Source of the DNA: Candidatus Paceibacterota bacterium
GTDB lineage: Bacteria > Actinomycetota > Actinomycetes > Nanopelagicales > Nanopelagicaceae
Length of the DNA stretch: 64,000 nucleotides
Assembly: GCA_035530615.1 (NCBI GenBank)
Contig: DATKUL010000001.1
Coordinates: 434,001 to 498,000 of the forward strand
Direction: 5' to 3'
Of this stretch, positions 1-64,000 are shown one piece after another. Each line of letters opens with the position of its first letter. Within the stretch, counting starts at the first letter, position 1. Position numbers and translations under genes: made by a program. The notes under the pieces were generated by a model that saw nothing but the letters and a program-made list of their open reading frames with translations, made no database searches and had not been told where the DNA came from.

Positions 1-95
1 TCGTTATCGTTGCAATATTTATGATCATTACTCAAGGTTTCAAATAACTCAAGGAAATACGTGGGCTGACTGCAAAGAAATGTGTGGTCGAAAGG

Positions 96-758
96 TCAGA
101 ATGAAGCCTGCACTAAATGGCGCGAGGCCGCGAGATGCTCGCGCATTGCCTTTGCCGCGAGTTCAGGATCGTGAGCCTCCAAAGCGGAAACCAGGTCTGC
201 ATGCGAGATCATCGTCGATGGCTGCGCGGGTCGCGAAGCCCAATACATTCTCCAGAATCGAAGATTGTGCAGGAGGAGACGGTCCGCGGCGTCTTGTAGC
301 AGTGAGTTATTGACCATGTGCACGAGAAAGGCGTGGATCGCATGGTCATCGCGGAGGAATTCCTCGTGGTCGGTGCCCTCTCGCGCATGATCCGCCGCCT
401 CGACCAACTGGCGCAACGTAGTTAGGTCGTCCTTAGTCGCGCGCTTGGCGACGATGTAGGCGACGCCGCACTCAATGGCTTCGCGCGCCTCGAACATGTC
501 GAGTACATCGCCAAGACCTACGGGTGTGACGACCGCGCCACGACGGGGCACGACAGTGATGAAACGATCGCTTACTAGCCGGGCGATTGCTTCGCGAACC
601 GGCATCCGACCCAATCCGAGTTCATTAGCCATCGCCTGCTCGTTTACCACCGAGCCAGGCGGCAGGCGCAGGTTGATAATCTGATCGCGTAACCCGTCAT
701 ACGCGAGCTCGCTGGCTCGTGGCTGACGCCTATCCGCCACTACCTCTCCACTCATCAC
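96..758 (-). CDS. GntR-family transcriptional regulator, FCD type
   Basis: A DNA-binding regulator of the FadR/FCD branch of GntR. The N-terminal winged helix-turn-helix carries the recognition signature GRMPVREAIARL at residues 50-61. The C-terminal part is an all-helical FCD effector domain, with its usual histidines visible in IHAFLVHMVNN and in the last helices. The length, 220 aa, is normal for the family. It is the last gene of the minus-strand run that starts with the permease at 7125, 36 bases after the SDR. It probably controls that operon through the palindrome at 7174-7183 (inference). Two ATG codons stand in tandem at the start. The effector is unknown, probably a small organic acid or a pathway intermediate. 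Confidence 0.88.
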   Translation of the reverse strand: MMSGEVVADRRQPRASELAYDGLRDQIINLRLPPGSVVNEQAMANELGLGRMPVREAIARLVSDRFITVVPRRGAVVTPVGLGDVLDMFEAREAIECGVAYIVAKRATKDDLTTLRQLVEAADHAREGTDHEEFLRDDHAIHAFLVHMVNNSLLQDAADRLLLHNLRFWRMYWASRPAQPSTMISHADLVSALEAHDPELAAKAMREHLAASRHLVQASF

Positions 759-794
759 ACCACCTGTTCTCTTTCTACTTCATTCTTCATTCTT

Positions 795-1562
795 CTATAA
801 ATAATTGCTAGAAATGCCGCCGTCGAGTACGACAACCTGTCCGGTAATCCAAGACGCTGCATCAGAAGCGAGGAAGCATGCCAGTCTCGCCGCGTCCTCT
901 GGCACTCCGAATCGACCGAGTGGCACTCGCTCAAGTCGAATCCGGCGCGCCTCAGCATCTGGGAAAAATTGTTCTACGTGTGCCGTAATGATGGGTCCGG
1001 GTGCGAGCGCGTTCACGCGGATATGCTGGAAACCAAGTTGCACGGCCATTGAGCGGGTCAAGGATGAGATTGCACCCTTGCTTGCGGCGTACGCGTCCTG
1101 CGGATAGGTGCATCCGATCACCGCCAGAAATGAACTCATATTGACTACGGCACCACCGCCGGCAGCCGCGATATGTGGCACGGCGTACTTCGAGCACAAC
1201 ATGGTGCTGTGTACGTTGATATTGCTGATGAAATGCCAAAGGTCTACATCCGCATCAAGAAATGATTTGTCTTGATGCGGCATTATTCCGGCGTTGTTGA
1301 ATAGCGTATCCAGTCCACCGAAAGCATCAACCGCCTCGCCAACAGCTCGCCGAACCTGCACCTCATCGCTCACGTCGGCGATGATTGAAACGGCCTTACC
1401 TCCCAACTCGGTGATCATGCGAACCGTCTCGTCAGCCGCTTCGGCGTTAATGTCAACCACGGAGACCAGCGCACCCTCACTCGAGAAAAGCAAACTACTC
1501 GCGCGCCCCAGCGCACCTCCGCCGCCAGTAACGAATGCCCGCTTGCCCTCCAACTGCCTCAT
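795..1562 (-). CDS. SDR-family NAD(P)-dependent oxidoreductase
   Basis: A classical short-chain dehydrogenase/reductase of 255 aa. The nucleotide-binding loop VTGGGGALGR is at residues 11-20, NNAG at 90-93, and the catalytic Ser, Tyr and Lys are near 145, 159 and 163 (YAASK). The glycine motif is slightly unusual, with GGGGALG where TGxxxGIG is common. It overlaps the stop of the amidohydrolase by four bases (ATGA), so the two are probably translationally coupled. It should oxidise or reduce an alcohol/carbonyl intermediate of the operon. The substrate cannot be told from sequence. Confidence 0.88.
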   Translation of the reverse strand: MRQLEGKRAFVTGGGGALGRASSLLFSSEGALVSVVDINAEAADETVRMITELGGKAVSIIADVSDEVQVRRAVGEAVDAFGGLDTLFNNAGIMPHQDKSFLDADVDLWHFISNINVHSTMLCSKYAVPHIAAAGGGAVVNMSSFLAVIGCTYPQDAYAASKGAISSLTRSMAVQLGFQHIRVNALAPGPIITAHVEQFFPDAEARRIRLERVPLGRFGVPEDAARLACFLASDAASWITGQVVVLDGGISSNYL

Positions 1563-2716
1563 CGGGTCGCCCCCGAGTTGAAACCGTATAACTGCAGAGC
1601 GTTATCCCGCAGAATCTGCTCGCCAACACGGCCTGCTTCATCGGGACCCAGATCACCGTCTGCTACGAACTCGCCAAGTACCGTGCCGATCGCACGTCGA
1701 CCCGCATGTGCTCCCATCCAATGCAGTTCGGGAACCCCGACCCCATCTGAGCTGTACATAAGTTTGCTGAACGGGGCAGCACCGAGGGCAGCCCGAGTCA
1801 TTGAGGTCATTTCACCCATTGATAGAAAGGGAATCCCGTACGACAGATCGAGATAAGCGTTGCCATACACAGAGGCGAGATAGGCACCCTCACGGAAGTA
1901 TGGCCAACTGCCGTGCAGTAACACGATGGGCATCGACCGGTACTCTGGTTCTTCCAAGATGGTGCGCAACTCCAGCGGCGAGGCTTTACGAAGATCGACG
2001 TCTGGGTCACCGTATCCGACATGGAACTGAACCGGTAATTCTTGCGCGGCCGCCGCCTTAAAAGCGCTATGCAACAACGTGTCCAACAACGGTTTGTGTC
2101 CGAGCCGCACGGCGCCATCGGAGGCGATTTCGTTACGGGCGCGATCAAATGATGCTTGGGCCTCCCCAAGTGACCATCGCTCAATCGCCAACCCGGTGCG
2201 GTAGGCAACGATGCTCTTGAAACCCGCAAATCCGGCACCTCGCACATCGGAAAGCAGTTCGTGAACGGCTCCCACAAGGTTCTCGTACGAGTCGTGTTTA
2301 GCAATCAACTCTTGAAACACCACCTCTAACCGCAGCAGCGCAACGTAGTCAGAACCACTTGCCGCCCTGAATGCTGTCTCCGACATCGCCCTCTCCGGGG
2401 CAGGGTAACCCGTGTCGATGACGACACCACCGATTGATGCGTCGTGAAATAACGCACCAACGAGATCTCCAGCACCGTGGCGCTCACGAGCCCGCAACAC
2501 CTCTTCCTCGGTTGTGACGCCATAAAACAAGGCCATCGCCCGGATAAGCCTGCGGTAGAACGCGGTGTCGGCGACATCCCGTGTCCGCATGTATGGATCG
2601 GGCGATTCAGTGAAGAACTGCCGCCAGGTCGTGACATCAACTTGCTGACTCGCATCGACGGCGTGGCAATGGTTATCGATGACGGGAACGTTCGCGAAAT
2701 CAATGACGTGCGACAT
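1559..2716 (-). CDS. Amidohydrolase-family protein (FluG N-domain-like)
   Basis: A metal-dependent hydrolase of the amidohydrolase-2 (COG2159-like) family, 385 aa. The first metal-binding strand is visible as DNHCH at residues 14-18, and later conserved stretches include PVQFHVGYGD and PIVLLHGSWPY. It begins five bases after the glutamine-synthetase-like gene. The same two domains are fused in fungal FluG (amidohydrolase followed by a GS-like domain), so this looks like a split bacterial counterpart. It could cleave a gamma-glutamyl amide or a related C-N or C-C bond made or used by the pathway. The substrate is inferred only loosely. Confidence 0.82.
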   Translation of the reverse strand: MSHVIDFANVPVIDNHCHAVDASQQVDVTTWRQFFTESPDPYMRTRDVADTAFYRRLIRAMALFYGVTTEEEVLRARERHGAGDLVGALFHDASIGGVVIDTGYPAPERAMSETAFRAASGSDYVALLRLEVVFQELIAKHDSYENLVGAVHELLSDVRGAGFAGFKSIVAYRTGLAIERWSLGEAQASFDRARNEIASDGAVRLGHKPLLDTLLHSAFKAAAAQELPVQFHVGYGDPDVDLRKASPLELRTILEEPEYRSMPIVLLHGSWPYFREGAYLASVYGNAYLDLSYGIPFLSMGEMTSMTRAALGAAPFSKLMYSSDGVGVPELHWMGAHAGRRAIGTVLGEFVADGDLGPDEAGRVGEQILRDNALQLYGFNSGATR

Positions 2717-2721
2717 CGCGC

Positions 2722-4086
2722 TCAGAACCGGTAGAAGTGGTTGCGGATCTCAAAGTCCTCGTCCTGCGCATCAAAGGCCGCAGCCTCGGATCGACGTACG
2801 GCTATATAGGCCGTGGATAGCATCGTGCCCATCGTGTCGAGCAGGAACTGGTCCTTCTCGAGTTCGTCGAGCGCAGCGCTCATCGATGTTGGCAGAGGGC
2901 GCACTTTGCCACGCGCCAATTCCTCTGGCGACAGGCGTGCCGGATCGTGCTCACATGGCTCGCCCGGTTCCAACTTGCGCTGGATCCCGTCCAGCCCGCA
3001 GGCAATCAGGGCGCCTAGCGCAAGGTATGGATTCGCGCTTCCGTCCGAAGTCTTGAACTCAATGTTATAACTCTGTTCTTCGCGCTGGTAAAACGGGGAG
3101 CAAACGCGTAGCGCGGCCTCCTTATTGTCGAAACCCCATGCTGTAGTCGCCGATGCCCACGAGCCAGGCTGCAACCGACGATACGAGTTGTAACTTGGAA
3201 CCGTCAGGGCGACGAGCGCCGGTAAATGTTCCGCAATTCCGGCGATGAAATGTCGGCCGAGAGTGGAAAGGCCATGTTTCGCGGTCTTGTCATAAAGCAA
3301 ACTGCGCTTACCCGCAAGATCCCAGAGGCTAAAGTGCACGTGCGCGCCACTGCCGATCTGGTCGGGGTATGGTTTCGCGGCGAACGAGGCGAATAGCCCG
3401 TGTCGGAGCGCAACACCGCGGATGGTGTCGCGAAATTTCATCTGGTTATCAGCGGCGCCGAGCGCGTCGGTGTGCCGGATCGAAATCTCGTGTTGTCCGG
3501 CTCCAAATTCGTTGATGGCCTGTTCAACCACTATTCCTTGGGCCTCCAGCGCGCCCACTGTTTCGACCATGATTTCCGCGTTTAGATCGTGACCGATAGC
3601 ACTGTAGACCGGCGCGTGATCAGGAAAGTCGAATGGAACATAACGCCCGTCTTGCTCACGGGCCAAGTAGTACTCATTCTCGAAGGTCGCCTGCACGCTG
3701 AGTCCGAGGTTAGCCGCCCGATCGATGACACTTTTCAGATAGGACCGAGGACACACACCCCAGTCGAGCCGATCATGGCCGAGTTGATCACAAAGAACGC
3801 TGGCGCTGGCCGGTACCCATGGCAAGACGCTAAATGTCTCAAGATCTGGCACCAACCGGATTTCGCCAACCGGCTCCATTCCTCCGACATGGACCATCTG
3901 CTCTAGCATGTTAATCGACATCTGAGCACGTGTCAGACTCACACCTTCGAGCAACTTGTGTTCAAGTTGGGCCACGTGAATAGCCTTGGTACGGGCGACA
4001 CCGCTGAGGTCGCAGTACTCAAATCGGATAAGTTTGACTCCCGACCGCTGAGCGGCGGCAACAACTTCTTGAATGTTCATGACCAT
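2722..4086 (-). CDS. Glutamine-synthetase-like ligase (gamma-glutamyl-amine type)
   Basis: A member of the glutamine synthetase superfamily, 454 aa. The catalytic-domain metal ligands are visible: ENE at residues 136-138, E193 and E200 in NEFGAGQHE, and the histidine block GSGAHVHFS at 245-253. The substrate-binding stretches YNSYRRLQPGSWA and SANPYLALGA are present. The adenylylation tyrosine motif of housekeeping GlnA is not seen. Next to an amine/amino-acid permease and an amidohydrolase, it more likely ligates glutamate to an amine, as in PuuA- or IpuC-like enzymes, than assimilates ammonia. The ATG at 4080 (third codon) has better ribosome-binding-site spacing (GGAAAGAG) than the one at 4086. 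Confidence 0.85.
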   Translation of the reverse strand: MVMNIQEVVAAAQRSGVKLIRFEYCDLSGVARTKAIHVAQLEHKLLEGVSLTRAQMSINMLEQMVHVGGMEPVGEIRLVPDLETFSVLPWVPASASVLCDQLGHDRLDWGVCPRSYLKSVIDRAANLGLSVQATFENEYYLAREQDGRYVPFDFPDHAPVYSAIGHDLNAEIMVETVGALEAQGIVVEQAINEFGAGQHEISIRHTDALGAADNQMKFRDTIRGVALRHGLFASFAAKPYPDQIGSGAHVHFSLWDLAGKRSLLYDKTAKHGLSTLGRHFIAGIAEHLPALVALTVPSYNSYRRLQPGSWASATTAWGFDNKEAALRVCSPFYQREEQSYNIEFKTSDGSANPYLALGALIACGLDGIQRKLEPGEPCEHDPARLSPEELARGKVRPLPTSMSAALDELEKDQFLLDTMGTMLSTAYIAVRRSEAAAFDAQDEDFEIRNHFYRF

Positions 4087-4110
4087 CTCTTTCCGCTCCA
4101 GGCTTGTGGC

Positions 4111-4860
4111 CTAAAGCATCACGTCTCCGCCATTGGGGCCCAACGTTTGCCCAACGTAGTACGAGCCATCGGATGAAGCCAACAGCACAGCGGTCGGTGT
4201 GACCTCGTCGACTGTTCCGAATCGGCCGATCGGCAACTCCGCTAGCTTGGCGCTACGCCACTCTTCGGTCTCGCTGTCGAGCAGCGGTGTTTCGATAGGA
4301 CCAGGCGCGATGGCATTGACGAGCACACCCCGGCGGGAAACCTCGCGCGCAAGCGCCTTTGTGAATCCGATGACACCTGCTTTGCTCGCCGAGTAGTGTG
4401 CAACAGCTCCGCCACCGATCTGGCCGAGTTGCGATGCGATATTGATAATTCGCCCGTCACCCCTTTCGAGCATCTGCCCGATTAACACTCGCGTGCACAG
4501 AAAGGTGCCACGCAAATTCGTACTGATGACGCGATCCCAATCCTCAATCGGCATGTCTTCAAGTAGCGACTCGGTGAAGATGCCGGCGTTATTCACGAGA
4601 ATGTCGACTCGACCAAAGTGGGCGAGCGCCTGCGCTGCCATCGCGCGCACGCTCGCTTCGTCACTCACATCTGTACGAACAAACAGTGCATTCTGCCCAT
4701 GCCCCTCAATCGCCGCTATCACTTCAACTGCCTGTTCCTCACTCACCCTGTCGGCAATAACGATATCGGCGCCCTGATGCGCGAACTCAATAGCAATCCC
4801 TCGCCCGATACCGGAGGCTGCACCTGTGACAACAGCGATGCGGCCCGCAAGTTTGTTCAC
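4111..4860 (-). CDS. SDR-family NAD(P)-dependent oxidoreductase
   Basis: A classical 249-aa SDR resembling 3-oxoacyl-ACP reductase-like dehydrogenases. The cofactor loop VTGAASGIGR is at residues 11-20, NNAG at 90-93, and the catalytic S143, Y156 and K160 lie in an intact YSASK motif. The start is a GTG that overlaps the last base of the isochorismatase stop codon, so the genes are co-transcribed. It ends 24 bases before the GS-like gene. Its substrate is unknown. Together with the other SDR of the operon it suggests two oxidation steps on a hydroxylated compound. Confidence 0.87.
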   Translation of the reverse strand: MNKLAGRIAVVTGAASGIGRGIAIEFAHQGADIVIADRVSEEQAVEVIAAIEGHGQNALFVRTDVSDEASVRAMAAQALAHFGRVDILVNNAGIFTESLLEDMPIEDWDRVISTNLRGTFLCTRVLIGQMLERGDGRIINIASQLGQIGGGAVAHYSASKAGVIGFTKALAREVSRRGVLVNAIAPGPIETPLLDSETEEWRSAKLAELPIGRFGTVDEVTPTAVLLASSDGSYYVGQTLGPNGGDVML

Positions 4861-5555
4861 TAATGTCCCTCTCGATCGTCCGTATTATGAGTCTGCCAAA
4901 CCGCGCCGATCTCATCAGCTGTAGCCATGTCGAACCGGTGTCGCATTAGGAGCATCGAAGCGTCATGCTGTTCTTTGTCATCGCTGCCGACACAGTCCGT
5001 CGCAATAACGACGTAGTGGTCGTTGAACATCGCGTCACGTGCCGTCGACTCCACGCACCCTTCGGTCGTGCATCCGCCGACAACTACCGTCTGGATCGAG
5101 TTGCTGCGAAGCACCAACTCCACGTTGGTGCCCCAAAAAGCGCTAGAGCGGTATTTGCGAATCACGAGTTCCCCAGGACGAGGAGCGAATTCTTCTACGA
5201 ACTCGTGTCCGGGAGTACCGGGGACGGTGTACTGCAAAGGCATCCCGCCCTTGCGCGCCGCTTTGTGCATCCGAAGGTTGAATCGAATCTGCGCCGGCGA
5301 ATCACTCATCCGGTTGGGTAATGCGGTGTTCTGGATGTGGATCACAAGCACACCGTTACGTCGAGCCGCGGCCAGCAAAGTCGCGAGTTTCGGCCGCATC
5401 TTCGCGTACATGGACAGGTCAATTCCCAGTTCGCCGAAGATGCCGTTCTGGTCGATGAAGTCATGTTGCATGTCAATCAGGAGTAGCGCAGTGTGCGCCG
5501 GATTGACAAGTTCGTCGAGGCCGGTGAAGACGTTTTTCCCGTCTACATTTATCAA
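4860..5555 (-). CDS. Isochorismatase-like cysteine hydrolase
   Basis: A cysteine hydrolase of the isochorismatase/nicotinamidase fold. Counting from the chosen start, the triad is D28 (LLIDMQHDF), K134 (RKYRSSAFWG) and C167 (GCTTEGCVES). An ORF reaching 5603 is open, but a TTG at 5553-5555 sits 7 bases after AGGAG and only 4 bases past the permease stop. I therefore place the start there (231 aa). Members of this family hydrolyse amides such as N-carbamoylsarcosine, ureidoacrylate or nicotinamide. Here it would release ammonia or an acid from a carbamoyl or amide intermediate. The precise substrate is unknown. Confidence 0.84.
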   Translation of the reverse strand: MINVDGKNVFTGLDELVNPAHTALLLIDMQHDFIDQNGIFGELGIDLSMYAKMRPKLATLLAAARRNGVLVIHIQNTALPNRMSDSPAQIRFNLRMHKAARKGGMPLQYTVPGTPGHEFVEEFAPRPGELVIRKYRSSAFWGTNVELVLRSNSIQTVVVGGCTTEGCVESTARDAMFNDHYVVIATDCVGSDDKEQHDASMLLMRHRFDMATADEIGAVWQTHNTDDREGH

Positions 5556-5559
5556 TTCG

Positions 5560-7125
5560 TCACTCCTTAGTGATTTCGGGGTGGCGAGCGGCCTCCTCCG
5601 CAATTGTTGGATGCTGTGCCGATGGTGTGCGTGCGGTCAGGCGCCCCGCGGGTTGCTCACCGAGTGGAAGGTCGTCCTCGGCGATGAATGAACCGAGAGC
5701 GGCAATCTTCGCTGGTGACTTTGCGCGATAGTAGAGATAGAGCGCGAGACCCAATGCGATCCAGATCAGCACGATCCATGATACTAAGTTGTAGGGGTAG
5801 CTCTGGGCCGGGTTGCTTACCGCGTACAACGGGTACGCAAGAGCGATAACACCAAGCAATGGAACAATGACGTGGGCAAGAATCTTTCGGTCTGCCGCAC
5901 GCCAGAAGTACCGAATGAGCGCAATGTTACTGAGGATATACACGATCACAATTGCGACCGTGCCGATCGTGCCGGTGAATCCGTACGCACCTGTTGCGCC
6001 AGGACCTAGCCACACACCCACACTTAGCCCAATAACAACTGTGAAGAGAGTCTGGGCAATTATGGCGCGGTAAGGAGAGAACCACCGTGCATGGACACGT
6101 CCGATTGATGATGGAAGCACCTGATCGCGACCCATTGAAAACATCACTCGAACAGTCGTGTTATGAATGGCCAAGAAGCAACTGAAGATACCGGCAATCG
6201 CAGCGAGTTCGATTGGCTGCAGAAGCCAAGGCGTCACGGTATCGCCGAGCGTAACAAACGGATTCGCATCCTTGAGGAATGCGTCCATCTGAGACTGATC
6301 GTTCAGTCTGTAACCGGCGGTGAGCGCATACATCATGAGGACGTAGAAAACACCGACGGCACTGAGCGCACCGATGATGGCGAGCGGAATGTTGCGCCGC
6401 GGATTGCGCGTTTCCTCGCCCAGTGTCGCCGCCGCATCAAATCCAATAAACGACAGAATGCCAAACACGACGCCGAGACCGACACCATTGAATCCGGTGG
6501 GCGACGATGTCACGAGGAAGACGGATGGCGTGTTGCCACTGCCAGCACTCATGATCGCGGCCACACCGAGAATAAGGAAGATTACTACCTCAACAACGAG
6601 CAGAGATAAATCAATGTTGACCGACGCCTTGATACTACGTAGTGACAGACCGCAAATGATCGCCATAGCGCCAAGGCTGAACACCCACCATGGGATATCG
6701 CTCTGGAAAGTCATTAGCACGTAGTCGTGGACGAACGCGCCAAACGCGGTGAAAAGGCCTGGCGCCAAGATCGCGTACCCAATCCAAAATAGCCAACCAG
6801 TGAAGAAACCGGCAACTGGGCCTAGACCCTTCGAGTTGAATGTGTAGAACGAGCCAGCCGAAGGTAACCGTCGGGAGAACTGCACGACCGTATTGCCGAC
6901 GAGGGCGCAGGCGATGAACGCGATCAGAAACGATAACGGCAAAGCGGCACCGGCAGCTGATGCTGCAGCGGGTGCGTTCAGTACGACCGCCAGTACGGGT
7001 GCCATCGCCGCGGCCGACAGGGCGATGGCGTTGGGGATTGTGAGAATTCCACTTTTTAAACGGTGCGGTTCGTGTGACGCGTCAATCTTCAGGTTTGCGC
7101 TAGTCATATTTGACTCACTCCTCAC
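5560..7125 (-). CDS. APC-superfamily amino acid/amine permease
   Basis: An integral membrane transporter of the amino acid-polyamine-organocation superfamily, 521 aa with about 12 hydrophobic segments. Family landmarks include the first-helix region IPNAIALSAAAMAPVLAV, the loop GEETRNPRRNIPLAI before TM7, and RVMFSMGRDQVLP. It is the first gene of the seven-gene minus-strand operon, directly behind the promoter at 7162-7190. The cytoplasmic tail after about residue 470 is charged. It most likely imports the amine or amino acid that the downstream ligase, hydrolases and dehydrogenases metabolise. Confidence 0.87.
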   Translation of the reverse strand: MRSESNMTSANLKIDASHEPHRLKSGILTIPNAIALSAAAMAPVLAVVLNAPAAASAAGAALPLSFLIAFIACALVGNTVVQFSRRLPSAGSFYTFNSKGLGPVAGFFTGWLFWIGYAILAPGLFTAFGAFVHDYVLMTFQSDIPWWVFSLGAMAIICGLSLRSIKASVNIDLSLLVVEVVIFLILGVAAIMSAGSGNTPSVFLVTSSPTGFNGVGLGVVFGILSFIGFDAAATLGEETRNPRRNIPLAIIGALSAVGVFYVLMMYALTAGYRLNDQSQMDAFLKDANPFVTLGDTVTPWLLQPIELAAIAGIFSCFLAIHNTTVRVMFSMGRDQVLPSSIGRVHARWFSPYRAIIAQTLFTVVIGLSVGVWLGPGATGAYGFTGTIGTVAIVIVYILSNIALIRYFWRAADRKILAHVIVPLLGVIALAYPLYAVSNPAQSYPYNLVSWIVLIWIALGLALYLYYRAKSPAKIAALGSFIAEDDLPLGEQPAGRLTARTPSAQHPTIAEEAARHPEITKE

Positions 7126-7161
7126 GGGTTAGGCCACTTCGTAGCCATCTGATAAACGGGT

Positions 7162-7190
7162 ACTATGTCAGTTGTATGCATACTTGACAA
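7162..7190 (-). promoter_or_regulatory. Promoter of the permease operon
   Basis: Read on the minus strand there is a -35 box TTGTCA (7190-7185), a 17-base spacer and a -10 box CATAGT (7167-7162). The transcript would start about 30 bases upstream of the permease ATG. The boxes match the SigA consensus at 5 of 6 and 4 of 6 positions. Confidence 0.6.
7174..7183. promoter_or_regulatory. Candidate operator, palindrome in promoter spacer
   Basis: GTATGCATAC is a perfect 10-bp palindrome inside TTGTATGCATACTT. It lies wholly within the -35/-10 spacer of the minus-strand permease promoter and abuts a plus-strand TTGACA (7184-7189). Short GT-N-AC palindromes like this are typical binding sites of FCD-type GntR regulators, and such a regulator is encoded at the end of the operon. 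Confidence 0.55.
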
Positions 7191-7207
7191 GGGTTTGGTG
7201 AGATTCT

Positions 7208-7232
7208 TCTAACGGACTCACGGTTCGTTAGA
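7208..7232. promoter_or_regulatory. Inverted repeat upstream of CoA-transferase gene
   Basis: The 7-bp arms TCTAACG (7208-7214) and CGTTAGA (7226-7232) are separated by 11 bases, about 20 bases downstream of a TTGACA box at 7184-7189 on the plus strand. The centre-to-centre distance of 18 bases puts both half-sites on nearly the same DNA face. This is consistent with an operator for the CoA-transferase promoter. Which protein binds is unknown. Confidence 0.4.
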
Positions 7233-7287
7233 TCTGGAAATGATCTTGGTACCCTTCACAGAGCGAGGTCAACGAAGGGGAAATAGT

Positions 7288-8397
7288 GTGAATTCAGAGT
7301 TACCTCTCACAGGAATAAGAGTCCTGGACGCGACATCCAATATTGCTGGACCCTGGGGAGGCACTGTACTTGGGGATCTCGGCGCTGAAGTCCTCAAGAT
7401 TGAGACGCCTAATGGAGATCCTGCCAGATTCATGTCACCAGTAGATGGAGATCGCTCAGCTTATTTCCACATTGTTAATCGCAATAAAGAGGCTATTACC
7501 GTAGATCTCAAAACCCAAGATGGCATTTCAAAACTTCAGGAACTTCTGGATGGGTGTGATGTCTTTCTCACAAATTTCCTTCCAGCTCAGTTGGAGAGAT
7601 TCGGCCTTACGCCTTCAGAGCTCATGAAATCACGCCCACAACTAATTATTGGCAATCTATCTTCATACGGATCTCAAGGTCCGTCATCTTCATGGCCCGG
7701 CTATGACGCCACTTTGCAAGCCCGCACAGGAATTATGAATGTCACGGGCGAACGAAACGGCCCACCGGTTCGTGCCGGGGTCTCAATTCTCGATTTAGGC
7801 GCAGGGACGTGGCTTGCTTTAGGAATCCTCGCCGCAATCGTAAAACGAGATCGCACCGGGATTGGCTCACTTGTAGAAACATCTCTCTACGAGACGGGGG
7901 CGAGTTGGGTCAGCTATCACATTGCTGCTTATGAGTTGACGGGTGATGCATCGATTCGTTCGGGTAGCGGGCATCCGGCATTTTCTCCGTACGGAATTTT
8001 CTCGACCAAGCAGGGCAATATCTGTATCGGGGTTGGCAGCAATGCGATCTTTGCCAAGCTTTGTACAGTCATAGGTCAAGTCGAACTAATCGAAGATCCT
8101 CGATATAGAGAAAATACGAACCGAGTAAAGAACGCCTCTGCACTTAAAGGTGAAATTGAGAAGAGCCTTCTCTCGCACCCGGCCTCTCATTGGGTTGAAG
8201 TTCTCTGCAAATCTGGCGTGCCTGCCGAGGAAGTACTTCAGCCAGAACAGATGCTTACTGATGAACAAGCAAAATCAATGGGCGTCCTCATCGACTATCC
8301 CGACAACTCATCCGCGGTAAAAGTTGTGCCGGGATTGCCGCTTCGTTTTGATGGCGTGCGACCGCAGGTAAGCAAACCCGCTCCACATAGAGGCTAG
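7288..8397 (+). CDS. Class III CoA-transferase (CaiB/BaiF family)
   Basis: Moves CoA between carboxylic acids by the family III mechanism. The enzyme has the usual N-terminal fold (GIRVLDATSNIAGPWGGTVL, LGDLGAEVLKIE) and the catalytic aspartate in RAGVSILDLGAGTWLALG. An ORF opens at 7240, but the GTG at 7288 has GAAGGGGA just upstream and starts at the family's normal position, giving 369 aa. It is transcribed toward, and overlaps by four bases, the CitE-like lyase gene. With methylaspartate ammonia-lyase nearby, mesaconate is a plausible acceptor. Formyl-, succinyl- or other acids cannot be excluded. Confidence 0.85.
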   Translation: MNSELPLTGIRVLDATSNIAGPWGGTVLGDLGAEVLKIETPNGDPARFMSPVDGDRSAYFHIVNRNKEAITVDLKTQDGISKLQELLDGCDVFLTNFLPAQLERFGLTPSELMKSRPQLIIGNLSSYGSQGPSSSWPGYDATLQARTGIMNVTGERNGPPVRAGVSILDLGAGTWLALGILAAIVKRDRTGIGSLVETSLYETGASWVSYHIAAYELTGDASIRSGSGHPAFSPYGIFSTKQGNICIGVGSNAIFAKLCTVIGQVELIEDPRYRENTNRVKNASALKGEIEKSLLSHPASHWVEVLCKSGVPAEEVLQPEQMLTDEQAKSMGVLIDYPDNSSAVKVVPGLPLRFDGVRPQVSKPAPHRG

Positions 8398-9266
8398 ATA
8401 AGTCCCAGGATCTGCCGAGCGCGTTTGAGCATTGCGGTATCAACTAGGTTTGCATCTACAACAAGGGCACCAGAACTTTCGTCTCTCTCATCCCATCGCT
8501 CAATGACTCGTTTTGCCCACTCGCTTTCATCCTCACTTGGTGCGAAACTTTGATCAACTACCTCCAGTTGATTTGGATGAATGCAGAGCTTTCCACCAAA
8601 TCCCATTTGCGAGGCATAGAGAGACCGATCTCTAAGTCCCTCGGTATCTGTTAGCGTGAAGTGTGGGGTGTCGATTGGCGCTCCAAGGCGTGAATGCACA
8701 CTGGCCATGACCAGAGCCGCCATCGCAAGGTCGGTATTGGGACCAGCGGGAGAGTAGGCAATTCGAAGATCTGTATAAAGATCGGCGCCACCGAAGGCAA
8801 GCCGCTGAACTCGGGTAGGTATGCTCGATGAATTGAGTAGTCCTAGTACTCCCGCGCTAGATTCAATAAGACCAATCGTCGGTAGCACTCTTTTGCTTCC
8901 GCTCTCCACCTCCAACTGAGTGAGAGCTTGGTCAGTAGCAATTGCGTTGTCCCCTGGGACAAACTTGGGAAGAACAATTCCATCAACTTCAAGCTCGAGC
9001 GCTTTACGGACGTCTTGGTTAAATTCGTGAGAACCAAATGCGTTCACACGGATAAATATAAGTGGCCCATCTGTAACCCTCAGTGGGAGACCAAGCGCCG
9101 TTCGTGCCACAGACTTATTTTCTGATCGAACCGCATCTTCAAGATCGATAATGACCGCATCGGCCTTTGATTGAAGTGCCTTCGCAATACGATCTGGCTT
9201 ATCTCCAGGAACAAAGAGAAAAGTACGCGCAATTCGAATGCGCCAATTCCTCTCTTCCGTATTCAC
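8394..9266 (-). CDS. HpcH/HpaI-CitE-like CoA-ester lyase
   Basis: A 290-aa TIM-barrel lyase of the citrate lyase beta / malyl-CoA lyase family. It cleaves or condenses hydroxyacyl-CoA esters such as citramalyl-CoA, malyl-CoA or beta-methylmalyl-CoA. Visible motifs are FVPGDKPDRI, IDLEDAV, the arginine in FIRVNAFGS, the metal glutamate in GLIESSAG, the metal aspartate in GGADLYTDL and GKLCIHPNQ near the C-terminus. It starts with GTG, overlapping the M19 dipeptidase stop by one base, and closes the 12-gene peptide operon. Together with the adjacent CoA-transferase it suggests breakdown of a C5 dicarboxylic CoA ester. Confidence 0.85.
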   Translation of the reverse strand: MNTEERNWRIRIARTFLFVPGDKPDRIAKALQSKADAVIIDLEDAVRSENKSVARTALGLPLRVTDGPLIFIRVNAFGSHEFNQDVRKALELEVDGIVLPKFVPGDNAIATDQALTQLEVESGSKRVLPTIGLIESSAGVLGLLNSSSIPTRVQRLAFGGADLYTDLRIAYSPAGPNTDLAMAALVMASVHSRLGAPIDTPHFTLTDTEGLRDRSLYASQMGFGGKLCIHPNQLEVVDQSFAPSEDESEWAKRVIERWDERDESSGALVVDANLVDTAMLKRARQILGLI

Positions 9267-10456
9267 TATTTGACCCAGATCGCCTTCAAGGCTCTCATAA
9301 TATTTCCACCCAGGATGGCAACAATATCTTCGTCAGAGAAGCCGTTCTGTACAAGCCAGCCTGCGATATTCCAAAAATTCTCTGTTGGGTTTTCAAGACC
9401 ATCTACGTACTTCACGCGCTCAAAAGGTGGTGCTTCCCTAAATGCGGTCTTGAGAAGGCCTGAGAAGACTGTATGCAACCCAACATGATCTCCATACAAA
9501 GTATCCGGACCGAAAGCCACGTGCTCGATACCGACGAGATCAATGCAATAGAGAAGATGATCCATCACTGAATCGATCGAGTGCTGAGGATGTGCGTGCG
9601 AAAGAGTCGTATGCGGCGCGGCAGACATGCCGATTACTCCGCCAGTCTCTGCAACTGCCTTAAGGACATCATCGCCTTTCATCCGCTTAATGGGCCAAAT
9701 GGCGCGCGCGCCGGCATGTGTCATGAAAACTGGTGCATCGCTCTCTCTACAGGCGTCAATACCGGTTTGATCTGATGAATGTGAAATATCGACGGCCATT
9801 CCAAGAGCGTTCATCCGCTTGACTGCACGGCGACCAAAGTCGGTAAGTCCGCTATCAGTATTCTCATTGAGTCCACAACCAAGTGCATTGGAGTCGGAAT
9901 AGGCGATTCCAATTTGCCGTATTCCTAATCCATAGAGCACATCAAGGCGGTCAATTTCATTTTCGATAGGAGTCGATGCTTCAAGACCAAAGACGAATCC
10001 GACCTTATTGTTCCTGTGTGCGTAATCAATGTCGGCCATAGTCCGGACAACAGTGACATCATCCTGATGAGCAATATCTGCCAGGCGCATTCCAATATCT
10101 GTAATGATGTCAAGCCAGCGCCAAGGCGCATTCCCTGTTACACATGCTGTGCCATCCATCATATTATCGAAAATCACTGTCATGCCAGATTCTTTTACTC
10201 CAGCAAACGCGGTGTGCTGGCGACCAGTGCGGTTGTACTCCGGGGTGTCCCTCATGTCATCTGGAAAACGAACTGGATGGTCATGCAGGCTGACCGTGAT
10301 GTTCTCTCGCATTAATTTCTCTGCCCGGGTCTGCTCTTCAGCTGTGAGAGCACCTTCATACGGTGCGACACGATTGAATTCAGAGGCCAACTTAATTTTG
10401 TCGAAACGTTCTTCCTCTGGAAGATAGCTATAAGAGGTGTAGGGATCTTTGCTCAT
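9266..10456 (-). CDS. Membrane dipeptidase-type peptidase (M19)
   Basis: A zinc dipeptidase of family M19 (renal dipeptidase/PepM-like), 396 aa from the ATG at 10456, which lies one base past the stop of the M20 gene. The ORF is open further upstream, but that stretch overlaps the neighbour and does not look like the family. The metal-site motifs are LHDHPVRFP, the bridging glutamate in GFVFGLEAST, DISHSSDQTG and MTHAGARA. M19 enzymes accept dipeptides with a D-residue at the C-terminal side. This fits the D-aminopeptidase in the same operon. No signal peptide is seen, so it probably acts in the cytoplasm on imported peptides. Confidence 0.88.
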   Translation of the reverse strand: MSKDPYTSYSYLPEEERFDKIKLASEFNRVAPYEGALTAEEQTRAEKLMRENITVSLHDHPVRFPDDMRDTPEYNRTGRQHTAFAGVKESGMTVIFDNMMDGTACVTGNAPWRWLDIITDIGMRLADIAHQDDVTVVRTMADIDYAHRNNKVGFVFGLEASTPIENEIDRLDVLYGLGIRQIGIAYSDSNALGCGLNENTDSGLTDFGRRAVKRMNALGMAVDISHSSDQTGIDACRESDAPVFMTHAGARAIWPIKRMKGDDVLKAVAETGGVIGMSAAPHTTLSHAHPQHSIDSVMDHLLYCIDLVGIEHVAFGPDTLYGDHVGLHTVFSGLLKTAFREAPPFERVKYVDGLENPTENFWNIAGWLVQNGFSDEDIVAILGGNIMRALKAIWVK

Positions 10457-10457
10457 T

Positions 10458-11822
10458 CTATTTACCCACAATCGCAAGTTTGTGCGGTCCATCCGCAAGG
10501 AAACGCCAGAGAACTTCCCAAGCGTGCATGCCTTCGCGAAGACGCTTGATACGCATAAATTCATTGGGAGCATGGTGTTTTTCATCGGCCGTTGCAAAGG
10601 AAAAGAAGAGGGTCTTTATACCCAGTACATCCTCAAAGAGCGCCGTGGCCGGAAGTGTTCCGCCAATAACCGCGAAAAGAACTGTTTCTCCAGGATAGAC
10701 CGCTTCAAGTGCAGCTGCCGCTGCCCGATTTGCCGGGTGATCAGTAGGAATTGTGTATGCCGGAACCCCACCGTGATCTGCTCGCATCGCAATCTTCACG
10801 CCATCATGTTTAATCTTTTCAATATGCTTCCTGATAGCGTCTAAAACTTTCTCAGGAAACTGTCCTGGCACCAACCGACAAGAGATATGTGCAGTGGCAA
10901 CATGTGGAATGACTGTGTATTTCCCTCCAGCTTGAACGCCGTTTATCTCAAGAGTCGGACGCTCCCATAACCGCTCAATGGTGCTGTAACCCGCCTCTCC
11001 AAATACTTCATCAATTCCTAGCGTCTTCATATATTCCGCGTCACTGAATGCAACCTTTGCAATTTCCGCGCGACGCTCAGAACTCATTTCCGGAATACCT
11101 GCGTAAAAACCTTCAATGGCGACACTGCCATCTCTGTTGTGTAGTCCTGCGAGAATCTCTGAGAGCACGTGAACGGGGTTGGCGACTGTGCCACCATAGC
11201 GTCCCGAATGCAGATCTTCCTTTGCACCAGATACTTCAAGATCAAATGTAACTAGGCCCTTGGATGCGACCGAGAGTGAAGGTTCTGTTGGACGCCACAT
11301 CGCCCCATCGGCAGAAATCACCAGATCTGCTGCAAGTTCGTCCACATGAGCTCGAACATACTCAGGAAGATTTGGGCTACCAATCTCTTCTTCGCCTTCA
11401 AAGAGAAACTTCACGTTGAGGGGAAGTTTTCCTTCTTGCGCAAGAAATGCCTGCGCCACTTTTAGGACGATAAGCACTGGACCCTTATCGTCAGTGACGC
11501 CACGGCCGCGGATTACGTCTCCATCTCGAATGAGCTCGAAGGGTGGCGTATGCCATTCAGCGAGATCGCCCGTTGGCTGCACATCGTAATGTCCATAGAC
11601 CAAGATGGTCGGGGCATCCGGGGCTCCCAGCCACTCGCCACGCACTACTGGATGGCCTGATGTTGGAACTACCCGAGCATTCGCGAAGGAAAGTTGAGCG
11701 GCAAGCCATTCGGCAGCTTTCTGCATCGTCTCGGCTGATGCATCCCGGCTAACAGATGGAATGGCTACATATTGAGAGAGCTCAGCGATGTAATTGTCAT
11801 CGTGTGAATCAAAGGTCAACAT
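10458..11822 (-). CDS. M20-family metallo-dipeptidase
   Basis: A 454-aa dipeptidase/carboxypeptidase of family M20 (CNDP/ArgE-like, long form). The metal-site motifs are ILVYGHYDVQP, GEEEIGSPN with the catalytic glutamate pair, and VISADGAM. The lid-domain histidine is in DLHSGRYGG. It sits between methylaspartate ammonia-lyase (6 bases) and the M19 dipeptidase (1 base) in the peptide operon. It most likely finishes hydrolysis of imported di- and oligopeptides in the cytoplasm. Confidence 0.9.
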   Translation of the reverse strand: MLTFDSHDDNYIAELSQYVAIPSVSRDASAETMQKAAEWLAAQLSFANARVVPTSGHPVVRGEWLGAPDAPTILVYGHYDVQPTGDLAEWHTPPFELIRDGDVIRGRGVTDDKGPVLIVLKVAQAFLAQEGKLPLNVKFLFEGEEEIGSPNLPEYVRAHVDELAADLVISADGAMWRPTEPSLSVASKGLVTFDLEVSGAKEDLHSGRYGGTVANPVHVLSEILAGLHNRDGSVAIEGFYAGIPEMSSERRAEIAKVAFSDAEYMKTLGIDEVFGEAGYSTIERLWERPTLEINGVQAGGKYTVIPHVATAHISCRLVPGQFPEKVLDAIRKHIEKIKHDGVKIAMRADHGGVPAYTIPTDHPANRAAAAALEAVYPGETVLFAVIGGTLPATALFEDVLGIKTLFFSFATADEKHHAPNEFMRIKRLREGMHAWEVLWRFLADGPHKLAIVGK

Positions 11823-11828
11823 CCATAT

Positions 11829-13070
11829 CTACTTTCTGTAGGCAACAAGCGCCGCGGTGCGGGCCATTTCATTTCCAACAATCATCATTCCTTCATCGAC
11901 GCCCATGCCAGGTTTTGCCAAAATTTGAATCGCTCCACATGCCATGGCGATATGGGCGCTTATTTGTGCAGATCGATCTGTCTCGTTGCAGGTACCACCA
12001 CAGTATCCGCCTAGTCCACTCTTGTGAATCAAAAGCAATGCCTCAATAGTGTTGTTGACACCACCGAGATCCGGCATCTTTACGTGAATCACATCCGCCG
12101 CTTCTGCCTCAACGAAGAGTCGAATATCCTCGAGGGTGTTGCACCATTCATCGACAGAGAGTTGAACGTCCGATCCGCGTGCTTTGAGCGCTTCACGGAG
12201 CGCCTTGGAGACCTTTACTTGCCCGTCGACACTCTTGCCATCAATAACATGTTCGACGCGAAGTTGAAACGGCGCAGCAATCTTGCTGACTTCTACAAGA
12301 TAGTCCGCGCATTTTTGAACGTCCGAATCAAATGCTTGACCAATAGTGCCGTATGCATCAAATTGCAGAACCGGGCTGTAATCAGAGTGCTTGCGAATCG
12401 ATAGAATCCGATCTCGCACCCACCCGACATATTCCTTAAAGATCTCACCATTCTTGCCAAGTTTGGTCTCCATATTATTGATGAGACCATGTGGCAAAAC
12501 GCCAGCTTCCTTCAAAATCATCTTGTCTACGTTGGAGTAGCGCTCGTCACCTGACTGTGTGTGCATAGGGACGATGGCAATATCAATACCAGTTTGGTAT
12601 TCATCTTGGATGACTTCTGCCATCGTGATCGAACGATTCTTGGCAACCGCATCCAGAAGAGCTTGAGTAAGGCCGTACCGAATTGCTGCAGAGATGCGCT
12701 TCCCATCAATTTCAAGGTGATCAATTTCTTGCGCCATACTTCTAAAGTCGACGATGGTTCGGCCCTTCAGTATGGGAAGAACATGTTGATTTATTAACGC
12801 TTGCGCTTCTAATGAATTGAAGAGTGGCTCTCTTCCGCCCGCGCCTGAGTATTGGACAACAGCACAATCTCCCTGTGCGATCTCGCCATTATCAAGTACG
12901 AGCAGGACGGAGAGAGATTGACCGGCCTCACGAATTGACGTAAACCCCGGAGTGATTGGCTCTCCCACGTAGTCAAAGCCATCGTGTTCGGCGCCCGCCA
13001 GGATCGCGGCCTGATCGTCAACATAAAAACCGGTAAGTCCTGGAACGCAGAGTAAATCCTTTATCTTCAT
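11829..13070 (-). CDS. mal: Methylaspartate ammonia-lyase
   Basis: Deaminates L-threo-3-methylaspartate to mesaconate and ammonia. It is an enolase-superfamily enzyme with Mg2+ and a catalytic lysine. The protein is 413 aa, the length of the clostridial enzyme. All the known active-site positions fall on the same numbers: H194 (VLPHGLINN), D238 (FDAYGTIG), E273 (RVEHV), D307 (VDEWCNT) and K331 (HVKMPDLGG). The C-terminal block CGGTCNETDRSAQ and the motif KPGMGVDEGMM are also intact. It lies in the peptide operon, 6 bases after the SDR. No glutamate mutase, the usual supplier of 3-methylaspartate in glutamate fermenters, is encoded in the window, so its substrate may come from imported peptides. 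Confidence 0.95.
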   Translation of the reverse strand: MKIKDLLCVPGLTGFYVDDQAAILAGAEHDGFDYVGEPITPGFTSIREAGQSLSVLLVLDNGEIAQGDCAVVQYSGAGGREPLFNSLEAQALINQHVLPILKGRTIVDFRSMAQEIDHLEIDGKRISAAIRYGLTQALLDAVAKNRSITMAEVIQDEYQTGIDIAIVPMHTQSGDERYSNVDKMILKEAGVLPHGLINNMETKLGKNGEIFKEYVGWVRDRILSIRKHSDYSPVLQFDAYGTIGQAFDSDVQKCADYLVEVSKIAAPFQLRVEHVIDGKSVDGQVKVSKALREALKARGSDVQLSVDEWCNTLEDIRLFVEAEAADVIHVKMPDLGGVNNTIEALLLIHKSGLGGYCGGTCNETDRSAQISAHIAMACGAIQILAKPGMGVDEGMMIVGNEMARTAALVAYRK

Positions 13071-13076
13071 TCTCTT

Positions 13077-13889
13077 TTAGTTGCTCGCTTCTCCATAGTT
13101 GAAAGTTGTTACGCATCCACCATCCACGGTAACGATGGATCCGGTCATAAATGAAGCACCAGGAGATGAAAGAAAGACCGCAACATTTCCGACTTCGACC
13201 GGTTGCGCCTGTCGGCCCAACGGCTGCATTCCCGCTGCTTTCTCACGACGATCTGTTGCTGCCTTGAATTCTTCGGCGCTCAAAGTGGGGCCACGACGAC
13301 CAAGGCTGGTGTCAATGTAACCCGGGCAAATGGCGTTCACGCGGATCTGATCTGGCCCGTAATCAACTGCCAACTGACGGGTGAGGTTGACGATCGCACC
13401 TTTGGTCGCACAGTAGGCGGGAGCCTTCGGCGCACCCACTAGACCATATGTTGATGCGATATTCACGATACTGCCACCACCTGCTTTAAGAAAGTACGGG
13501 ATTGTGTACTTAGTCATGAAGAAAGTTCCGACGAGATTGACATCAACAACCCGCGAGAACTCATCTGCATTAACCTCGTGAAGGCGCTTCTGCGCTCCAC
13601 CAATTCCCGCATTGTTGACGAGAATATCGATGGTTCCGAAAGTTGAAACCGTATTTTCAACAATACTCTTCACCTGATCTTCGTTGGCGATATCTGCAAG
13701 TACGAAGATGGCTTCGCCCCCTGCGTCTCTAATCTCCTTGACGGTTCGTTGACCATCTTCAACCAAAGTATCAGAGACACAGACCTTTGCGCCGGCTGCT
13801 GCCATCGCTTTAGCCGTTGCCCGACCGATTCCGTTTCCGGAACCGGTGACGATGGCAACTTTGCCGTCAAGAACTTGTGCAACTCCCAT
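13077..13889 (-). CDS. SDR-family oxidoreductase
   Basis: A 270-aa classical SDR with the cofactor loop TGSGNGIGR at residues 15-23, NNAGIG and the active-site YCATK. The ORF opens at 13901. The ATG at 13889 has GGAG six bases upstream and lies two bases after the M55 gene's stop, so it is the better start. Sequences of this type are usually annotated as 3-oxoacyl-ACP reductase or glucose 1-dehydrogenase-like, but the annotation is generic. In this operon it might act on a hydroxy- or keto-acid derived from the peptides. Confidence 0.86.
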   Translation of the reverse strand: MGVAQVLDGKVAIVTGSGNGIGRATAKAMAAAGAKVCVSDTLVEDGQRTVKEIRDAGGEAIFVLADIANEDQVKSIVENTVSTFGTIDILVNNAGIGGAQKRLHEVNADEFSRVVDVNLVGTFFMTKYTIPYFLKAGGGSIVNIASTYGLVGAPKAPAYCATKGAIVNLTRQLAVDYGPDQIRVNAICPGYIDTSLGRRGPTLSAEEFKAATDRREKAAGMQPLGRQAQPVEVGNVAVFLSSPGASFMTGSIVTVDGGCVTTFNYGEASN

Positions 13890-13891
13890 TC

Positions 13892-14722
13892 TTAGCTCCA
13901 CTCAACGATGCTGCGAGTGAGGATGACAGTTGTAATGAAACGACGGAAGAGCGCCAAAGGATCCTTATCTGTAATCGCAACTTTCTTTGTACCGGTCTTG
14001 ACGTTGCCTGGAATCCAAGCAGCCATATCTGCAAAATCATTGTTATGGAAGGTGATTTCCAGGGTTGCTGGCAGTTCGATGGAAGGCACTGGAATTGATT
14101 TGAGCTCAGCAATAGACGCCTTTGCCTTTTCAAATATCAAGTCGCACGCTTGATTTGGGTGCATGCTGTCGGCTGCAAAGCGAGTAATGCTCTTCTTTAC
14201 AACTGCTGCCTTAACACCAGGTGACCACATCTTGGTCTCAACTTCAGTGATCTCATCACCCGTAACCAGCACAATAGGCACTCCGTAGGACTGCGCAACA
14301 AGAGCATTGATCCCGGCCTCAGAGACGAATTCACCGTTCAGTCGGATATCTGAAATGGCGCGTGGATTGTACGTGTGTGAAAGGACCGACGCTTCGGCGC
14401 TCATCGAACCGTGATATGAGACGAAAAAGATTGCGTCATAAGAACTATCGAGTCCTTGCATCATGTACATCGGCTTGTGCTTACCCGAAAGGTAGCGAGC
14501 ATTCCCTTCAAGTGAATGCGGTCGAAGATTCTGCATCGAAGAGTGGGAGTCATTGACAAGGAATTCATCTGCTCCAGCTGCCATCGCGCCTTTGATACTT
14601 GCATTCACTTCATTTTGAAGAAGTTCGCGGTAGTAGCCGTATTCGGGATTTCCTGGAATGCATTGACTCCAGTCGACAACTCCTGCGGTGCCTTCCATGT
14701 CGGTTGAAATAAAGATCTTCAT
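13892..14722 (-). CDS. D-aminopeptidase, M55 family (DppA-like)
   Basis: A zinc D-aminopeptidase related to Bacillus DppA, which releases N-terminal D-amino acids such as D-Ala from small peptides. From the ATG at 14722 (AAGGAGA upstream, 4-base ATGA overlap with the preceding gene) it is 276 aa. The metal-binding D8 and E10 are in FISTDMEG, and further family motifs are LVNDSHSS and FFVSYHGS. An ORF start at 14839 is open but overlaps the neighbour and is rejected. It is encoded directly after the peptide ABC transporter and the Ntn asparaginase, so its substrates are probably imported peptides with D-residues. Confidence 0.9.
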   Translation of the reverse strand: MKIFISTDMEGTAGVVDWSQCIPGNPEYGYYRELLQNEVNASIKGAMAAGADEFLVNDSHSSMQNLRPHSLEGNARYLSGKHKPMYMMQGLDSSYDAIFFVSYHGSMSAEASVLSHTYNPRAISDIRLNGEFVSEAGINALVAQSYGVPIVLVTGDEITEVETKMWSPGVKAAVVKKSITRFAADSMHPNQACDLIFEKAKASIAELKSIPVPSIELPATLEITFHNNDFADMAAWIPGNVKTGTKKVAITDKDPLALFRRFITTVILTRSIVEWS

Positions 14723-15678
14723 ATCTTTCTCCTTGGTCGAAATTCTGGAGCGGTGGAATGCTCGGTCATGAGCGTGTAAGTCGAACCTTCCATACCGGAA
14801 GCCCCGCCATGTCGGCCATCCTGGGTCAACGAGAGGCAACGAAGTTCAGCACGGAAATTATCAGGTAACGTGCGAGCATCAAGGAGCGCATTGACACAGG
14901 CAGTTTCGGGATCTTGTCCCGTTCGCAAATTTTCAACGATTGTTCGCGCAGTACCAGCTCGTAAAGCCAGTTCGCCACGACCAGTACATGCAGCAGCTCC
15001 GTAGCGGATATCAGAGTAATTACCTGCGCCAGCAATTGCGGAATCCCCTACTCGCCCCGGGTGCTTATAGGGATACCCACTCGTGCTGACGCCGCATACA
15101 AGTTCGCCAGATTGATCAAGGGCGATGATATTGATTGTTCCCCATGGGCCGGCGTGCGGTGCCATGCGCTTTACCAATTCGAGAGAGGCAAGCCGGTATC
15201 GCTCATCACCGCTCGTTGCCTTCGTGTTTTCACCCTCGATAGATTCAGAGTTAGCTGTCTCGAGCTGCTTGAGCCAGAGTGCATTGGATTCAGGAGTGAG
15301 TAAATCTGCGGTAATGAATCCAAGATACTCAGCAAATGCTTCAGCTCCCTCACCAACAAGAAGTGAATGCTGTGGCAGCTGTTCCATTACTTTGCGAGCA
15401 ATTGAAATTGGATTTGGGTAATTCTTAACGGCCGCGACTGCTCCAAAGGCTCGCGTTGATCCAACCATGATGGATGCGTCAAGTTCGACGATGCCGCGCG
15501 CGTTTGGGAGCCCGCCCGTACCGACATAGTGATCGGCTAAATTATCTTCACATAATCTAAGTCCACGTTCGACGGCATCGAGCGCGCTTCCGCCGGTTCG
15601 AAGTATTTCCATTGCTGCCGGTATTCCAGCTTCACTGCGCTCGCTTCCAATAATGATTGGACTAAATTTCGCCGCCAA
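14719..15678 (-). CDS. Ntn-hydrolase asparaginase (aspartylglucosaminidase-like)
   Basis: An N-terminal-nucleophile hydrolase of the glycosylasparaginase/isoaspartyl-peptidase family, 319 aa. The precursor is expected to cut itself before T181 (WGTINIIALD), giving alpha and beta subunits. The substrate-binding block CGVSTSGYPYKHPGRVGDS and the glycine stretch AIAGAGNYSD are conserved. Most enzymes with this last block cleave N4-(GlcNAc)-asparagine; others remove beta-aspartyl residues from isopeptides. The start is a TTG with AAGGGG six bases upstream. It lies between the ABC transporter genes and the D-aminopeptidase, which favours a peptide substrate. Confidence 0.86.
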   Translation of the reverse strand: MAAKFSPIIIGSERSEAGIPAAMEILRTGGSALDAVERGLRLCEDNLADHYVGTGGLPNARGIVELDASIMVGSTRAFGAVAAVKNYPNPISIARKVMEQLPQHSLLVGEGAEAFAEYLGFITADLLTPESNALWLKQLETANSESIEGENTKATSGDERYRLASLELVKRMAPHAGPWGTINIIALDQSGELVCGVSTSGYPYKHPGRVGDSAIAGAGNYSDIRYGAAACTGRGELALRAGTARTIVENLRTGQDPETACVNALLDARTLPDNFRAELRCLSLTQDGRHGGASGMEGSTYTLMTEHSTAPEFRPRRKI

Positions 15679-15706
15679 GGCACACCCCTTTTTATATAAC
15701 TACGTG

Positions 15707-16672
15707 TCAAACCAGGAGGCAGGCTGCCTGATGGGTTCCTTCCACTAGATTCAAACTTGGATCAGTTGTTGCACATTCAGCAATCGCAACGGGGCAACGG
15801 CCACGGAAGCGGCATCCAACCATTGCGCTCTTAATGGACTGTAGTTCGCCATTTGGAGCAGATGAAATCTTTGAGCCCGTGGTCATCTTTGGTACAGAAC
15901 TCAAGAGAAGCTTTGTATAGGGGTGTGAAGGATTATTAAAGACCTCTTCGGTCGGCCCAACTTCGACAATGCGTCCTAAGTACATAACCGCGATGCGATC
16001 GCTAACTTGACGTACAACGGCAATGTTGTGCGAAATAAAGAGCATGGTCAGTCCGAGGTCCCGCTTTAGATCCATCAGGAGGTTTACAACAGATGCTTGA
16101 ACGGATACATCCAGCGCTGAAACAACTTCGTCTGCGATCAACACCTCAGGTTCTAGGGCAAGTGCCCGAGCGATACCAATGCGTTGACGTTGCCCACCGG
16201 AAAATTGGCGCGGGTACGACTGGAGTGCATCCATCGGCAACCCGACGAGGGCAAGCAGTTCGAGAGAGCGCGCTTCAACTTTCTCTTTGGGTACAAGATT
16301 ATGGAAGGAGAGCGCTTCTCGAAGAACTTCGCCTACGGTCAAACGTGGATTAAGCGATGAGAATGGGTCCTGAAAGACCATCTGCACGCTACGGCGCTCA
16401 TCAAGAGTGCGCTCCGCAGTCACTTTTTTTCCCTTGAGCGAGATAAAGCCCTCCGAAGCGGTATAAAGACCAACGAGTGTCCGACCCAGAGTTGATTTAC
16501 CACACCCGGATTCACCAACGAGGCCAAGAGTCTCACCTGCTCTGAGATCGAGCGTTACGCCATCAATTGCCGGAACATTAAAAATTTCTTTCTTGCGCAA
16601 GCGATCAACAATTGATTGGCGCTTTGCAAAGTGCTTTACAACATTCTCGGCTGAAAGTACGGCTTGACTCAT
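15707..16672 (-). CDS. Peptide ABC transporter ATP-binding protein (DppF/OppF-like)
   Basis: One of two ATPases of a peptide importer, 321 aa from the ATG at 16672, which overlaps the stop of the first ATPase gene by four bases (ATGA). Walker A is GESGCGKST, the signature is LSGGQRQRI in the form [15 protein letters not shown], and Walker B is EVLIADEV. The C-terminal oligopeptide-transporter extension is present with the cysteines of [15 protein letters not shown] longer ORF up to 16825 is a read-through into the neighbour. It energises the permeases encoded just upstream. Confidence 0.93.
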
Positions 16673-17679
16673 TCTGTTACACCACTTCCTGACGCAGCCG
16701 TAGCCCATTCTTTGTGGTCTGTAGATTTGAAACACGCGCTCTGTGAATTCTCGATAGGAGCGAGATTCGGTTCTGCAGAAAGACACTGCTCTTCTACAGC
16801 GAAGCAACGTGGGGCAAATGGACAACCCAATACCGGCTTGGTGAGGTTTGGGGCTTCACCGGAGATCGTGAAGAGACGGTGCACTGCCATATCTGGATCT
16901 GGGGCGGCTTTGAGAAGAGAAAATGTATACGGATGTGTTGGAATTTTAAAGGTTCCTTGCACATTCCCCGATTCAACGAAACGTCCCGCGTACATAACTT
17001 TGATGTCGTCGCACAATTCGTTTACTACAGCAAGATCGTGAGTAACAAAAACTATTCCAAGGCCGGAATTATGGCGAAGTTCATTCAGGAGTCGAAGGAC
17101 CTGTGCCTGGATTGTCACATCGAGGGCGGTAGTTGGCTCATCGCAGAAGAGAATCTTAGGACTTCCAGAAAGTGCAATTGCGATTGCAATACGCTGGCGC
17201 AAACCACCAGAGAGTTGGTGCGGATAAAGATCGTACCGAGACTCCCCATCGGTAATTCCTACTCGTTCCATCAATGAGAGTGCGATCTGCTTCGACTCTT
17301 CTTTACTCTTGCCAAGACGATAGCGTGGAACTTCTGAGACTTGCTCCCCGACCTTGATAACTGGGTTAAGGGCGGCAATTGCATCTTGGAAAATCATTCC
17401 GGTGTTATGCGAAAGCAGCGCCCGCCGGCTCTTATGGTCAAGCGTTGAAACATCCTTGCCTTCGACGAAAATCGAGCCCGAGGAAACGCGGGCATTGCTT
17501 GGTAAGAGTCCAAGAATTGCCTTGAGAGTGATTGATTTGCCGCTACCCGACTCGCCAACGATACCGATGGAATCCGCTGAATCCACATCAAATGAGACTC
17601 CACGAATCGCCTGGAGCAGACCGCGGTCAGTCTTGATCTCGACCGAAAGGTCCCTGACGGAAATGAGCGGAGTACTCAT
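16669..17679 (-). CDS. Peptide ABC transporter ATP-binding protein (DppD/OppD-like)
   Basis: The other ATPase of the peptide importer, 336 aa. Walker A is GESGSGKSI, the signature is LSGGLRQRIAIAIAL, and Walker B is ILFCDEPTTALD. The carboxy-terminal oligopeptide extension has the cysteine pattern CPFAPRCFAVEEQC. Its ATG follows the stop codon of the permease gene with no gap, and its end overlaps the partner ATPase by four bases. It functions at the inner face of the membrane as a heterodimer with the DppF-like protein. Confidence 0.93.
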   Translation of the reverse strand: MSTPLISVRDLSVEIKTDRGLLQAIRGVSFDVDSADSIGIVGESGSGKSITLKAILGLLPSNARVSSGSIFVEGKDVSTLDHKSRRALLSHNTGMIFQDAIAALNPVIKVGEQVSEVPRYRLGKSKEESKQIALSLMERVGITDGESRYDLYPHQLSGGLRQRIAIAIALSGSPKILFCDEPTTALDVTIQAQVLRLLNELRHNSGLGIVFVTHDLAVVNELCDDIKVMYAGRFVESGNVQGTFKIPTHPYTFSLLKAAPDPDMAVHRLFTISGEAPNLTKPVLGCPFAPRCFAVEEQCLSAEPNLAPIENSQSACFKSTDHKEWATAASGSGVTE

Positions 17680-18477
17680 TTAGCGCTCCAGACGTGCGAC
17701 AAGTCCATCGCCAATGAGTGAGAGTGAGAATCCGACGTAAACGACCATAAGTCCTGGAAGTGTGGAGAGCCACCATTGATTCATGATGTAGGACTGACCT
17801 TCTTGAATCATTGAACCCCACTCGGCAGTTGGCACTGGAACACCCAGTCCGAGATAGCCGAGAGAGACGATCGCCAAGATGCTCAGGACGATATCGCTCA
17901 TCGCAAAAACAATTGATTGGGAAATCACATTCGGCAGGAGATGACGTCGAAGAATGCGAAAGGTCGGAAGGCCCGTGAGCCGGGCAGCATGCACGTAATC
18001 TTGCTCTTTTGCAACAAGCACGTTTGCTCGCACAATTCGAGAGTAGGCAACCCACCCCACCAAAGTAATTGCCACGATAATGCTTTTTATGCCTGGCCCG
18101 AAGACGAAGATAAGTGCAATCGCCAGAACATAAAATGGGAAAGCAATCACGGTATCTACAATGCGCATGACCACTGAGTCAGTTGCACCACCTAGCCATC
18201 CGGTTAGCAGACCAAGCGAAACGCCAATGAGGTAAGGGAGAATGACCGCCAGAAGCCCAATTGTCAGGTCAACCCGAGCTCCGTAAATGAGGCGAGTGAA
18301 GACATCGCGACCCAGTGGGTCCGTGCCGAGCCAGTGATGAGAGCCAGGTCCTAATAGGGTGTTCAATAAATCTTGTTCGTTCGGATCGTATGGGGAAATC
18401 AGTGGTGCGATAATTGCAACAAGTACGAGAAACCCGAGAAGTCCTGTACCAATATATAAAGTCTTTTTGGACTTCAC
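17680..18477 (-). CDS. Peptide ABC transporter permease (DppC/OppC-like)
   Basis: A 265-aa membrane subunit of the peptide importer, with about six hydrophobic segments. The family N-terminal periplasmic signature is LGTDPLGRDVFTRLIYGARV and the EAA-like coupling loop is HAARLTGLPTFRILRRHLLP. It starts with GTG overlapping the DppB stop by four bases (GTGA). It forms the translocation pore with the DppB-like subunit. Confidence 0.92.
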   Translation of the reverse strand: MKSKKTLYIGTGLLGFLVLVAIIAPLISPYDPNEQDLLNTLLGPGSHHWLGTDPLGRDVFTRLIYGARVDLTIGLLAVILPYLIGVSLGLLTGWLGGATDSVVMRIVDTVIAFPFYVLAIALIFVFGPGIKSIIVAITLVGWVAYSRIVRANVLVAKEQDYVHAARLTGLPTFRILRRHLLPNVISQSIVFAMSDIVLSILAIVSLGYLGLGVPVPTAEWGSMIQEGQSYIMNQWWLSTLPGLMVVYVGFSLSLIGDGLVARLER

Positions 18478-19415
18478 TTCACCACCACCCGAGGGTCAAG
18501 AGCGGCATGGATCAGGTCAGTAACTAAATTGACGATGACAACAACAAAGGCAAAGTACAACGTCACTCCTTGCACGATCGGATAGTCACGACGTGAAATG
18601 GCATCAATCATGAGGGACCCGGTTCCGGCGATCGCAAAGACGCGTTCTACCACAACCATCGAACCAACGAGGTAGGCAATATTAATACCGAGAACTGTTA
18701 CTGATGCGATCAAAGAATTTCGAAGCACGTGAACGCGCGTAATGCGTGCAGTTGAGATTCCTTTTGCACGCGCAGTTAAAACGTAATCCGAGTCAAGAAT
18801 TTCCAACATACTCGCGCGCAAACTGCGAATAAGAATTGGAGATAACAGGATCGCAATAGTCAGTGCTGGAAGGAAAATCGAATGAAGGTGTTCCGGGAAA
18901 GTATTACCAAAACCGCCTACGGGAAAGAGGGGATACTTGAGCCCGAGAAATAGAATCAGCATCACACCAACCCAGACTTGCGGCATTCCCAGACCGATGA
19001 TTGGAATGGCACGAACAAGTTGATCACGTAGCGCGCCGCGCTTGGAAGCCGCAAGAATGGAGAGTGGGAGAGCAATCACAATGGAGAGAATGACCCCTCC
19101 GGTCAATAGCATTCCGGTCTCAGGGAGCCGTCCCAAAATAAGGCTTGTGACCGATTGCTTATTGTAAAAACTGGTGCCCAGTGAGCCGTGCAAGAGATCC
19201 CAGACAAAATTTAGGTACTGCACGAACATCGAACGATCGAGGCCGAGTTGGTGTCGGACGATCAGAGCCTTCGCAGGAGTGGAATTCTGTCCAAGAATGA
19301 CATCTGCGGGATCCCCAGGAATCGCGTGAACAATGAGAAATACGGCGATAGAAATACCGAAGAGAACGGGCAACATCTGAAGGAGTCTTTTACCTACGTA
19401 GGCTAAGTAACTCAA
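18474..19415 (-). CDS. Peptide ABC transporter permease (DppB/OppB-like)
   Basis: A 313-aa membrane subunit with the classic beginning YVGKRLLQMLPVLFGISIAVF and the loop LARAKGIS-type segment LTARAKGISTARITRVHVLRN. About six transmembrane segments are visible. The start is a TTG at 19415 with GGGTGA upstream. It follows the binding-protein gene by 89 bases, in which no strong terminator is visible, so it is part of the same operon. Confidence 0.92.
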   Translation of the reverse strand: MSYLAYVGKRLLQMLPVLFGISIAVFLIVHAIPGDPADVILGQNSTPAKALIVRHQLGLDRSMFVQYLNFVWDLLHGSLGTSFYNKQSVTSLILGRLPETGMLLTGGVILSIVIALPLSILAASKRGALRDQLVRAIPIIGLGMPQVWVGVMLILFLGLKYPLFPVGGFGNTFPEHLHSIFLPALTIAILLSPILIRSLRASMLEILDSDYVLTARAKGISTARITRVHVLRNSLIASVTVLGINIAYLVGSMVVVERVFAIAGTGSLMIDAISRRDYPIVQGVTLYFAFVVVIVNLVTDLIHAALDPRVVVK

Positions 19416-19504
19416 TGCGATATCACCCGTTCTCTTCGTTTGGCAATTGTACTTACAAACATTACAGCTGTTTTGATTTTTGCATAAATCCGTCTAGAAG
19501 AGGA

Positions 19505-21055
19505 TTAGTTCTTCTTAACGTTTTTCAGGTAGTAGCTGTAGAGCGGGTTCACGGTGAATCCCGTGATGTTGCTACGCCAGGCGTAGGTATAAGGAGGGTT
19601 GAGAGTAAACGCCATAAACGCGTCTTCCGCTGTCTGCTTCTGTACAAATGAGTAAGCAGCCTGACGAACTTTAGGATCAACATTTGTCTGACCCTTCTTG
19701 ATCGCAGCAATTACTTTCTTGTTGACATAACCCGTGTAGTAAGAGTTTGTTCCACCTTCTGGTGCCAAACCAAATGTCAACAACTCGTCCGGGTCAACGA
19801 TATCCATCGTCCAGGCCGTTACAACCATTTGGTAGTTCATGGCCTTTTGGGTGGCGCGAGATACAGTTGGCTCTTGTGCCGTGATTGTCATTGTGATGCC
19901 AATCTTCTTCAAAGCAGCCTGCACAATTGAAGCTGTTAGCTCATGTGTTCTGTTACCACCGCGGATCAAGAGGTCAAGTTTTAGGCCCTTCTTGAACTTA
20001 CTCTGTGCAAGTTCGGCGGCCGCCTTCTTGAGATCATATTGCTGGCCTGGTGTCGTCTTATCGTAAAAGTTAACACTTGGCGCAAGGAATGAGTTTGAAA
20101 TTGTTGCGTTACCTGAGTACAGCACTCTGTTTAGCGCTGCACGATCGATTGCATATGAGATTGCCCGGCGAACATGTACGTCAGCTAGGGCAGGAACCTT
20201 CTGGTTAAAGGCAATGTAGTTTGAAGCTGCCGCAGAGAAAATGCCGACTTTGATCCCTGGCGAAGCCTTGAGAGATGCGACCGTATTAGATGGCGGCTCT
20301 TCGTTGATATCAGCTTGTCCACCCTTGAGCATGAACTCACGAGTGTTGTCATCTGCAACATATTTAAAGGTTACCGAGTTGAGGTATGGCTTACCTGGCT
20401 GCCAGTAATTCTTGTTAGCAACCAACTTGACTTCGGTTCCTGGAGTCCAGCGATCAAGCATGAATGGACCGGTAGCAATTGGATTCTTGAAGAATTCTGC
20501 TTCGGTCTTTCCGTCCAAATTCGCCTTCAGGATCGAATTGCTAAAGCAAGCAAGGTCCGCCAGCAACGGAGCCCAAGGAAATTTTGTCTTGATAATAACC
20601 GTGTCAGCTGACGGCGCAGTGATGGTTTCGATAGCCGTGTTGAGGAAGCCCCAACCGTCTCCACCTGATGCGCGTTCAAGGGAGAACTTGACGTCCGCGG
20701 AAGTCATCGGTGTTCCGTCAGTGAACTTAACATCAGTACGTAGTTTGATGGTCCAAGTTAGTCCATCTTTTGCCACAGTTCCGCTCTTTGCCAGCAATGG
20801 CGTAACGCCTTTACCGTCTTGCTTGTTGTTAAAAAGTGGTTCGTACATTTGCTGTTGGATGAAGATTGAGTCGTTCTGCGGAAATAAAGGATCCAAGGTT
20901 GCCAAATCTTGGTTTCGAACCAAGACCAAGTCACCCTTAGGTGTTGGGTTTGCTGCATTTGCCGTAATCGGTAATACAACTGTTGTTGCAACCATAAAGG
21001 CCGCAAGAAGAGCAACCAACATTTTATTCTTTGGTGCCATATCGATAGTTCCCAT
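19505..21055 (-). CDS. Peptide ABC transporter substrate-binding protein (SBP family 5)
   Basis: The extracytoplasmic receptor of the importer, 516 aa. Its N-terminus is a plain signal peptide (basic MAPKNK, hydrophobic core, ending near ITANAA). No lipobox cysteine is present, which is unusual for a Gram-positive binding protein. Family 5 features follow: LATLDPLFPQND, the repeated MTSADVKFSLERA, and FMLKGGQADINEEP. It is the first gene of the 12-gene minus-strand operon. The start could also be the ATG at 21040. Ligand class is peptide or a similar compound, judging from the peptidases downstream. Confidence 0.9.
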   Translation of the reverse strand: MGTIDMAPKNKMLVALLAAFMVATTVVLPITANAANPTPKGDLVLVRNQDLATLDPLFPQNDSIFIQQQMYEPLFNNKQDGKGVTPLLAKSGTVAKDGLTWTIKLRTDVKFTDGTPMTSADVKFSLERASGGDGWGFLNTAIETITAPSADTVIIKTKFPWAPLLADLACFSNSILKANLDGKTEAEFFKNPIATGPFMLDRWTPGTEVKLVANKNYWQPGKPYLNSVTFKYVADDNTREFMLKGGQADINEEPPSNTVASLKASPGIKVGIFSAAASNYIAFNQKVPALADVHVRRAISYAIDRAALNRVLYSGNATISNSFLAPSVNFYDKTTPGQQYDLKKAAAELAQSKFKKGLKLDLLIRGGNRTHELTASIVQAALKKIGITMTITAQEPTVSRATQKAMNYQMVVTAWTMDIVDPDELLTFGLAPEGGTNSYYTGYVNKKVIAAIKKGQTNVDPKVRQAAYSFVQKQTAEDAFMAFTLNPPYTYAWRSNITGFTVNPLYSYYLKNVKKN

Positions 21056-21264
21056 CTCGTGTGGTGAATGAGTCCGCGACCCAAATGTCTGAAATTTTTA
21101 AATCTCGGAACTGCGTCTTGAAGCGGTATGAGCGTAGGGTAAATTTTCAAAATTCACACCTTTTTTGGCCAGGAAATAATAAAGATTCCATAACACTCGA
21201 GCCTCTCAAAAAATGCTAGCACTCGCTCGTTATTCACAGCCGTGTAGATGAGCCGTACGTGAGT

Positions 21265-21969
21265 TTAGAAAAGTGAGTGACCGCCGTCAATCGACAGACA
21301 CTGACCGGTGACCCAGTCGGAAGCTTCAGATGCAAAGAAGGAAACACCATTTGCGATGTCTTCGGCTTTCCCTAATCGACGAGTGGCAATACCACTGAGT
21401 AACTTTGCTTGACCTTCAGAGCCATAACTTTCCCACTGAGCGATCGTTGAAGGATTCGAAAGAACAAATCCAGGAGCGATGCAGTTGACAGTGATGTTGT
21501 ACTGGCCAAGTTCGTAAGCCATCTGACGAGTAAAACCAATCTGAGCAGCCTTTGATGACGCGTAGGCCTGAATACCAGTCAAACTCACGCTGCGACCAGC
21601 TCCTGAGGAGATATTGACGATACGTCCCCACTTATTGGCTTTCATTCCAGTAACGACGGCACGCGTGCAGAGAAAAGTTGTCTGCATATTGGCGTCAAAA
21701 ATCTGTTGCCAGGCATCATCGGTGACTTCATCCAATGGTTTATGTGTCTGCCCTACGACTCCACCAGCACAGTTGACCAGAATATCAACCTGCCCAATTT
21801 TTTCGAAATAAGCTTTTACTTCAGCTGAATTTGAGAGATCTGCTTGATCACGATCAACTCCATGGACTGTATGGCCGCTTGCTCTAAGAGAATCAATTAT
21901 CGCACTGCCCATGCCATGTGTGGCGCCCGTCACAACTGCAATTCGCGGTTCAATCACGCCGCTATACAA
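21265..21969 (-). CDS. SDR-family oxidoreductase
   Basis: A 234-aa SDR with the cofactor loop VTGATHGMGS, the motif NCAGGV in place of NNAG, and the active site YASSK. The start is a TTG at 21969. A GTG at 21957 is also possible, and neither has a strong ribosome-binding site. It lies 209 bases upstream of the peptide-binding protein gene on the same strand and is divergent from the reductase-amidase fusion gene. The substrate is unknown. Confidence 0.84.
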   Translation of the reverse strand: MYSGVIEPRIAVVTGATHGMGSAIIDSLRASGHTVHGVDRDQADLSNSAEVKAYFEKIGQVDILVNCAGGVVGQTHKPLDEVTDDAWQQIFDANMQTTFLCTRAVVTGMKANKWGRIVNISSGAGRSVSLTGIQAYASSKAAQIGFTRQMAYELGQYNITVNCIAPGFVLSNPSTIAQWESYGSEGQAKLLSGIATRRLGKAEDIANGVSFFASEASDWVTGQCLSIDGGHSLF

Positions 21970-21986
21970 GCACTAATTCTCTCATT

Positions 21987-22008
21987 GGTAAAGTGGACTA
22001 CCTTTACC
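21987..22008. promoter_or_regulatory. Inverted repeat between divergent genes
   Basis: The perfect 7-bp arms GGTAAAG (21987-21993) and CTTTACC (22002-22008) are separated by 8 bases, in the 87-base gap between the SDR and the fusion gene. The position fits an operator controlling either or both genes. The regulator is unknown; the two GntR proteins of the window are candidates. Confidence 0.4.
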
Positions 22009-22056
22009 GCACTGCATAATCTCAATACGTGAACATAAGTGAGACAGGTGGAAGAA

Positions 22057-24207
22057 ATGCAACTTACTATTATCGGCGCAGGTGCAATTGGCGGAACCAT
22101 TGGTGCTCATATGATTCGCGCTGGCCATGACATAACTTTCTGTGATGTTGACGAGGACCATGTCAATGCAATGAACGAACACGGCATCACGATTGAAGGC
22201 CCCGTAGAAAATTTCACCGTGAAAACCAAGGCAATTCTTCCATCACAACTTCCAGCGACTCTTCATAATGTTGCCGTTGCAGTTAAGAGTCACCATACGA
22301 AGAGCGCTGCTGAATTGCTCCGTGGTCGACTTGCGCCAGACGGATTTGTCGTCACGTTACAAAACGGTTTGACTGCGCAAGATCTCTCTGATGTCGTTGG
22401 AGCCGACCGAGTCATCGTGAGTTTCGTAAACTTCGGTGCGGACTACATCGCTCCAGGAAGAATCATGCAAGGCAATATCGGCACTTTCCGAGTTGGCGAA
22501 CTCACCGGAAATAAAATTACTCCTCGCGTTCTTGGACTTGTCGATGCTTTCCCATACGCAGAAGCAACCGCAAACATCCTGGGATTTCTCTGGGGTAAAG
22601 AGGCATACGGCGCAATGCTCTATGCAGGCGCCACTTCTGATCTTTCTATTGCAGATCACCTTGAAAATCCTAAATACCGACCACTGATGCTGGCCATAGC
22701 GCGTGAAGTGCTAGCGCAAGCTCCAGTGACACCTGAGGCCTTTGATGGCTTTGATCCAAAAGATCTCGATGGATCTTTAGACCGCCTCGTTACCTTTAAC
22801 CGTAAATCCGCAAAAACACATAGCGGAATTTATCGAGATCTCACTGTGCGTAAGCGCAAAACGGAAGTCGATGACTTACTACGAGATCTCAAAGGCCCGC
22901 TTACAAATTTCGTGGGTGCAATTATTCATTCGATTGAACGAGGAGAGCGAATCTGTGAAATCGCTAACCTTGATCTTCTTGCAGCATATGAGCGCGCATT
23001 TCGGCTTGGCGCCCCGCTCAATGCAATTTCACATTTGATTTCGGCACCCGAGCGCTCACTTAATGGTCCATTGCTAGGGGTCGCGGTCGGAGTCAAAGAC
23101 ATCATTGATATCAAGGGGCAACCGCGAGGCAATGGCAATCCTCACGACATGAAATCTTTGCCAGCAACAAAGGATGCGCCAGTAATCGCACAACTTCGTG
23201 CCCTTGCCGCTGATGTCTTTACTACGACGTCACTCCTTGAATATGCAGCCGGTGCCACGCATCCCGAGGTTCCGGAAGCAATGAATCCATATAACTCCCA
23301 CCGCACCGCAGGTGGTTCAAGTGGCGGTTCGGCAGCCCTCGTTGGTGTCGGCGTTTGTGACGTAGCACTCGGAACCGATACTGGTGGATCCATACGTATC
23401 CCTGCGCATTATTGTGGGACGGTCGGTTTCAAGCCCAGCTATGGCTCGATCTCACTTGAAGGCGTTACCCCACTTTCACCAACCTTTGATCACGTGGGCT
23501 TGCTGGCAAAAGATCTCGCAACGACCACAAAGGTCTTCTCGGCGCTAATGGGTGGTCTCAAAGCAGAGGAAAGGTCGCAGATCAAGGGCCTCAAAGTTGG
23601 AATCGTCAAAACTCATTTCGAACTCGCGCAGTTGGAGAAGGATGTGGCCGAGTCAATTCGAGACGTCATCGCAAAGTTGCAGAATGAGGGCGCAGAAATT
23701 ATTGAAGTAGACGACCGTGCTTTTCAAGAACTCGAAAAAACTTTCGGGGACATTCTTCACTTTGAAGCCTGGCAAGTGCATGGCGAGAAAGTGAAATCAG
23801 ATCCAACTCACTTTGGACCTGAGACTTTGAGGCTCTTTAAATCGGCACAATCCATCACCGAAGATGCGTACAAGAAGGCATCGGCACGTCGCATCGAGCT
23901 TCTTCCGAACGCTCTCAAAATTTACGAAGGTATCGATGTCTTGCTCACGCCAGTTGCGCCATATGTTGCGCCACCAACAACACCTCCCATGGATACCCCG
24001 GAAGGTGTTGTCGAAGGAGCCTACACAAGCATCTTTAACCTCACGGGTGATCCCGCAATTTCGATTCCCTGCGGATTGAACTCCGAAGGTTTGCCGATTG
24101 GAGTCCAACTGGCAACCGCTAAAGGGACAGATATGCAGCTCTTATCCATTGCTCAAGCCATCGAAGAGTTACTGAACTTTCACCTTGTGAGTAAAAGAGA
24201 GCACTAA
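22057..24207 (+). CDS. Ketopantoate reductase-like/amidase fusion protein
   Basis: A 716-aa protein joining two enzymes in one uninterrupted frame. Residues about 1-325 are a 2-dehydropantoate reductase (ApbA/PanE)-like domain: Rossmann loop IIGAGAIGGTIG, the catalytic-type lysine in LWGKEAYG and the C-terminal helical domain. Residues about 330-710 are an amidase-signature domain with K347 (VGVKDIID), the cis-serine loop GGSSGGS and nucleophile S445 (GTDTGGSIR). The ATG at 22057 is preceded by AGGTGG; a GTG at 22039 is in frame but less likely. Both active sites appear intact. The amidase domain may release a 2-oxo- or hydroxy-acid that the reductase handles, but this is inference. Confidence 0.87.
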   Translation: MQLTIIGAGAIGGTIGAHMIRAGHDITFCDVDEDHVNAMNEHGITIEGPVENFTVKTKAILPSQLPATLHNVAVAVKSHHTKSAAELLRGRLAPDGFVVTLQNGLTAQDLSDVVGADRVIVSFVNFGADYIAPGRIMQGNIGTFRVGELTGNKITPRVLGLVDAFPYAEATANILGFLWGKEAYGAMLYAGATSDLSIADHLENPKYRPLMLAIAREVLAQAPVTPEAFDGFDPKDLDGSLDRLVTFNRKSAKTHSGIYRDLTVRKRKTEVDDLLRDLKGPLTNFVGAIIHSIERGERICEIANLDLLAAYERAFRLGAPLNAISHLISAPERSLNGPLLGVAVGVKDIIDIKGQPRGNGNPHDMKSLPATKDAPVIAQLRALAADVFTTTSLLEYAAGATHPEVPEAMNPYNSHRTAGGSSGGSAALVGVGVCDVALGTDTGGSIRIPAHYCGTVGFKPSYGSISLEGVTPLSPTFDHVGLLAKDLATTTKVFSALMGGLKAEERSQIKGLKVGIVKTHFELAQLEKDVAESIRDVIAKLQNEGAEIIEVDDRAFQELEKTFGDILHFEAWQVHGEKVKSDPTHFGPETLRLFKSAQSITEDAYKKASARRIELLPNALKIYEGIDVLLTPVAPYVAPPTTPPMDTPEGVVEGAYTSIFNLTGDPAISIPCGLNSEGLPIGVQLATAKGTDMQLLSIAQAIEELLNFHLVSKREH

Positions 24208-24219
24208 CTCTCAAAGGCT

Positions 24220-25140
24220 CTAGCGAAGCGCCAGACCAACCAAAATCCCACCTGCAACGACTGCAGGACTACTGGTCTGGAAAAGAACGGTTCCATCTTG
24301 CGGGGCCCGAATCTCGGTAATGGACTTTCCCCAGGGATCACCCAAAGTGCCTAACAAATCTGCCGCTTTCACATCGGAACCGGTCTTATGTGCCGGTTGC
24401 CACCAGCCCCCGCTTTCCGCGCGCAACCAATTCCAGTCGTCATAGAGGATATGTCCTCGCTCTGGCAAAGGATCGCCGCTTAGAACTCCGAGAACACGGG
24501 CAAGATTTCGCAGTCCGGTTAAATGTAATTTGACGGCCGCTGGATCGAGAATCCCATTCTCTCCTGATTCTGCTATGAACGCAGGAATTCCAATTGCAGA
24601 TGCTGCACCAGATGTACTGCCTGCCACAACGATACCTGCCGCACGTTGTCGAACTATATGTTTGATTCCATAAGCCCTTGCCATCCAAAGCGACTTCTCC
24701 TCGACAGGTGATTCTTCAAAGATTGAGAAGGGTTCGAGTGCTTCTGGAATATCTCCGGCATGCATATCCAGGAGGTAGTCCGAGCCCTTGATAATCTTTT
24801 CGAAGATATGGAAGGCATAAATATCCGTAAACGATCCATTTTCCTTTCCCGGAAATGCCCGGTTGAGGTTCTGATTGTCGACAGGAATCACGAAAGGGAC
24901 TCGAGCCCAAAATGCCAAGACATTTACAATCGGCATGACAGTGATACGACCAATTACCTCTTGATCATTGATCTCCGCTACAAATTCCCTGGCGGCAGCG
25001 ATCGAGGAATATTCCGCGCCGTGGATTCCCGCAATGACTGTGAGATGCGGCCCAGGTTTTGCACCAACAATCTCAAAATAAGGTACGTCGATTCCTGGAC
25101 CATCCGTCCTAGGAATCGATAACACATGCTGTGAGATCAT
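24220..25140 (-). CDS. Succinylglutamate desuccinylase/aspartoacylase-family hydrolase
   Basis: A zinc deacylase of the AstE/AspA (M14-like) family, 306 aa. The metal ligands are visible in AGIHGAEYSS (His and Glu) and LLDMHAGD (His). The C-terminal half looks like the beta-barrel region found in this family, ending in IRAPQDGTVLFQTSSPAV. It starts directly after the stop of the alpha/beta hydrolase gene and converges on the fusion gene 12 bases away. It should remove an acyl group from an N-acylated amino acid or a similar amide. The substrate is unknown. Confidence 0.83.
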   Translation of the reverse strand: MISQHVLSIPRTDGPGIDVPYFEIVGAKPGPHLTVIAGIHGAEYSSIAAAREFVAEINDQEVIGRITVMPIVNVLAFWARVPFVIPVDNQNLNRAFPGKENGSFTDIYAFHIFEKIIKGSDYLLDMHAGDIPEALEPFSIFEESPVEEKSLWMARAYGIKHIVRQRAAGIVVAGSTSGAASAIGIPAFIAESGENGILDPAAVKLHLTGLRNLARVLGVLSGDPLPERGHILYDDWNWLRAESGGWWQPAHKTGSDVKAADLLGTLGDPWGKSITEIRAPQDGTVLFQTSSPAVVAGGILVGLALR

Positions 25141-26001
25141 CTAGGCCTGCTTTACTGCCAGATGAGGAAGGTAATCAGCGATGAATTTCCGCTGTACCTC
25201 TTGGAACAAGTCGTACTCTTCGAACTGTGGTGAGTGACCCGACTTTTCAAAGATGACCAAACGTGAGTTTGGAATACCATCAGCAATAGTTTGCGCGGAA
25301 GAGACCGGCGTAACCCAGTCTGTCCGACCCACGGTGACCAGGGTTGGAGCTTTGATCGTTCCGAGAACGGGCTTCAAATCGTAGTTAGGCTTGTTATGAG
25401 TAAAACAGTAGTTGTGTGCCTCATGGTGATAAGTACCGGCCTCAACCCGGGCGGCTGACTTCTCTGCGTCGTAATGGAAGTCATAGAGTGGAATCAGTTC
25501 TGCCCAACAAGCCTTCAGATCTGCGTCATCTCGTATATGGCCAGTCCAGTAACGATTGAAGTTATCCCAGTTGATTTCCACGCGATTCTGGTTCTTTGCA
25601 TTCTCTTCAAGGGTTGTAAAGTTATTGTTGTCAGCCGAGGTATCGCGAAGCAAGACGGCCTCAGTGTGCTCTGGATAGCGGACCGCGTACTCAAGTGAGA
25701 TAAATCCGCCATACGAGCCGCCCGCTACAACAATCTTCTCAGCGCCAATCCACTTACGAAGACCATCGACGTCCGCTGCCCACTGTTCATGAGAATAAGG
25801 TCCAACAATTTCACTATGACCGCAACCACGCGCATCAAAGACGATTACTTGGAAAATATCTTGCAACGGACCGTATGTAGCTTTGGGTTCGTTCAGGTTC
25901 CCGATTCCACCACCACCGTGATGCGCGATAAGAACTGGTTTTCCTTTTCCCTCACCCAAGACTTCAACATTGAGTTTGGCACCGTTAATTTCCACAATCA
26001 T
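25141..26001 (-). CDS. Alpha/beta hydrolase (proline iminopeptidase-like)
   Basis: A 286-aa hydrolase with the nucleophile elbow GGSYGG, the acid residue in VGRTDWVTP and the histidine in KSGHSPQFEE. The oxyanion-hole region is AHHGGGGIG. The start has GGGGGA a few bases upstream. It is first in a two-gene unit with the aspartoacylase-like enzyme, just downstream of tRNA-Lys. Relatives are peptidases of family S33 or amide/ester hydrolases. With the neighbouring deacylase it suggests degradation of small amides or peptides. Confidence 0.84.
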   Translation of the reverse strand: MIVEINGAKLNVEVLGEGKGKPVLIAHHGGGGIGNLNEPKATYGPLQDIFQVIVFDARGCGHSEIVGPYSHEQWAADVDGLRKWIGAEKIVVAGGSYGGFISLEYAVRYPEHTEAVLLRDTSADNNNFTTLEENAKNQNRVEINWDNFNRYWTGHIRDDADLKACWAELIPLYDFHYDAEKSAARVEAGTYHHEAHNYCFTHNKPNYDLKPVLGTIKAPTLVTVGRTDWVTPVSSAQTIADGIPNSRLVIFEKSGHSPQFEEYDLFQEVQRKFIADYLPHLAVKQA

Positions 26002-26206
26002 CTATTTTCCCCCAGAATAATAATGTTCCGATCGAGACTCGTGAAGGTTAACTCTTTTACCGGAAAAATAAAAGTACTTTGTCGAACGGGTGAGGCGTAC
26101 AGATATTTTTCAAGAATTGCAATGTGTTACTTTCTGCTCCATCACGGTGAACATCTTTAAAATAAATAATGTGTAGGAGATCAGCGCGAGAAATAAAAAA
26201 GTTGGG

Positions 26207-26279
26207 TGGGCCCCGACGGGCTCGAACCGTCGACCCACGGATTAAAAGTCCGTTGCTCTACCGACTGAGCTAGAGGCCC
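26207..26279 (-). tRNA. tRNA-Lys (TTT)
   Basis: A complete 73-base cloverleaf with anticodon TTT in CTTTTAA. The acceptor stem GGGCCTC pairs with GGGGCCC (one G-T wobble), the D arm is GCTC...GAGC and the T arm is GACGG TTCGAGC CCGTC. No CCA is encoded. It lies about 120 bases downstream of the GntR gene. Confidence 0.97.
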
Positions 26280-26398
26280 GGGACCTGACTAAATGATAAG
26301 ACTGACGTCATATCTGAAAGGTCTCAGAGTGAAGTGTAAAGGGTAATCGACATTTACCCTGACCAACCTTGCTCTCATGCGTCCCTTCATATGCGTGA

Positions 26399-27187
26399 TC
26401 AGATATCCGCAATCTGCCAAAATGCATTTGGGATCTGGCTGCTTGAGGAGACATCGAAGCGAAGTTGAACCATATCGACGCGGTATACCCCTCGTGCGAC
26501 TTCGAAGGGGATCTCTTCCCCGTTTTCCAGGTGATATTCCGTGCAGAGGGTAACAAAAACGGCACCCTGAACGGGCACCTGAAGTTGTTCCGCCTCCCAA
26601 GCACTACAAAAACTCGTCTCGATTCCGACGCGAGTACGTGTGAGTCCTACTTCGCGCATTTGCCGTGTCGATTCTAGAATGAAAGGTAATTTTTTACGTA
26701 AGTGTTTTCGATAAGGCTCAGCTGCCCCAAGGGGAAAGAAACTATCTAAAAGCGCGACTGGGGTTCCATGCACTCGCAGAAGAGTCATAACTCGGATGAT
26801 CTTTGCCTTGGCCTGTAACTCAAGTTTTTCTCTAACCCATTTAGGTGGCAACTCTTCCTGGTAATCAAGTACCAAAGATTCATGGTCTGGAATGGGATTA
26901 GCCATTAGCCGACTAAGGCCACCAACTCGGTGTTCAAGTTTCGGAGGACTAACAAAGGTACCCCGACCTCGAATACGACGAAGCTGCCCATCCTGCTCTA
27001 AAACAGAGAGGGCTTGGCGAACCACGGTGCGACTGACTTGATAGGTTTCGCAAAGACTCGGTTCTGACGGGATCATTTGCCCAACGGCCCATGCGCCCAG
27101 CTCAATCTTTTCCTTCAACACCTCCTGCAGTTGGAAGTACAACGGGATCGGACTACTTCTCCTTAACTCGTCTTTCGCCACCAGCAA
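26399..27187 (-). CDS. GntR-family transcriptional regulator, UTRA type
   Basis: A HutC-branch GntR regulator of 262 aa. The winged helix has IPSEPSLCETYQVSRTVVRQ at residues about 40-60, with the wing RRIRGRGTFVS. The rest is a UTRA ligand-binding domain. It follows the iron alcohol dehydrogenase gene by 35 bases on the same strand and probably regulates the MBL-permease-dehydrogenase operon. An in-frame stop lies just upstream, so the start must be the TTG at 27187 or a nearby later codon. No good ribosome-binding site precedes it. Confidence 0.85.
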   Translation of the reverse strand: MLVAKDELRRSSPIPLYFQLQEVLKEKIELGAWAVGQMIPSEPSLCETYQVSRTVVRQALSVLEQDGQLRRIRGRGTFVSPPKLEHRVGGLSRLMANPIPDHESLVLDYQEELPPKWVREKLELQAKAKIIRVMTLLRVHGTPVALLDSFFPLGAAEPYRKHLRKKLPFILESTRQMREVGLTRTRVGIETSFCSAWEAEQLQVPVQGAVFVTLCTEYHLENGEEIPFEVARGVYRVDMVQLRFDVSSSSQIPNAFWQIADI

Positions 27188-27222
27188 AGTATGTCAGGTT
27201 TGAGGAGTTGCCTCTCTATCCG

Positions 27223-28440
27223 CTACTCACCCTTCGCGTTGTATTCCAATTCTCGAACGAACATATCTCGAAATTCAACAACGCCAGCTGTACGTGGATT
27301 CGATGGAGTCGATGTATTAGCAAAAGCCTTTTGGGCTAGAACATCTAGATCTTTCTCATCTATGAGAGAGGCGAGGGTGGGAATACCGATGCGCTTATTC
27401 AATTCACGCACGTAGGTGATGGCAGCATTGGCAGCAGTTTCATCATCCATTTCGAAGGTCTTTATTCCGAAGGCATTGGCGAGCCTTGCGTATTTCTCGC
27501 GAGATACGGGCAAGTTGTACTCCATGATCATTGGCAGACCAATCGCACAGCACTCCCCGTGCGGGTGGTCATATAGCGCCCCAACCGCTTCAGCAATTGA
27601 GTGGGTTCCTGAGACGTCGGTGATACCTACCGCGAGACCCGCAACCAGACTGGCTTGCATCATTCCGCACCGTGCTTCAATGTCGCCTCCATCCTTCACG
27701 GCTCTCTCGAGGTACATCGCGATCAGTCGGGCTCCTTCCAGAGCCATCCCATCAGAGGCAGGAGTGTCCAAGCGACATTGCAAGGAGTCTATGGAATGAC
27801 TGAGTGCATCCATACCGGTAGATGCGGTGATCCGTGATGGCACAGAGAAAGTTAGGTCTGGGTCAACAAGAGCTAGCCGTGGACAGATGCGTGGGTCAAA
27901 GAGATTCATCTTTTTCTTACGTACCGTGTCCAAGATTATTGATGACGGCGAAACTTCGCTTCCGGTGCCAGCCGTTGTTGGGATTGCAATCATTGGTATT
28001 GGATCGTGCTGGAGGGCGCCAAAATCCTCCCAATCGCGCGGATGACCGCCATTAGTAAGGAGCACGGCAATGCACTTGCCCGTGTCAATCGGAGAACCCC
28101 CACCAATTCCAACAATCAATTGGATTCCCTGAGAACGCGCCAACTCAGCGCCTTCAATACAGTGAATGTCACGAGGGTTTGAAAGAACTTTGTCGAACAT
28201 GGTTACGGTCAGACCAGCCGACTCAAGAGCAGTAACGATAGGAGCAACTAAACCTGTCGAGTAAACTCCGGGATCGGTCACGACCATCACCCTGCTCGCG
28301 CCAAACCCCTTGACTTCTCCAGCAAGTGTTGACGTAACTCCACGTCCATACTGAACTCGAGTTGGCATATTAAAGGTGCCATCAGCTGCGACACCGACTC
28401 CGGTTCGCGATAAGGCGGGATGTATTGGATGTTCAGACAT
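27223..28440 (-). CDS. Iron-containing alcohol dehydrogenase
   Basis: A group III (Fe-ADH) dehydrogenase of 405 aa. The dinucleotide-binding region contains GIGGGSPIDTGK, and AIPTTAGTGSEVSP is the standard second motif. The metal-binding residues are in TGMDALSHSIDS and in GALYDHPHGECCAIGLP. It probably interconverts an alcohol and an aldehyde or ketone, or reduces a maleylacetate-like compound. The ATG at 28440 has AAGGG six bases upstream and is preferred to the GTG at 28443. It follows the NCS1 permease directly in the operon. Confidence 0.88.
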   Translation of the reverse strand: MSEHPIHPALSRTGVGVAADGTFNMPTRVQYGRGVTSTLAGEVKGFGASRVMVVTDPGVYSTGLVAPIVTALESAGLTVTMFDKVLSNPRDIHCIEGAELARSQGIQLIVGIGGGSPIDTGKCIAVLLTNGGHPRDWEDFGALQHDPIPMIAIPTTAGTGSEVSPSSIILDTVRKKKMNLFDPRICPRLALVDPDLTFSVPSRITASTGMDALSHSIDSLQCRLDTPASDGMALEGARLIAMYLERAVKDGGDIEARCGMMQASLVAGLAVGITDVSGTHSIAEAVGALYDHPHGECCAIGLPMIMEYNLPVSREKYARLANAFGIKTFEMDDETAANAAITYVRELNKRIGIPTLASLIDEKDLDVLAQKAFANTSTPSNPRTAGVVEFRDMFVRELEYNAKGE

Positions 28441-28442
28441 CA

Positions 28443-29885
28443 CTAACCCTTCACTTTACTTGAGGATTTACGAAATCGAGAGGATGCCAGCATGTAGTAG
28501 ATACCGGCCCCCAGTATCAGTCCGACAAATGGAGAAATGTCGGCACCGCCAAGGTAGTCCATTGCAATAAATCCCTGGAATTTCGCAGTGTTAGCAGTCA
28601 ATGCACCCGCGACAACTCCGACAATCAGGGCAATCATCGCCGCCCAGTTAACACCTCTGGTGTACCAATAACTTCCACCCTTTGTAAGTAGCAAGTCTTC
28701 ACTCACGTAATTACCTTTACGAAGGAAAAAGTCCACCATGAAAATTCCTGCCCATGGTGCAAGGAGTATTACGAGCATGGAAAGGAACTGAGTGAAAACA
28801 ATCGAGAAATCATAAATGAATAACGCTATACAGGCCAAAGCAACGGTAATCACTGCATCCACGAAAACACTCTTATATCGTTCAATTCGAACTCCGATTG
28901 CGAGTAGCGAAAGTCCGCTCGAATAACTATTCATTACATTGTTTGCAATAACTCCCGCCATCATGACGATCAGAAATGGGAAGAGAAACCAACGTGGAAG
29001 TATGGAGGGTAAATTCTTAATTGGGTCAGATGTATCAACCAAAGTGCCGAGCACTACGCCCAGTCCTCCAAATAGACAACCAGGAATCGCCGTGGCAAGT
29101 GTGACCCATCCTACGATGGCACGTCCATCAGTCCGACGCGCTAGATAACGCGAATAATCGGAGGCATAGTTCACCCAACTAATTGCACCAGCACCAAGAA
29201 CAGCGGTCAGTCCAAGGAACCACGTTGAAACCGTATTTGCCGCCGCAAGATCGCCGCCCGAGTACCCCCAATTAACTTTTGGAACTAGCAAGATTCCCAT
29301 CACGATAGTGAGACCTGTGAGGACGTACGCCAACCACTTCTGCGCGACTACAAGAGTCGCGTGCCCAAGAATCGGAATAACGAAGGTGAGGAACGCCATC
29401 AACACCAGAAATGGGGCAAGAACCCATTTGGCAGTATGAATTCCGAGTTGATCAAGTAACGTGCGAAGAGCAAGTGTGCCCAAAATGATATTTACGGTCT
29501 CCCAACCTAAAGTAGCCGCCCAACTAAATATTGACGGAACCATATTTCCGCGAAGACCAAATGGAGCACGACTGACGGTAAGGGCAGCAGTGCCGGCCCG
29601 TGGTCCAGGAAGGCTGCAGATGCCCACAAGGACAAAAGCTAAGTTTCCGACAATCACGACGCTTAGGCCCTGCCAAATGTTGAGACCAAAAAGAATGAGG
29701 ACTCCACCCACAATCATGTTGATAAAGGTCGAATTGGCAGAGAACCATGGCCAGAAGAGTTCTTTGGGGGTTCCATGGCGGTCAGTATCAGGAATGATGT
29801 CTATACCGTGGGTTTCTATTTTGCCGAAAGCGTCAGCAACCTTGTGATCGATGTCGTGATTGTTGGCAGCCTCATCTTTATTCAT
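28443..29885 (-). CDS. NCS1-family permease (purine/cytosine type)
   Basis: A 480-aa membrane transporter of the nucleobase:cation symporter-1 family with about 12 hydrophobic segments. The TM1 motif FWPWFSANSTFINMIVGG and the TM8 region NNVMNSYSSGLSLLAIG resemble purine-cytosine permeases. It overlaps the MBL gene's stop by four bases (ATGA). NCS1 members import nucleobases, allantoin, hydantoins or pyridoxine. The alcohol dehydrogenase and MBL hydrolase next to it suggest that its substrate is degraded rather than salvaged. Confidence 0.88.
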   Translation of the reverse strand: MNKDEAANNHDIDHKVADAFGKIETHGIDIIPDTDRHGTPKELFWPWFSANSTFINMIVGGVLILFGLNIWQGLSVVIVGNLAFVLVGICSLPGPRAGTAALTVSRAPFGLRGNMVPSIFSWAATLGWETVNIILGTLALRTLLDQLGIHTAKWVLAPFLVLMAFLTFVIPILGHATLVVAQKWLAYVLTGLTIVMGILLVPKVNWGYSGGDLAAANTVSTWFLGLTAVLGAGAISWVNYASDYSRYLARRTDGRAIVGWVTLATAIPGCLFGGLGVVLGTLVDTSDPIKNLPSILPRWFLFPFLIVMMAGVIANNVMNSYSSGLSLLAIGVRIERYKSVFVDAVITVALACIALFIYDFSIVFTQFLSMLVILLAPWAGIFMVDFFLRKGNYVSEDLLLTKGGSYWYTRGVNWAAMIALIVGVVAGALTANTAKFQGFIAMDYLGGADISPFVGLILGAGIYYMLASSRFRKSSSKVKG

Positions 29886-30814
29886 CCTGTACCCACCTTT
29901 TCATTAGTAGTTGCTTGGCCGGGAAGATATATTGAGAATTCTTCAAAGAGCGCTTCTCGCACCAATTGACCAGAGCAGTCTCGGTTTATCCTAAATTCGA
30001 CTTTCCCATCGAGGAGATCCTGGGCACCTTCTGAAACATCACGAAGAAAATATGGCAAAGTTGAATATCGCACCCAATGGTGCACAAGCACGGCGTGAAT
30101 ATCCGGAATCAATGCGGACAATCGTTTGGCGGATTGAGCAAAGTCCACAACATTTGACTCCGGCCACTGAAGGTAGATAGCGCCCGTACTAATTGCATCA
30201 CCCGCAAAAAGAAGGCCATCCGGCTCGAGCAAGAAAGCAACATGATCTGGCGAATGTCCCGGCGTTGCAATTACTTTCAACTCACGCCCACCCAGGTCAA
30301 CCACGTGTCCATCGGCGAGAACTCCACTTGCCTTACTTCCAGGGATTTGCCATGTGTTGTTCGTGCCCTTGATGGGAAATGGACGAGGTTCATCAGCTGG
30401 AGCAAGCGAGAAGAAAAACGATCGGTCTGATTCAATATAGGTAGGAAGGGCCTGTTCCATCTTCTCTACGTAATCCAGATACTCGACCAGCACCTCCCGC
30501 GGTACATCTTTTGCAATAATTGGGACGCCATCAGGATGAATCAAAATTTGATCAAACTCGTGATTCCCACCGATGTGATCAAAATGCGAATGAGTATTGA
30601 GCACGAGGATAGGAAGATCCGTAATGGCTTCCACAACTGGGCGGATTGGTCGGACACCCAATCCAGAATCAATGAGCACCGCTCTGGCCGAACCCACGAC
30701 AAGCCAAGTATTTACGTGAGGAGGCTCTCCCAGCAGCCATATTCCCGCGGCCACTTCGCGCACACGGAACCAGCCCCCAGCCGCCTTGAAAATCTTGTCG
30801 CTCCGCAGTCGCAT
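29882..30814 (-). CDS. Metallo-beta-lactamase-fold hydrolase
   Basis: A 310-aa binuclear-metal hydrolase. The metal-binding motif HSHFDH is at residues 75-80, followed by GGNHEF, a second histidine region ATPGHSPDHVAF and FAGDAIS. Members cleave thioesters, lactones, esters or phosphonates. It is the first gene of the four-gene operon behind the promoter at 30860-30888. The ATG has GGGTGA upstream. The substrate is unknown; lactone or acyl-ester hydrolysis is likely given the dehydrogenase downstream. Confidence 0.85.
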   Translation of the reverse strand: MRLRSDKIFKAAGGWFRVREVAAGIWLLGEPPHVNTWLVVGSARAVLIDSGLGVRPIRPVVEAITDLPILVLNTHSHFDHIGGNHEFDQILIHPDGVPIIAKDVPREVLVEYLDYVEKMEQALPTYIESDRSFFFSLAPADEPRPFPIKGTNNTWQIPGSKASGVLADGHVVDLGGRELKVIATPGHSPDHVAFLLEPDGLLFAGDAISTGAIYLQWPESNVVDFAQSAKRLSALIPDIHAVLVHHWVRYSTLPYFLRDVSEGAQDLLDGKVEFRINRDCSGQLVREALFEEFSIYLPGQATTNEKVGTG

Positions 30815-30827
30815 GTAAACATCACCC

Positions 30828-30845
30828 TGTAATCTTGTTATTACA
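30828..30845. promoter_or_regulatory. Candidate operator upstream of MBL operon
   Basis: The perfect 6-bp arms TGTAAT and ATTACA enclose a 6-base spacer, within the expected 5' leader, just downstream of the promoter at 30860-30888. This is a natural repressor position for the UTRA-type GntR protein encoded at the end of the operon. Binding is inferred. Confidence 0.45.
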
Positions 30846-30859
30846 ACTTAGTGAGGTGG

Positions 30860-30888
30860 ATTAAACATCCCCTGTCTTGTGGCGTCAA
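30860..30888 (-). promoter_or_regulatory. Promoter of MBL-NCS1-FeADH-GntR operon
   Basis: On the minus strand TTGACG (-35) and TTTAAT (-10) are separated by exactly 17 bases, each matching 5 of 6 consensus positions. The predicted start lies about 40 bases before the MBL ATG. Confidence 0.7.
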
Positions 30889-30903
30889 GGGTTTTGGTCG
30901 TTT

Positions 30904-31869
30904 TTATCGTCCGCGAGAGGCCCGCACGAGGCGGTCGCGAATTGCGATGGCTAGTCCATCTCCCTCCGGAGGCAAAACAGCAATCTGCTTGAGCCCTTGA
31001 TCATCACCTTCACGAAGGGCCGCGTAGAGCACCCTCGCGTAATCCTCTGCGTTCTTTGGAGATGCAAGACGGATAGCACCTTGCGGCGTAGCGATCGTTG
31101 AGAGTGCGATGAAACCTTCGCCGGCTTCAGCCAGGGCACCGATAATCACTTTTGCCTTAGGCGAGTAGTGATTCTCAAGTGAGCCAGAGACCCTCACACT
31201 GCTTTCCGCTGAATGATCAATTTCGAGTCCCGTACTTTCTTCAATCATTAATTCTGTAACTGCACCTGGGCGCAGTATGCGCGGAGCTTCACCTGTGCAA
31301 TCAATGATCGTGGATTCAACTCCGACTAATGAGGGACCTCCGTCAAGAATGATGTCTTGGGGGGCAAGATACTTTCCGATTTCCGCTTCAACAGCGGCAG
31401 AGGTCGTTGGCGAAACTTGTCCAAATCGATTCGCGCTCGGCGCCGCAATTCCCAATCCTCCAATTTTTTCAAACGCACTAAGAAGAGAAAGGGCAATGAC
31501 ATGGGCCGGAACTCTTAATCCCACAGTGTCTTGCCCGCCAGTAATGAAATCTTTGGCAACCGCGCTCCGTGGAAGTATCAAAGTCATTGGCCCTGGCCAA
31601 AAATCACGGGCGAGGGAAATTGCATAGGTTGGAATATCTCCTGCCCAAATTTCCATCTTTTCCATCGCGCTAATGTGGACAATCAATGGATGGTCTACCG
31701 GACGCCCTTTGACTTCGTAGAGTCGGTCAATCGCACTTTGATTAGTTGGGTCGGCACCTAGACCATAAACAGTCTCAGTGGGGAAGGCGACCAACGAACC
31801 CTTTTTCAATTCGGCTGCCGCCTGACTCAAAGTGTCAGCAGTACACATGGAAACAAAATTTTGCGCCAA
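30904..31869 (-). CDS. L-threonylcarbamoyladenylate synthase (Sua5/TsaC)
   Basis: Makes threonylcarbamoyl-AMP for the t6A37 modification of tRNA. It is the two-domain Sua5 form. The YrdC domain has VAFPTETVYGLGADP, KGRPVDHPLIVH and LPRSAV; a linker at ENHYSPKAKV leads to the small C-terminal Sua5 domain. The ORF opens at 31899. The TTG at 31869 has AGGAG four bases upstream and gives the usual 25 residues before the first motif (321 aa). The ATG at 31848 has no ribosome-binding site. The gene is divergent from the glycosyltransferase, whose start is only nine bases away. Confidence 0.9.
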   Translation of the reverse strand: MAQNFVSMCTADTLSQAAAELKKGSLVAFPTETVYGLGADPTNQSAIDRLYEVKGRPVDHPLIVHISAMEKMEIWAGDIPTYAISLARDFWPGPMTLILPRSAVAKDFITGGQDTVGLRVPAHVIALSLLSAFEKIGGLGIAAPSANRFGQVSPTTSAAVEAEIGKYLAPQDIILDGGPSLVGVESTIIDCTGEAPRILRPGAVTELMIEESTGLEIDHSAESSVRVSGSLENHYSPKAKVIIGALAEAGEGFIALSTIATPQGAIRLASPKNAEDYARVLYAALREGDDQGLKQIAVLPPEGDGLAIAIRDRLVRASRGR

Positions 31870-31878
31870 GATACTCCT

Positions 31879-33036
31879 ATGGCCAGAAACCAAGATCAAC
31901 GCATTCGCGTTATGCGAATTATAGCCCGAATGAATGTCGGGGGTCCCGCCGTGCAGGTTTCGGGCCTAATGCGAGGTCTTGATCCGTTGAAATTTGATCA
32001 TCGGTTAGTGACCGGGTTCTGCGCAGAGGATGAATCAGATTATTTAGAGACAGTCGCGACAGATGTGCATGCCACACGAATAAAGGGGTTAGGGAGGTCC
32101 ATCTCTCCCAGAGCCGACTTCAAGGCATTTCTACTGGTTATCCGCGAAATACGGGCATTTCGTCCGCAGATAATCCATACACACACCGCCAAGGCCGGTG
32201 TCATCGGACGCGTGGCCTCAATACTTTCGGGCCATCGTTCTGTGCGAGTTCATACCTACCACGGACATTTGCTGCACGGGTATTTTGGCAAAGGCAAAAC
32301 CCTTCTTGTGATTGTCATCGAAAGATTTTTAGGCCTCTTCACGACAAGATTATTGGCCGTAGGCAAGCAAGTCATAGACGATTTACTTGCGGCGGGTATC
32401 GGCACAAAAGAGAAATTCGGCGTAATGCCCCCGGGACTTAGATTGAGCCCGTTGCCATCGCGAATAGATGCCTGCAATGCTCTTGGAATTGATCCTTCGA
32501 AAACTTTTTGCGCATTCATTGGGCGAATTACCAAGATTAAGAGACCAGATCGATTTCTTGATGTCGTTTATGAAATTCACAATCAACAAGTTCCCGTGCA
32601 TTTCATCGTTGCTGGTGCGGGAGACCTATTGGAATACTGTAAAGAACGAGTCACTAACGAAAACCTTCCCGTGACTTTTCTCGGATGGCGCGAAGATATC
32701 GAGACGGTACTTGCTGCCTCGGATATGGTGCTCCTAACAAGTGATAATGAAGGAACTCCTCTCTCTCTCATCCAGGCCGGCATGGCCAGACTTCCGGTCG
32801 TATCCACGAATGTTGGATCAGTGGGTGAAATTGTCGTTGATCAAGAGACAGGAATCTTGACAGACCTCAACGCTCGATCATTGGCAAATGCACTTAAAGA
32901 ACTCGTGGAAGATGACAATCTTCGAGAAGATATGGGCCTAGCGGCTTATGACTACACCATGCAGCGATACGGCGTTGAGCGGTTGGTAAATGATCACCAG
33001 AATTTATATACCGAACTTTTATCTCGGAACTCTTAG
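31879..33036 (+). CDS. Glycosyltransferase family 4 protein
   Basis: A GT-B-fold retaining glycosyltransferase, 385 aa. The N-terminal donor-side motif is MRIIARMNVGGPAVQV, with a second region HTHTAKAGVIGR. The C-terminal domain has GRITKIKRPDRFLD and the E-x7-E type region SDNEGTPLSLIQAGMA. It should add a sugar to a cell-surface lipid or polysaccharide at the cytoplasmic face of the membrane. The start could also be the ATG at 31912, which fits family alignments well. Neighbours (asparagine synthase and nucleotide-sugar epimerase) support an envelope role. Confidence 0.85.
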   Translation: MARNQDQRIRVMRIIARMNVGGPAVQVSGLMRGLDPLKFDHRLVTGFCAEDESDYLETVATDVHATRIKGLGRSISPRADFKAFLLVIREIRAFRPQIIHTHTAKAGVIGRVASILSGHRSVRVHTYHGHLLHGYFGKGKTLLVIVIERFLGLFTTRLLAVGKQVIDDLLAAGIGTKEKFGVMPPGLRLSPLPSRIDACNALGIDPSKTFCAFIGRITKIKRPDRFLDVVYEIHNQQVPVHFIVAGAGDLLEYCKERVTNENLPVTFLGWREDIETVLAASDMVLLTSDNEGTPLSLIQAGMARLPVVSTNVGSVGEIVVDQETGILTDLNARSLANALKELVEDDNLREDMGLAAYDYTMQRYGVERLVNDHQNLYTELLSRNS

Positions 33037-34880
33037 CGATCAAGCCAATTTCTTGCCCAGAGTTCGAGCATCAGCATCGGCCAGATGATTGAATCACGAT
33101 CCTGACCTGACATATGTTGCTTAAGGGCTTTCTCTACCTCTGCCTGCACGAACCAGCCACGATTGCGTGCTGTCGAATCAGTGAGAAGGTCATATGTCAT
33201 CGGCTTCAATCCGGTTCGCAACCAGTCGGCTCGTGGAATAGCAAAACCCATCTTTGGACGGTCAATTAATTCTGCAGGAAGCAATGAGCGTGCAATCTCC
33301 TTGAGAAGATACTTGGCCTGGCGCCCCTTGATCTTAAAAGAAGACGGCAGAGATGAAGTCCACTCGACAATTTCATGGTCAAGAAGCGGGGATCGCAGTT
33401 CCAGGCTATTGGCCATCGTTGCCATATCGGCTTTCACTAGCAGGTCACCGGGTAGGTACCACTCAAGATCAGACCGGAGCATTCGGGAAAGGTCATCCCT
33501 TGCACCCGCGCGCTCAAAGTCTTTTTCAAATTCACTGTGCGCACGCGCGGAACGGAAATCTGGAGATATCAAAAAAGAGAGTTCGGAGTCCGACCCAAGT
33601 GAAACCACGCCGCGATATCGCGATGCTAAAGATGGATAAGGCTGAATTTGAGAAATTATCCGCCGAAGTTTCCGGTTCGAGATGCCTTCACGTGCCGAAA
33701 GGCTCTTGCCGAGTGGAGATGCCAGTGCCATGACAGAGTTCCACCGTTGCATCATCGGCGTTGCCAGGTATCGGTCATATCCACCAAAAACTTCATCGCC
33801 ACCGTCGCCACCCAGAGCTACTACAACTTCTTGTCTGGCAAATTTTGCGAGCATAAAGGTTGGAATGATTGACGAATCGGCAAATGGTTGATCTAGAGAT
33901 CGAGAAAGTTGCTGCAATAAGAGAGCCGGATCTGGAGTTAGTTTCTCTTCGACATGATCGGTACCCAAATATTTTGCGACTTCCCTCGCGTACTTTGACT
34001 CGTCATATCGTGGGTCATCGAAACCAATTGAGAATGTTCGAACCTTTCCAGGGACAAGTTGCGTCATGTAGGCAGTGACAACGGTTGAGTCGTATCCTCC
34101 ACTCAAAAAAGATCCAAGTGGTCGCTCAGAGATTAGTCTGCGTTCAACCGCCTCTTTGATGAGCACTTTTGTCTGATCAATCGCATCTTCGAATGAGACC
34201 TTCTTCTCGCTAGAGAAGTCAGGTGACCAATACTTCGATGTAGCCATTGAACCATTGCGCCATGTGCCCATCGATGCCGGAGGGATTTGGCTGATCTCAT
34301 TAAACGCAGATCGAGGGGCATTGACGTATCCGAAAGAAAGAACCTCTGAAATCGCCCCGGTCCGAAGCGTGGACTTCGCACCTGCGGCGATCAGAGCCTT
34401 CACCTCTGAGGCAAAGAGAAGAGTTCCATCAGGTTGAAGTGAATACCAGAGTGGCTTCTTTCCCATTCGATCCCGAACTAATAGGAGTGTCTGCGTACGT
34501 TGGTCCCAAATAGCAATCGCGAACATTCCATTGAGTTTTTGAGTAAATTCGAGCCCATACTCCTCGTAGAGATGGACGATGACTTCCGAGTCGCCATTGG
34601 AGCGGAATTTATGCCCTTTTGATACTAGGACCTCTCGCAATGACTTGTAATTATAGATTTCGCCATTGAAAACCAGGTGGATTGTTTTAGCTTCATTGGA
34701 CACAGGTTGTTGACCGGTGCCGACATCAATAATCGCCAGCCGACAGATTCCTAACGCGACTCCGGAATCAAAAAAAGTTCCCCGCTCATCGGGCCCGCGG
34801 TGCTCTATTGAATCAAGGACACTCCCAAAGGAATCTTTCTTTGGAGCGTTAGCCCCGACACCTCCGGCAATGCCACACAT
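33033..34880 (-). CDS. asnB: Asparagine synthase (glutamine-hydrolysing), AsnB-type
   Basis: Makes asparagine (or amidates a sugar or peptide) from glutamine, 615 aa. C2 is the glutaminase nucleophile (MCGIAGG). The first domain also shows IAIIDVGTGQQPV and NGEIYNYK. The synthetase domain has the PP-loop SFLSGGYDSTVV and ALGGDGGDEVFGGYDRY. Its 3' end overlaps that of the glycosyltransferase by four bases, and it begins six bases after the epimerase. Homologues in surface-polysaccharide clusters can amidate carbohydrate precursors, so this copy may not be the housekeeping enzyme. Confidence 0.88.
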   Translation of the reverse strand: MCGIAGGVGANAPKKDSFGSVLDSIEHRGPDERGTFFDSGVALGICRLAIIDVGTGQQPVSNEAKTIHLVFNGEIYNYKSLREVLVSKGHKFRSNGDSEVIVHLYEEYGLEFTQKLNGMFAIAIWDQRTQTLLLVRDRMGKKPLWYSLQPDGTLLFASEVKALIAAGAKSTLRTGAISEVLSFGYVNAPRSAFNEISQIPPASMGTWRNGSMATSKYWSPDFSSEKKVSFEDAIDQTKVLIKEAVERRLISERPLGSFLSGGYDSTVVTAYMTQLVPGKVRTFSIGFDDPRYDESKYAREVAKYLGTDHVEEKLTPDPALLLQQLSRSLDQPFADSSIIPTFMLAKFARQEVVVALGGDGGDEVFGGYDRYLATPMMQRWNSVMALASPLGKSLSAREGISNRKLRRIISQIQPYPSLASRYRGVVSLGSDSELSFLISPDFRSARAHSEFEKDFERAGARDDLSRMLRSDLEWYLPGDLLVKADMATMANSLELRSPLLDHEIVEWTSSLPSSFKIKGRQAKYLLKEIARSLLPAELIDRPKMGFAIPRADWLRTGLKPMTYDLLTDSTARNRGWFVQAEVEKALKQHMSGQDRDSIIWPMLMLELWARNWLDR

Positions 34881-34886
34881 ATTGCG

Positions 34887-35843
34887 TCAGTCAGAAACCG
34901 TCGGCCCGTTGGCGACAGTTTCTCCAAATGCCTTTAACCAATTGACTGTTTCGGAAAGTGCCTTCTCGAATTCCAGCGGGACAACTGTTGGGAATATCTT
35001 CTTTAAGAGAACAGGGGAGTTCTGAGACTCTTTGACATCTCCTGGACGGATGGGCATGAAATTTACTTGCAGATCCGGGAAATGCACCTTAAGCATCTCG
35101 ATAGTGTCAATAAGAGAGATACGGTTGCCATATGCAAGATTTATCGCGCCGTCATGAGTGACTTTGCGTTCCATCGCATCAAGACAAATATCGACAACTG
35201 TTCTTACGTAAGTGAAATCGCGTGATTGTGAGCCATCTCCAAAGACTTCGATTGGCTCGTTATGCATCGCCTTCCAGATCCATTTTGGAATCACGGCTGC
35301 ATATTCATGATCGGGTCGTTGTTTAGGTCCGAATACATTGAAGAAACGGAGCAATGTCACAGGAACGTCGTACGCAGTTCCATAAGCCTGAACGTATGCC
35401 TCTGCGGCTAACTTGCTCGCAGCATATGGAGTCATAGGTCCAAGCCACATTGATTCATCTTTCGGAAGCGCCCCATTTCGTCCGTAGACGGATGAAGAAG
35501 AACTGAAAAAGACATGAGCGCCCGTGGCCCGCGCAACTTCCAAAACATTGAGCGTACCCGTCGCATTCACATCGTGGGTCGCCACCGGATTCTTCAAAGA
35601 CCGCGGCACCGACCCCCGCGCACCTAAATGAAAAATTACTTCCGCATCGCCGATAGCGTTTTTCAGCTCAGCCGCGTCAACCAAGGAAACCTGGTGGAGT
35701 CTATTGATATCTGTATCAACGTTGGAAAGAAGACCGGTGGATAGATCGTCAACAATGCTTACTTCATGCCCTTTTTGGGTTAAGGCGGCGACGAGATTCG
35801 AGCCTATAAACCCAGCACCACCTGTGACGACGACATGTGACAT
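34887..35843 (-). CDS. NAD-dependent nucleotide-sugar epimerase/dehydratase
   Basis: An extended SDR of 318 aa. The NAD loop VTGGAGFIGSN is at residues 6-16, SSSSVYG carries the catalytic serine, and YAASKLAAEAY carries the Tyr/Lys pair. The closest types are UDP-glucose or UDP-GlcNAc 4-epimerases. It would provide a sugar nucleotide for surface glycans together with the neighbouring glycosyltransferase. AGGG precedes the ATG. It is the first gene of the unit with asnB. Confidence 0.87.
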   Translation of the reverse strand: MSHVVVTGGAGFIGSNLVAALTQKGHEVSIVDDLSTGLLSNVDTDINRLHQVSLVDAAELKNAIGDAEVIFHLGARGSVPRSLKNPVATHDVNATGTLNVLEVARATGAHVFFSSSSSVYGRNGALPKDESMWLGPMTPYAASKLAAEAYVQAYGTAYDVPVTLLRFFNVFGPKQRPDHEYAAVIPKWIWKAMHNEPIEVFGDGSQSRDFTYVRTVVDICLDAMERKVTHDGAINLAYGNRISLIDTIEMLKVHFPDLQVNFMPIRPGDVKESQNSPVLLKKIFPTVVPLEFEKALSETVNWLKAFGETVANGPTVSD

Positions 35844-35945
35844 AAGCGCACCCTATCAATGTAACCCATCTGATTATGACTGGACTCTTAGGCATTACAC
35901 AGCAAAATCGCTTGCATTTTCAATTACGCGTACGAGAATTAGAAC

Positions 35946-36665
35946 ATGAAAAAACTTAATTTGAAACGTATAGCCGTCATCACAATGGCGGCAGCCCTAG
36001 TCGGAGGCGTTGTACTAGCCCCCGCAAGCAGAGCCGCTACAGTGAGTCGATACTTGTCGATATCAGCTGAGGGAACCGTCAAAGTGACACCCGACGCTGT
36101 CAGGATTAACGCAACTGTTACGTCCGTTGCAGGGACGAGTAAGGAAGCACTTGCTGCAACGGCCACATCAGCCGCCGCTGTACGAGCCGCTTTCCTTGCA
36201 AAAGGAATAGCTGCTAGAGACATTGCAACCCAGAGCGTCACGATCTACCCCGAATACAAATACACGCAAGATGGGGGCTCGGTACTCATCGGATACAGGG
36301 CAAGTCAAAATTTTGTTGTGGTAGTCCGAAAAGCATCGACTGCCGGAACAATTGTTGATGCAATCGTGGCGGCAGGTGGAGATAATCTCCAACTTAATGG
36401 TGTTACTCCATTTGTTCTTGACTCAAGTAAGGCAACGGCAAGCGCACGCACGATTGCAGTTAAGAATGCAAAAGCAAAAGCAGCATCGTATGCCTCACTT
36501 CTTGGAGTCAAACTAGGCAAAGTAAATCACTTGGTTGAAAACTCTTCGCCTTCGCCTTATCCACCAATAATGTCCGTTTCGAAGGACTCCGCAGGTTCTA
36601 CTGAAATTGATCTCGGATTGCAGGACGTGACTGTCTCAATCAGCGTTCAATGGGCGCTGAAGTAG
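35946..36665 (+). CDS. Secreted SIMPL (DUF541) domain protein
   Basis: A 239-aa exported protein. Residues 1-30 form a signal peptide (basic start KKLNLKR, hydrophobic core, cut near SRAA). The mature part is one SIMPL domain: it begins SISAEGTVKVTPDAVRINA and contains the repeated charged helices and strands typical of DUF541, ending QDVTVSISVQWALK. The family is an extracytoplasmic, oxidative-stress-linked group (BP26-like) of unclear biochemical role. It is monocistronic, with a strong terminator 14 bases downstream. Confidence 0.9.
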   Translation: MKKLNLKRIAVITMAAALVGGVVLAPASRAATVSRYLSISAEGTVKVTPDAVRINATVTSVAGTSKEALAATATSAAAVRAAFLAKGIAARDIATQSVTIYPEYKYTQDGGSVLIGYRASQNFVVVVRKASTAGTIVDAIVAAGGDNLQLNGVTPFVLDSSKATASARTIAVKNAKAKAASYASLLGVKLGKVNHLVENSSPSPYPPIMSVSKDSAGSTEIDLGLQDVTVSISVQWALK

Positions 36666-36678
36666 CCAAATTGTTAGT

Positions 36679-36716
36679 AAAACCGCCCCGTCAGCACCTT
36701 TTGATGGGGCGGTTTT
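36679..36716 (+). terminator. Intrinsic terminator after SIMPL gene
   Basis: An 11-bp perfect stem (AAAACCGCCCC with GGGGCGGTTTT) and a 16-base loop. The T-run is part of the right arm, so it can act in both directions. Confidence 0.88.
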
Positions 36717-36757
36717 ACTGCGCGGTGCAATAAAGGTACGATTTGCGAGCCTCAAAC

Positions 36758-36830
36758 GTCCCCATCGTCTAGGGGCCTAGGACATCGCCCTTTCACGGCG
36801 GTAACACGGGTTCGAATCCCGTTGGGGGCA
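36758..36830 (+). tRNA. tRNA-Glu (TTC)
   Basis: A complete 73-base cloverleaf. The anticodon TTC is in CTTTCAC, the acceptor GTCCCCA pairs with TGGGGGC, and the T arm is ACGGG TTCGAAT CCCGT. No encoded CCA. First of three tRNAs. Confidence 0.97.
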
Positions 36831-36884
36831 CTGGTCTCTATCCGAGGTACTCGCGCATACTCTGCGCGGATACTGATAGAGCGA

Positions 36885-36958
36885 GGCCTGGTAGCGCAGT
36901 TGGTTAGCGCGCCGCCCTGTCACGGCGGAGGTCGCGGGTTCAAGTCCCGTCCAGGTCG
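36885..36958 (+). tRNA. tRNA-Asp (GTC)
   Basis: A 74-base cloverleaf with anticodon GTC in CTGTCAC. The acceptor GGCCTGG pairs with CCAGGTC (one wobble), and the discriminator base is G as expected for aspartate. Confidence 0.97.
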
Positions 36959-37007
36959 CAAGAGTTTGGTGTCGTACAACTGGATTGGCCGACGCTGAAA
37001 TCTTGGA

Positions 37008-37081
37008 GGCTGGGTAGCTCAGTTGGTACGAGCGCGCGACTGAAAATCGTGAGGTCGACGGTTCGATCCCGTCCCTAGCCA
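37008..37081 (+). tRNA. tRNA-Phe (GAA)
   Basis: A 74-base cloverleaf with anticodon GAA in CTGAAAA. The acceptor GGCTGGG pairs with CCTAGCC (one G-T). Its 3' half is duplicated at 40400-40438, which marks it as the integration site of the adjacent island. The gene itself stays intact. Confidence 0.97.
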
Positions 37082-37082
37082 C
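37035..37082 (+). other. attL-like site (3' half of tRNA-Phe)
   Basis: The segment running from the anticodon stem to the base after the acceptor stem recurs at 40400-40438. The last 29 bases (37054-37082) are identical, and 37035-37044 is an additional 10-base match. This is the usual crossover region of tyrosine integrases in tRNA genes. Confidence 0.82.
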
Positions 37083-37152
37083 TCAACAGAGGCAGGTCAC
37101 ACGCCTAATTTCTTTTATTCCACATCCCTATTCAGTTGTAAATCATCCAAAC

Positions 37153-37172
37153 TGCTAACACTTTGCTAACAC
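37153..37172 (+). repeat. Two direct copies of TGCTAACAC
   Basis: TGCTAACAC occurs at 37153-37161 and 37164-37172, 11 bases apart (about one helical turn). A third copy is at 40281-40289, near the other end of the island. The arrangement resembles integrase arm-type binding sites. Confidence 0.5.
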
Positions 37173-37240
37173 CAGTACCCGGGGCATTGACATATCACGT
37201 AGGTTTCTTTCGAACCGAGCCTCCCGAAAGGAAACACATT

Positions 37241-37261
37241 ATGGCGAGTACGAACAAATGA
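37241..37261 (+). CDS. Possible 6-codon leader peptide
   Basis: ATG at 37241 opens a six-residue frame (MASTNK, then TGA). AAAGGAAA lies just upstream at good distance, and its TGA overlaps the ATG of the next gene as ATGA. It may be a translational-coupling leader, since the following gene has no ribosome-binding site of its own. It could also be a remnant of a longer gene lost in rearrangement. Confidence 0.35.
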   Translation: MASTNK

Positions 37262-37644
37262 CCATCGTATGGCAGAAAGTTGTAGAACTACTGAATACCG
37301 GCGGATTCATACCTGCAGTAATACTCGTCGGACTATTAATCTTCAAAGATCAAGTAATAAAGTGGAGCGATTTTCTCCGTGAAGAGCGCAGGACTCGGAA
37401 GACGGATAAGTCGAACCTGATACAAAATGCCCGTTTTTTAGCCAGTGGTTACAGAAAGTCCGACCCCGCCAAGAATAGAGTCGACTTCACCGACGAGCAG
37501 GCATACATGGCTATCAGCTCTTACTTAGACGAGAGGGAGCGACTATTCATTCAACACCAGGATTCTGCGAATTTCCGCGAACGTCTAGAACGGCTCAACA
37601 ACGAGGTGAGCAGGTTAGCAAGGAAGTGGAAGGTCTACATCTGA
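37258..37644 (+). CDS. Small membrane protein of unknown function
   Basis: A 128-aa protein that I do not recognise. Residues about 13-30 (GGFIPAVILVGLLIFK) form one transmembrane segment. The rest is highly charged and probably helical, with a likely coiled coil near the C-terminus (about residues 85-125). The N-terminus would be outside or membrane-embedded and the tail cytoplasmic. It is island cargo located beside the attachment site. Its start overlaps the end of a six-codon frame that has the better ribosome-binding site. Confidence 0.5.
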   Translation: MTIVWQKVVELLNTGGFIPAVILVGLLIFKDQVIKWSDFLREERRTRKTDKSNLIQNARFLASGYRKSDPAKNRVDFTDEQAYMAISSYLDERERLFIQHQDSANFRERLERLNNEVSRLARKWKVYI

Positions 37645-37694
37645 GAGTGCATCCTCAAGGCTTCGCTATGGACTTTCGTTTTGAGTAAATTCAC

Positions 37695-38233
37695 TTACTC
37701 CACAGCCCTCGCAAAAATGATCGATGCGTTCTCTGCTTGTTGATTGGTGACATGGGCGTAGGTGGTCGCCGTAGTCATGGCATCCCAGTTGCCTAGTCGT
37801 TGAGCGACCACATTAAGCGGAGTCCCGGCTTCAAGAAGTACGGCCGCATGGAAGTGTCGGAGATCGTGAAAACAGTGAGAAGTTCTCCCTTGCGAGCGCC
37901 GGAGTAGATCGCCAATCGAAAGAACGCGAAAAGTCGGTGATCATTCAATGCTTCAAGAAACTTCTTCGCTTCTTCCCTTGTGAAGGGATCCAATCGCCGG
38001 GGAGTCCCTTTGGGAAGTTGAACTTTCTTTGCTGGATTGATCGCAAGCAGTCCGTCCACTTCGACGGCATAGGAGAGAGCCTTCTTCAAGATGGAAGCGT
38101 GGTACTGCACCGTTCTAGCTGATAGCAGCTCGCCATCCTCATTCCTAAATGATGGAAAGATAATCCCACTCATCGGAATAATTGACGGCGGAGACCAAGG
38201 GAAAGAATCACTCGGGGTTTCGGCAAGGGCCAT
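37695..38233 (-). pseudogene. Decayed tyrosine integrase
   Basis: A phage-type site-specific recombinase with an internal deletion and frameshift. The upstream part (from 38233) encodes the end of the core-binding domain (LSARTVQYHASILKKALSYA) and the first catalytic box SGARKGELL. The sequence then jumps, in another frame, to the second box FHDLRHFHAAVLLEAG and on to GNWDAMTTATTYAHV with the nucleophile Tyr, ending at the TAA at 37695-37697. Normally 45-60 residues lie between the boxes, and these are missing. The N-terminus is also short or absent. It lies near attL, as expected for the element's own integrase, and is almost certainly inactive. Confidence 0.82.
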
Positions 38234-38386
38234 GACCCGAAGTATGAATTTCTAAATCCAGCAATCCCACCTACTCATGTGCGCGCCGAAGTTGCACGAG
38301 TGAGGGGCGTGATCTGTACAAAAAGAGAACCCTGAGGTGCCCGAGCAATTGGTTGCAGTTAGCCGTCTATCGCATAAGCGTCCCCT

Positions 38387-38460
38387 AAATCGAGGGCTCC
38401 TTCCCGTGCGTTCTAGGTCGCCCAATCCTCGATTTCCACCGAAATTCACAGAAAATCGAG
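38387..38460. promoter_or_regulatory. Three AAATCGAG/CTCGATTT sites upstream of ImmA gene
   Basis: AAATCGAG at 38387-38394, CTCGATTT at 38428-38435 and AAATCGAG at 38453-38460. The first two match over 9 bases in opposite orientation, and the third lies just before the -35 box of the predicted promoter. This fits an autoregulatory operator of the XRE-domain protein encoded downstream. Confidence 0.45.
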
Positions 38461-38472
38461 AGGGTCTGGACT

Positions 38473-38501
38473 TTGGATTTTCCGAAGTCATCGGGTACAG
38501 T
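38473..38501 (+). promoter_or_regulatory. Leaderless-type promoter of the ImmA-PIN pair
   Basis: TTGGAT at 38473-38478, a 17-base spacer and TACAGT at 38496-38501. The ATG at 38509 is 7 bases past the -10 box, so transcription would start at or next to the start codon. No ribosome-binding site is seen before the ATG, consistent with a leaderless mRNA. Confidence 0.45.
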
Positions 38502-38508
38502 CCCAATT

Positions 38509-39732
38509 ATGGCCGAGGAACTGGGAACCAGAATCCGCATGTTCAGAGAACGGCGCGGAATGTTGGCGAGGGAATTAGCCGAAGTCCTTGATCTATCGGA
38601 AGCCACCATTTCCGAAATCGAAAACAACAAAAGGCCAGTGAAGGCCTACGAAATTGCAGAAATTGCAGATGCTCTAGGAATATCCGCGATCGCGCTATTC
38701 AATCCCGAGTCTTTTTCCTCCTCAATTCCGGTGTTCGCAAGGGTGGGAGATTCAAGCCTCAGCACGGAGAAAGTGCAAAGAGCGGTGCGATGGTACGCGG
38801 ATTTCAAGGAAATTCTGGATCCATATGTTCAGCGGAATTTAGAATTAGTTGATGCTCGACCAAGGATCGAGATTGATAGCGACTACCTCGAGAAATCCAA
38901 GAAGTTGGCCGGTTGGTGCAATGACAATTTTGGTGATTGGCGCGGGTCGGAAGACAAATTCATGGCGCTCAAACTGGAGATTGAACAGAAATTTGCGTTC
39001 GATGTCGTCTTAATCGACGCAGGAGAAAACGAGATTCTAGGAGCCAGTCTCACGTCTTTTGAGTTTCCAATCATTTTTGTTAATTCGTCTATCTTAAAAC
39101 AACGAGCCCTGTTCACCTTGGCGCACGAACTTGGACACATGTTAAGCGTTACAGATTCTTCGCTGATTCTTGATCATGAATTGAAAGACAAAAATAGCGC
39201 TGAGAAATTTGCTAACGCATTTGCCGCAGAATTCTTAATGCCATCCAACCTTGTTAAACAGAGTTTCAAGACTCATAAATTTGCGGGGCAAGCGTTTGAA
39301 GAACTGCTAAGAGTTTGCGGGGTGAGTTGGCAATCTCTTGTGTACCGTATTCACAACCTGGGAATAATAGATGCCAGCGTAAGATCAGCCCTTCTCCAAG
39401 TCGGAGCGATCGGCTACCAAGGGCACGTTCATCGTCGCGACAACCTAGAAGTGGACCTGCTACCTCATGAAATACCCCTTAACGCTGCCCCTGGAAGCAT
39501 TCTTGCTGAAGCAGCAAAGAGAGCCTTCATCGCTGGGGATTTGGGGCTCAACCCAACGATTTCGATGTCCGGCTTTACTGAGGAACAATTAATTAACTTG
39601 TCCCCTATGCCGGATAAATCCACACCCGACCGCGAACTAGAAGTTGAACTTGAAGCACTCAAGAACATCGCCAGTGACTCAGAAAATTCCCAAGCCGATG
39701 AATCTATGGATGAAAATCGAGTCTACGCGTAA
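38509..39732 (+). CDS. XRE-HTH/ImmA-IrrE metallopeptidase protein
   Basis: A 407-aa protein with an N-terminal Cro/CI-type helix-turn-helix (residues 5-62; LDLSEATISEIENNKRPV) and a zinc protease domain of the ImmA/IrrE (DUF955, COG2856) family. The protease motif is HELGH at residues 206-210, with the downstream segment EKFANAFAAEFLMP expected to supply the third metal ligand. Such proteins act as antitoxin/repressors that are cleaved or that cleave a partner. The PIN-domain gene follows after two bases, so the two form a pair. The ORF opens at 38473, but the ATG at 38509 begins where HTH family members do. Confidence 0.88.
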   Translation: MAEELGTRIRMFRERRGMLARELAEVLDLSEATISEIENNKRPVKAYEIAEIADALGISAIALFNPESFSSSIPVFARVGDSSLSTEKVQRAVRWYADFKEILDPYVQRNLELVDARPRIEIDSDYLEKSKKLAGWCNDNFGDWRGSEDKFMALKLEIEQKFAFDVVLIDAGENEILGASLTSFEFPIIFVNSSILKQRALFTLAHELGHMLSVTDSSLILDHELKDKNSAEKFANAFAAEFLMPSNLVKQSFKTHKFAGQAFEELLRVCGVSWQSLVYRIHNLGIIDASVRSALLQVGAIGYQGHVHRRDNLEVDLLPHEIPLNAAPGSILAEAAKRAFIAGDLGLNPTISMSGFTEEQLINLSPMPDKSTPDRELEVELEALKNIASDSENSQADESMDENRVYA

Positions 39733-39734
39733 CC

Positions 39735-40268
39735 GTGGCTCAACCAGTTATTTATGACACCTGCTTATTGAGCCATATGGCCGAAATTGATCGATTACCA
39801 GTGTTGGAATACCTGTATTCAGATCGACCAACACCGAGATGGACGCCTGCCGTCAAGCGTGAAGTTGTAAAAGGCACGAAAGTCCCCAGAAGCCGAGATT
39901 TCTGTCATAGAATCCTGAACCTGACGTGGTTGGAAGATCCGATTGAGCCAAAAGATACTAGCGCGGTTCTCTATCTGCGGAGTCAACTGAGTAAGTCTGA
40001 TCAGTCTCAATCCGCAAATATGGGTGAGGCAGAGAGCATAATCTTGGCGAGAGAAGTATCCGGAAGTTTTATGACCAATGATTTTGGTGCCTATGGGTAC
40101 GCTGGAAGAACGGAGTACTTGGGTACAAGTCGGGTGCTGACAGCTTGCGATGCCCTCCACGAGGCATACAACTACAACCAGATGAGTCTTTCGGACGTTG
40201 AGCAGGCGCACGACCAGATTAGACTTGAGAGGAACATGATTTGTGAATGCCAATTCAAGTCATCGTAG
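39735..40268 (+). CDS. PIN-like nuclease-domain protein (DUF4411-like)
   Basis: A 177-aa protein beginning with GTG two bases after the ImmA gene. It has the acidic residues of a PIN-type ribonuclease: D8 in VIYDTCLLS, E98/E100 in MGEAESIILA and D116 in FMTNDFGAY. The GEAE motif is typical of PIN toxins, and DUF4411 proteins are known partners of XRE-COG2856 genes in predicted toxin-antitoxin pairs. The likely function is cutting RNA when freed from its partner. Activity is inferred; the fold assignment rests on the motif order and spacing. Confidence 0.72.
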   Translation: MAQPVIYDTCLLSHMAEIDRLPVLEYLYSDRPTPRWTPAVKREVVKGTKVPRSRDFCHRILNLTWLEDPIEPKDTSAVLYLRSQLSKSDQSQSANMGEAESIILAREVSGSFMTNDFGAYGYAGRTEYLGTSRVLTACDALHEAYNYNQMSLSDVEQAHDQIRLERNMICECQFKSS

Positions 40269-40280
40269 GTTTCCAGAAGT

Positions 40281-40289
40281 TGCTAACAC
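40281..40289 (+). repeat. Third TGCTAACAC copy, right end of island
   Basis: Identical to the two copies at 37153-37172. It lies 120 bases before attR, where a second set of integrase arm sites would be expected. Confidence 0.45.
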
Positions 40290-40322
40290 TAAGCAGAAAA
40301 TCATGCGAAGCCCAAGGGAAGT

Positions 40323-40364
40323 GTGACCCATTCCCAAGCAAATTCACGCCTAGAAATGGGTCAC
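40323..40364. terminator. Inverted repeat after the PIN gene
   Basis: The 10-bp arms GTGACCCATT (40323-40332) and AATGGGTCAC (40355-40364) are perfect, with a 22-base loop. No T-run follows. It may be a weak terminator for the toxin operon or a binding site for recombination proteins. Confidence 0.4.
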
Positions 40365-40399
40365 TAGGGGATGCCAGAGATCGTATGAAACAAGCCGAC

Positions 40400-40438
40400 C
40401 GCGACTGAAGTCGACGGTTCGATCCCGTCCCTAGCCAC
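40400..40438 (+). other. attR-like site (tRNA-Phe remnant)
   Basis: The 29 bases at 40410-40438 equal 37054-37082, and 40400-40409 equal 37035-37044. The nine bases AATCGTGAG that separate these blocks in the real tRNA are missing here. The fragment has no 5' half and cannot make a tRNA. Confidence 0.82.
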
Positions 40439-40448
40439 AACCATTTTC

Positions 40449-40502
40449 CAACACAGAAGGCTCGGCCCCGACATTAATGTCGGGGCCGAGCCTTCTGTGT
40501 TG
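40449..40502. terminator. Perfect 54-bp palindrome, bidirectional terminator
   Basis: Two perfectly complementary 27-base arms with no loop (centre ATTAAT). The core is GC-rich (GGCTCGGCCCCGACAT and its complement). It ends 12 bases before the stop of the ice-binding gene and starts 11 bases after attR. It would terminate that gene on the minus strand and, before island insertion, the tRNA operon on the plus strand. There are no long T-runs, so its strength relies on the stem. Confidence 0.7.
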
Positions 40503-40514
40503 CGCTAATCGGAC

Positions 40515-42026
40515 CTAATCCCTACCAGAGTTGTGGCCTCTATTTATAGTCACTAGCGATCCAAGCACTGGCAGCGCCGGCACTCCTGCAACTATGGTGC
40601 CAGTAAAACCAATAGCGAAACTGGTTATGGGCCGAGACTTTTTGCTATTGGAATTTGCAGGTACCGTGAACTTGACCGTCACATTTGTTGCTCCTGTTGT
40701 AACGGCCTGCCATTTTCCACTGTGACCTGTCCGATTCCAAGCATAAAGAACTCCGCTTCCAGTTGCGGTCCCGGCGCCGTTAACGGATGAATAAGTGTTC
40801 AACGCCCCTTGGAATCTCCACTGCCGTGGCACCGTCCAGGTAACCTTGCCCGCAACCGCGGTTGAAGTGTCGAAAGTTGGAAGAGCCGATTTAATGAGAA
40901 GGTTGAAGCTGGCTCTCCCGAATGGAGAGATATAGGATCCTGCCCCGCTGACAACAACGCGGGATTGGACCTTCTCCTGAGTTCCAACAACCAACTCCAC
41001 TGGGTTGCTGGTGGAGGCCAGGCAGTAGCCATCACCCGGATAGGTTGCCAGCAAGTGATACTCGCCGTTTATCCAATTGGTGGTTACGACCGGACTTGTG
41101 AGTGGATAACTTCCCACGACTCCGGTTAATGGATTCTTATTCAAGGAAAATGAAATCGGTCCAGCACAAACTCCAGTACCAGATTTCGGAGATGCAACGG
41201 CGCTCAGAGTCAAAGTGGCACCGGGTTGAACACTGCCTGATGATGGGCTAGTTATTTGAACCCTGGTTTCCACCTTATTCGCGGTGCACGGTGACTTGAT
41301 GATTGAGTTTGCATTCAACGCCACTGAGCCACCCAGCGACAGAATGCGCCCCAACACCTTGGCATTTGCCCCGCCGGTGAAATTCGAATTTGTCAAAATC
41401 GTGCCTTTGAAATCTGAATTTGCGCCCAGCGTCGTAGTAGTCCCCACTTGCCAAAACACATTACATGCTTGTCCTCCATTGACGATATTGACCTGGCTTG
41501 AAGCGGCAGTATTCAGACTCATAGGGGTTTGCAAGATGAAGACTGCGTTGGGATTTCCTTGTGCGTCAAGTGTCAGTGTCCCAGTTACTCCCAAACCCGT
41601 TGGATTGGTGTAAATACCAGGAACCAAAGTTTGACCTCCAAGATCCGCCGTAAACACGGAAGCTGGCGCTGCAACAACAGCTAAGGAGTACGCAGTTGCC
41701 AGATCGGTCTTAGCTGCGATAGCCGTCGCATCGCCGAAATGATACGAACCAGAGAGTGAGAGTGTTCCGCTATCTGAATAGGTTACCGTCGGATATATGC
41801 CAAGGTCACCTTGGATTGTCGTTGCACCAGTGTTTGAAATCCCACCACCTGCTAACACTGCAAAGTTATTTGCCTGTCCAAGGGAAATAGCAGTTGCGGC
41901 AGATGCGACTGGGGTCGCAATTACCATGAGAGTTGTTGCGACCATAGAGATAATTGCCGCATAAGCAAATCTCGCCTTTCGCATCTTTTCTTTGGCTTCT
42001 TTAGCGATCTGAGTTTTTATGTTCAT
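40515..42026 (-). CDS. Secreted ice-binding-type protein (DUF3494)
   Basis: A 503-aa exported protein. The start is the ATG at 42026, four bases after GGAGAG; the ORF extends 12 bases further. A basic N-terminus and a hydrophobic core (about residues 22-45) form the signal peptide. Residues about 45-245 are the DUF3494 ice-binding domain: NNFAVLAGGGISNTG, GDLGIYP, GIYTNPTGLGVTGTLTLDAQ and GTILTNSNFTGGANAKVLGR. A probable Ig-like domain follows (about 255-355), then a beta-rich C-terminal region. No LPXTG or membrane anchor is visible, so it is probably released. The family includes both true ice-binding proteins and adhesin-like relatives. Confidence 0.85.
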   Translation of the reverse strand: MNIKTQIAKEAKEKMRKARFAYAAIISMVATTLMVIATPVASAATAISLGQANNFAVLAGGGISNTGATTIQGDLGIYPTVTYSDSGTLSLSGSYHFGDATAIAAKTDLATAYSLAVVAAPASVFTADLGGQTLVPGIYTNPTGLGVTGTLTLDAQGNPNAVFILQTPMSLNTAASSQVNIVNGGQACNVFWQVGTTTTLGANSDFKGTILTNSNFTGGANAKVLGRILSLGGSVALNANSIIKSPCTANKVETRVQITSPSSGSVQPGATLTLSAVASPKSGTGVCAGPISFSLNKNPLTGVVGSYPLTSPVVTTNWINGEYHLLATYPGDGYCLASTSNPVELVVGTQEKVQSRVVVSGAGSYISPFGRASFNLLIKSALPTFDTSTAVAGKVTWTVPRQWRFQGALNTYSSVNGAGTATGSGVLYAWNRTGHSGKWQAVTTGATNVTVKFTVPANSNSKKSRPITSFAIGFTGTIVAGVPALPVLGSLVTINRGHNSGRD

Positions 42027-42054
42027 GTTTCTCTCCATAGTGTCATTACTTTGA

Positions 42055-42087
42055 GAACCTGTAACACCTACTAGGGGTGGTAGGTTC
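42055..42087. promoter_or_regulatory. Hairpin in leader region of ice-binding gene
   Basis: GAACCT (42055-42060) pairs with AGGTTC (42082-42087), with an inner pair CACC/GGTG. It lies about 30-60 bases upstream of the ATG on the minus strand. This could be a structured 5' leader, for instance a temperature-sensitive one, but no function is shown. Confidence 0.3.
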
Positions 42088-42168
42088 CTAACGAATGGGG
42101 TTTCGCTAGGTCTCTAAGATAGGCACCGTATCCTTAAGTCATTCTGTGAAAATATTGTCAGAACTCTG

Positions 42169-42453
42169 TTATAAGAGTCTGGGATCACCACTCAATTCGT
42201 CAAGCCGCATCTGCAAGGCGTCCGAATCTGCATCTATGACAAGCCGCTTATCTCTAGTCAATTCACCATGCACGATTGAGATATCCCGCGCTCTCACGCC
42301 GAACGCCTTAGCCACTTCTTTGAGTACCGCCTCATTGGCTTTACCGTCGACAGCCGGAGCTTGAACCGCCACGATCAGCCGTGGAGGGTCTCCAACGGTG
42401 CCTCCAACTCTATTTCGCTTGGCGTTTGGCCTTACACGAATTTCTATTAACAC
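42169..42453 (-). CDS. DUF167 family protein (YggU-like)
   Basis: A 94-aa protein of the UPF0235/DUF167 family: IRVRPNAKRNRV at the start, VDGKANEAVLKEVAKAFGV in the middle and the C-terminal SGDPRLL. Its function is unknown in the family. The start is GTG at 42453. It stands alone between the ice-binding gene and a membrane-protein gene. The length matches the family. Confidence 0.85.
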   Translation of the reverse strand: MLIEIRVRPNAKRNRVGGTVGDPPRLIVAVQAPAVDGKANEAVLKEVAKAFGVRARDISIVHGELTRDKRLVIDADSDALQMRLDELSGDPRLL

Positions 42454-42474
42454 TAATTTGCCTTAAGAATAAAG

Positions 42475-43920
42475 TCAGACGGAACGAGAATTGAACTTCG
42501 ACCGGAACCGCACAAAAAGGAAAATTAACGGAATGAAGATAATTGATCGATGGCGGAAAGATGTGCCTAAATTAACTTCCACCAGAGCGCTAAAAATAAT
42601 CAGTAAAGTCGTGAAGACGATAGTGAAGACGATTGCTGGATCTCGTAGGAACATTGATTTTCGAGAGCGAAATATCTGAATACCAACACAGAAATAAAGT
42701 AGCCACCAGATTGGCGACTCGAAGGAAACAATGCTGAGCGCAATTCCACCTTGATCCAAGAATGGAATTGGCCCAAAGAGGAATAAGAATGCAGGACGAA
42801 AAATTGACAGTGGGTCATGGACATTTCCTGGCTTCAGGATGTAACCACTCAGCGATGAACTCTCTGGCAGCGCTGCCTTGCTCTTCTTGACCAAGCCACT
42901 TTTTACTTTTTCATCCCAGATACTGTGAACCTTAGTAGCAATGCCGAGTGCAGTCAGGACTCTCGTAAACGGAGAATCTGGATTATCCAGCAGGTAGAAA
43001 TGCAGAGCGATGAGAGTCGTATCGCCATGAAAAGTCACGACAGTAACCGGCTCGCTTGATCCCGTCGGCCCCAAAGGTCCACCTGGACCGCTCGATCCCA
43101 ATTGGTCGTTGGGTATAGCCACCTGCACTATCGAGTCACCTGATCGTCCGCCCACCGATGTGACGTCAGTATGGAAAATAGATGTAACTATAAATTGGAG
43201 TGCATACCATGAAGTGGTACCTGCAAATAAAATGGATGGAACGAGAAAGAGAGCCACTACCAAATGAATGAGTTTTCTTCTGTATTTTCGTCGAATGACT
43301 TCCACAACTATCAGCCCAACAGCCGCGGCCACCAGGCAGATCCAAAGATAGCTTTTGGTGGAGAGTAGCCCGTACGACCCGAAAACTAAGAAAAGGGATG
43401 CTTTCCTCTCTTCGCCTTCAAAAAGGTAAGCAACTCCTACGAGTACAAGGCTAATCTCAAAAAGAATAAAGGTCTCTCGCAATCCGACCGAACTCCATAA
43501 GAAGATCGATGGAACGTAGAAGAAATAGAATATTCCATTACTTTTCTTAGTTCGCGGATGCGATCGATAATAATAATTCATGAGGAGAGTCAAACTTGCT
43601 GTCACCAAGGCAACCGAAAGAAGCCTGATGGCTACATAATCCGGTACCCCACCAATATTCAATAATTTCGCTGGTAGATACGAAATCCAGAGAAATGCCT
43701 TGGGGGCAGTGATCCATCCACTGCCAAATTGAGGATTCGCATCTGGACCACCATACAGATTATTAAAAGTGTATAAATATCCGCCTTCATCCGGTGCAAA
43801 TGCGAAAAGCTTTCCAAGAAAAACAGCAAAAAGAATGTGAGCGGTTACAAATATGGATACAAATTTATTGCGCCAAATAACTCCCGTTACCCTTCTGGGA
43901 GCACCAACGAAAATGAGCAT
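42475..43920 (-). CDS. Polytopic membrane protein, envelope polysaccharide-type
   Basis: A 481-aa protein with roughly 10-12 hydrophobic segments and a longer non-membrane loop at about residues 230-330. I do not recognise a specific family. The N-terminal FAPDEGGYLYTF after the first membrane segment and the overall layout recall O-antigen polymerases or GT-C-type glycosyltransferases. The neighbouring polyprenyl-phosphate sugar transferase supports a role in surface glycans. AGGA lies nine bases before the ATG. Confidence 0.6.
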   Translation of the reverse strand: MLIFVGAPRRVTGVIWRNKFVSIFVTAHILFAVFLGKLFAFAPDEGGYLYTFNNLYGGPDANPQFGSGWITAPKAFLWISYLPAKLLNIGGVPDYVAIRLLSVALVTASLTLLMNYYYRSHPRTKKSNGIFYFFYVPSIFLWSSVGLRETFILFEISLVLVGVAYLFEGEERKASLFLVFGSYGLLSTKSYLWICLVAAAVGLIVVEVIRRKYRRKLIHLVVALFLVPSILFAGTTSWYALQFIVTSIFHTDVTSVGGRSGDSIVQVAIPNDQLGSSGPGGPLGPTGSSEPVTVVTFHGDTTLIALHFYLLDNPDSPFTRVLTALGIATKVHSIWDEKVKSGLVKKSKAALPESSSLSGYILKPGNVHDPLSIFRPAFLFLFGPIPFLDQGGIALSIVSFESPIWWLLYFCVGIQIFRSRKSMFLRDPAIVFTIVFTTLLIIFSALVEVNLGTSFRHRSIIFIPLIFLFVRFRSKFNSRSV

Positions 43921-43931
43921 CTATGGCGTTC

Positions 43932-44117
43932 CTACGCAGACCCAGATTTACGTTGGAAGCGTTTGGGAGCCCCACCCGCAGCCTGGCCACCGCCAACTTT
44001 CGAACCAGCATTTGGGCCCGTCGCACTTCCGGACACACTCTTCTGCTTCTTCTTCTCTAGCGCTTCAAGGAACTTGGCACGGGCATCGTCTTTTGGCTTC
44101 TTATCGGACATGCGCAC
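43932..44117 (-). CDS. DUF5302 family small protein
   Basis: A 61-aa actinobacterial protein: a charged start (SDKKPKDDARAKFLEALEKK), then a Gly/Ala-rich linker and a basic end KRFQRKSGSA. The function is unknown. The start could be GTG at 44117 or ATG at 44111. It sits 19 bases after the sugar-phosphate transferase gene, probably in the same transcript. Confidence 0.7.
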   Translation of the reverse strand: MRMSDKKPKDDARAKFLEALEKKKQKSVSGSATGPNAGSKVGGGQAAGGAPKRFQRKSGSA

Positions 44118-44136
44118 AGGGTACTACTGCCCTGCC

Positions 44137-45189
44137 TCACCTACCTGCCTCATCTTCGCTGGGAATTCGCAGAAAAAAGATGAGAAGGAAAAGCCAAAGT
44201 ACGACTCCTCCGATCATCAATTGGTTACCGTGTTGAACAGGCCAATGATAGACAGCGAGTGCGAGAGCACCGAAAACGGCGGCGGCGAACCAGAGAATCG
44301 GAGCAACGACGTGTCGATCGATTCCAATGCGAATAAGTCGGTGGGACAAATGGTCACGACCGCCTTGAAATGGCGAAATTCTTCTATAGATTCGAGAGCC
44401 GACCGCCACGGTAGTGTCAAGAATCGGCAATGCCATCAAGAAAAGCGGAATCGCAAGCGATTTACTCCGTGGAGCAAGATCTGGATTTAGGCGAATGGTC
44501 AATACAGAGATGATAATCCCTAGAAACAATGATCCCGCATCTCCCATATAAATCTTGGCTGGAGCCTTGTTCCACATCAAGAACCCCGCGGTAGCACCTG
44601 CGGTGACGATGGCAAGAGCACTAACTAAAACTTGTTGGCGGTCGTAAGCGATGAAAAAAAGGAAAATCGCGATCACCGCGACAGTACCCGATGCGCCACC
44701 ATCTAGATTGTCGAAAAAATTTATCGAGTTGCAAACACCAACAATCCAAAAAATCGTAACCGCACTATCTAGAATCTTGATGTTGAGCGGCGTCCCAATT
44801 GTGTTAGTAGAAATCAGAATGGATGCCACAACTACAGCCGCGATTGTTTGAAGAACCAGCCGCGGCCACGGCTCTAACCCACGTAGATCATCAACGAGTC
44901 CCATAATTGAAATGGCGAGTGCGGGAATGAGTACCGAGCTCGCAAGTGCAAAGGTGTGCATCGAAAAGTCCGAGTAGAGCATCGCCCCGTAACTGGCGAT
45001 TAGTATTCCTATAGCGATCCCAACTCCGCCCAAATAAGGCACGGGCTCTTTGTGAGTTTTACGAGGAATATCTGGAGAATCGACGGCACCATTTCGGATC
45101 GCAAGCGCGCGCATAATTGGCGTTAAAGCACCAACCAAAATAAAGGTGAAAGCACCAAGCAATAGGAATTGCCGTATCGAATACTGCAT
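44137..45189 (-). CDS. Polyprenyl-phosphate GlcNAc-1-phosphate transferase (WecA/TagO/MraY-like)
   Basis: A 350-aa integral membrane enzyme (about 11 TM) that transfers a sugar-1-phosphate to undecaprenyl or decaprenyl phosphate. The catalytic aspartates are in MGLVDDLRG and FFDNLDGG. YMGDAGSLFLG and the loop histidines HLSHRLIRIG are also typical. It begins the assembly of a cell-wall glycan (arabinogalactan, teichoic-acid-like or capsule). It is followed by DUF5302 and preceded by the bldC-like gene. Confidence 0.88.
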   Translation of the reverse strand: MQYSIRQFLLLGAFTFILVGALTPIMRALAIRNGAVDSPDIPRKTHKEPVPYLGGVGIAIGILIASYGAMLYSDFSMHTFALASSVLIPALAISIMGLVDDLRGLEPWPRLVLQTIAAVVVASILISTNTIGTPLNIKILDSAVTIFWIVGVCNSINFFDNLDGGASGTVAVIAIFLFFIAYDRQQVLVSALAIVTAGATAGFLMWNKAPAKIYMGDAGSLFLGIIISVLTIRLNPDLAPRSKSLAIPLFLMALPILDTTVAVGSRIYRRISPFQGGRDHLSHRLIRIGIDRHVVAPILWFAAAVFGALALAVYHWPVQHGNQLMIGGVVLWLFLLIFFLRIPSEDEAGR

Positions 45190-45212
45190 TTTTGTATCTG
45201 GAGAATATTTCT

Positions 45213-45410
45213 TTAGTTGCCTGAGTTTGGACGGCTTTGAAGCAACTCTTTAACTTCCGATTCTCGGTATCTGCGATGACCACCGAGGGTGCGAATAGAG
45301 GTTAATTTCCCAGCTTTTGCCCACCTAGTAACCGTCTTTGGGTCTACGCGAAAGAGTGCTGCAACTTCCGCTGGAGTGAGAAGCACTTCTGCATCGGTAA
45401 GCCTGTTCAT
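45213..45410 (-). CDS. BldC-like helix-turn-helix regulator
   Basis: A 65-aa MerR-like DNA-binding protein. From the ATG at 45410, with GGAGG eight bases upstream, the sequence LLTPAEVAALFRVDP then KTVTRWAKAGKLTSIRTLGG matches Streptomyces BldC closely. The ORF extends to 45476, but BldC proteins are about 65-70 aa. BldC controls development in Streptomyces; in small planktonic actinobacteria its targets are not known. Confidence 0.92.
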   Translation of the reverse strand: MNRLTDAEVLLTPAEVAALFRVDPKTVTRWAKAGKLTSIRTLGGHRRYRESEVKELLQSRPNSGN

Positions 45411-45506
45411 ACAAATTACCTCCACAGATGTCCATTTCGCACCAATATGACAGGAAGTATCCGCCTTTGTGGCCACTCGTGCAAGAGGATTCTTTTATTA
45501 TCTCGA

Positions 45507-46322
45507 CTACATTGCCTGTTCGAAAGCAGCGACTTCTCGCCAACGCGTGACAAGTCGCTCGTATCCTCGACCGGCCACTGCACCATCACCCGAAGCAAGA
45601 CCGGAGACAGAACTCAGTACATCTTCAATCGAAGTATCCGCATCAAGTCCCTCTTCTCCTTTCCCAACCAGAGACTTCTCAAGATATTCGGCTAGTCCCC
45701 CATAATCCAGTTCGAGAAAAGACTCGGGATGAAAATTGTCTAACCAGTTGCCCAAGTCTTGTAACTCCTCTTCCACTTGACCCGAGCCAAAGGCGTTCCG
45801 CACTGCACTATGTGTAATCAGGCACCGAGCCTTTGCATTCGCCAGTGAAGTGCGAACTACCGTGAAGGGGCCGTAACTATCCCTACCGCGCACGCGTTCT
45901 TCAGGGACAAATAGTGTGAACCAGCGCGGAGGAATGATCCACGTCTGCGTCAAAATGTGAGGCACTTTACTTTCAACAAAATCAAACCCGGAAGTCATGA
46001 CTTCTTCAACTCCTTCAGGGATAAAGAGCGAACTCACACTGGATGGAAGTGAAGATTTAAAATCCTCGATCGCGGCCCAGCATCGCGTGGCAGTCGACCA
46101 TGGTGATACGTACCGCGCATTATCTATATCGATGACGTGTGCGCCATCGGGTCTTAGAGCTGGCGACTCTGGTGAAATAATCCTTCGCAATGCAAGAATC
46201 TGCTCTTCCCGCGAAGAGTTCTCTGTTGCAGCGATTGTCGACCACCTCAGGCGGTCAGCGGGTTGAAAAGAAGAGATGGGTTCGTAGACTCGTAACGATG
46301 CAACGTACGGAGTCGGGCGCAT
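45507..46322 (-). CDS. Hypothetical actinobacterial protein
   Basis: A 271-aa soluble protein without a recognised catalytic motif. Segments such as RPDGAHVIDIDNARYVSPW and IPPRWFTLFVPEERV look like a folded beta-rich domain with a helical C-terminus. It sits between the DUF3073 gene (5 bases upstream) and bldC, a neighbourhood I recall from other actinobacteria. No signal peptide or membrane segment is seen. I can assign no function. Confidence 0.65.
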   Translation of the reverse strand: MRPTPYVASLRVYEPISSFQPADRLRWSTIAATENSSREEQILALRRIISPESPALRPDGAHVIDIDNARYVSPWSTATRCWAAIEDFKSSLPSSVSSLFIPEGVEEVMTSGFDFVESKVPHILTQTWIIPPRWFTLFVPEERVRGRDSYGPFTVVRTSLANAKARCLITHSAVRNAFGSGQVEEELQDLGNWLDNFHPESFLELDYGGLAEYLEKSLVGKGEEGLDADTSIEDVLSSVSGLASGDGAVAGRGYERLVTRWREVAAFEQAM

Positions 46323-46327
46323 GGCGA

Positions 46328-46504
46328 TTACGCCCGCGGAATGTAGTTGCCTTCAGCGAACGGATCGTCATCATCACGATCTTTCGCCGTATCAGGCTCT
46401 CCGTGCAGCTCTTTTGCTAGGCGGTCGAGATCCATCTCTTGGGATGAATACTTCAGATCGCGAGCAACTTTGGTTTGCTTGGCTTTTGAGCGGCCGCGCC
46501 CCAT
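46328..46504 (-). CDS. DUF3073 family small protein
   Basis: A 58-aa protein starting MGRGRSKAKQTKVARD, the signature of DUF3073, and ending in DDDDPFAEGNYIPRA. The ATG is preceded by AAGGAGG at 7 bases, one of the best ribosome-binding sites of the window. The family is restricted to actinobacteria and of unknown function, often downstream of purM as here. Confidence 0.9.
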   Translation of the reverse strand: MGRGRSKAKQTKVARDLKYSSQEMDLDRLAKELHGEPDTAKDRDDDDPFAEGNYIPRA

Positions 46505-46543
46505 AGCGTGACCTCCTTAACTATGTGCAATCAGGGAGGAAGG

Positions 46544-47599
46544 TTATCGTGCTTGGTAGGAACCTTCCAAAGTGGCCCCCGGGGACTCGGGGATCTCTAA
46601 GACTTCACCTGCGACCCAGGCCTTAATTCCGCGCGCAGCCAGCGTTTTGAGCGCCAAATCAGCGCTGCCGGGGTCAATCACCGCCACCATGCCCACTCCA
46701 CAGTTCCAGGTCGCCTCGTAGTCAGCCTGCGCGATCCTGCCCAGATTGGCTAGGAGATCGGTAGCCACCGGCAGGGCCCAGGTGGAGCGGTCAAAACGAG
46801 CGCTCAGGCCGGAGGGGATCACTCGAGCGGTATTCGCTGCCAACCCACCGCCCGTCACGTGGGCAAAAGTACGTAGGTCCGTGTGCAGAGCTTTGATGAG
46901 GACCAGGCAATCACGGGCATAGATCTCAGTCGGTGTCAGGAGTTCTTCCCCGAGTGATCTTCCTAAATCTTGGTAGGTGTGGCCCAGATCCAACTTGCTC
47001 GTCACAAGGATGTGGCGAATCAAGGAGTAGCCATTTGAGTGAAACCCGCTGGACGGCATCGCCAACACCAAGTCGCCCTTTTTAACTTTCTCCGCGCCTA
47101 GCAGATTGGGCGCATCGACAACTCCAGTTGCAGCGCCGGCAATATCGAATTCATCTTCCCTCAATAACCCGGGGTGCTCTGCCGTCTCTCCACCAATCAA
47201 TGCAGTGTTGGCCTTCTGGCAACCCACCGCAATTCCCTTGACGATTTCAGCAATGCGCTCGGGAAATACTTTTCCGACAGCAATGTAGTCGGTCATGAAT
47301 AGTGGCTCGGCTCCGCAAACCACCAAATCATCAACCACCATCGCGACAAGGTCTTCACCGATAGTGTCGTAGATTCCCATCTGACGGGCAATCTCTGTCT
47401 TGGTCCCGACGCCATCAGTAGATGTCGCCAGCAACGGTTGTTTGTAATTCTTGAGAACCGAGGCATCGAAGAGTCCGGCAAATCCGCCGATACCTCCCAC
47501 TACCTCTGGTCGAGAGGCTTTGGCAATAGAAGCCTTCATCAATTCAACGGCGCGTTCTCCGGCTTCAATGTCCACGCCTGCATCGCGGTACGTCGACAT
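46544..47599 (-). CDS. purM: Phosphoribosylformylglycinamidine cyclo-ligase
   Basis: AIR synthetase of purine biosynthesis, 351 aa. The start is the ATG at 47599, overlapping the last base of the purF stop (TAATG); the ORF runs further upstream through purF. Typical motifs are VGTKTEIARQMG, MVVDDLVVCGAEPLFMTDY and ALIGGETAEHPG, and the C-terminal half shows the AIRS-family glycine-rich SGFHSNGYSLIR. It is the last pur gene in the cluster. Confidence 0.95.
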   Translation of the reverse strand: MSTYRDAGVDIEAGERAVELMKASIAKASRPEVVGGIGGFAGLFDASVLKNYKQPLLATSTDGVGTKTEIARQMGIYDTIGEDLVAMVVDDLVVCGAEPLFMTDYIAVGKVFPERIAEIVKGIAVGCQKANTALIGGETAEHPGLLREDEFDIAGAATGVVDAPNLLGAEKVKKGDLVLAMPSSGFHSNGYSLIRHILVTSKLDLGHTYQDLGRSLGEELLTPTEIYARDCLVLIKALHTDLRTFAHVTGGGLAANTARVIPSGLSARFDRSTWALPVATDLLANLGRIAQADYEATWNCGVGMVAVIDPGSADLALKTLAARGIKAWVAGEVLEIPESPGATLEGSYQAR

Positions 47600-49077
47600 T
47601 AGTGAGCCCCTTGCACGGGAGTAATTTCCAAACGCATCTTTCCCTCGGACATATCCGTCGGGATTGAAATTGGGTATTCGCCGGTGAAGCAAGCATGACA
47701 GAGCTTGGATTCAGCAATCGTCGTCGCTTCAATCAATCCCTCTAGGGATACATATCCCAGTGAATCAGCACCGATCGATCGACGGATCTCCTCGATCTCC
47801 AAGCCGCTCGCGATTAATTCTGCGCGTGAGGCAAAATCAATTCCATAGAAGCAGGGCCATTTAACTGGAGGACTGGATATTCGCACATGAATCTCGCGTG
47901 CGCCCACTTCACGGAGCATTCGCACGATTGCACGCTGAGTGTTGCCACGCACAATCGAATCGTCCACGACAACGATGCGCTTGCCCTCAATAATCTCGCG
48001 CAGGGGATTGAGTTTGAGGCGAATTCCCAGTTGTCTAATGGTCTGACTGGGTTGAATGAATGTGCGGCCAACGTATGAATTCTTTACAAAACCAGCGCCG
48101 TACGGAATACCTGATGCACGCGAGTAGCCAATGGCTGCCGGAGTCCCCGATTCAGGCACTGGTATGACGAGGTCCGCTTCGACTGGATGTTCATGCGCTA
48201 AGCGCTCACCCACGGCCACGCGAGTTGCATGTATGCCTCGACCGGCAATGGTTGTATCCGGACGCGCTAAATATACGTACTCGAAAAGACAACCTTTAGG
48301 GTCTGGCGGAGCCCAGTGCTGCGAGCGGATACCAGTCTCATCGATTGCGATGAATTCGCCTGGCTCTACTTCACGAACGAAAGATGCACCGACAATGTCT
48401 AAAGCAGCGGTCTCGGATGCAACGACCCATCCACGTTCTAGTTTGCCAATAACCAATGGACGCACTCCATGTCGATCACGGGCTGCATACAAAGTGCGCT
48501 CGTCCATAAAGACAAGAGAGAAAGCGCCCTCAAGTAGCGGCAGCACTGCCATCGCACTTGCTTCGAAGTTCTTTTCATCCCGACTCGCAAGCAGGGCAGT
48601 CATGACTTCAGTATCAGTCGTTGCACCGCGTTCTTTACCAGTGGTTAGCACGCTCTGATGTTGCAGCATCTCTGCCAGACTGCCAGTGTTTGTCAGATTG
48701 CCATTGTGGGCAAGGGCGAGAGTGCCGTACGTTGTGGGACGAAGTGTCGGTTGCGCATTCACCCAGGTACTTGAACCGGTAGTCGAATATCGGCAATGTC
48801 CAATTGCCAACTCGCCCTTGAGAGAGATGAGATCGGCTTCGGTGAAAACTTGCGAAACCAGACCCATATCCTTATAAACAAGAATTCTCTCGCCGTCACT
48901 CGTTGCAATACCGGCAGATTCTTGGCCACGATGTTGAAGTGCATATAGTCCGTAAAAAGTAAGTTTGGCGACCTCTTCACCTGGCGCCCAAACTCCAAAG
49001 ATTCCGCACTCATCCTGCGGACCTTTATCTTCAGGAAAGAGTTCGTGAGTAAGTAGTCCATCTGGACGGCGGGTCAT
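47599..49077 (-). CDS. purF: Amidophosphoribosyltransferase
   Basis: The first committed enzyme of purine synthesis, 492 aa from the ATG at 49077. A pro-sequence of about 25 residues precedes the catalytic cysteine in ECGIFG; it is removed in Bacillus-type enzymes. The glutaminase domain shows LQHRGQESAG and GHCRYSTTG, and the PRPP-binding loop is VVVDDSIVRGNT. The C-terminal cysteines expected for the Fe-S form are visible, for example CHACFTGEYP. The longer ORF to 49224 is not used. Confidence 0.95.
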   Translation of the reverse strand: MTRRPDGLLTHELFPEDKGPQDECGIFGVWAPGEEVAKLTFYGLYALQHRGQESAGIATSDGERILVYKDMGLVSQVFTEADLISLKGELAIGHCRYSTTGSSTWVNAQPTLRPTTYGTLALAHNGNLTNTGSLAEMLQHQSVLTTGKERGATTDTEVMTALLASRDEKNFEASAMAVLPLLEGAFSLVFMDERTLYAARDRHGVRPLVIGKLERGWVVASETAALDIVGASFVREVEPGEFIAIDETGIRSQHWAPPDPKGCLFEYVYLARPDTTIAGRGIHATRVAVGERLAHEHPVEADLVIPVPESGTPAAIGYSRASGIPYGAGFVKNSYVGRTFIQPSQTIRQLGIRLKLNPLREIIEGKRIVVVDDSIVRGNTQRAIVRMLREVGAREIHVRISSPPVKWPCFYGIDFASRAELIASGLEIEEIRRSIGADSLGYVSLEGLIEATTIAESKLCHACFTGEYPISIPTDMSEGKMRLEITPVQGAH

Positions 49078-49156
49078 TTCGTAGATTGACCTCGCTTTCT
49101 GAATAGAAAATGGAGAACATTTCCAACAAAATTTGATTGCCTTGCAACGAGAATTA

Positions 49157-49462
49157 TCAAAGTATAACGTGCAATTTGAGTAGCGGCAGATACGGCGAGA
49201 GGTCAGCTCGTGCCCCAGAAGCACGGACTGAACCGGAGGCGAGGGCCTGCGTCCACATCAAAGTCCCCTCTGCCAAGGCAAGCCAAGTTTCAGCATCCAT
49301 TTCGATGACATTTGGCGGGGTACCTCGCGTATGGGTGGGACCATCACCAAATTGAATTACGGCATACGGTGGAATCCGGACCTCGATCGCCCGACCCGGG
49401 GCAAGGGACGAAAGTTGACGCAAAGTCGCTTTGACCGATTCAAGAATCTCTTTGTCAAGCAT
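49157..49462 (-). CDS. Sterol carrier-like family protein
   Basis: A 101-aa protein starting at the ATG at 49462, 10 bases after purL's stop. It shows the pattern RIPPYAVIQFGDG, VIEMDAETWLALAEG and ASGARADLS, matching small actinobacterial proteins annotated as sterol carrier family and encoded next to purF. The lipid-binding function is only by fold. The ORF continues to 49522 and an upstream start is possible. It lies within the purine cluster but has no known role in it. Confidence 0.7.
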   Translation of the reverse strand: MLDKEILESVKATLRQLSSLAPGRAIEVRIPPYAVIQFGDGPTHTRGTPPNVIEMDAETWLALAEGTLMWTQALASGSVRASGARADLSPYLPLLKLHVIL

Positions 49463-49472
49463 TCTCAGATTG

Positions 49473-51701
49473 CTACCCAAAAAGTTTCGGAATCGTATCT
49501 GTGTAGCTTCTTCGCAACTCATCCAGTGGGATCACTGCCTCATTAATTGTGAGTGAGTTCCCCCCCGAGGTGCCAATCTTCGTTAGAGTAATATTCGCAG
49601 TCTTGGCGAGTTCGCCCAGTCGGTCAGCGTTCTTTGATTCGATCGCAACGATTACACGACCCGGTGTTTCACTTAGCAGAGCGGTTGCGACCTCACCCGA
49701 GAGAGTAATAGTCGCACCGATGTTCTTCCGTAATGTCATTTCCGACAGTGAGGCCGCCAACCCGCCTTGACTCAAATCGTGGGCAGATTCAAAAATTGAC
49801 TGACCCTCAAGAAGTAGATCTATCAATCTCATTTCACGTTGAAGATCCGCAATCGGTGTCTGCCCTCCTCGTTGACCGTGCATGTAAGCCCATTCACTTC
49901 CGGCGAAATCTTCATGCGTCTCACCAAGCAAATAAAGATCAAGGCCCGAACGATCAAGTGCCATGCTCGTCCGAGTTCGTACATCCTGTATCACGCCAAG
50001 AACTCCGATGACCGGTGTCGGCAAGATCGCCACCGTTCCAGTCTGGTTGTAGAAGGAAACATTTCCTCCAGTGACAGGCAATCCCATTTCCAAACAACCG
50101 TCCGCCAACCCACGCACAGTCTCAGCAAATTGCCACATAACTTCCGGATCTTCAGGCGAGCCAAAGTTGAGACAGTTTGTGACTGCCAACGGTTTAGCGC
50201 CAGCAGTTGCAATGTTGCGAGCAGCTTCGGCCAACGCCAATCTCGCGCCCTCGTATGGGTTCAGGTACGACCAAGAGGCATTAGCATCGGTCGAAATAGC
50301 CACACCTAGATGGGTTTTCTCATCAATTCTGACCATTCCAGAATCTTCGGGCTGTGACTGGACCGTGTTGCCTTGAACGTACTTGTCATATTGGGCAGTC
50401 ACCCAACTCTTATCAGCCATATTGGGGCTAGCCATGAGCTGGAGCACAGCCGCACGAATTTCTTCTGCGCCTTTGGGCATAGGAAGCGAAGGAGTCTGAG
50501 CAGTAAGTGCATCAATATAATCGGGCTTTGCCATGGGACGGTTGTAGACAGGTCCTTCATGCGCGACGGTGCGCGGAGGAACATCGACAATTACTTCGCC
50601 ATGCCAGGTAATTATTAGTCGATCACCATCGGTAACTTCACCGATGACCGTCGCGGTAACATCCCATTTTTTACAGATCTCAAGAAAGCGGGCAATCCTG
50701 CTCGGTTCGACGATTGCGCACATACGTTCTTGAGATTCACTCATCAAAATCTCTTCTGGGGAAAGACTGGGATCGCGCAATGGCACATCATCCAACGCAA
50801 CATTCATTCCGCCAGTGCCCGCCGAGGCGAGCTCACTCGTTGCGCAAGAAAGACCCGCCCCACCCAAATCTTGAATACCTACGACCAAATCTTCGGCAAA
50901 AATTTCAAGGGAGCACTCGATGAGTACTTTCTCTGTAAAAGGATCACCAACTTGAACACTCGGTCGTTTGGCAGGACTCGTCGAACCGAATGTTTCACTT
51001 GCAAGAACTGAAACTCCTCCAATGCCATCTCCACCAGTCTTCGCTCCAAAGAGGACCACAAGATTTCCAACACCCGAAGCTTTCGCAAGTTTGATCTCAT
51101 CATGACGCATGACGCCAACGCAGAGTGCATTGACAAGTGGGTTGCCTGCGTATGTCTCATCAAAACTAATTTCTCCACCGATGTTTGGAAGGCCAAGACA
51201 ATTTCCATACCCACCGATACCTGCGACGATGCCAGGAAGCACTCGGCGTGTGTCAGCGGCTTCTGCAGGGCCGAATCGGAGTGGATCCATGATCGCGATT
51301 GGTCGGGCACCCATCGTCAAAATGTCGCGCACGATTCCACCGACTCCAGTTGCTGCGCCTTGGTAAGGCTCGACAAATGAGGGATGGTTGTGGGATTCAA
51401 TCTTGAAAGTCACTGCGTAGCCTTGTCCGACATCTACGACTCCTGCGTTTTCACCAATACCTACGAGAAGAGCAGCGGTTTTAGGGGCTTTTTCACCGAA
51501 TTGGCGCAGATGAACCTTCGAAGACTTATAGGAGCAGTGCTCACTCCACATGACCGAATACATGGCCAATTCACTGGAACTTGGGCGCCGCCCAAGAATC
51601 TCGCGAATTCTCTCGTACTCATCGATTTTGAGTCCCAGTTGTGCGAAAGGTTGTTCAACATTGGGAGTAGTACTTGCAATCGCGACTGTATCTAATGACA
51701 T
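49473..51701 (-). CDS. purL: Phosphoribosylformylglycinamidine synthase subunit PurL
   Basis: The synthetase subunit of FGAM synthase, 742 aa, the small form that works with PurQ and PurS. It shows [35 protein letters not shown] and [17 protein letters not shown]-like motifs, and two AIRS-type halves with HDLSQGG near the C-terminus. It directly follows purQ: the ATG at 51701 adjoins the purQ stop. It uses ammonia from PurQ. Confidence 0.96.
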
Positions 51702-52373
51702 CTACTTTCCTACCATCTGGCTAATAATTGATGTAAAAAATGGAAGCCCATCGGCACTTGGTCCCGTCAGGGAATCAATGGCGTGCTCGGGATGCGGCAT
51801 GAGTCCGACGACGTTTCCTCGAGCATTGGTAATCCCCGCGATTAAATTGCGCGATCCGTTGGGATTCTCTCCAACGTAACGAGCGACAACCAGTCCTTCT
51901 CCCTCTAGATGTTCCAACGTCGGATCATCACACTGAAATGATCCCTCGCCATTTTTTAGTGGAATAACAATTTCCTGGTCTTTGCTAAACGATGAGGTCC
52001 ACGACGTGGAAGTATTTTCAATTCTTATTCTCTGGTCTGTGCAGAGAAAATGCAGGCCTTGGTTCCGAGTCAGGGCACCTGGCAGTAAGTGTGACTCGCA
52101 TAGAACTTGGAATCCGTTACAGATTCCTAGAACCGGCATTCCAACATTTGCCTTTTCAATAATTGAAGTCATCACCGGCGCAAAACGCGAAATGGCACCG
52201 CAACGTAAATAGTCTCCGTAAGAAAATCCACCAGGAAGAATTACTGCATCCACTCCGTGCAGATCGGGATCCGCATGCCAGAGAGAGACTGCCTCTGCAC
52301 CGGCTGCACGAATCGCACGAGCGGCATCATGATCATCTAGCGAACCAGGAAAGGTGACTACGCCAACTTTCAC
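51702..52373 (-). CDS. purQ: Phosphoribosylformylglycinamidine synthase, glutaminase PurQ
   Basis: The 223-aa glutamine amidotransferase subunit of FGAM synthase. The class I triad is the Cys in [11 protein letters not shown] and the His and Glu in [20 protein letters not shown] is the N-terminal signature. It sits between purS and purL with no gaps. Confidence 0.96.
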
Positions 52374-52619
52374 TTACTTCTCCACTCTCACCGTGAAGTT
52401 TTCAATTACTGGGTTCGCCAACAAAGTTTCCGCTACTCGAGAGATCTCGGCCAATTGGGCGGCCGATGGCTCGCCTTCGACTTCGATCTCAAATCGCTTT
52501 CCCTGCCGGACGGAGGTCGCAAAAGTGAAACCTAAGCGAGGAAGGGCGGCGCTCACCGCCTGCCCTTGGGGGTCGAGAATCTCTGGTTTAAGCATGACAT
52601 CGACCACGATTTTTGCCAT
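52374..52619 (-). CDS. purS: Phosphoribosylformylglycinamidine synthase subunit PurS
   Basis: The small (81 aa) PurS subunit bridging PurL and PurQ. KIVVDVMLKPEILDPQG and VRQGKRFEIEVEG are typical. Its stop is directly followed by the purQ start. The length is normal. Confidence 0.95.
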   Translation of the reverse strand: MAKIVVDVMLKPEILDPQGQAVSAALPRLGFTFATSVRQGKRFEIEVEGEPSAAQLAEISRVAETLLANPVIENFTVRVEK

Positions 52620-52640
52620 GTGAATCTGCTCCTTTGTCGT

Positions 52641-53522
52641 CTAATCCTGGAAGGGTGTGCCGGTAAGCCTCAAATATGCATCTCGGTAACGTTCTGCCGT
52701 CTTCTCGACGATCTCTGCAGGCAACTGCGGCGGTGGGGATTCACGATCCCACCCGCTTTCCACCAAGTAGTCGCGAACAAATTGTTTGTCGAAAGAAGGC
52801 TGGGCTCCACCAGGACTCCATGTTTGTGCATCCCAGAACCTGGATGAGTCTGGAGTCAGAGCCTCATCGCCCAGAGTGATCTCATCATTTTCATCAACGC
52901 CGAATTCGAATTTCGTGTCAGCGAGGATAATTCCGCGGCCCTTGGCGTAATCAGCGGCGGCGCTATAGAGCTGGAGAGTCAGATCGCTGAGTTCATTTGC
53001 TTTAGGAACAATTTCAAGTGCTTGTTCTAGATTGATATTTATGTCGTGGTCTCCAACTGCCGCCTTCGTCGCAGGAGTGAAAATATTTTCAGGAAGTTGT
53101 GAGCCATCCAGTAGGCCACTCGGAAGAGGAATGCCACAGACTGACTGCGACTTTTTATACTCACTCCATCCGCTGCCCGTGAGGTAACCGCGTGCCACGC
53201 ATTCAATGGGGAACATGGTCAGCGGTTTAACAATTACCGCGCGGCCTTTCACCTCTGATGGAACATCCACGCTAATGACGTGATTTGGAACAATGCTCTT
53301 CAACTGTTCGAACCAGAAGAGTGAGAGCTGAGTAAGTACGGCCCCCTTTGTTGGAATCGGCGTGGGTAGAACCCAGTCGAAAGCAGAGATCCGATCGGAC
53401 GTCACCATCAACAGGCGGCCCGACGCGTCTGAATAAAGATCACGAACCTTTCCAGTTCGCAGATGTGTCCAGCCTGGAATTACGGCTGCTGGTGGTGGCC
53501 CGGCTTGGCCAAAGCCGCTCAT
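52641..53522 (-). CDS. purC: Phosphoribosylaminoimidazole-succinocarboxamide synthase
   Basis: SAICAR synthetase of 293 aa, the longer eukaryote/actinobacterial-like form. Motifs are LRTGKVRDLY, SDRISAFDWVLP, VECVARGYLTGSG, LADTKFEFG and the ADP-binding LTPDSSRFW. It overlaps purB's stop by four bases and precedes purS. Confidence 0.95.
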   Translation of the reverse strand: MSGFGQAGPPPAAVIPGWTHLRTGKVRDLYSDASGRLLMVTSDRISAFDWVLPTPIPTKGAVLTQLSLFWFEQLKSIVPNHVISVDVPSEVKGRAVIVKPLTMFPIECVARGYLTGSGWSEYKKSQSVCGIPLPSGLLDGSQLPENIFTPATKAAVGDHDININLEQALEIVPKANELSDLTLQLYSAAADYAKGRGIILADTKFEFGVDENDEITLGDEALTPDSSRFWDAQTWSPGGAQPSFDKQFVRDYLVESGWDRESPPPQLPAEIVEKTAERYRDAYLRLTGTPFQD

Positions 53523-54940
53523 CGAATCGTCCCTGGTTTGTAATTGGCGGCATCGTGATGCGTCGCGGTAATCAATTCAATTCTCTTCACAACGCGGGCA
53601 ACCTGCTCACGGGCATCGCCCGTGAATTCAATGGGATTGCTGATGAGTGCAGCCAGGCTCTCCCTATCCAGCGGAATCCTTGGATCATCAGCGAGAGCAG
53701 CGAGAAGTAAGTTGGGTTTTCCTTCGCGCATGGCTAATGCAGCTTGGGTTGCGTGCTCTTTGATAATCTCATGGGCGGCTTCACGACCCACACCCGCCTT
53801 CACACTTGCCATCAGGATTTTGGTGCTGGCCAGAAATGGCAGGTACCGCTCAAGTTCTGCCTCAATAACTGCCGGGAAAATACCAAATTCACTGATTACG
53901 GTGAGCATGGTCTCCAACAGCCCATCAATGGCATAAAAAGCATCCGGAATCGCCACGCGGCGCACAACGCTGCATGAGACATCGCCTTCGTTCCACTGGT
54001 CTCCGGCTAATTCGCCAGCCATAGAGACGTACCCGCGGAGAAGCACAGTGAGACCATTTACACGTTCGCAAGAACGAGTATTCATTTTATGCGGCATGGC
54101 GGAGGAGCCAACTTGTCCGGCCTTGAAACCTTCCGTGACAAGTTCGGCACCCGCCATAAGCCGAATAGAAGTCGCTAGCGAGGATGGCGCTGCTGCAATC
54201 TGAAGCAACGAAGAGAGAACATCAAAATCGAAGGAGCGAGGATAAACCTGACCTGTTGAATCCAGTACGTGATCAAAACCTAATTCAGAAGCAATTGAGA
54301 GTTCGAGTTGCTTGTGTGCTTCCGAGGATCCGAGCAGATCGATGGAATCTTGCGCTGTTCCGACCGGCCCCTTTATTCCTCGAAGCGGGTAGCGCTCCAA
54401 AAGAGAGGAGAGGCGTTCGTAGGCAAAAAGTAATTCTTCCGAGGCTGAGGCAAAACGTTTTCCAAGAGTTGTGATCTGGGCCGGAACGTTGTGTGAACGG
54501 CCGGCGATTGGTTGATCGGCATATTGGGTTGCTCGCTCACCTAAGCGGGCTAACAAAGCAACCGTCTTGTCTCGGACAATAAGCAAGCCATTTCTGATTT
54601 GAAGTGCTTCAATATTTTCCGTCAGGTCACGACTTGTCATTCCAGCATGGATAGCCTCGTGGCCAGCCAAAGCATTGAACTCTTCTATTCTTGCTTTCAC
54701 ATCATGACGAGTGATCTTCTCTCTCGCATCGATGGAAGAGAGATCAACTTGAGTGATTACCTTTTCGTAATCCCGAATAACATCCTGGCTAATTGGGTGA
54801 CCGAGTTTGGATTGAGCTCGTGCGACTGCAAGCCAGAGTTTTCTCTCAGAAATTATTTTGGCTTCCGGCGCAAAGATCTCGCGCATTGCACCTGATGCAT
54901 ATCTACTCGCCAGAACACTCACTGGTACATTCTCGCCCAT
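53519..54940 (-). CDS. purB: Adenylosuccinate lyase
   Basis: A lyase acting twice in the purine pathway (SAICAR to AICAR, adenylosuccinate to AMP), 473 aa. The fumarase-superfamily signature is GSSAMPHKMNTRSCE, with the catalytic serine loop; also ITRHDVKARIEEF and GMTSRDLTENI. The start overlaps the purD stop by one base, and the end overlaps purC by four. Confidence 0.95.
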   Translation of the reverse strand: MGENVPVSVLASRYASGAMREIFAPEAKIISERKLWLAVARAQSKLGHPISQDVIRDYEKVITQVDLSSIDAREKITRHDVKARIEEFNALAGHEAIHAGMTSRDLTENIEALQIRNGLLIVRDKTVALLARLGERATQYADQPIAGRSHNVPAQITTLGKRFASASEELLFAYERLSSLLERYPLRGIKGPVGTAQDSIDLLGSSEAHKQLELSIASELGFDHVLDSTGQVYPRSFDFDVLSSLLQIAAAPSSLATSIRLMAGAELVTEGFKAGQVGSSAMPHKMNTRSCERVNGLTVLLRGYVSMAGELAGDQWNEGDVSCSVVRRVAIPDAFYAIDGLLETMLTVISEFGIFPAVIEAELERYLPFLASTKILMASVKAGVGREAAHEIIKEHATQAALAMREGKPNLLLAALADDPRIPLDRESLAALISNPIEFTGDAREQVARVVKRIELITATHHDAANYKPGTIR

Positions 54941-56184
54941 CAGTTGCCCTTCTCCGCAATCGAGGCATTGAAAGCTATATCCGTGCGGAAAAACGAGCCC
55001 TCCAAGTGAATCTGGCTTATCCCGCGATAAGCGCAGTTGCGCGCTTCCGTAAGATCGCTACCCAGACCAGTAACAGCCAATACCCGACCACCGTTAGAGA
55101 CGAGTTCGTCGTTTACTAAGCCAGTTCCAGCCTGGAAGACCTGTACGCAATCAATATCTGGAAGGCCCGTGAGCGGGTCTCCCGTCCGCGGCGAATCTGG
55201 GTAGCCATGTGCTGCCAGCACCACCGTGACTGCCGACTCCTCACGCCATTCCAGAGTTACCCCATCTAGATCTCGCATGGCCGCTTTATACAGAAGTGCT
55301 CCCAAAGGCGTGATGAGACGCGGAATCAGTACCTGCGTCTCTGGATCGCCAAATCGAGCGTTGAATTCAATAATCCGAGTTCCATGGTTTGTGAGTGCAA
55401 GACCCGCATAAAGCAAACCCACAAAAGGAGTACCCCGCGCCGCCATTTCAGCAATCATCGGTGCGAGAACTTCCCGCTGGGTCTGCTCGACAATATCTGT
55501 CGGTGCCCAAGGAAGTGGTGAGTATGCGCCCATCCCACCTGTGTTGGGGCCCTCATCATGATCGCGCGCGCGCTTAAAATCTTGCGCCGGTTGCATGGCA
55601 ATGATTCTTTTCCCGTCTGAAATTCCAAAGAGTGAAATCTCCGGGCCGTCGAGAAATTCTTCGATAACGACTTTCTTGCAACTCAGTGCGTGCTTGAGGG
55701 CTACATCACGGTCCCGCGTAACAACCACACCTTTTCCAGCAGCCAAGCCGTCGTCCTTTACAACATATGGCGCGCTGAACGAATCCAAGGCCCTCTCGAT
55801 TTCCTGTCGAGTCGTACAAGTGAAACTTCGTGCGGTTGGGACACCGGCATCATTCATAACTTCTTTTGCAAAAGTTTTGGATCCCTCTAATTGAGCCGCC
55901 GCCTTGGACGGGCCAAAAGTTGCAAATCCACTTGCTCGCAATACATCTGCCACCCCATTCACTAGTGGCGCCTCTGGCCCCACTACAACGAGATCAACGT
56001 CTAACTCTTGTGCAAGAAGTAAAATTGCCGCATTGTCGGTCATATCGACCGGATGAATTGTTGCGATTTCGGAAATTCCGGGATTGCCAGGTGCGCAATG
56101 AAGCTCTGCTACCTCGGGATCAACTGCCAGACCGGATGCAAGTGCGTGTTCGCGTCCGCCGCTGCCAATGAGTAGAACTTTCAT
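54940..56184 (-). CDS. purD: Phosphoribosylamine-glycine ligase
   Basis: GAR synthetase, 414 aa, with an ATP-grasp fold. It begins [14 protein letters not shown] and shows [26 protein letters not shown] and [12 protein letters not shown]. It precedes purB and lies 49 bases after the end of purA. Confidence 0.96.
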
Positions 56185-56233
56185 CGGAGTGCCTCAATAA
56201 TTTGAGCCACGCCTCCCACCAGAGTATTCATCC

Positions 56234-57532
<1,299 letters not shown>

Positions 57533-57549
57533 TTAGAAGAGTGAAGAAA

Positions 57550-58584
57550 TTAAGCGAGTAGAGATGTTCCTGCCGAGCGAAGATCGTCACATGCGTGTTG
57601 AACACGAGCAGCCATACCTGCTTCAGCTGCCTTGCCCCAAGCACGTGGGTCATACATCTTCTTATTTCCAACTTCACCATCGATCTTGAGGACGCCGTCG
57701 TAATTCTTCATCACGTGATCGACCACTGGTCGGGTGTAGGCGTATTGAGTATCGGTGTCGATATTCATCTTAATGACACCGTAATCGAGCGCCTCTCGAA
57801 TTTCACTCAGAAGCGATCCAGAACCGCCGTGAAATACGAGGTCAAAAGGCTTTGAACCAGAAACAAGGCCCTTTTTCGCCGCAACCGCGTCCTGCAATTC
57901 CTGGAGGATTTTTGGTTGAAGTACAACGTTGCCGGGTTTGTAAACTCCATGAACGTTTCCGAATGTTGCAGCAAGCATGTAACGCCCGCGCTCACCAAGA
58001 CCTAGAGTTTCGGCCGTCAAGATGGCATCCTCCGGTGTGGAGTACAACTTGGCATCATGCTTTGCCTCAACGCCATCCTCTTCGCCACCGACAACGCCAA
58101 TCTCTAATTCCAGGATCGTTTTAGCGGCAGCTGACTTCACTATCAGTTCGTCTGCAATGCTCATGTTCTCCTTCATGGAAACGGCTGAGCCATCCCACAT
58201 GTGAGAGTTGAAAAGTGGGGCCTTCCCATCTTTGATCCGCTGCGCACCGAAATCAAGCAGCGGCCGCATAAAGCCATCGAGCTTTTCGGCGGGGCAGTGG
58301 TCAGTGTGAAGTGCAATCTGAACGTTGTAATTCTTTGCCACGATATGTGCGAACTCTGCGAGGGCAACCGCACCGTCCACCATCTTCTTGACGGTCGAAC
58401 CAGAGGCAAATTCCGCGCCGCCCCAGGAAAATTGGATGATTCCATCAGATTGCGCTTCAGCAAAACCGCGCAGAGCTGCAATGAGGGTGGAAGATGATGA
58501 GACGTTGATGGCTGGATAAGCGAAGGCGCCTTTTTTAGCGCGATCGAGCATTTCTGAGTAAATCTCTGGACTGGCTATTGGCAT
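57550..58584 (-). CDS. fba: Fructose-bisphosphate aldolase, class II
   Basis: A zinc-dependent aldolase of glycolysis and gluconeogenesis, 344 aa. Metal-binding histidines are in ALHTDHCPAEKLDG and VFHGGSGSLLSEIREAL, with the glutamate region ELEIGVVGGEEDGV. It is the E. coli FbaA-like (class IIA) length. It is transcribed toward the purine genes, with a small gap after it. Confidence 0.96.
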   Translation of the reverse strand: MPIASPEIYSEMLDRAKKGAFAYPAINVSSSSTLIAALRGFAEAQSDGIIQFSWGGAEFASGSTVKKMVDGAVALAEFAHIVAKNYNVQIALHTDHCPAEKLDGFMRPLLDFGAQRIKDGKAPLFNSHMWDGSAVSMKENMSIADELIVKSAAAKTILELEIGVVGGEEDGVEAKHDAKLYSTPEDAILTAETLGLGERGRYMLAATFGNVHGVYKPGNVVLQPKILQELQDAVAAKKGLVSGSKPFDLVFHGGSGSLLSEIREALDYGVIKMNIDTDTQYAYTRPVVDHVMKNYDGVLKIDGEVGNKKMYDPRAWGKAAEAGMAARVQHACDDLRSAGTSLLA

Positions 58585-58684
58585 TTCGACTCCAATGATG
58601 GGCGCGAGTGTAATTCTCTCATCTAGCGCGCCATTGGGCCGATTGGAGGCTTACGCCCTATCCCACCACATTCTGCCCAGAACC

Positions 58685-58735
58685 AAAAATCGCCATGCGG
58701 CACCAGGAGGAATGATGCCGCATCGCGATCTTTTT
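58685..58735 (-). terminator. Terminator after small peptide gene
   Basis: A hairpin with ATGCGGCA/TGCCGCAT and flanking ATCGC/GCGAT around a 13-base loop. On the minus strand it is followed by a run of five T, so it ends the transcript of the 36-aa peptide gene before fba. A T-run is also present in the other direction. Confidence 0.75.
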
Positions 58736-58764
58736 GACCCTCACGGGCGAGGCAGTTTGGGCTC

Positions 58765-58875
58765 TCAGTGTCCGAGCGTCTTGAGTATCTTCAACAAGAT
58801 GCTGGCCAGCCCGCTGACTAAGGCGGGATTGCCGAGAATCTTGAGAAACATCGTGAAAAATGCGATCAGGCTCAT
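58765..58875 (-). CDS. Small hydrophobic peptide, 36 aa
   Basis: A 36-residue ORF starting MSLIAFFTMFLKILGN and continuing SILLKILKTLGH, with AAAGGA four bases before the ATG and its own terminator at 58685-58735. The sequence is rich in Leu, Ile and Phe, and basic residues recur so that an amphipathic helix is possible. There is no signal peptide and no recognised family. It lies divergently upstream of the acetyl-CoA synthetase gene. It might be membrane-active (leader, PSM-like or toxin-like) or simply a small membrane protein; the ribosome-binding site and terminator favour real expression. Confidence 0.6.
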   Translation of the reverse strand: MSLIAFFTMFLKILGNPALVSGLASILLKILKTLGH

Positions 58876-59021
58876 GTGTTCCTTTCTCTCGTTCTAATAT
58901 GTGAGACGGACATTCTCTGTGCAGGAGAGCCTCTCTCTCATCGCGCCAATCTCACGTGTGAGCAACGCAGATCGGTGCATTGCTACCCAACTATGAGAAT
59001 GGGCGGTAATCTCCTCGGACT

Positions 59022-60980
59022 ATGAGCGAAGAGACACTTGAAAATTTACTGACCGAAACCCGCACCTTCCTGCCCAGCCTTGAATTCGCTGCGGACGCCA
59101 ATGCACAACCTTTTATCTATGCGCAGGCGAACAGAGACCGAATCGCTTTCTGGGAGACGCAGGCGGAGGAGTTGACGTGGGAGAAGCATTGGGATCAGGC
59201 CCTCGACTGGCAGCCTCCATACGCTAAGTGGTTTATCGGAGGAACCATCAACGCCTCGGTCAATTGCCTCGACCGGCATGTTGAAGAAGGACGCGGCGAT
59301 CGCGTGGCATTTCATTTTGAGGGCGAACCTGGAGACACCCGCACGATCACGTACGCAGACCTCTTTATTCAGGTAAAAAAAGCGACAAACGCGCTCATCG
59401 AACTGGGCGTCAAAGCCGGAGATCGCGTGGCGATCTACATGCCAATGATTCCAGAAGCAGCTGTCGCAATGCTGGCATGCGCCCGTCTGGGCGCACCTCA
59501 CTCTGTTGTCTTTGGCGGCTTTTCCGCCGAAGCACTCCTTTCAAGAATTAGGGATGCCGATGCAACTCTGGTCATTACATCCGATGGTGGCTTCCGCAAG
59601 GGAAATGCTTTCGCACTCAAACCAGCCGTTGATGAAGCACTTCTTGGAGAAACGAAGGTAAAGAAAGTTCTGGTTGTGAAGCGAACTGGACAGGACGTCG
59701 CCTGGGACGCTGCCCGTGATGTCTGGTGGGATGAGATTGTCGATCGTCAAAGTGATCAGCACATCGCGGAAAGTTTTGATAGTGAGCATCCGCTCTTTAT
59801 TCTCTACACCTCCGGAACCACAGCCAAACCAAAGGGTATTTTCCACACGACCGGGGGCTACTTAACTCAGGTCGCATTCACCCACAAAATGGTCTTTGAT
59901 CTCAAGCCCGAGACTGACGTCTTCTGGTGCACCGCGGATATCGGCTGGGTTACGGGTCACTCGTATGTTGTTTATGGACCGCTCATGAATGGCGCCACTC
60001 AAGTGATGTATGAAGGCACGCCGGACACTCCTCATAAGGGCCGAATTTTTGAATTGATCGCCAAGTACAAAGTTTCGATTCTCTACACCGCACCTACGCT
60101 CATCCGCACATGGATGAAGTGGGGTGATCAATATCCTCAAGCACACGACTTATCTTCGCTACGTCTGCTTGGAAGTGTTGGTGAGCCAATCAATCCTGAA
60201 GCATGGATGTGGTACTACAACCTGATCGGCGGAGGACGCTGCCCGATCGTGGATACCTGGTGGCAGACCGAAACGGGAGCGATCATGATTTCACCCCTGC
60301 CTGGCATCACGGCAAGTAAGCCCGGCTCGGCTATGCGACCCCTGCCTGGCATCAGCGTGAAAGTGGTCAACGAGAAGGCCGAACCAGTGGCTAATGGTCA
60401 TGGTGGTTACCTCATTATTGATCAACCATGGCCCTCAATGTTGCGCGGAATTTGGGGAGAACCCGCGCGCTACCAGGAAAACTACTGGTCCAAATTTGAT
60501 GACCTTTACTTTGCGGGAGACGGTGCCAAACTCGATGACGATGGAGCGATTTGGTTGCTCGGTCGAGTCGACGATGTCATGAACGTTTCAGGTCACCGCA
60601 TTTCCACAACTGAAGTTGAATCGGCTCTGGTATCTCACGATGCAGTCGCAGAAGCAGCAGTCGTTGGCGCATCGGATGCAATGACTGGGCAAGGAATTGT
60701 CGCCTTCGTTATTCTGCGTTCTGGAATTGCTCATGCTGAAGGCAGTGAGTTGATTGCGCAATTGCGAAATCACGTCGCGAAGGAAATTGGACCTATCGCA
60801 CGACCTCGACAGATCATTTTAGTCGCAGAACTTCCAAAAACTCGCAGCGGAAAAATTATGCGGCGGCTTCTCCAAGACGTTGCGGAAAATCGGGCCGTAG
60901 GAGACTCAACAACACTTGCTGATCCAAACATCATGAAGCTGATCTCGGAGGGACTCCAGAGCGCTACAGCGGACGAATAG
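59022..60980 (+). CDS. acs: Acetyl-CoA synthetase
   Basis: Activates acetate to acetyl-CoA through acetyl-AMP, 652 aa. Motifs are YTSGTTAKPKG (P-loop-like), WWQTETGA and YFAGDGAKLDDDG, and the C-terminal acetylation site is TRSGKIMRRLL. The N-terminal extension is of normal length. It is monocistronic on the plus strand. Its end overlaps the cvpA-like gene by 17 bases in convergent arrangement. Expression may depend on a CRP-type regulator, but no convincing site was found. Confidence 0.95.
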   Translation: MSEETLENLLTETRTFLPSLEFAADANAQPFIYAQANRDRIAFWETQAEELTWEKHWDQALDWQPPYAKWFIGGTINASVNCLDRHVEEGRGDRVAFHFEGEPGDTRTITYADLFIQVKKATNALIELGVKAGDRVAIYMPMIPEAAVAMLACARLGAPHSVVFGGFSAEALLSRIRDADATLVITSDGGFRKGNAFALKPAVDEALLGETKVKKVLVVKRTGQDVAWDAARDVWWDEIVDRQSDQHIAESFDSEHPLFILYTSGTTAKPKGIFHTTGGYLTQVAFTHKMVFDLKPETDVFWCTADIGWVTGHSYVVYGPLMNGATQVMYEGTPDTPHKGRIFELIAKYKVSILYTAPTLIRTWMKWGDQYPQAHDLSSLRLLGSVGEPINPEAWMWYYNLIGGGRCPIVDTWWQTETGAIMISPLPGITASKPGSAMRPLPGISVKVVNEKAEPVANGHGGYLIIDQPWPSMLRGIWGEPARYQENYWSKFDDLYFAGDGAKLDDDGAIWLLGRVDDVMNVSGHRISTTEVESALVSHDAVAEAAVVGASDAMTGQGIVAFVILRSGIAHAEGSELIAQLRNHVAKEIGPIARPRQIILVAELPKTRSGKIMRRLLQDVAENRAVGDSTTLADPNIMKLISEGLQSATADE

Positions 60981-61461
60981 CGTTTAAGCTTTTCTCAATC
61001 TCGGCGCGTAAGTGAGTTACGAATGTAGGCATCTTCTCGTTTATTTTTGGGTAGATCGTGCTTTCCGAAACTGCGCTCCTTGCCGCGCTCCAGGGCGACC
61101 AGAGAATTACAGAGATCACCAAGTAAGAAATCACGGTGACGCGCAATAATTCCAAAGCAACTCCAGCAAGAGAATCTATAAAACGAAGTGGGCTCCACAG
61201 AAGTCTGGCTCGGAAGAAATGGGCCAATGCACCAAGAAGGCGTCTCCCGAGTTCGGCCATAATAAAGATTGCAAGAACTGTCGCGCCAAATCTGTTGATC
61301 GCACTGTGTACCTCTGCAGCAAACTGAAGCGCCAGGGCCAATCCCAGTACGCCTCCACCGATATAGCCAACGGTCGAAAAGATGGTGTGGAGGAATCCCC
61401 TTCGAAAACCCGTAATGACGCCAAAAATGGCGAGGATAACCAGAACTGCGTCTACAAACAT
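60964..61461 (-). CDS. CvpA-family membrane protein
   Basis: A 165-aa protein with about four TM helices, starting DAVLVILAIFGVITGFRRGF, the CvpA signature. In actinobacteria CvpA domains often precede a trypsin domain (MarP), but here only the membrane part is present. Its role is not certain; it could help in stress or colicin-like import processes. It follows the TlpA-like gene by four bases. Confidence 0.82.
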   Translation of the reverse strand: MFVDAVLVILAIFGVITGFRRGFLHTIFSTVGYIGGGVLGLALALQFAAEVHSAINRFGATVLAIFIMAELGRRLLGALAHFFRARLLWSPLRFIDSLAGVALELLRVTVISYLVISVILWSPWSAARSAVSESTIYPKINEKMPTFVTHLRAEIEKSLNAIRPL

Positions 61462-61465
61462 GACG

Positions 61466-62011
61466 CTAACCTACGGTGATATTGAGGTATTTACTTGCCA
61501 GAGTCCGTAATTCTGCTTCGTTTCGCAACACCCCTATCTTCTTATAAACGACCTTGCCCGCAGTGTCGATAAACCAAGTGACGGGAACTCCCATTCCAAA
61601 GAGTCCGCGAGTCCTTCCGTCCGGGTCGGTTAAGTTGGGCCAGGTCATACCATTCTCAATCACAAAATTGGTCGCGTCGGTCCGCTTCGCTTCTTCAACG
61701 TTGACCCCGAGAAGGCGGATTTGGGTCTTTGCTTTAGAGTAAAAAGAACGGAAGATCGGAATTTCCTCTTTACACGGAGCACACCATGAACCCCACACAT
61801 TAAGAATCAGAGGTCCTTTCAATTGATTAAAGTGAACTGTGGAGTTTCCGTCAAGACAGGGAATCTCAACCCCCTCATTAGATGAAGAGAGCGGAATTGA
61901 TTCACATCCAACGACGGTTCCCAGTTTTGGCACCACAGTAGATTGAGAAGAACACCCTGATAAGACGATTGATGAAATCACAAAGATAGTAAGAATCTTT
62001 GGACGATTCAT
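61466..62011 (-). CDS. TlpA/ResA-like thioredoxin-fold lipoprotein
   Basis: A 181-aa extracytoplasmic disulphide oxidoreductase. The lipobox IVLSGCSS gives a lipoprotein signal peptide (cut before C20). The active-site CxxC is in WGSWCAPCKEEI, and the cis-proline region is GVPVTWFID. The start is the ATG at 62011, overlapping nth's stop by four bases (ATGA); the longer frame reads through nth. It probably serves in cytochrome c or cysteine reduction outside the membrane. Confidence 0.9.
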   Translation of the reverse strand: MNRPKILTIFVISSIVLSGCSSQSTVVPKLGTVVGCESIPLSSSNEGVEIPCLDGNSTVHFNQLKGPLILNVWGSWCAPCKEEIPIFRSFYSKAKTQIRLLGVNVEEAKRTDATNFVIENGMTWPNLTDPDGRTRGLFGMGVPVTWFIDTAGKVVYKKIGVLRNEAELRTLASKYLNITVG

Positions 62012-62706
62012 CGGAAATCCGAATCTGACTTGACGAGTGCCCGTGCCCGTGCGGGATCCATCTCGCCAATCCCAACTGATGGGCAGATCTTCGCTAGTGG
62101 GCAGGCACCACAAGCCGGCTTGCGCGAGTGACAGATCCGCCGACCGTGCCAAATCATCCGCTGAGACAAGTTTGTCCATTCCTGTTGGGGTATTAGTGCA
62201 GCAACATCGCGTTCGACCTTCACCGGGTCCAGCGAGTGACTCCACTGAAAGCGTCGACTCAATCGTCCAAAGTGCGTATCTACGGTAATACCTGGCGTGT
62301 CAAAGGCATGCCCCAACACGACGTTCGCAGTCTTCCGACCCACTCCAGGCAGAGTCACTAACTCCTCCAGAGTGCGCGGGACCTTTCCGTTGAATTCAGA
62401 CTCAAGCTTGATCGCCAGACCTTTTATATTCCTAGCCTTGGCTCGGAAAAACCCGGTGGAGTGCACGAGCTCCTCAATTTCCAGAAGATCCGCACCGGCG
62501 AAATCCTGGACTGTGCGGTACTTCCGGAAAAGGGCGGGAGTCACCTGGTTCACCCGCTTATCCGTGCACTGGGCAGAAAGCACCGTGGCGACCAAGAGCT
62601 GCAGAGGGTTCTTGAAATCCAACTCGCAGTGCACATCGGGGTAGGTCTTGGAGAGGATCCGGTAAATCGAGCGAGCGCTCTTCACAGATTGCGGATCGGT
62701 CATCAC
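62008..62706 (-). CDS. nth: Endonuclease III
   Basis: A base-excision-repair glycosylase/AP lyase, 232 aa. The helix-hairpin-helix is LPGVGRKTANVVLG with the catalytic lysine. The aspartate is in VDTHFGRL, and the 4Fe-4S cluster cysteines follow the pattern C-x6-C-x2-C-x5-C in CHSRKPACGACPLAKIC. It is divergent from the CRP-family gene and in an operon with the TlpA-like and cvpA genes. Confidence 0.95.
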   Translation of the reverse strand: MMTDPQSVKSARSIYRILSKTYPDVHCELDFKNPLQLLVATVLSAQCTDKRVNQVTPALFRKYRTVQDFAGADLLEIEELVHSTGFFRAKARNIKGLAIKLESEFNGKVPRTLEELVTLPGVGRKTANVVLGHAFDTPGITVDTHFGRLSRRFQWSHSLDPVKVERDVAALIPQQEWTNLSQRMIWHGRRICHSRKPACGACPLAKICPSVGIGEMDPARARALVKSDSDFR

Positions 62707-62760
62707 GCATCAGAGGCTACGCGTCTGGAACTAAAGGTGAAACTTTGGCCCATTTGCTAG

Positions 62761-62773
62761 TAAAGTCCCCCCG
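62761..62773 (+). promoter_or_regulatory. -10 box of the CRP-family gene, leaderless
   Basis: TAAAGT at 62761-62766 lies 6 bases before the GTG at 62773, so the mRNA probably begins at the start codon; no ribosome-binding site is seen. A -35 box is weak (TGAAAC region near 62738). Confidence 0.45.
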
Positions 62774-63456
62774 TGACTCAAGACGAAGCGATTGTTCGCC
62801 GCGCCCCATTATTTACTGCCCTCGATGACGCCTCAGCCGCATCCCTACGTGCCACCATGGACACGGTGAGACTACCAAAAGGTGCAACTCTCTTCTCTGA
62901 AGGCGACGAGGGACATCATCTTTACGTGATCATCGAAGGCAAATTAAAATTGGGTACATCCAGCGGAGATGGTCGAGAGAATTTACTTTCAATTCTTGGA
63001 CCGGGCGAAATGTTCGGCGAACTCTCCCTCTTTGATGCCGGCCCGCGCACCGCAACTGCAACCGCGGTCACTGACGTTCGACTCCTAAGTCTCGGACACG
63101 ATCAAGTTATTCCGTGGGTTACACGACACCCGCAGGTTGCACTCGATTTACTAGAGCGATTGGCGCAAAGATTGCGTCGCACCAATGAAGTTGTTGGCGA
63201 TCTAGTTTTCTCGGATGTTCCAGGTCGTGTTGCAAAAGCACTTATGGATCTGGGTGATCGCTTTGGAAAAGAGACCGATGAAGGTCTTTACGTTAACCAC
63301 GACCTCACGCAAGAAGAACTCGCACAACTCGTGGGCGCTTCGCGCGAAACGGTAAACAAAGCACTCGCGGACTTCGCAAGTCGTAATTGGATCCGACTCG
63401 ACGGTCGTGCAGTCCTTATCATTGATGTCGATCGTTTGAACAAGCGCGGGCGTTAA
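62773..63456 (+). CDS. CRP/FNR-family transcriptional regulator (GlxR-like)
   Basis: A 227-aa cAMP-receptor-type regulator. The cyclic-nucleotide site shows GEMFGELSLFDAGPRTATA with the phosphate-binding arginine. The C-terminal HTH is LTQEELAQLVGASRET. It resembles the actinobacterial Crp/GlxR global regulator in length and motifs. It starts with GTG and stands alone, divergent from nth. Confidence 0.92.
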   Translation: MTQDEAIVRRAPLFTALDDASAASLRATMDTVRLPKGATLFSEGDEGHHLYVIIEGKLKLGTSSGDGRENLLSILGPGEMFGELSLFDAGPRTATATAVTDVRLLSLGHDQVIPWVTRHPQVALDLLERLAQRLRRTNEVVGDLVFSDVPGRVAKALMDLGDRFGKETDEGLYVNHDLTQEELAQLVGASRETVNKALADFASRNWIRLDGRAVLIIDVDRLNKRGR

Positions 63457-63918
63457 TCACCCACGCAGTTCAACGGTGAGTTCGACCTCCACGGGTGAGT
63501 CCATCGGCAATTCAGCAATTCCCACTGCTGATCGCGCATGCTTTCCTGCTTCGCCCCAAATGTGAAGGAAGAGTTCGCTCACACCATTCACGACTGCTGG
63601 CTGATTTATAAAACCTGGTACTCCGTTTACATATCCAACAACTCGGACGATCTTTACGATGTCGTCCACATTTGCAACTGTTTCCACTGCGCCTAAACAG
63701 TTAAGTGCGCAAATCTGAGCCAGCGCCTTTGCCTCTTCAACGCTAACTGCACCGCCAACTTTGCCCGTGAGAGAAATCTTCCCATCAACAAGGGGGAGTT
63801 GTCCTGCAGTGAAAACCAAATTTCCAGTACGTACCGCGGGTACGTACGCCGCAATAGGTTTGGCAGCAACTGGAAGTTCTAAGCCGAGTTCGGCAAGTTT
63901 TGCGCGTACGTTGGTCAT
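63457..63918 (-). CDS. RidA-family enamine/imine deaminase
   Basis: A 153-aa YjgF/YER057c/UK114 protein. Motifs are VFTAGQLPLVDGK and NCLGAVETV, and the C-terminal segment AGKHARSAVGIAELPMDSPVEVELT contains the characteristic arginine. It hydrolyses reactive 2-aminoacrylate. The start is the ATG at 63918 (GAGAGAGA upstream); the longer ORF belongs partly to the DUF4177 gene. It overlaps that gene's stop by four bases. Confidence 0.92.
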   Translation of the reverse strand: MTNVRAKLAELGLELPVAAKPIAAYVPAVRTGNLVFTAGQLPLVDGKISLTGKVGGAVSVEEAKALAQICALNCLGAVETVANVDDIVKIVRVVGYVNGVPGFINQPAVVNGVSELFLHIWGEAGKHARSAVGIAELPMDSPVEVELTVELRG

Positions 63919-64000
63919 TTGATCTCTCTCTTCATATATGCGACTAGTTGATCTCCACCACCAGGCCCTGGAATTACCTGCACCAATTCCCACCCTTCAG
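63915..64000 (-). CDS. DUF4177 family protein, partial
   Basis: The last 28 codons of a gene cut off by the window edge. The visible C-terminus is EGWELVQVIPGPGGGDQL followed by VAYMKREIK, the conserved end of DUF4177. Its TGA overlaps the RidA start as ATGA. In actinobacteria DUF4177 and RidA genes are commonly adjacent. Confidence 0.78.
   Translation of the reverse strand, partial: EGWELVQVIPGPGGGDQLVAYMKREIK

What the first reader, a model, noticed from the sequence alone, without database searches (positions are those of the whole stretch)
8394..21055. Twelve-gene peptide operon with enzymes for D-residues and isopeptide bonds
One transcription unit joins a peptide ABC importer with an M55 D-aminopeptidase, an M19 dipeptidase (tolerates D-residues), an isoaspartyl/glycosylasparaginase-type Ntn hydrolase, an M20 peptidase and methylaspartate ammonia-lyase. 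The set would suit peptides that contain D-amino acids, isoaspartyl links and 3-methylaspartate. Cyanobacterial peptides such as microcystins have all three, although their methylaspartate is the D-erythro form and would need epimerisation. Cell-wall peptides are the simpler alternative.
Basis: inference. Interest (0 to 1): 0.8.

Follow-up and report, generated by a model that had tools for sequence, protein, structure and literature searches.

The report
Peptide-eating operon with mutase-free methylaspartase
A freshwater actinobacterium carries a gene block that appears to import unusual peptides, cut them, and burn a rare amino acid (3-methylaspartate or a close relative) that the cell seems unable to make; the same block recurs in soil actinobacteria and has apparently not been described.

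Summary
Twelve minus-strand genes at 8394-21055 encode an Opp-type importer, an Ntn hydrolase, an M55 D-aminopeptidase, an SDR, methylaspartate ammonia-lyase (MAL), M20 and M19-like peptidases and a CitE/RipC-like lyase. The functional block is larger, about 7240-26001. With the lyase it forms a plausible mesaconate-to-pyruvate-plus-acetyl-CoA route.

The genome has no detectable glutamate mutase. Ten anaerobes whose MAL served as controls all have it. Of 39 MAL-bearing genomes from the window's side of the MAL tree, 38 lack it and one has only a distant homologue. These MALs form their own branch (100/100), keep the catalytic residues and share a signature beside the Mg/C4-carboxylate site (H274-V306-H329 instead of G-A-Q). 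Within its family MAL is rare (8/151) and always occurs with M55 (p about 1e-9).

A peptide-derived, methylaspartate-like residue as MAL substrate is the best reading, but the substrate is unproven and may not be 3-methylaspartate itself. Microcystin is not specifically supported: the cassette also occurs in soil actinomycetes, and no epimerase was found. Murein recycling does not explain MAL. New variant of a known kind.

The parts
7240..8397 (+). Class III CoA-transferase, convergent with the operon (stop codons overlap); proposed to activate citramalate or mesaconate
   Evidence: PF02515 372 bits; NCBIfam succinate-glutarate 238 bits and succinyl-CoA:mesaconate 203 bits, both below cut-off; nearest solved chain succinate-hydroxymethylglutarate CoA-transferase 9br7; conserved in L005, L009, L011
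8394..9266 (-). CitE/RipC-like acyl-CoA lyase; proposed citramalyl-CoA lyase
   Evidence: RipC 148 bits and citE 129 bits, both below cut-off; HpcH_HpaI; solved acyl-CoA lyase beta chains
9266..10456 (-). M19-like dipeptidase with H-D-H in place of H-x-D
   Evidence: PF01244 216 bits; motif H86-D87-H88 invariant in 19 rows; relatives 2i5g and 3id7
10458..11822 (-). M20 dipeptidase
   Evidence: PRK08201 447.8 bits, cut-off 441; nearest solved Sso-CP2, CNDP2, DUG1
11829..13070 (-). Methylaspartate ammonia-lyase of the mutase-free clade
   Evidence: TIGR01502 539 bits; gapless alignment to 1kcz; signature H274-V306-H329, plus H170
13077..13901 (-). Short-chain dehydrogenase (SDRa), role unknown
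13892..14722 (-). M55 D-aminopeptidase; DppA metal and catalytic residues kept
   Evidence: PF04951 313 bits; alignment to DppA 1hi9; invariant residues in 17 rows
14719..15678 (-). Ntn hydrolase of glycosylasparaginase type (nucleophile T181; R209 and D212 for free alpha-carboxyl and alpha-amino of Asp)
   Evidence: PF01112 212 bits; alignment to glycosylasparaginase 1p4k; invariance in 15 rows
15707..16672 (-). OppF-type ATPase
   Evidence: start refined
16669..17679 (-). OppD-type ATPase
17680..18477 (-). OppC-type permease
18474..19415 (-). OppB-type permease
19505..21055 (-). OppA-type family 5 substrate-binding protein
   Evidence: PF00496 314 bits; nearest solved AapF 7kz8
21265..21969 (-). 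Short-chain dehydrogenase (SDRb), conserved cassette member
   Evidence: synteny
22039..24207 (+). PanE-like reductase fused to amidase-signature amidase, divergent, conserved cassette member
   Evidence: PF02558 and PF01425; full-length fusion in L024, L029, L038, L056
24220..25140 (-). AstE/AspA-DoeB-like deacylase, conserved cassette member
   Evidence: PF24827; DoeB 77 bits, below cut-off; synteny
25141..26001 (-). Alpha/beta hydrolase, conserved cassette member
   Evidence: PF00561; synteny

Best explanation
This is a catabolic island for imported peptides or conjugates that contain a 3-methylaspartate-type residue together with D-residues and/or beta-aspartyl (iso) bonds. OppABCDF takes up the peptide. 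The M55 D-aminopeptidase, the Ntn hydrolase, the M20 dipeptidase, the M19-like enzyme and the neighbouring AstE-like deacylase and amidase dismantle it. MAL deaminates the released 3-methylaspartate (or a close 3-substituted aspartate) to mesaconate. A class I fumarase elsewhere in the genome may hydrate mesaconate to citramalate. The CoA-transferase and the CitE/RipC-like lyase then give acetyl-CoA and pyruvate. Relatives use a linked CoA-transferase plus a RipB/Ich-like hydratase on mesaconyl-CoA. The substrate is taken to be exogenous because no glutamate mutase is present. Shown by computation: gene content, conservation, absence of detectable mutase, retained catalytic residues. Inferred: the peptide substrate, every reaction, and the order of steps.
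For: No glutamate mutase E in the complete genome by TIGR01503 or PF06368. The same model (TIGR01503) detects it in all 10 anaerobe controls and in L082; 38 of 39 genomes of the mutase-free MAL clade have none, and Nonomuraea jiangxiensis has only a 164-bit distant homologue. In 395 genomes of the class, 10 have MAL and 18 have a distant mutase homologue, with no overlap. The two MAL clades separate at 100/100. In the family, all 8 MAL genomes have M55 against 7 of 143 others (Fisher p 1.2e-9). The Opp-Ntn-M55-MAL-M20-M19 order or content is conserved in Streptosporangiaceae, Pseudonocardiales and Actinoallomurus. Mesaconate-side genes: CoA-transferase resembling mesaconate and glutarate CoA-transferases, RipB/Ich-like hydratase in relatives, RipC/CitE-like lyase, class I fumarase. 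Class I fumarases act on mesaconate (PMC4682846). MAL catalytic residues are kept, roles as described in PMC7241714.
Against: The clade signature next to the Mg ligands and C4-carboxylate (HVH instead of GAQ), and F170H in the window's close relatives, allow a changed substrate. In a second context (B) the same MAL clade sits with amide and ureide hydrolases instead of peptidases, so peptides are not its only source. In three family genomes the Opp-Ntn-M55 block occurs without MAL, and in three MAL genomes the two blocks are not adjacent. The CoA enzymes score below their curated equivalog cut-offs. Many comparison genomes are MAGs. No expression or biochemical data exist here.
Confidence: 0.5

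Rival explanations
1. MAL of this clade has shifted to another substrate (another 3-substituted or N-modified aspartate, possibly released from a cyclic ureide, imide or amide in context B and from a peptide in context A). The downstream CoA-transferase and lyase would handle the corresponding unsaturated diacid.
For: Positions 274, 306 and 329 are near-perfect clade markers (GAQ 38/39 against HVH 38/41 readable rows). Gln329 contacts the C4 carboxylate and stabilises the enolate in known MAL (PMC7241714). Context B contains biuret hydrolase/RutB-like and PuuE-like hydrolases and a gamma-glutamylputrescine-synthetase-like ligase.
Against: All catalytic residues and Leu384, which packs on the substrate methyl group, are kept. 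The linked hydratase and lyase resemble enzymes for exactly the C5 acids itaconyl/mesaconyl-CoA and citramalyl-CoA.
Confidence: 0.27
2. Generic scavenging of cell-wall (murein) or damaged-protein peptides with D- and isoaspartyl residues, as in the Bacillus dpp/ykf region; MAL is a passenger or has a side role.
For: M55 beside a dipeptide importer is the Bacillus DppA arrangement (1hi9). In three family genomes Opp-Ntn-M55 was found without MAL.
Against: No LD-carboxypeptidase, NlpC/P60 or Ala-Glu epimerase was found among the annotated ORFs. MAL never occurs without M55 in the sampled family and sits inside the block in unrelated families.
Confidence: 0.13
3. A microcystin- or cyanopeptide-degrading operon that releases D-erythro-methylaspartate.
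For: Freshwater host lineage. Microcystin combines D-residues, iso-linkage and methylaspartate (own knowledge), and C2 epimerisation of the D-erythro form would give the MAL substrate.
Against: The same cassette occurs in Streptosporangiaceae and Pseudonocardiales. No racemase or epimerase was found among the annotated genes. It is rare in the family (8/151). The library held no paper linking methylaspartate, microcystin degradation and peptidases. The mlr genes were not searched genome-wide.
Confidence: 0.05

Closest known systems
Methylaspartate pathway of glutamate fermentation (Clostridium; MAL 1kcz)
   Same: Same MAL fold, catalytic residues and presumed mesaconate product; citrate-lyase-like gene nearby in many anaerobe loci
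   Different: No glutamate mutase; different MAL clade with HVH signature; linked to a peptide importer and peptidases; CoA-ester cleavage route
Haloarchaeal methylaspartate cycle (Mal, Mct, Mch; PMC5592240)
   Same: MAL, class III CoA-transferase and, in relatives, a MaoC-type hydratase
   Different: No mutase; lyase closer to RipC/CitE than to the haloarchaeal beta-methylmalyl-CoA lyase; catabolic context, not acetate assimilation
Itaconate/mesaconate degradation (RipABC; mesaconate use in Burkholderia xenovorans)
   Same: CoA-transferase, Ich/RipB-like hydratase in relatives, RipC/CitE-like lyase; class I fumarase available as mesaconase
   Different: Fed by an ammonia-lyase and a peptide importer; all scores below equivalog cut-offs
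Bacillus subtilis dpp operon (DppA D-aminopeptidase with dipeptide ABC importer)
   Same: M55 enzyme with a dipeptide/oligopeptide ABC importer
   Different: Adds Ntn hydrolase, MAL and CoA enzymes; M55 scores 194 bits against the DppA equivalog cut-off of 430

Membership tests
Methylaspartate ammonia-lyase (EC 4.3.1.2) | Curated model over cut-off and catalytic residues Q73, Q172, H194, D238, E273, D307, K331 | tested here: met
   539 bits against cut-off 286; residues conserved
Methylaspartate ammonia-lyase (EC 4.3.1.2) | Gln329 contacting the C4 carboxylate (feature of characterised members, not a curated criterion) | tested here: not met
   His in the window and in all readable mutase-free relatives; Gln in 38 of 39 mutase-linked ones
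Methylaspartate ammonia-lyase (EC 4.3.1.2) | Activity on L-threo-3-methylaspartate | not testable with these tools
   needs enzyme assay
Glutamate-fermenting methylaspartate pathway | Glutamate mutase (GlmE) | tested here: not met
   No TIGR01503 or PF06368 match in the complete genome; TIGR01503 works in 10 anaerobe controls
Haloarchaeal methylaspartate cycle | Glutamate mutase plus MAL plus Mct plus Mch | tested here: not met
   No mutase; Mct-like only distantly (203 bits against cut-off 700); no homologue of the relatives' hydratase in the genome
Itaconate/mesaconate degradation (RipABC type) | RipC/CitE-like citramalyl-CoA lyase over cut-off | tested here: inconclusive
   RipC 148 bits, cut-off 375; best NCBIfam model but sub-threshold
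M55 D-aminopeptidase (DppA) | Pfam M55 and DppA metal/catalytic residues D8, E10, H60, H104, H115, E133 | tested here: met
   313 bits; residues aligned and invariant
M55 D-aminopeptidase (DppA) | Curated DppA equivalog cut-off | tested here: not met
   194 bits against 430
Glycosylasparaginase/isoaspartyl Ntn hydrolase | Nucleophile Thr and Arg/Asp binding the free Asp amino and carboxyl groups | tested here: met
   T181, R209, D212 aligned with glycosylasparaginase and invariant in 15 rows
M19 membrane dipeptidase | First metal motif H-x-D | tested here: not met
   H-D-H, invariant in 19 rows; rest of the Pfam match 216 bits
mlr microcystin-degradation system | mlrA, mlrB, mlrC | not tested

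The most novel reading that the evidence does not exclude
A distinct, glutamate-mutase-free clade of methylaspartate ammonia-lyases marks an undescribed catabolic route in aerobic actinobacteria (with members in Dormibacterota, Acidobacteriota and a Gammaproteobacterium). It would degrade environmental 3-methylaspartate, or a similar branched aspartate, from peptides (context A) and from a second amide- or ureide-type source (context B), via mesaconate and citramalyl-CoA.
Probability: 0.5. Interest if true: 0.72.

Novelty: new variant of a known kind. Interest (0 to 1): 0.57.

Why it matters
Methylaspartate ammonia-lyase is known from glutamate fermentation and the haloarchaeal methylaspartate cycle, both of which make 3-methylaspartate with glutamate mutase. 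A clade without the mutase, tied to peptide uptake and D-/iso-peptide hydrolases, implies that branched aspartates exist in soil and lake water in amounts worth scavenging. It provides a genetic handle to find the source, for example non-ribosomal peptides. It also offers a natural set of MAL active-site variants (H274/V306/H329) for biocatalysis.

Tried and rejected
A RipB-like hydratase from Cryobacterium found no match in the own genome. One MaoC-domain protein exists there but is unlinked, so I prefer the fumarase route for the window organism. Literature searches for methylaspartate with microcystin degradation, with D-aminopeptidase, or with Streptomyces and mesaconate returned nothing. 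The promoter/terminator scan was no better than shuffled sequence. The column tally counted the window in the anaerobe group by a sorting slip; one search is the corrected count. I rejected a biosynthetic role for MAL (no use for methylaspartate visible nearby) and a simple murein-recycling reading.
Full report
What is there. Twelve minus-strand genes at 8394-21055 were confirmed. In transcription order they are OppA, OppB, OppC, OppD, OppF, an Ntn hydrolase of glycosylasparaginase type, an M55 D-aminopeptidase, a short-chain dehydrogenase, methylaspartate ammonia-lyase (MAL), an M20 dipeptidase, an M19-like enzyme and a CitE/RipC-like lyase. Start codons of M19, M55 and OppF were corrected. 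Overlapping or very short junctions make co-transcription likely but do not show it. A class III CoA-transferase (7240-8397) converges on the lyase gene, their stop codons overlapping. Upstream lie a second dehydrogenase, a divergent PanE-amidase fusion, an AstE-like deacylase and an alpha/beta hydrolase, all of which recur with the operon elsewhere.

Is it more than chance? A scan of 84,980 species genomes with MAL returned 80 loci with flanks. Mapping the window proteins on them shows the same order (Opp, Ntn, M55, SDR, MAL, M20, M19, lyase) in other Nanopelagicaceae. Much the same content appears in Planotetraspora, Nonomuraea, Microbispora, Streptosporangium, Actinoallomurus and Pseudonocardiales; in several of these the CoA-transferase and a RipB/Ich-like hydratase follow MAL directly, together with creatininase-like and DUF885 genes. 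In a sample of 151 family genomes MAL is present in 8 and M55 in 15; all 8 MAL genomes have M55 (Fisher p 1.2e-9; relatedness is not corrected for). In three MAL genomes the peptidase block and the MAL block are not adjacent (two on separate contigs, one about 16 kb apart), and in three others the Opp-Ntn-M55 block was found without MAL. The island is thus modular.

No glutamate mutase. In both known MAL pathways the substrate is made from glutamate by glutamate mutase. The window genome (100% complete by estimate) has no match to TIGR01503 or PF06368. As a control, the TIGR01503 search over 50 MAL genomes found the mutase in all 10 anaerobes and in L082, but not in 38 of 39 genomes of the window-like group; Nonomuraea jiangxiensis has one distant match of 164 bits, below the cut-off. 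In 395 genomes of the class, the 10 with MAL and the 18 with a distant mutase homologue do not overlap.

A separate MAL clade. An IQ-TREE of 82 sequences splits mutase-linked from mutase-free MALs with 100/100 support. Catalytic and metal residues are conserved throughout. Positions 274, 306 and 329 read G-A-Q in 38 of 39 mutase-linked and H-V-H in 38 of 41 readable mutase-free sequences (one search miscounted the window). Residues 274 and 306 adjoin Mg ligands; Gln329 binds the C4 carboxylate and stabilises the enolate (PMC7241714). The window and four close relatives also have His for Phe170, one of the hydrophobic pocket residues. The substrate may therefore be a relative of 3-methylaspartate.

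The peptidases. M55 keeps the DppA residues but scores below the DppA equivalog cut-off. The Ntn hydrolase keeps the nucleophile and the Arg/Asp pair that bind a free alpha-carboxylate and alpha-amine, as expected for an enzyme that frees aspartyl residues linked through their beta-carboxyl (residue roles from own knowledge of glycosylasparaginase). M20 is nearest to ordinary cytosolic dipeptidases. The M19-like enzyme has H-D-H where M19 dipeptidases have H-x-D, invariant in 19 rows, so its activity is uncertain.

After MAL. Mesaconate could be hydrated by the class I fumarase found elsewhere in the genome, as described for class I fumarases (PMC4682846), activated by the CoA-transferase (nearest solved: succinate-hydroxymethylglutarate CoA-transferase) and cleaved by the RipC/CitE-like lyase to acetyl-CoA and pyruvate. 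Relatives carry a linked RipB/Ich-like hydratase, which the window genome lacks by sequence search. All these CoA-enzyme assignments are below curated cut-offs.

A second context. In Microbacteriaceae, Acidimicrobiia, Dormibacterota, Nocardioides and others, the same MAL clade sits with a biuret hydrolase/RutB-like amidase and, in many, an amino-acid permease or LIV-type ABC importer, an SDR, and a PuuE-like hydrolase or a gamma-glutamylputrescine-synthetase-like ligase. That cassette lies at 96-7125 in the window, next to the peptide island, and the two contexts also meet in L012. MAL therefore serves at least two sources.

Judgement. The import-digest-deaminate reading is the best supported (0.5), followed by a shifted MAL substrate (0.27). 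Microcystin specificity is not supported (0.05). Murein recycling alone leaves MAL unexplained (0.13).

Noticed in passing
window 96-7125: A second conserved cassette (GntR-FCD regulator, SDR, amidohydrolase, gamma-glutamylputrescine-synthetase-like ligase, SDR, biuret hydrolase/RutB-like amidase, amino-acid permease) that neighbours MAL in Microbacteriaceae and others; substrate unknown.
   Followed up: partly
window 22039-24207: A PanE-like reductase fused to an amidase-signature amidase; in some other carriers only one half is matched near the cassette, suggesting linked steps.
   Followed up: partly
window 9266-10456: M19-like subfamily with H-D-H in place of the H-x-D metal motif, invariant in 19 rows.
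   Followed up: partly
L024:13834-14544 and L024:17867-19597: Creatininase-like and DUF885-like genes inside the same cassette in Streptosporangiaceae, absent next to MAL in the window.
   Followed up: no
window 40515-42038: Ice-binding-like domain protein with an Ig-like domain in a freshwater actinobacterium.
   Followed up: no
L015:8526-9281: EgtC-like class II glutamine amidotransferase beside a gamma-glutamyl ligase in the MAL-linked second cassette, hinting at a gamma-glutamylated intermediate.
   Followed up: no

Follow-up and report, generated by a model that had tools for sequence, protein, structure and literature searches.

Why should a ketopantoate-reductase (KPR)-like dehydrogenase and an amidase be encoded as a single polypeptide? 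This question is raised by one gene in the 64,000-nucleotide stretch of actinobacterial DNA analyzed here (the window). The frame at 22057-24207 (+ strand) encodes 716 residues, and translation of the open reading frames revealed no internal stop. ApbA (PF02558) was detected at residues 4-150 (E 1.3e-27; 96.7 bits against a gathering cut-off of 22.2) and Amidase (PF01425) at residues 334-696 (E 1.4e-74; 252 bits against a cut-off of 27). We placed the domain boundary by the ends of two separate genes of a Glaciihabitans MAG: the KPR gene ends at the residues corresponding to ANLDLLAAYE of the fusion, and the alignment of the amidase gene begins within the next few residues. The KPR-like (PanE/ApbA) N- and C-terminal domains accordingly extend over residues ~1-312 (22057-22992, +), and the amidase-signature domain (residues ~318-716; 23008-24204, +) starts directly after them, tail to head and without a long linker. 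The first-pass annotation had described these two domains in one frame; the open frame, the Pfam domains and 12 conserved full-length homologues, likewise devoid of internal stops, bear this out, and neither a frameshift nor a stop separates the domains. An AGGTGG-like Shine-Dalgarno sequence stands before the ATG at 22057, which agrees with the starts of the orthologues, the alternative start being a GTG at 22039. The AlphaFold prediction for the fusion, built on six sequences, had a mean pLDDT of 51.8, too low for the model to be used.

The architecture had been thought not to be a common one, and it is indeed uncommon, although not unique to this genome. In a family-wide search the full-length fusion was found in 10 of 296 species genomes, belonging to five genera, and a contig-end fragment in one further genome among these 296; two more full-length copies come from other families within the class (loci L083 and L084). 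A search of 396 genomes from across the phylum and a plasmid search yielded no further fusion. An assembly error or artefact was rejected since the fusion is present in 12 genomes. Identity across the homologues ranges from 87% down to 56%. The reductase residues GxGxxG (G7/G9/G12), N103, K181, S256 and E270 and the amidase triad K347, S421 and S445, with its two serines spaced by 24 residues, are invariant in 12 of 12 aligned fusions, in agreement with the initial statement that both active sites are intact. Between the window and its closest orthologue, dN/dS was 0.057 in the reductase half and 0.097 in the amidase half; by this estimate both halves are under purifying selection, the reductase half being held more strictly. 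The invariant catalytic residues and the low dN/dS in both halves indicate that both domains are maintained, and both look catalytically competent. Few actinobacteria carry the fusion, and a literature search returned no description of it or of its gene cluster. Hence, this is a real and conserved combination of two known enzyme families, and apparently an undescribed one.

The KPR-like half shares with PanE/ApbA (PF02558) the fold family, the GxGxxG motif and the positions of the catalytic Lys, Asn, Ser and Glu; K181 aligns with the Lys of the solved enzyme 5ayv. It differs, however, by the joined amidase and by a score of 110.7 bits with the PanE model TIGR00745, below the cut-off of 141.35. 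Moreover, 5ayv has in the same alignment two asparagines beyond the catalytic Lys; in the fusions, Gly185 and Tyr/Phe189 stand in their place. In E. coli PanE, this asparagine pair lies at the ketopantoate site. Judged from its sequence, the KPR half is a distinct subfamily and not a typical PanE. A further difference concerns Asp30 at the end of beta-2, which the fusions share without exception with ten standalone relatives, whereas the aligned solved KPRs have an Arg near this place. An acidic residue at the end of beta-2 in a Rossmann fold favours NAD(H). This single residue suggests that the KPR half is NAD(H)-linked and so, in a catabolic setting, would oxidize its substrate, which makes the direction implied by the name reductase doubtful.

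The amidase half shares the Ser-cisSer-Lys triad and the motifs GGSSGGS and TGGSIRIPA with malonamidase E2, the Thermus amidase 2dc0 and GatA, but its short N-terminus, unlike that of other members of the amidase-signature family, directly follows a KPR C-terminus. All NCBIfam amidase models listed scored far below their cut-offs (the best 245 against 391 bits), and the fusion reached the model cut-off of no named amidase equivalog (GatA, AtzE, allophanate hydrolase, indoleacetamide hydrolase and others). In rhizobial amidase neighbourhoods we found hydantoinase/racemase genes and no KPR gene.

The genes surrounding the fusion read as a cluster for the catabolism of unusual peptides; those for the peptide transporter, the M55, M19 and M20 enzymes, Asparaginase_2, the AstE-like protein, the alpha/beta hydrolase and methylaspartate ammonia-lyase accompany the fusion in varying subsets. 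Divergent from the fusion is an SDR dehydrogenase gene (21265-21969, −) whose homologues (48-50% identity) adjoin standalone KPR relatives in other phyla. The fusion is followed by a gene for an AstE/AspA-type N-acyl amino acid deacylase-like protein (24220-25140, −; PF24827), with a 38% identical counterpart in the D. deserti KPR operon, and by a proline-iminopeptidase-like alpha/beta hydrolase gene (25141-26001, −) that is conserved in the clusters. An oligopeptide-type ABC transporter is encoded by a substrate-binding protein gene (19505-21055, −) and by four permease and ATPase genes (15707-19415, −), assigned from their translations and conserved in the clusters. Also on the − strand are genes for an Asparaginase_2 of the isoaspartyl-peptidase type (14719-15678; PF01112), an M55 D-aminopeptidase (13892-14839; PF04951; the ORF call probably places its start too far upstream), an SDR dehydrogenase (13077-13901), a methylaspartate ammonia-lyase of 413 residues (11829-13070; PF05034/PF07476), an M20 dipeptidase (10458-11822) 46-48% identical to those of Deinococcus KPR operons, a member of the M19 membrane-dipeptidase family (9266-10597; start probably over-long) and an HpcH/CitE-type lyase (8394-9266). 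A CaiB-type CoA-transferase gene (7240-8397) lies on the + strand.

Other genes of the window flank this cluster. Amidohydro_2, glutamine-synthetase-like, SDR, isochorismatase and amino acid permease genes at 1559-7125 seem to belong to a nitrogen-compound pathway of their own. Between the cluster and a Sua5-like gene stand GntR-UTRA, Fe-alcohol dehydrogenase, NCS1 permease and MBL-fold genes (26399-30814); at loci L046 and L053 the alpha/beta hydrolase gene directly adjoins the Sua5-like gene, and the difference in the window is probably due to an insertion or a loss. In one MAG, an N,N-dimethylformamidase beta-subunit-like gene (L044:3075-4655) is found beside the fusion cluster.

The two halves also occur as separate genes. 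In the Glaciihabitans MAG, the KPR gene and the amidase gene share a contig and a strand, with about 9 kb between them; the former is 67% identical to fusion residues 2-315 (66% over 297 residues in local BLAST) and the latter 54-55% identical to residues 307-708. Around them are homologues of the transporter, SDR, alpha/beta hydrolase, asparaginase, M20 and M19 genes of the window. The presence of separate halves in one cluster supports a functional link, or a shared pathway, between them; the arrangement may be a pre-fusion state or a later split. Four genomes of the genus g7 carry a lone amidase without the KPR half, 40-41% identical to the fusion amidase in the three clusters read. In these three (L049, L087 and L088) the lone amidase takes the place of the fusion within the transporter/peptidase cluster.

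The methylaspartate ammonia-lyase gene is closely associated with the fusion. Its product aligned with the solved clostridial enzyme 1kcz over 413 of 413 residues (532 bits), including its catalytic Lys and His. The fusion and the lyase occur together in 10 of the 296 genomes, and each is found without the other in a single genome (Fisher p = 1e-16), both of these genomes being incomplete; the lyase was not found in the genomes with a lone amidase. Joint transfer of one cluster, instead of a shared reaction, could account for this co-occurrence. A search of nine cluster genomes for the glutamate mutase E subunit gave no match; its control matched in one genome only, below the cut-off. The negative result makes it unlikely that the methylaspartate comes from the glutamate mutase route, and an imported source is plausible. 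The small freshwater actinobacterium of the window therefore has the lyase, while no glutamate mutase E subunit is seen in its genome.

Standalone relatives of the KPR half, about 39-46% identical to it, group clearly together. They lie on plasmids of Deinococcus, Rhizobiaceae, Roseobacteraceae, Roseomonas and Caballeronia and are set apart from the other matches, which reach at most 37%. In the KPR tree, the outgroups were badly extracted and the rooting was set aside. Unlike PanE/ApbA, these relatives stand mostly in peptide operons: in annotated Deinococcus and Roseobacteraceae records they adjoin or lie inside operons that encode peptidases and an SDR together with a peptide ABC transporter and a regulator, and a creatininase-family gene is usually present as well. 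The Neorhizobium and Roseomonas plasmid records show neighbourhoods that look different. The KPR, SDR and M20 genes of the Deinococcus/Roseobacteraceae operon are 41-44%, 48-50% and 46-48% identical to those of the window, and the operons of D. deserti and D. peraridilitoris possess, as does the window, amidase and AstE-like genes. In contrast to the window, the genes are unfused and no methylaspartate ammonia-lyase is annotated within the stretches read. The KPR–amidase link is weaker across phyla than within the actinobacteria because the Deinococcus amidase is only ~35% identical to the fusion amidase and groups apart from it. The order in the plasmid operons (L092, L095-L100 and L103) is peptide ABC, regulator, creatininase family, KPR-like and SDR, followed by an M20 dipeptidase or by a polysaccharide deacetylase and an isoaspartyl peptidase; some of the operons also contain RraA and carboxypeptidase M32. 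The literature search yielded no description of this cross-phylum operon.

Taken together, the conservation of two competent domains and the occurrence of their separate homologues in one Glaciihabitans cluster make one shared substrate or pathway the likeliest reason for the fusion. The proposal that the amidase product is passed to the reductase finds support in this respect, but the pantoyl role that went with it is not supported, and the reductive direction is doubtful. In our preferred reading, to which we give a probability of about 45%, the fusion would be a bifunctional catabolic enzyme in which the amidase frees an acid from a modified peptide and the NAD-linked KPR-like domain oxidizes it; the cofactor, the direction, the substrate class and the pathway after methylaspartate are what we infer. 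The neighbouring ABC transporter would import a modified, probably D- or iso-linked, peptide fragment, an amide of which would be hydrolyzed by the amidase-signature domain (Ser445 as nucleophile, with cis-Ser421 and Lys347). The KPR-like domain, with NAD+ and Lys181 as acid/base, would convert the freed 2-hydroxy acid into its 2-oxo form; alternatively, it may act on a hydroxyacyl group that is still on the amide. The remaining molecule would be dismantled by the other enzymes of the cluster, with 3-methylaspartate as one expected product. The latter would be converted by the ammonia-lyase into mesaconate, which may enter central metabolism through CoA-transferase and CitE-type lyase steps.

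The reaction could also run the other way, the amidase yielding a 2-oxo acid (or acting on a 2-oxoacyl amide) and the KPR-like domain reducing it to a 2-hydroxy acid. Known enzymes of the KPR family have mostly been studied as reductases, and the fusions retain the catalytic Lys, Asn and Glu; we nevertheless consider reduction unlikely, as the invariant Asp30 suggests NAD(H) and a catabolic cluster would gain little by reducing a 2-oxo acid. We are similarly doubtful that two activities of one pathway were fused for co-expression only, with neither a common substrate nor channelling. The distance between the Glaciihabitans genes, which are not adjacent, would suit such a fusion, and elsewhere the KPR relatives are commonly followed by an SDR and not by an amidase; against it, the fusion is kept across five genera and three families, and no break-up was seen in the sampled fused genomes.

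The pantoyl-type compound suggested by the first-pass annotation would require a pantothenase-like amidase coupled to a pantoate/ketopantoate oxidoreductase. Pantothenate is itself a hydroxyacyl amide and the KPR half has a family resemblance to PanE, but the missed PanE cut-off, the replaced asparagine pair, the peptide-related cluster and the restriction of the fusion to about 4% of the relatives render this very improbable; the fusion is probably not a vitamin-B5 enzyme. A narrower proposal, that the fusion is dedicated to the catabolism of a freshwater non-ribosomal peptide containing methylaspartate and D-amino acids, such as the cyanobacterial microcystin, appears to us a long shot. It is suggested by the M55, M19, isoaspartyl-peptidase-type and methylaspartate ammonia-lyase enzymes, which would fit the building blocks of such peptides. 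The search for MlrC-type (M81) proteins gave no match, the control genomes being equally silent, and no link of methylaspartate ammonia-lyase to microcystin was found in the literature search.

The fusion joins two enzyme families for which the literature search showed no link. We consider it of moderate interest, chiefly for drawing attention to a new peptide-catabolism cluster: undescribed and probably horizontally shared, this cluster would serve the use of unusual peptides by small freshwater actinobacteria, and through the link with methylaspartate ammonia-lyase the substrate class can be put to the test.

Follow-up and report, generated by a model that had tools for sequence, protein, structure and literature searches.

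A probable toxin-antitoxin pair of a fused XRE-M78 protein and a PIN-fold protein on a small tRNA-Phe island

What kind of system is encoded by two adjacent genes, one for a fused helix-turn-helix (HTH) protease and one for a PIN-type protein, on a small island behind a tRNA gene? The genes lie in a window (the whole stretch of DNA that was analysed, 64,000 nucleotides), where ORF calls confirm the genes of the initial annotation, a 407-residue HTH-protease and a 177-residue PIN-type protein; both lie on the same strand, with 2 nt between the stop of the first gene and the start of the second:

38509..39732, + strand: XRE-HTH/M78 gene, putative antitoxin and repressor (407 aa, ATG start, C-terminal helical domain)
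39735..40268, + strand: PIN-fold gene, putative toxin (177 aa, GTG start; D8, E43, E98, D116)

Gene pairs of this kind belong to a class that is already known. Makarova et al. predicted in 2009 that COG2856-Xre fusions pair with PIN or RelE toxins (PMC2701414), and the mechanism of VapBC52 of M. tuberculosis, the closest one solved, did not appear until 2026. In VapBC52 (Rv2514c-Rv2515c; PDB 9VZY, 9VZZ) an antitoxin made of HTH, peptidase and C-terminal domains binds two PIN toxins and cleaves itself on single-stranded DNA, with an FR motif between the HTH and the peptidase domain as the probable cut site; VapC52 cuts tRNA and, when over-expressed, protects M. smegmatis from D29 (PMC13273310). 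RosmerTA systems are antiphage and combine ImmA-type antitoxins (RmrA) with varied toxins, PIN-like partners having been noted among them (PMC10440598). With VapBC52 and RosmerTA described, the earlier remark that little of the class is characterised is outdated. The pair in the window is very probably a toxin-antitoxin pair, and the best explanation is a type II module that would work like VapBC52 and RosmerTA. It has exactly the gene organisation of the class of Makarova et al., itself a prediction only: HTH_31 and Peptidase_M78 are fused, and a PIN-fold gene stands in the same operon.

In the 407-residue protein, Peptidase_M78 (PF06114, E 6e-14) and HTH_31 (PF13560, E 3e-11) are both above the Pfam cut-offs, and its best matches in the defence library are RmrA and CapP. 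The PADLOC models of RmrA match it with E-values down to 3e-23; most of these models also match in 52/52 relatives. Three parts are visible in the secondary structure of the AlphaFold2 model (pLDDT 80), which Foldseek matches to IrrE, PprI-ssDNA and CapP. The XRE-M78 family profile detects VapB52 (PDB 9VZY) across the peptidase domain with E 1.5e-13, and CapP and IrrE as well. For the HTH and linker (profile positions 4-108) the best of all PDB chains is 4ICH, residues 28-139, with E 7e-25; this entry is a deposited transcriptional regulator. The peptidase carries a zinc motif:

39124..39138, + strand: HELGH, residues 206-210 (third ligand, Glu232, at 39202-39204)

H206, E207, H210 and E232 are invariant in all 100 aligned XRE-M78 rows, so that H206, the residue named earlier, is conserved.

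Several characterised systems share parts of this design. VapBC52 has the same fusion of HTH, IrrE-type peptidase and C-terminal domain together with a PIN partner. RosmerTA shares an RmrA-type HTH-ImmA protease antitoxin with varied toxin partners; it differs in that the assayed RmrT of phage Kita is membrane-depolarising and no nuclease (PMC10440598). CapP/CapH and IrrE(PprI)/DdrO have the same peptidase family, sensing of DNA damage or single-stranded DNA, and cleavage of an XRE protein, but there the protease and its substrate are separate proteins and no PIN toxin is present.

The pairing is found well beyond the window. Searches with the single PIN sequence gave few or no matches, and the first distant PIN matches were already directly downstream of XRE-M78 genes. 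A six-sequence PIN profile, used for the genome search, has matches in 52 of the 395 sampled genomes of the class. A GTDB genome scan with the PIN alignment found 134 relatives; 80 were kept, which together with two viral contigs made 82 loci gathered by PIN sequence alone. These counts add a large subfamily to the toxin-antitoxin/defence class, and by sequence the XRE-M78/PIN subfamily is widespread in actinobacteria. An XRE-M78 ORF lies immediately upstream at 78 of the 82 loci (65 with a 4-nt overlap); at the other four, the PIN gene lies at a contig end (two loci), the XRE-M78 gene is frameshifted (one) or the PIN gene is a truncated remnant (one). Such pairing is beyond chance. Distances between PIN proteins and between peptidase domains are correlated (r 0.81), a co-divergence that also reflects shared descent; in partial correlations by domain, the toxin-binding C-terminal domain did not stand out. 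The toxin-antitoxin reading has good support in an almost obligate, co-diverging pair, in its conserved catalytic residues and in a solved relative, VapBC52 (PMC13273310).

XRE-M78 genes are also found with other neighbours. On plasmids, related genes at L016, L018 and L019 (about 2998-4566) are partnered by another PIN protein, one that is VapC-like, and the related gene at L015 (2154-4589) by proteins without a Pfam match. These four plasmid loci are cases of partner swapping.

The initial annotation had placed the pair in a tRNA island, and att repeats around a tRNA-Phe site bear this out:

37008..37082, + strand: tRNA-Phe, the integration target (ARAGORN)
37050-37082, + strand: left att repeat, the last 33 nt of tRNA-Phe (repeat search)
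37258..37644, + strand: ORF for a putative small membrane protein of 128 aa, island cargo
37698..38233, - strand: tyrosine integrase remnant (PHROG 1 integrase, E 3.5e-18)
40406..40438, + strand: right att repeat, a copy of the tRNA-Phe 3' end (97% identity, one mismatch)

Since the tRNA-Phe 3' end recurs at 40406-40438, the insert measures 3.36 kb. Its contents are the 128-residue putative membrane protein, for which Pfam, NCBIfam, PADLOC and PHROGs gave no confident family match, the broken integrase and the XRE-M78/PIN pair. The integrase remnant has suffered an internal loss and a frameshift; in another frame it shares 79% identity with the island integrase of G064, in the C-terminal part of the latter. 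Across the genus the tRNA-Phe site is a hotspot of integration, with no insert apparent after the tRNA in some genomes; the PIN gene itself occurs in 1 of 201 sampled genomes of the family. Other cargo at this site in the genus (L145:1770-2396; L146 and L147, minus strand) comprises an NYN-domain nuclease twice and a HIRAN-like protein once, the latter with a related integrase remnant. Next to the island, at 40515-42038 on the minus strand, lies a gene for a 507-residue Ice_binding (PF11999) protein that also has an Ig-like domain. Immediately outside the right att site, at 40449-40502, a perfect inverted repeat of 27 bp without a loop is possibly a terminator or a recombination remnant.

A small island with a broken integrase is a place where addiction could slow loss. 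The pair might mainly stabilise the island in this manner, with little or no phage protection, a rather doubtful alternative that would be compatible with a self-cleaving toxin-antitoxin module. Against it, phage protection is known for the relatives VapBC52 and RosmerTA, and some relatives of the pair adjoin Wadjet (L111) or DISARM DrmB (L063) genes, a neighbourhood seen without a background rate. Argonaute (pAgo) and ZacC genes also occur near relatives, at loci not individually traced and again with no background rate. By analogy with these systems, a phage-defence role for the toxin-antitoxin pair is plausible.

The PIN protein has zero matches in Pfam, NCBIfam and PHROGs. Its fold is seen in the AlphaFold2 model (pLDDT 88), for which Foldseek returns mostly PIN proteins (VapC, Nob1, PRORP) with probabilities up to 1.00 and TM-scores to the target up to 0.66, none of them at E<=0.001. 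In the family alignments D8, E43, E98 and D116 show little or no variation; D8, E98 and D116 had been proposed earlier as the acidic residues, and E43 is to be added. The identification of the protein with DUF4411 (PF14367), also made in the initial annotation, did not hold up: there is no match at E<=0.1 for the window protein and none in 50 family members, a search of this genome, run with no positive control, was negative, and the label is unsupported. Likeness to the PADLOC candidate PDC-S70 is limited to weak PIN profile matches, with E 9e-6 for the window protein and, for it and 32 of 50 relatives together, E-values only from 1e-3 to 1e-6 across about 100 residues.

RNA processing is the role of many PIN proteins, and the non-toxin enzymes PRORP and Nob1 are among the Foldseek matches. 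The two genes could on these grounds be a non-toxic regulatory pair, in which a stress-responsive repressor, the XRE-M78 protein, would be joined by a PIN RNase with a housekeeping or regulatory function. This is very unlikely, given that a patchy distribution, overlapping genes in the operon and a place on an island are all usual for toxin-antitoxin systems and that the upstream protein matches RmrA, CapP and VapB52.

If the PIN protein is a toxin, as relatives suggest, it belongs to a subfamily that annotation pipelines probably miss, since Pfam, NCBIfam and PHROGs do not match it. A profile of 50 PIN sequences matches no PDB chain at E<=1; the toxin is thus not detectably VapC52-like, and its RNA target may differ from that of VapC52.

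The XRE-M78 protein has its own peculiarities. The first is found in the linker between the HTH and the peptidase:

38737..38742, + strand: Ala77-Arg78 codons, candidate self-cleavage site

Arg78 is conserved in 96 and Ala77 in 88 of 99 XRE-M78 sequences, and the linker is modelled at a pLDDT of about 42. That residues are conserved in a linker with predicted disorder points to a site of recognition or cleavage. As in VapBC52, an X-Arg motif, here Ala77-Arg78, lies between the HTH and the peptidase domain, and a conserved arginine in a low-confidence linker matches what would be expected from cleavage before Arg in VapB52 and DdrO. IrrE, for example, cleaves DdrO between Leu106 and Arg107 (PMC8072749). 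When fused XRE-M78 proteins with other partners were compared by eye, Phe-Arg or Trp-Arg was seen near the same place (DFRKK, AFRKK, HFRSL, SWRAR). If the protease does fire by cutting before Arg78, X-Arg self-cleavage would be the way in which XRE-M78 antitoxins in general release their toxins, of whatever kind.

The second peculiarity is the absence of a cysteine switch. In VapB52 this is C229, after HExxH; no Cys occurs in the corresponding loop of the window protein or of 96 of the 98 members scored. An acidic residue is common at position 222. The aligned loop of PprI is likewise acidic and Cys-free, so the absence of the switch is not unprecedented; activation must either differ from that of VapB52 and CapP or resemble that of PprI. 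Perhaps the conserved acidic residue 222 restrains the protease as a zinc ligand.

Compared with VapBC52, then, the window has Ala-Arg in place of Phe-Arg, no cysteine switch, and a PIN protein that is not detectably VapC52-like and has no DUF4411 match. Because of the last two differences the pair is filed as COG2856-Xre/PIN and RosmerTA-like, not as a VapBC52 ortholog. At the sequence level the PIN subfamily and the lack of a VapB52/CapP-type switch are new to the class; of most use among the new points are how large the unannotated PIN subfamily is, that the switch is missing and that the linker arginine is conserved. They raise the questions of whether Arg78 in a disordered linker is a general mark of self-cleavage in XRE-M78 proteins, and whether the protease can be regulated without a cysteine switch.

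A self-cleaving XRE-M78 antitoxin with a PIN RNase toxin, in a type II operon carried as island cargo, is the likely arrangement. The XRE-M78 protein would bind an operator through its N-terminal HTH and so repress the operon, and, in the manner of VapB52, would use its HTH and C-terminal domains to keep the PIN RNase inactive. The trigger is probably single-stranded DNA, from phage replication or DNA damage, which the IrrE-like part would sense, switching on the zinc peptidase. The peptidase would then cut its own flexible linker at or beside Ala77-Arg78, detaching the HTH domain, so that repression and neutralisation would be lost together. The freed PIN protein would cut RNA, most likely tRNA as VapC52 does, and growth would stop (abortive infection). 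What the sequences show is the anatomy, the island, the conserved operon, the catalytic residues and the linker Arg; toxicity, neutralisation, trigger, self-cleavage, tRNA target and phage protection are carried over from relatives. The earlier suggestion of an HTH-protease that represses the operon until infection inactivates it is in line with such self-cleavage at Arg78.

In its fullest form the proposal makes one polypeptide the repressor, DNA-damage sensor, protease, substrate and antitoxin, in control of a PIN RNase of an undescribed subfamily, held off without a cysteine switch and firing before Arg78. This whole combination is offered tentatively, as possible and no more.

The other early suggestion, cleavage of a partner, is less favoured, the island encoding no separate XRE repressor. 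In a toxin-antitoxin module of that type the peptidase would cut a separate XRE repressor, as in ImmA-ImmR and IrrE-DdrO, and not itself. Makarova et al. proposed such a separate-substrate scheme (PMC2701414), with three components where the scheme favoured here has self-cleavage, and at L004 (226-1906) HTH and M78 are separate ORFs ahead of PIN, the stop being followed directly by an ATG; this split reflects a naturally three-gene form or else a nonsense mutation. Since the HTH is fused to the peptidase in most relatives and the linker Arg is conserved, the ORF list holds no further XRE gene inside the island, and VapB52 cleaves itself (PMC13273310), cleavage of a separate repressor is unlikely. 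Self-cleavage remains the preferred reading.

Repression by the XRE-M78 protein would call for an operator ahead of its gene. The sequence upstream gave no sigma-70 consensus promoter. A palindrome near the promoter region, GACTTTGGA/TCCGAAGTC, was set aside as a chance occurrence, since 66 of 300 shuffles gave as much. The better candidate is an 8-mer that occurs three times:

38387..38460: three copies of AAATCGAG, candidate operator (38387 +, 38428 -, 38453 +)

In the window sequence taken alone, an 8-mer as frequent as this arose in 6 of 2000 dinucleotide shuffles, and the triple AAATCGAG may be the operator.
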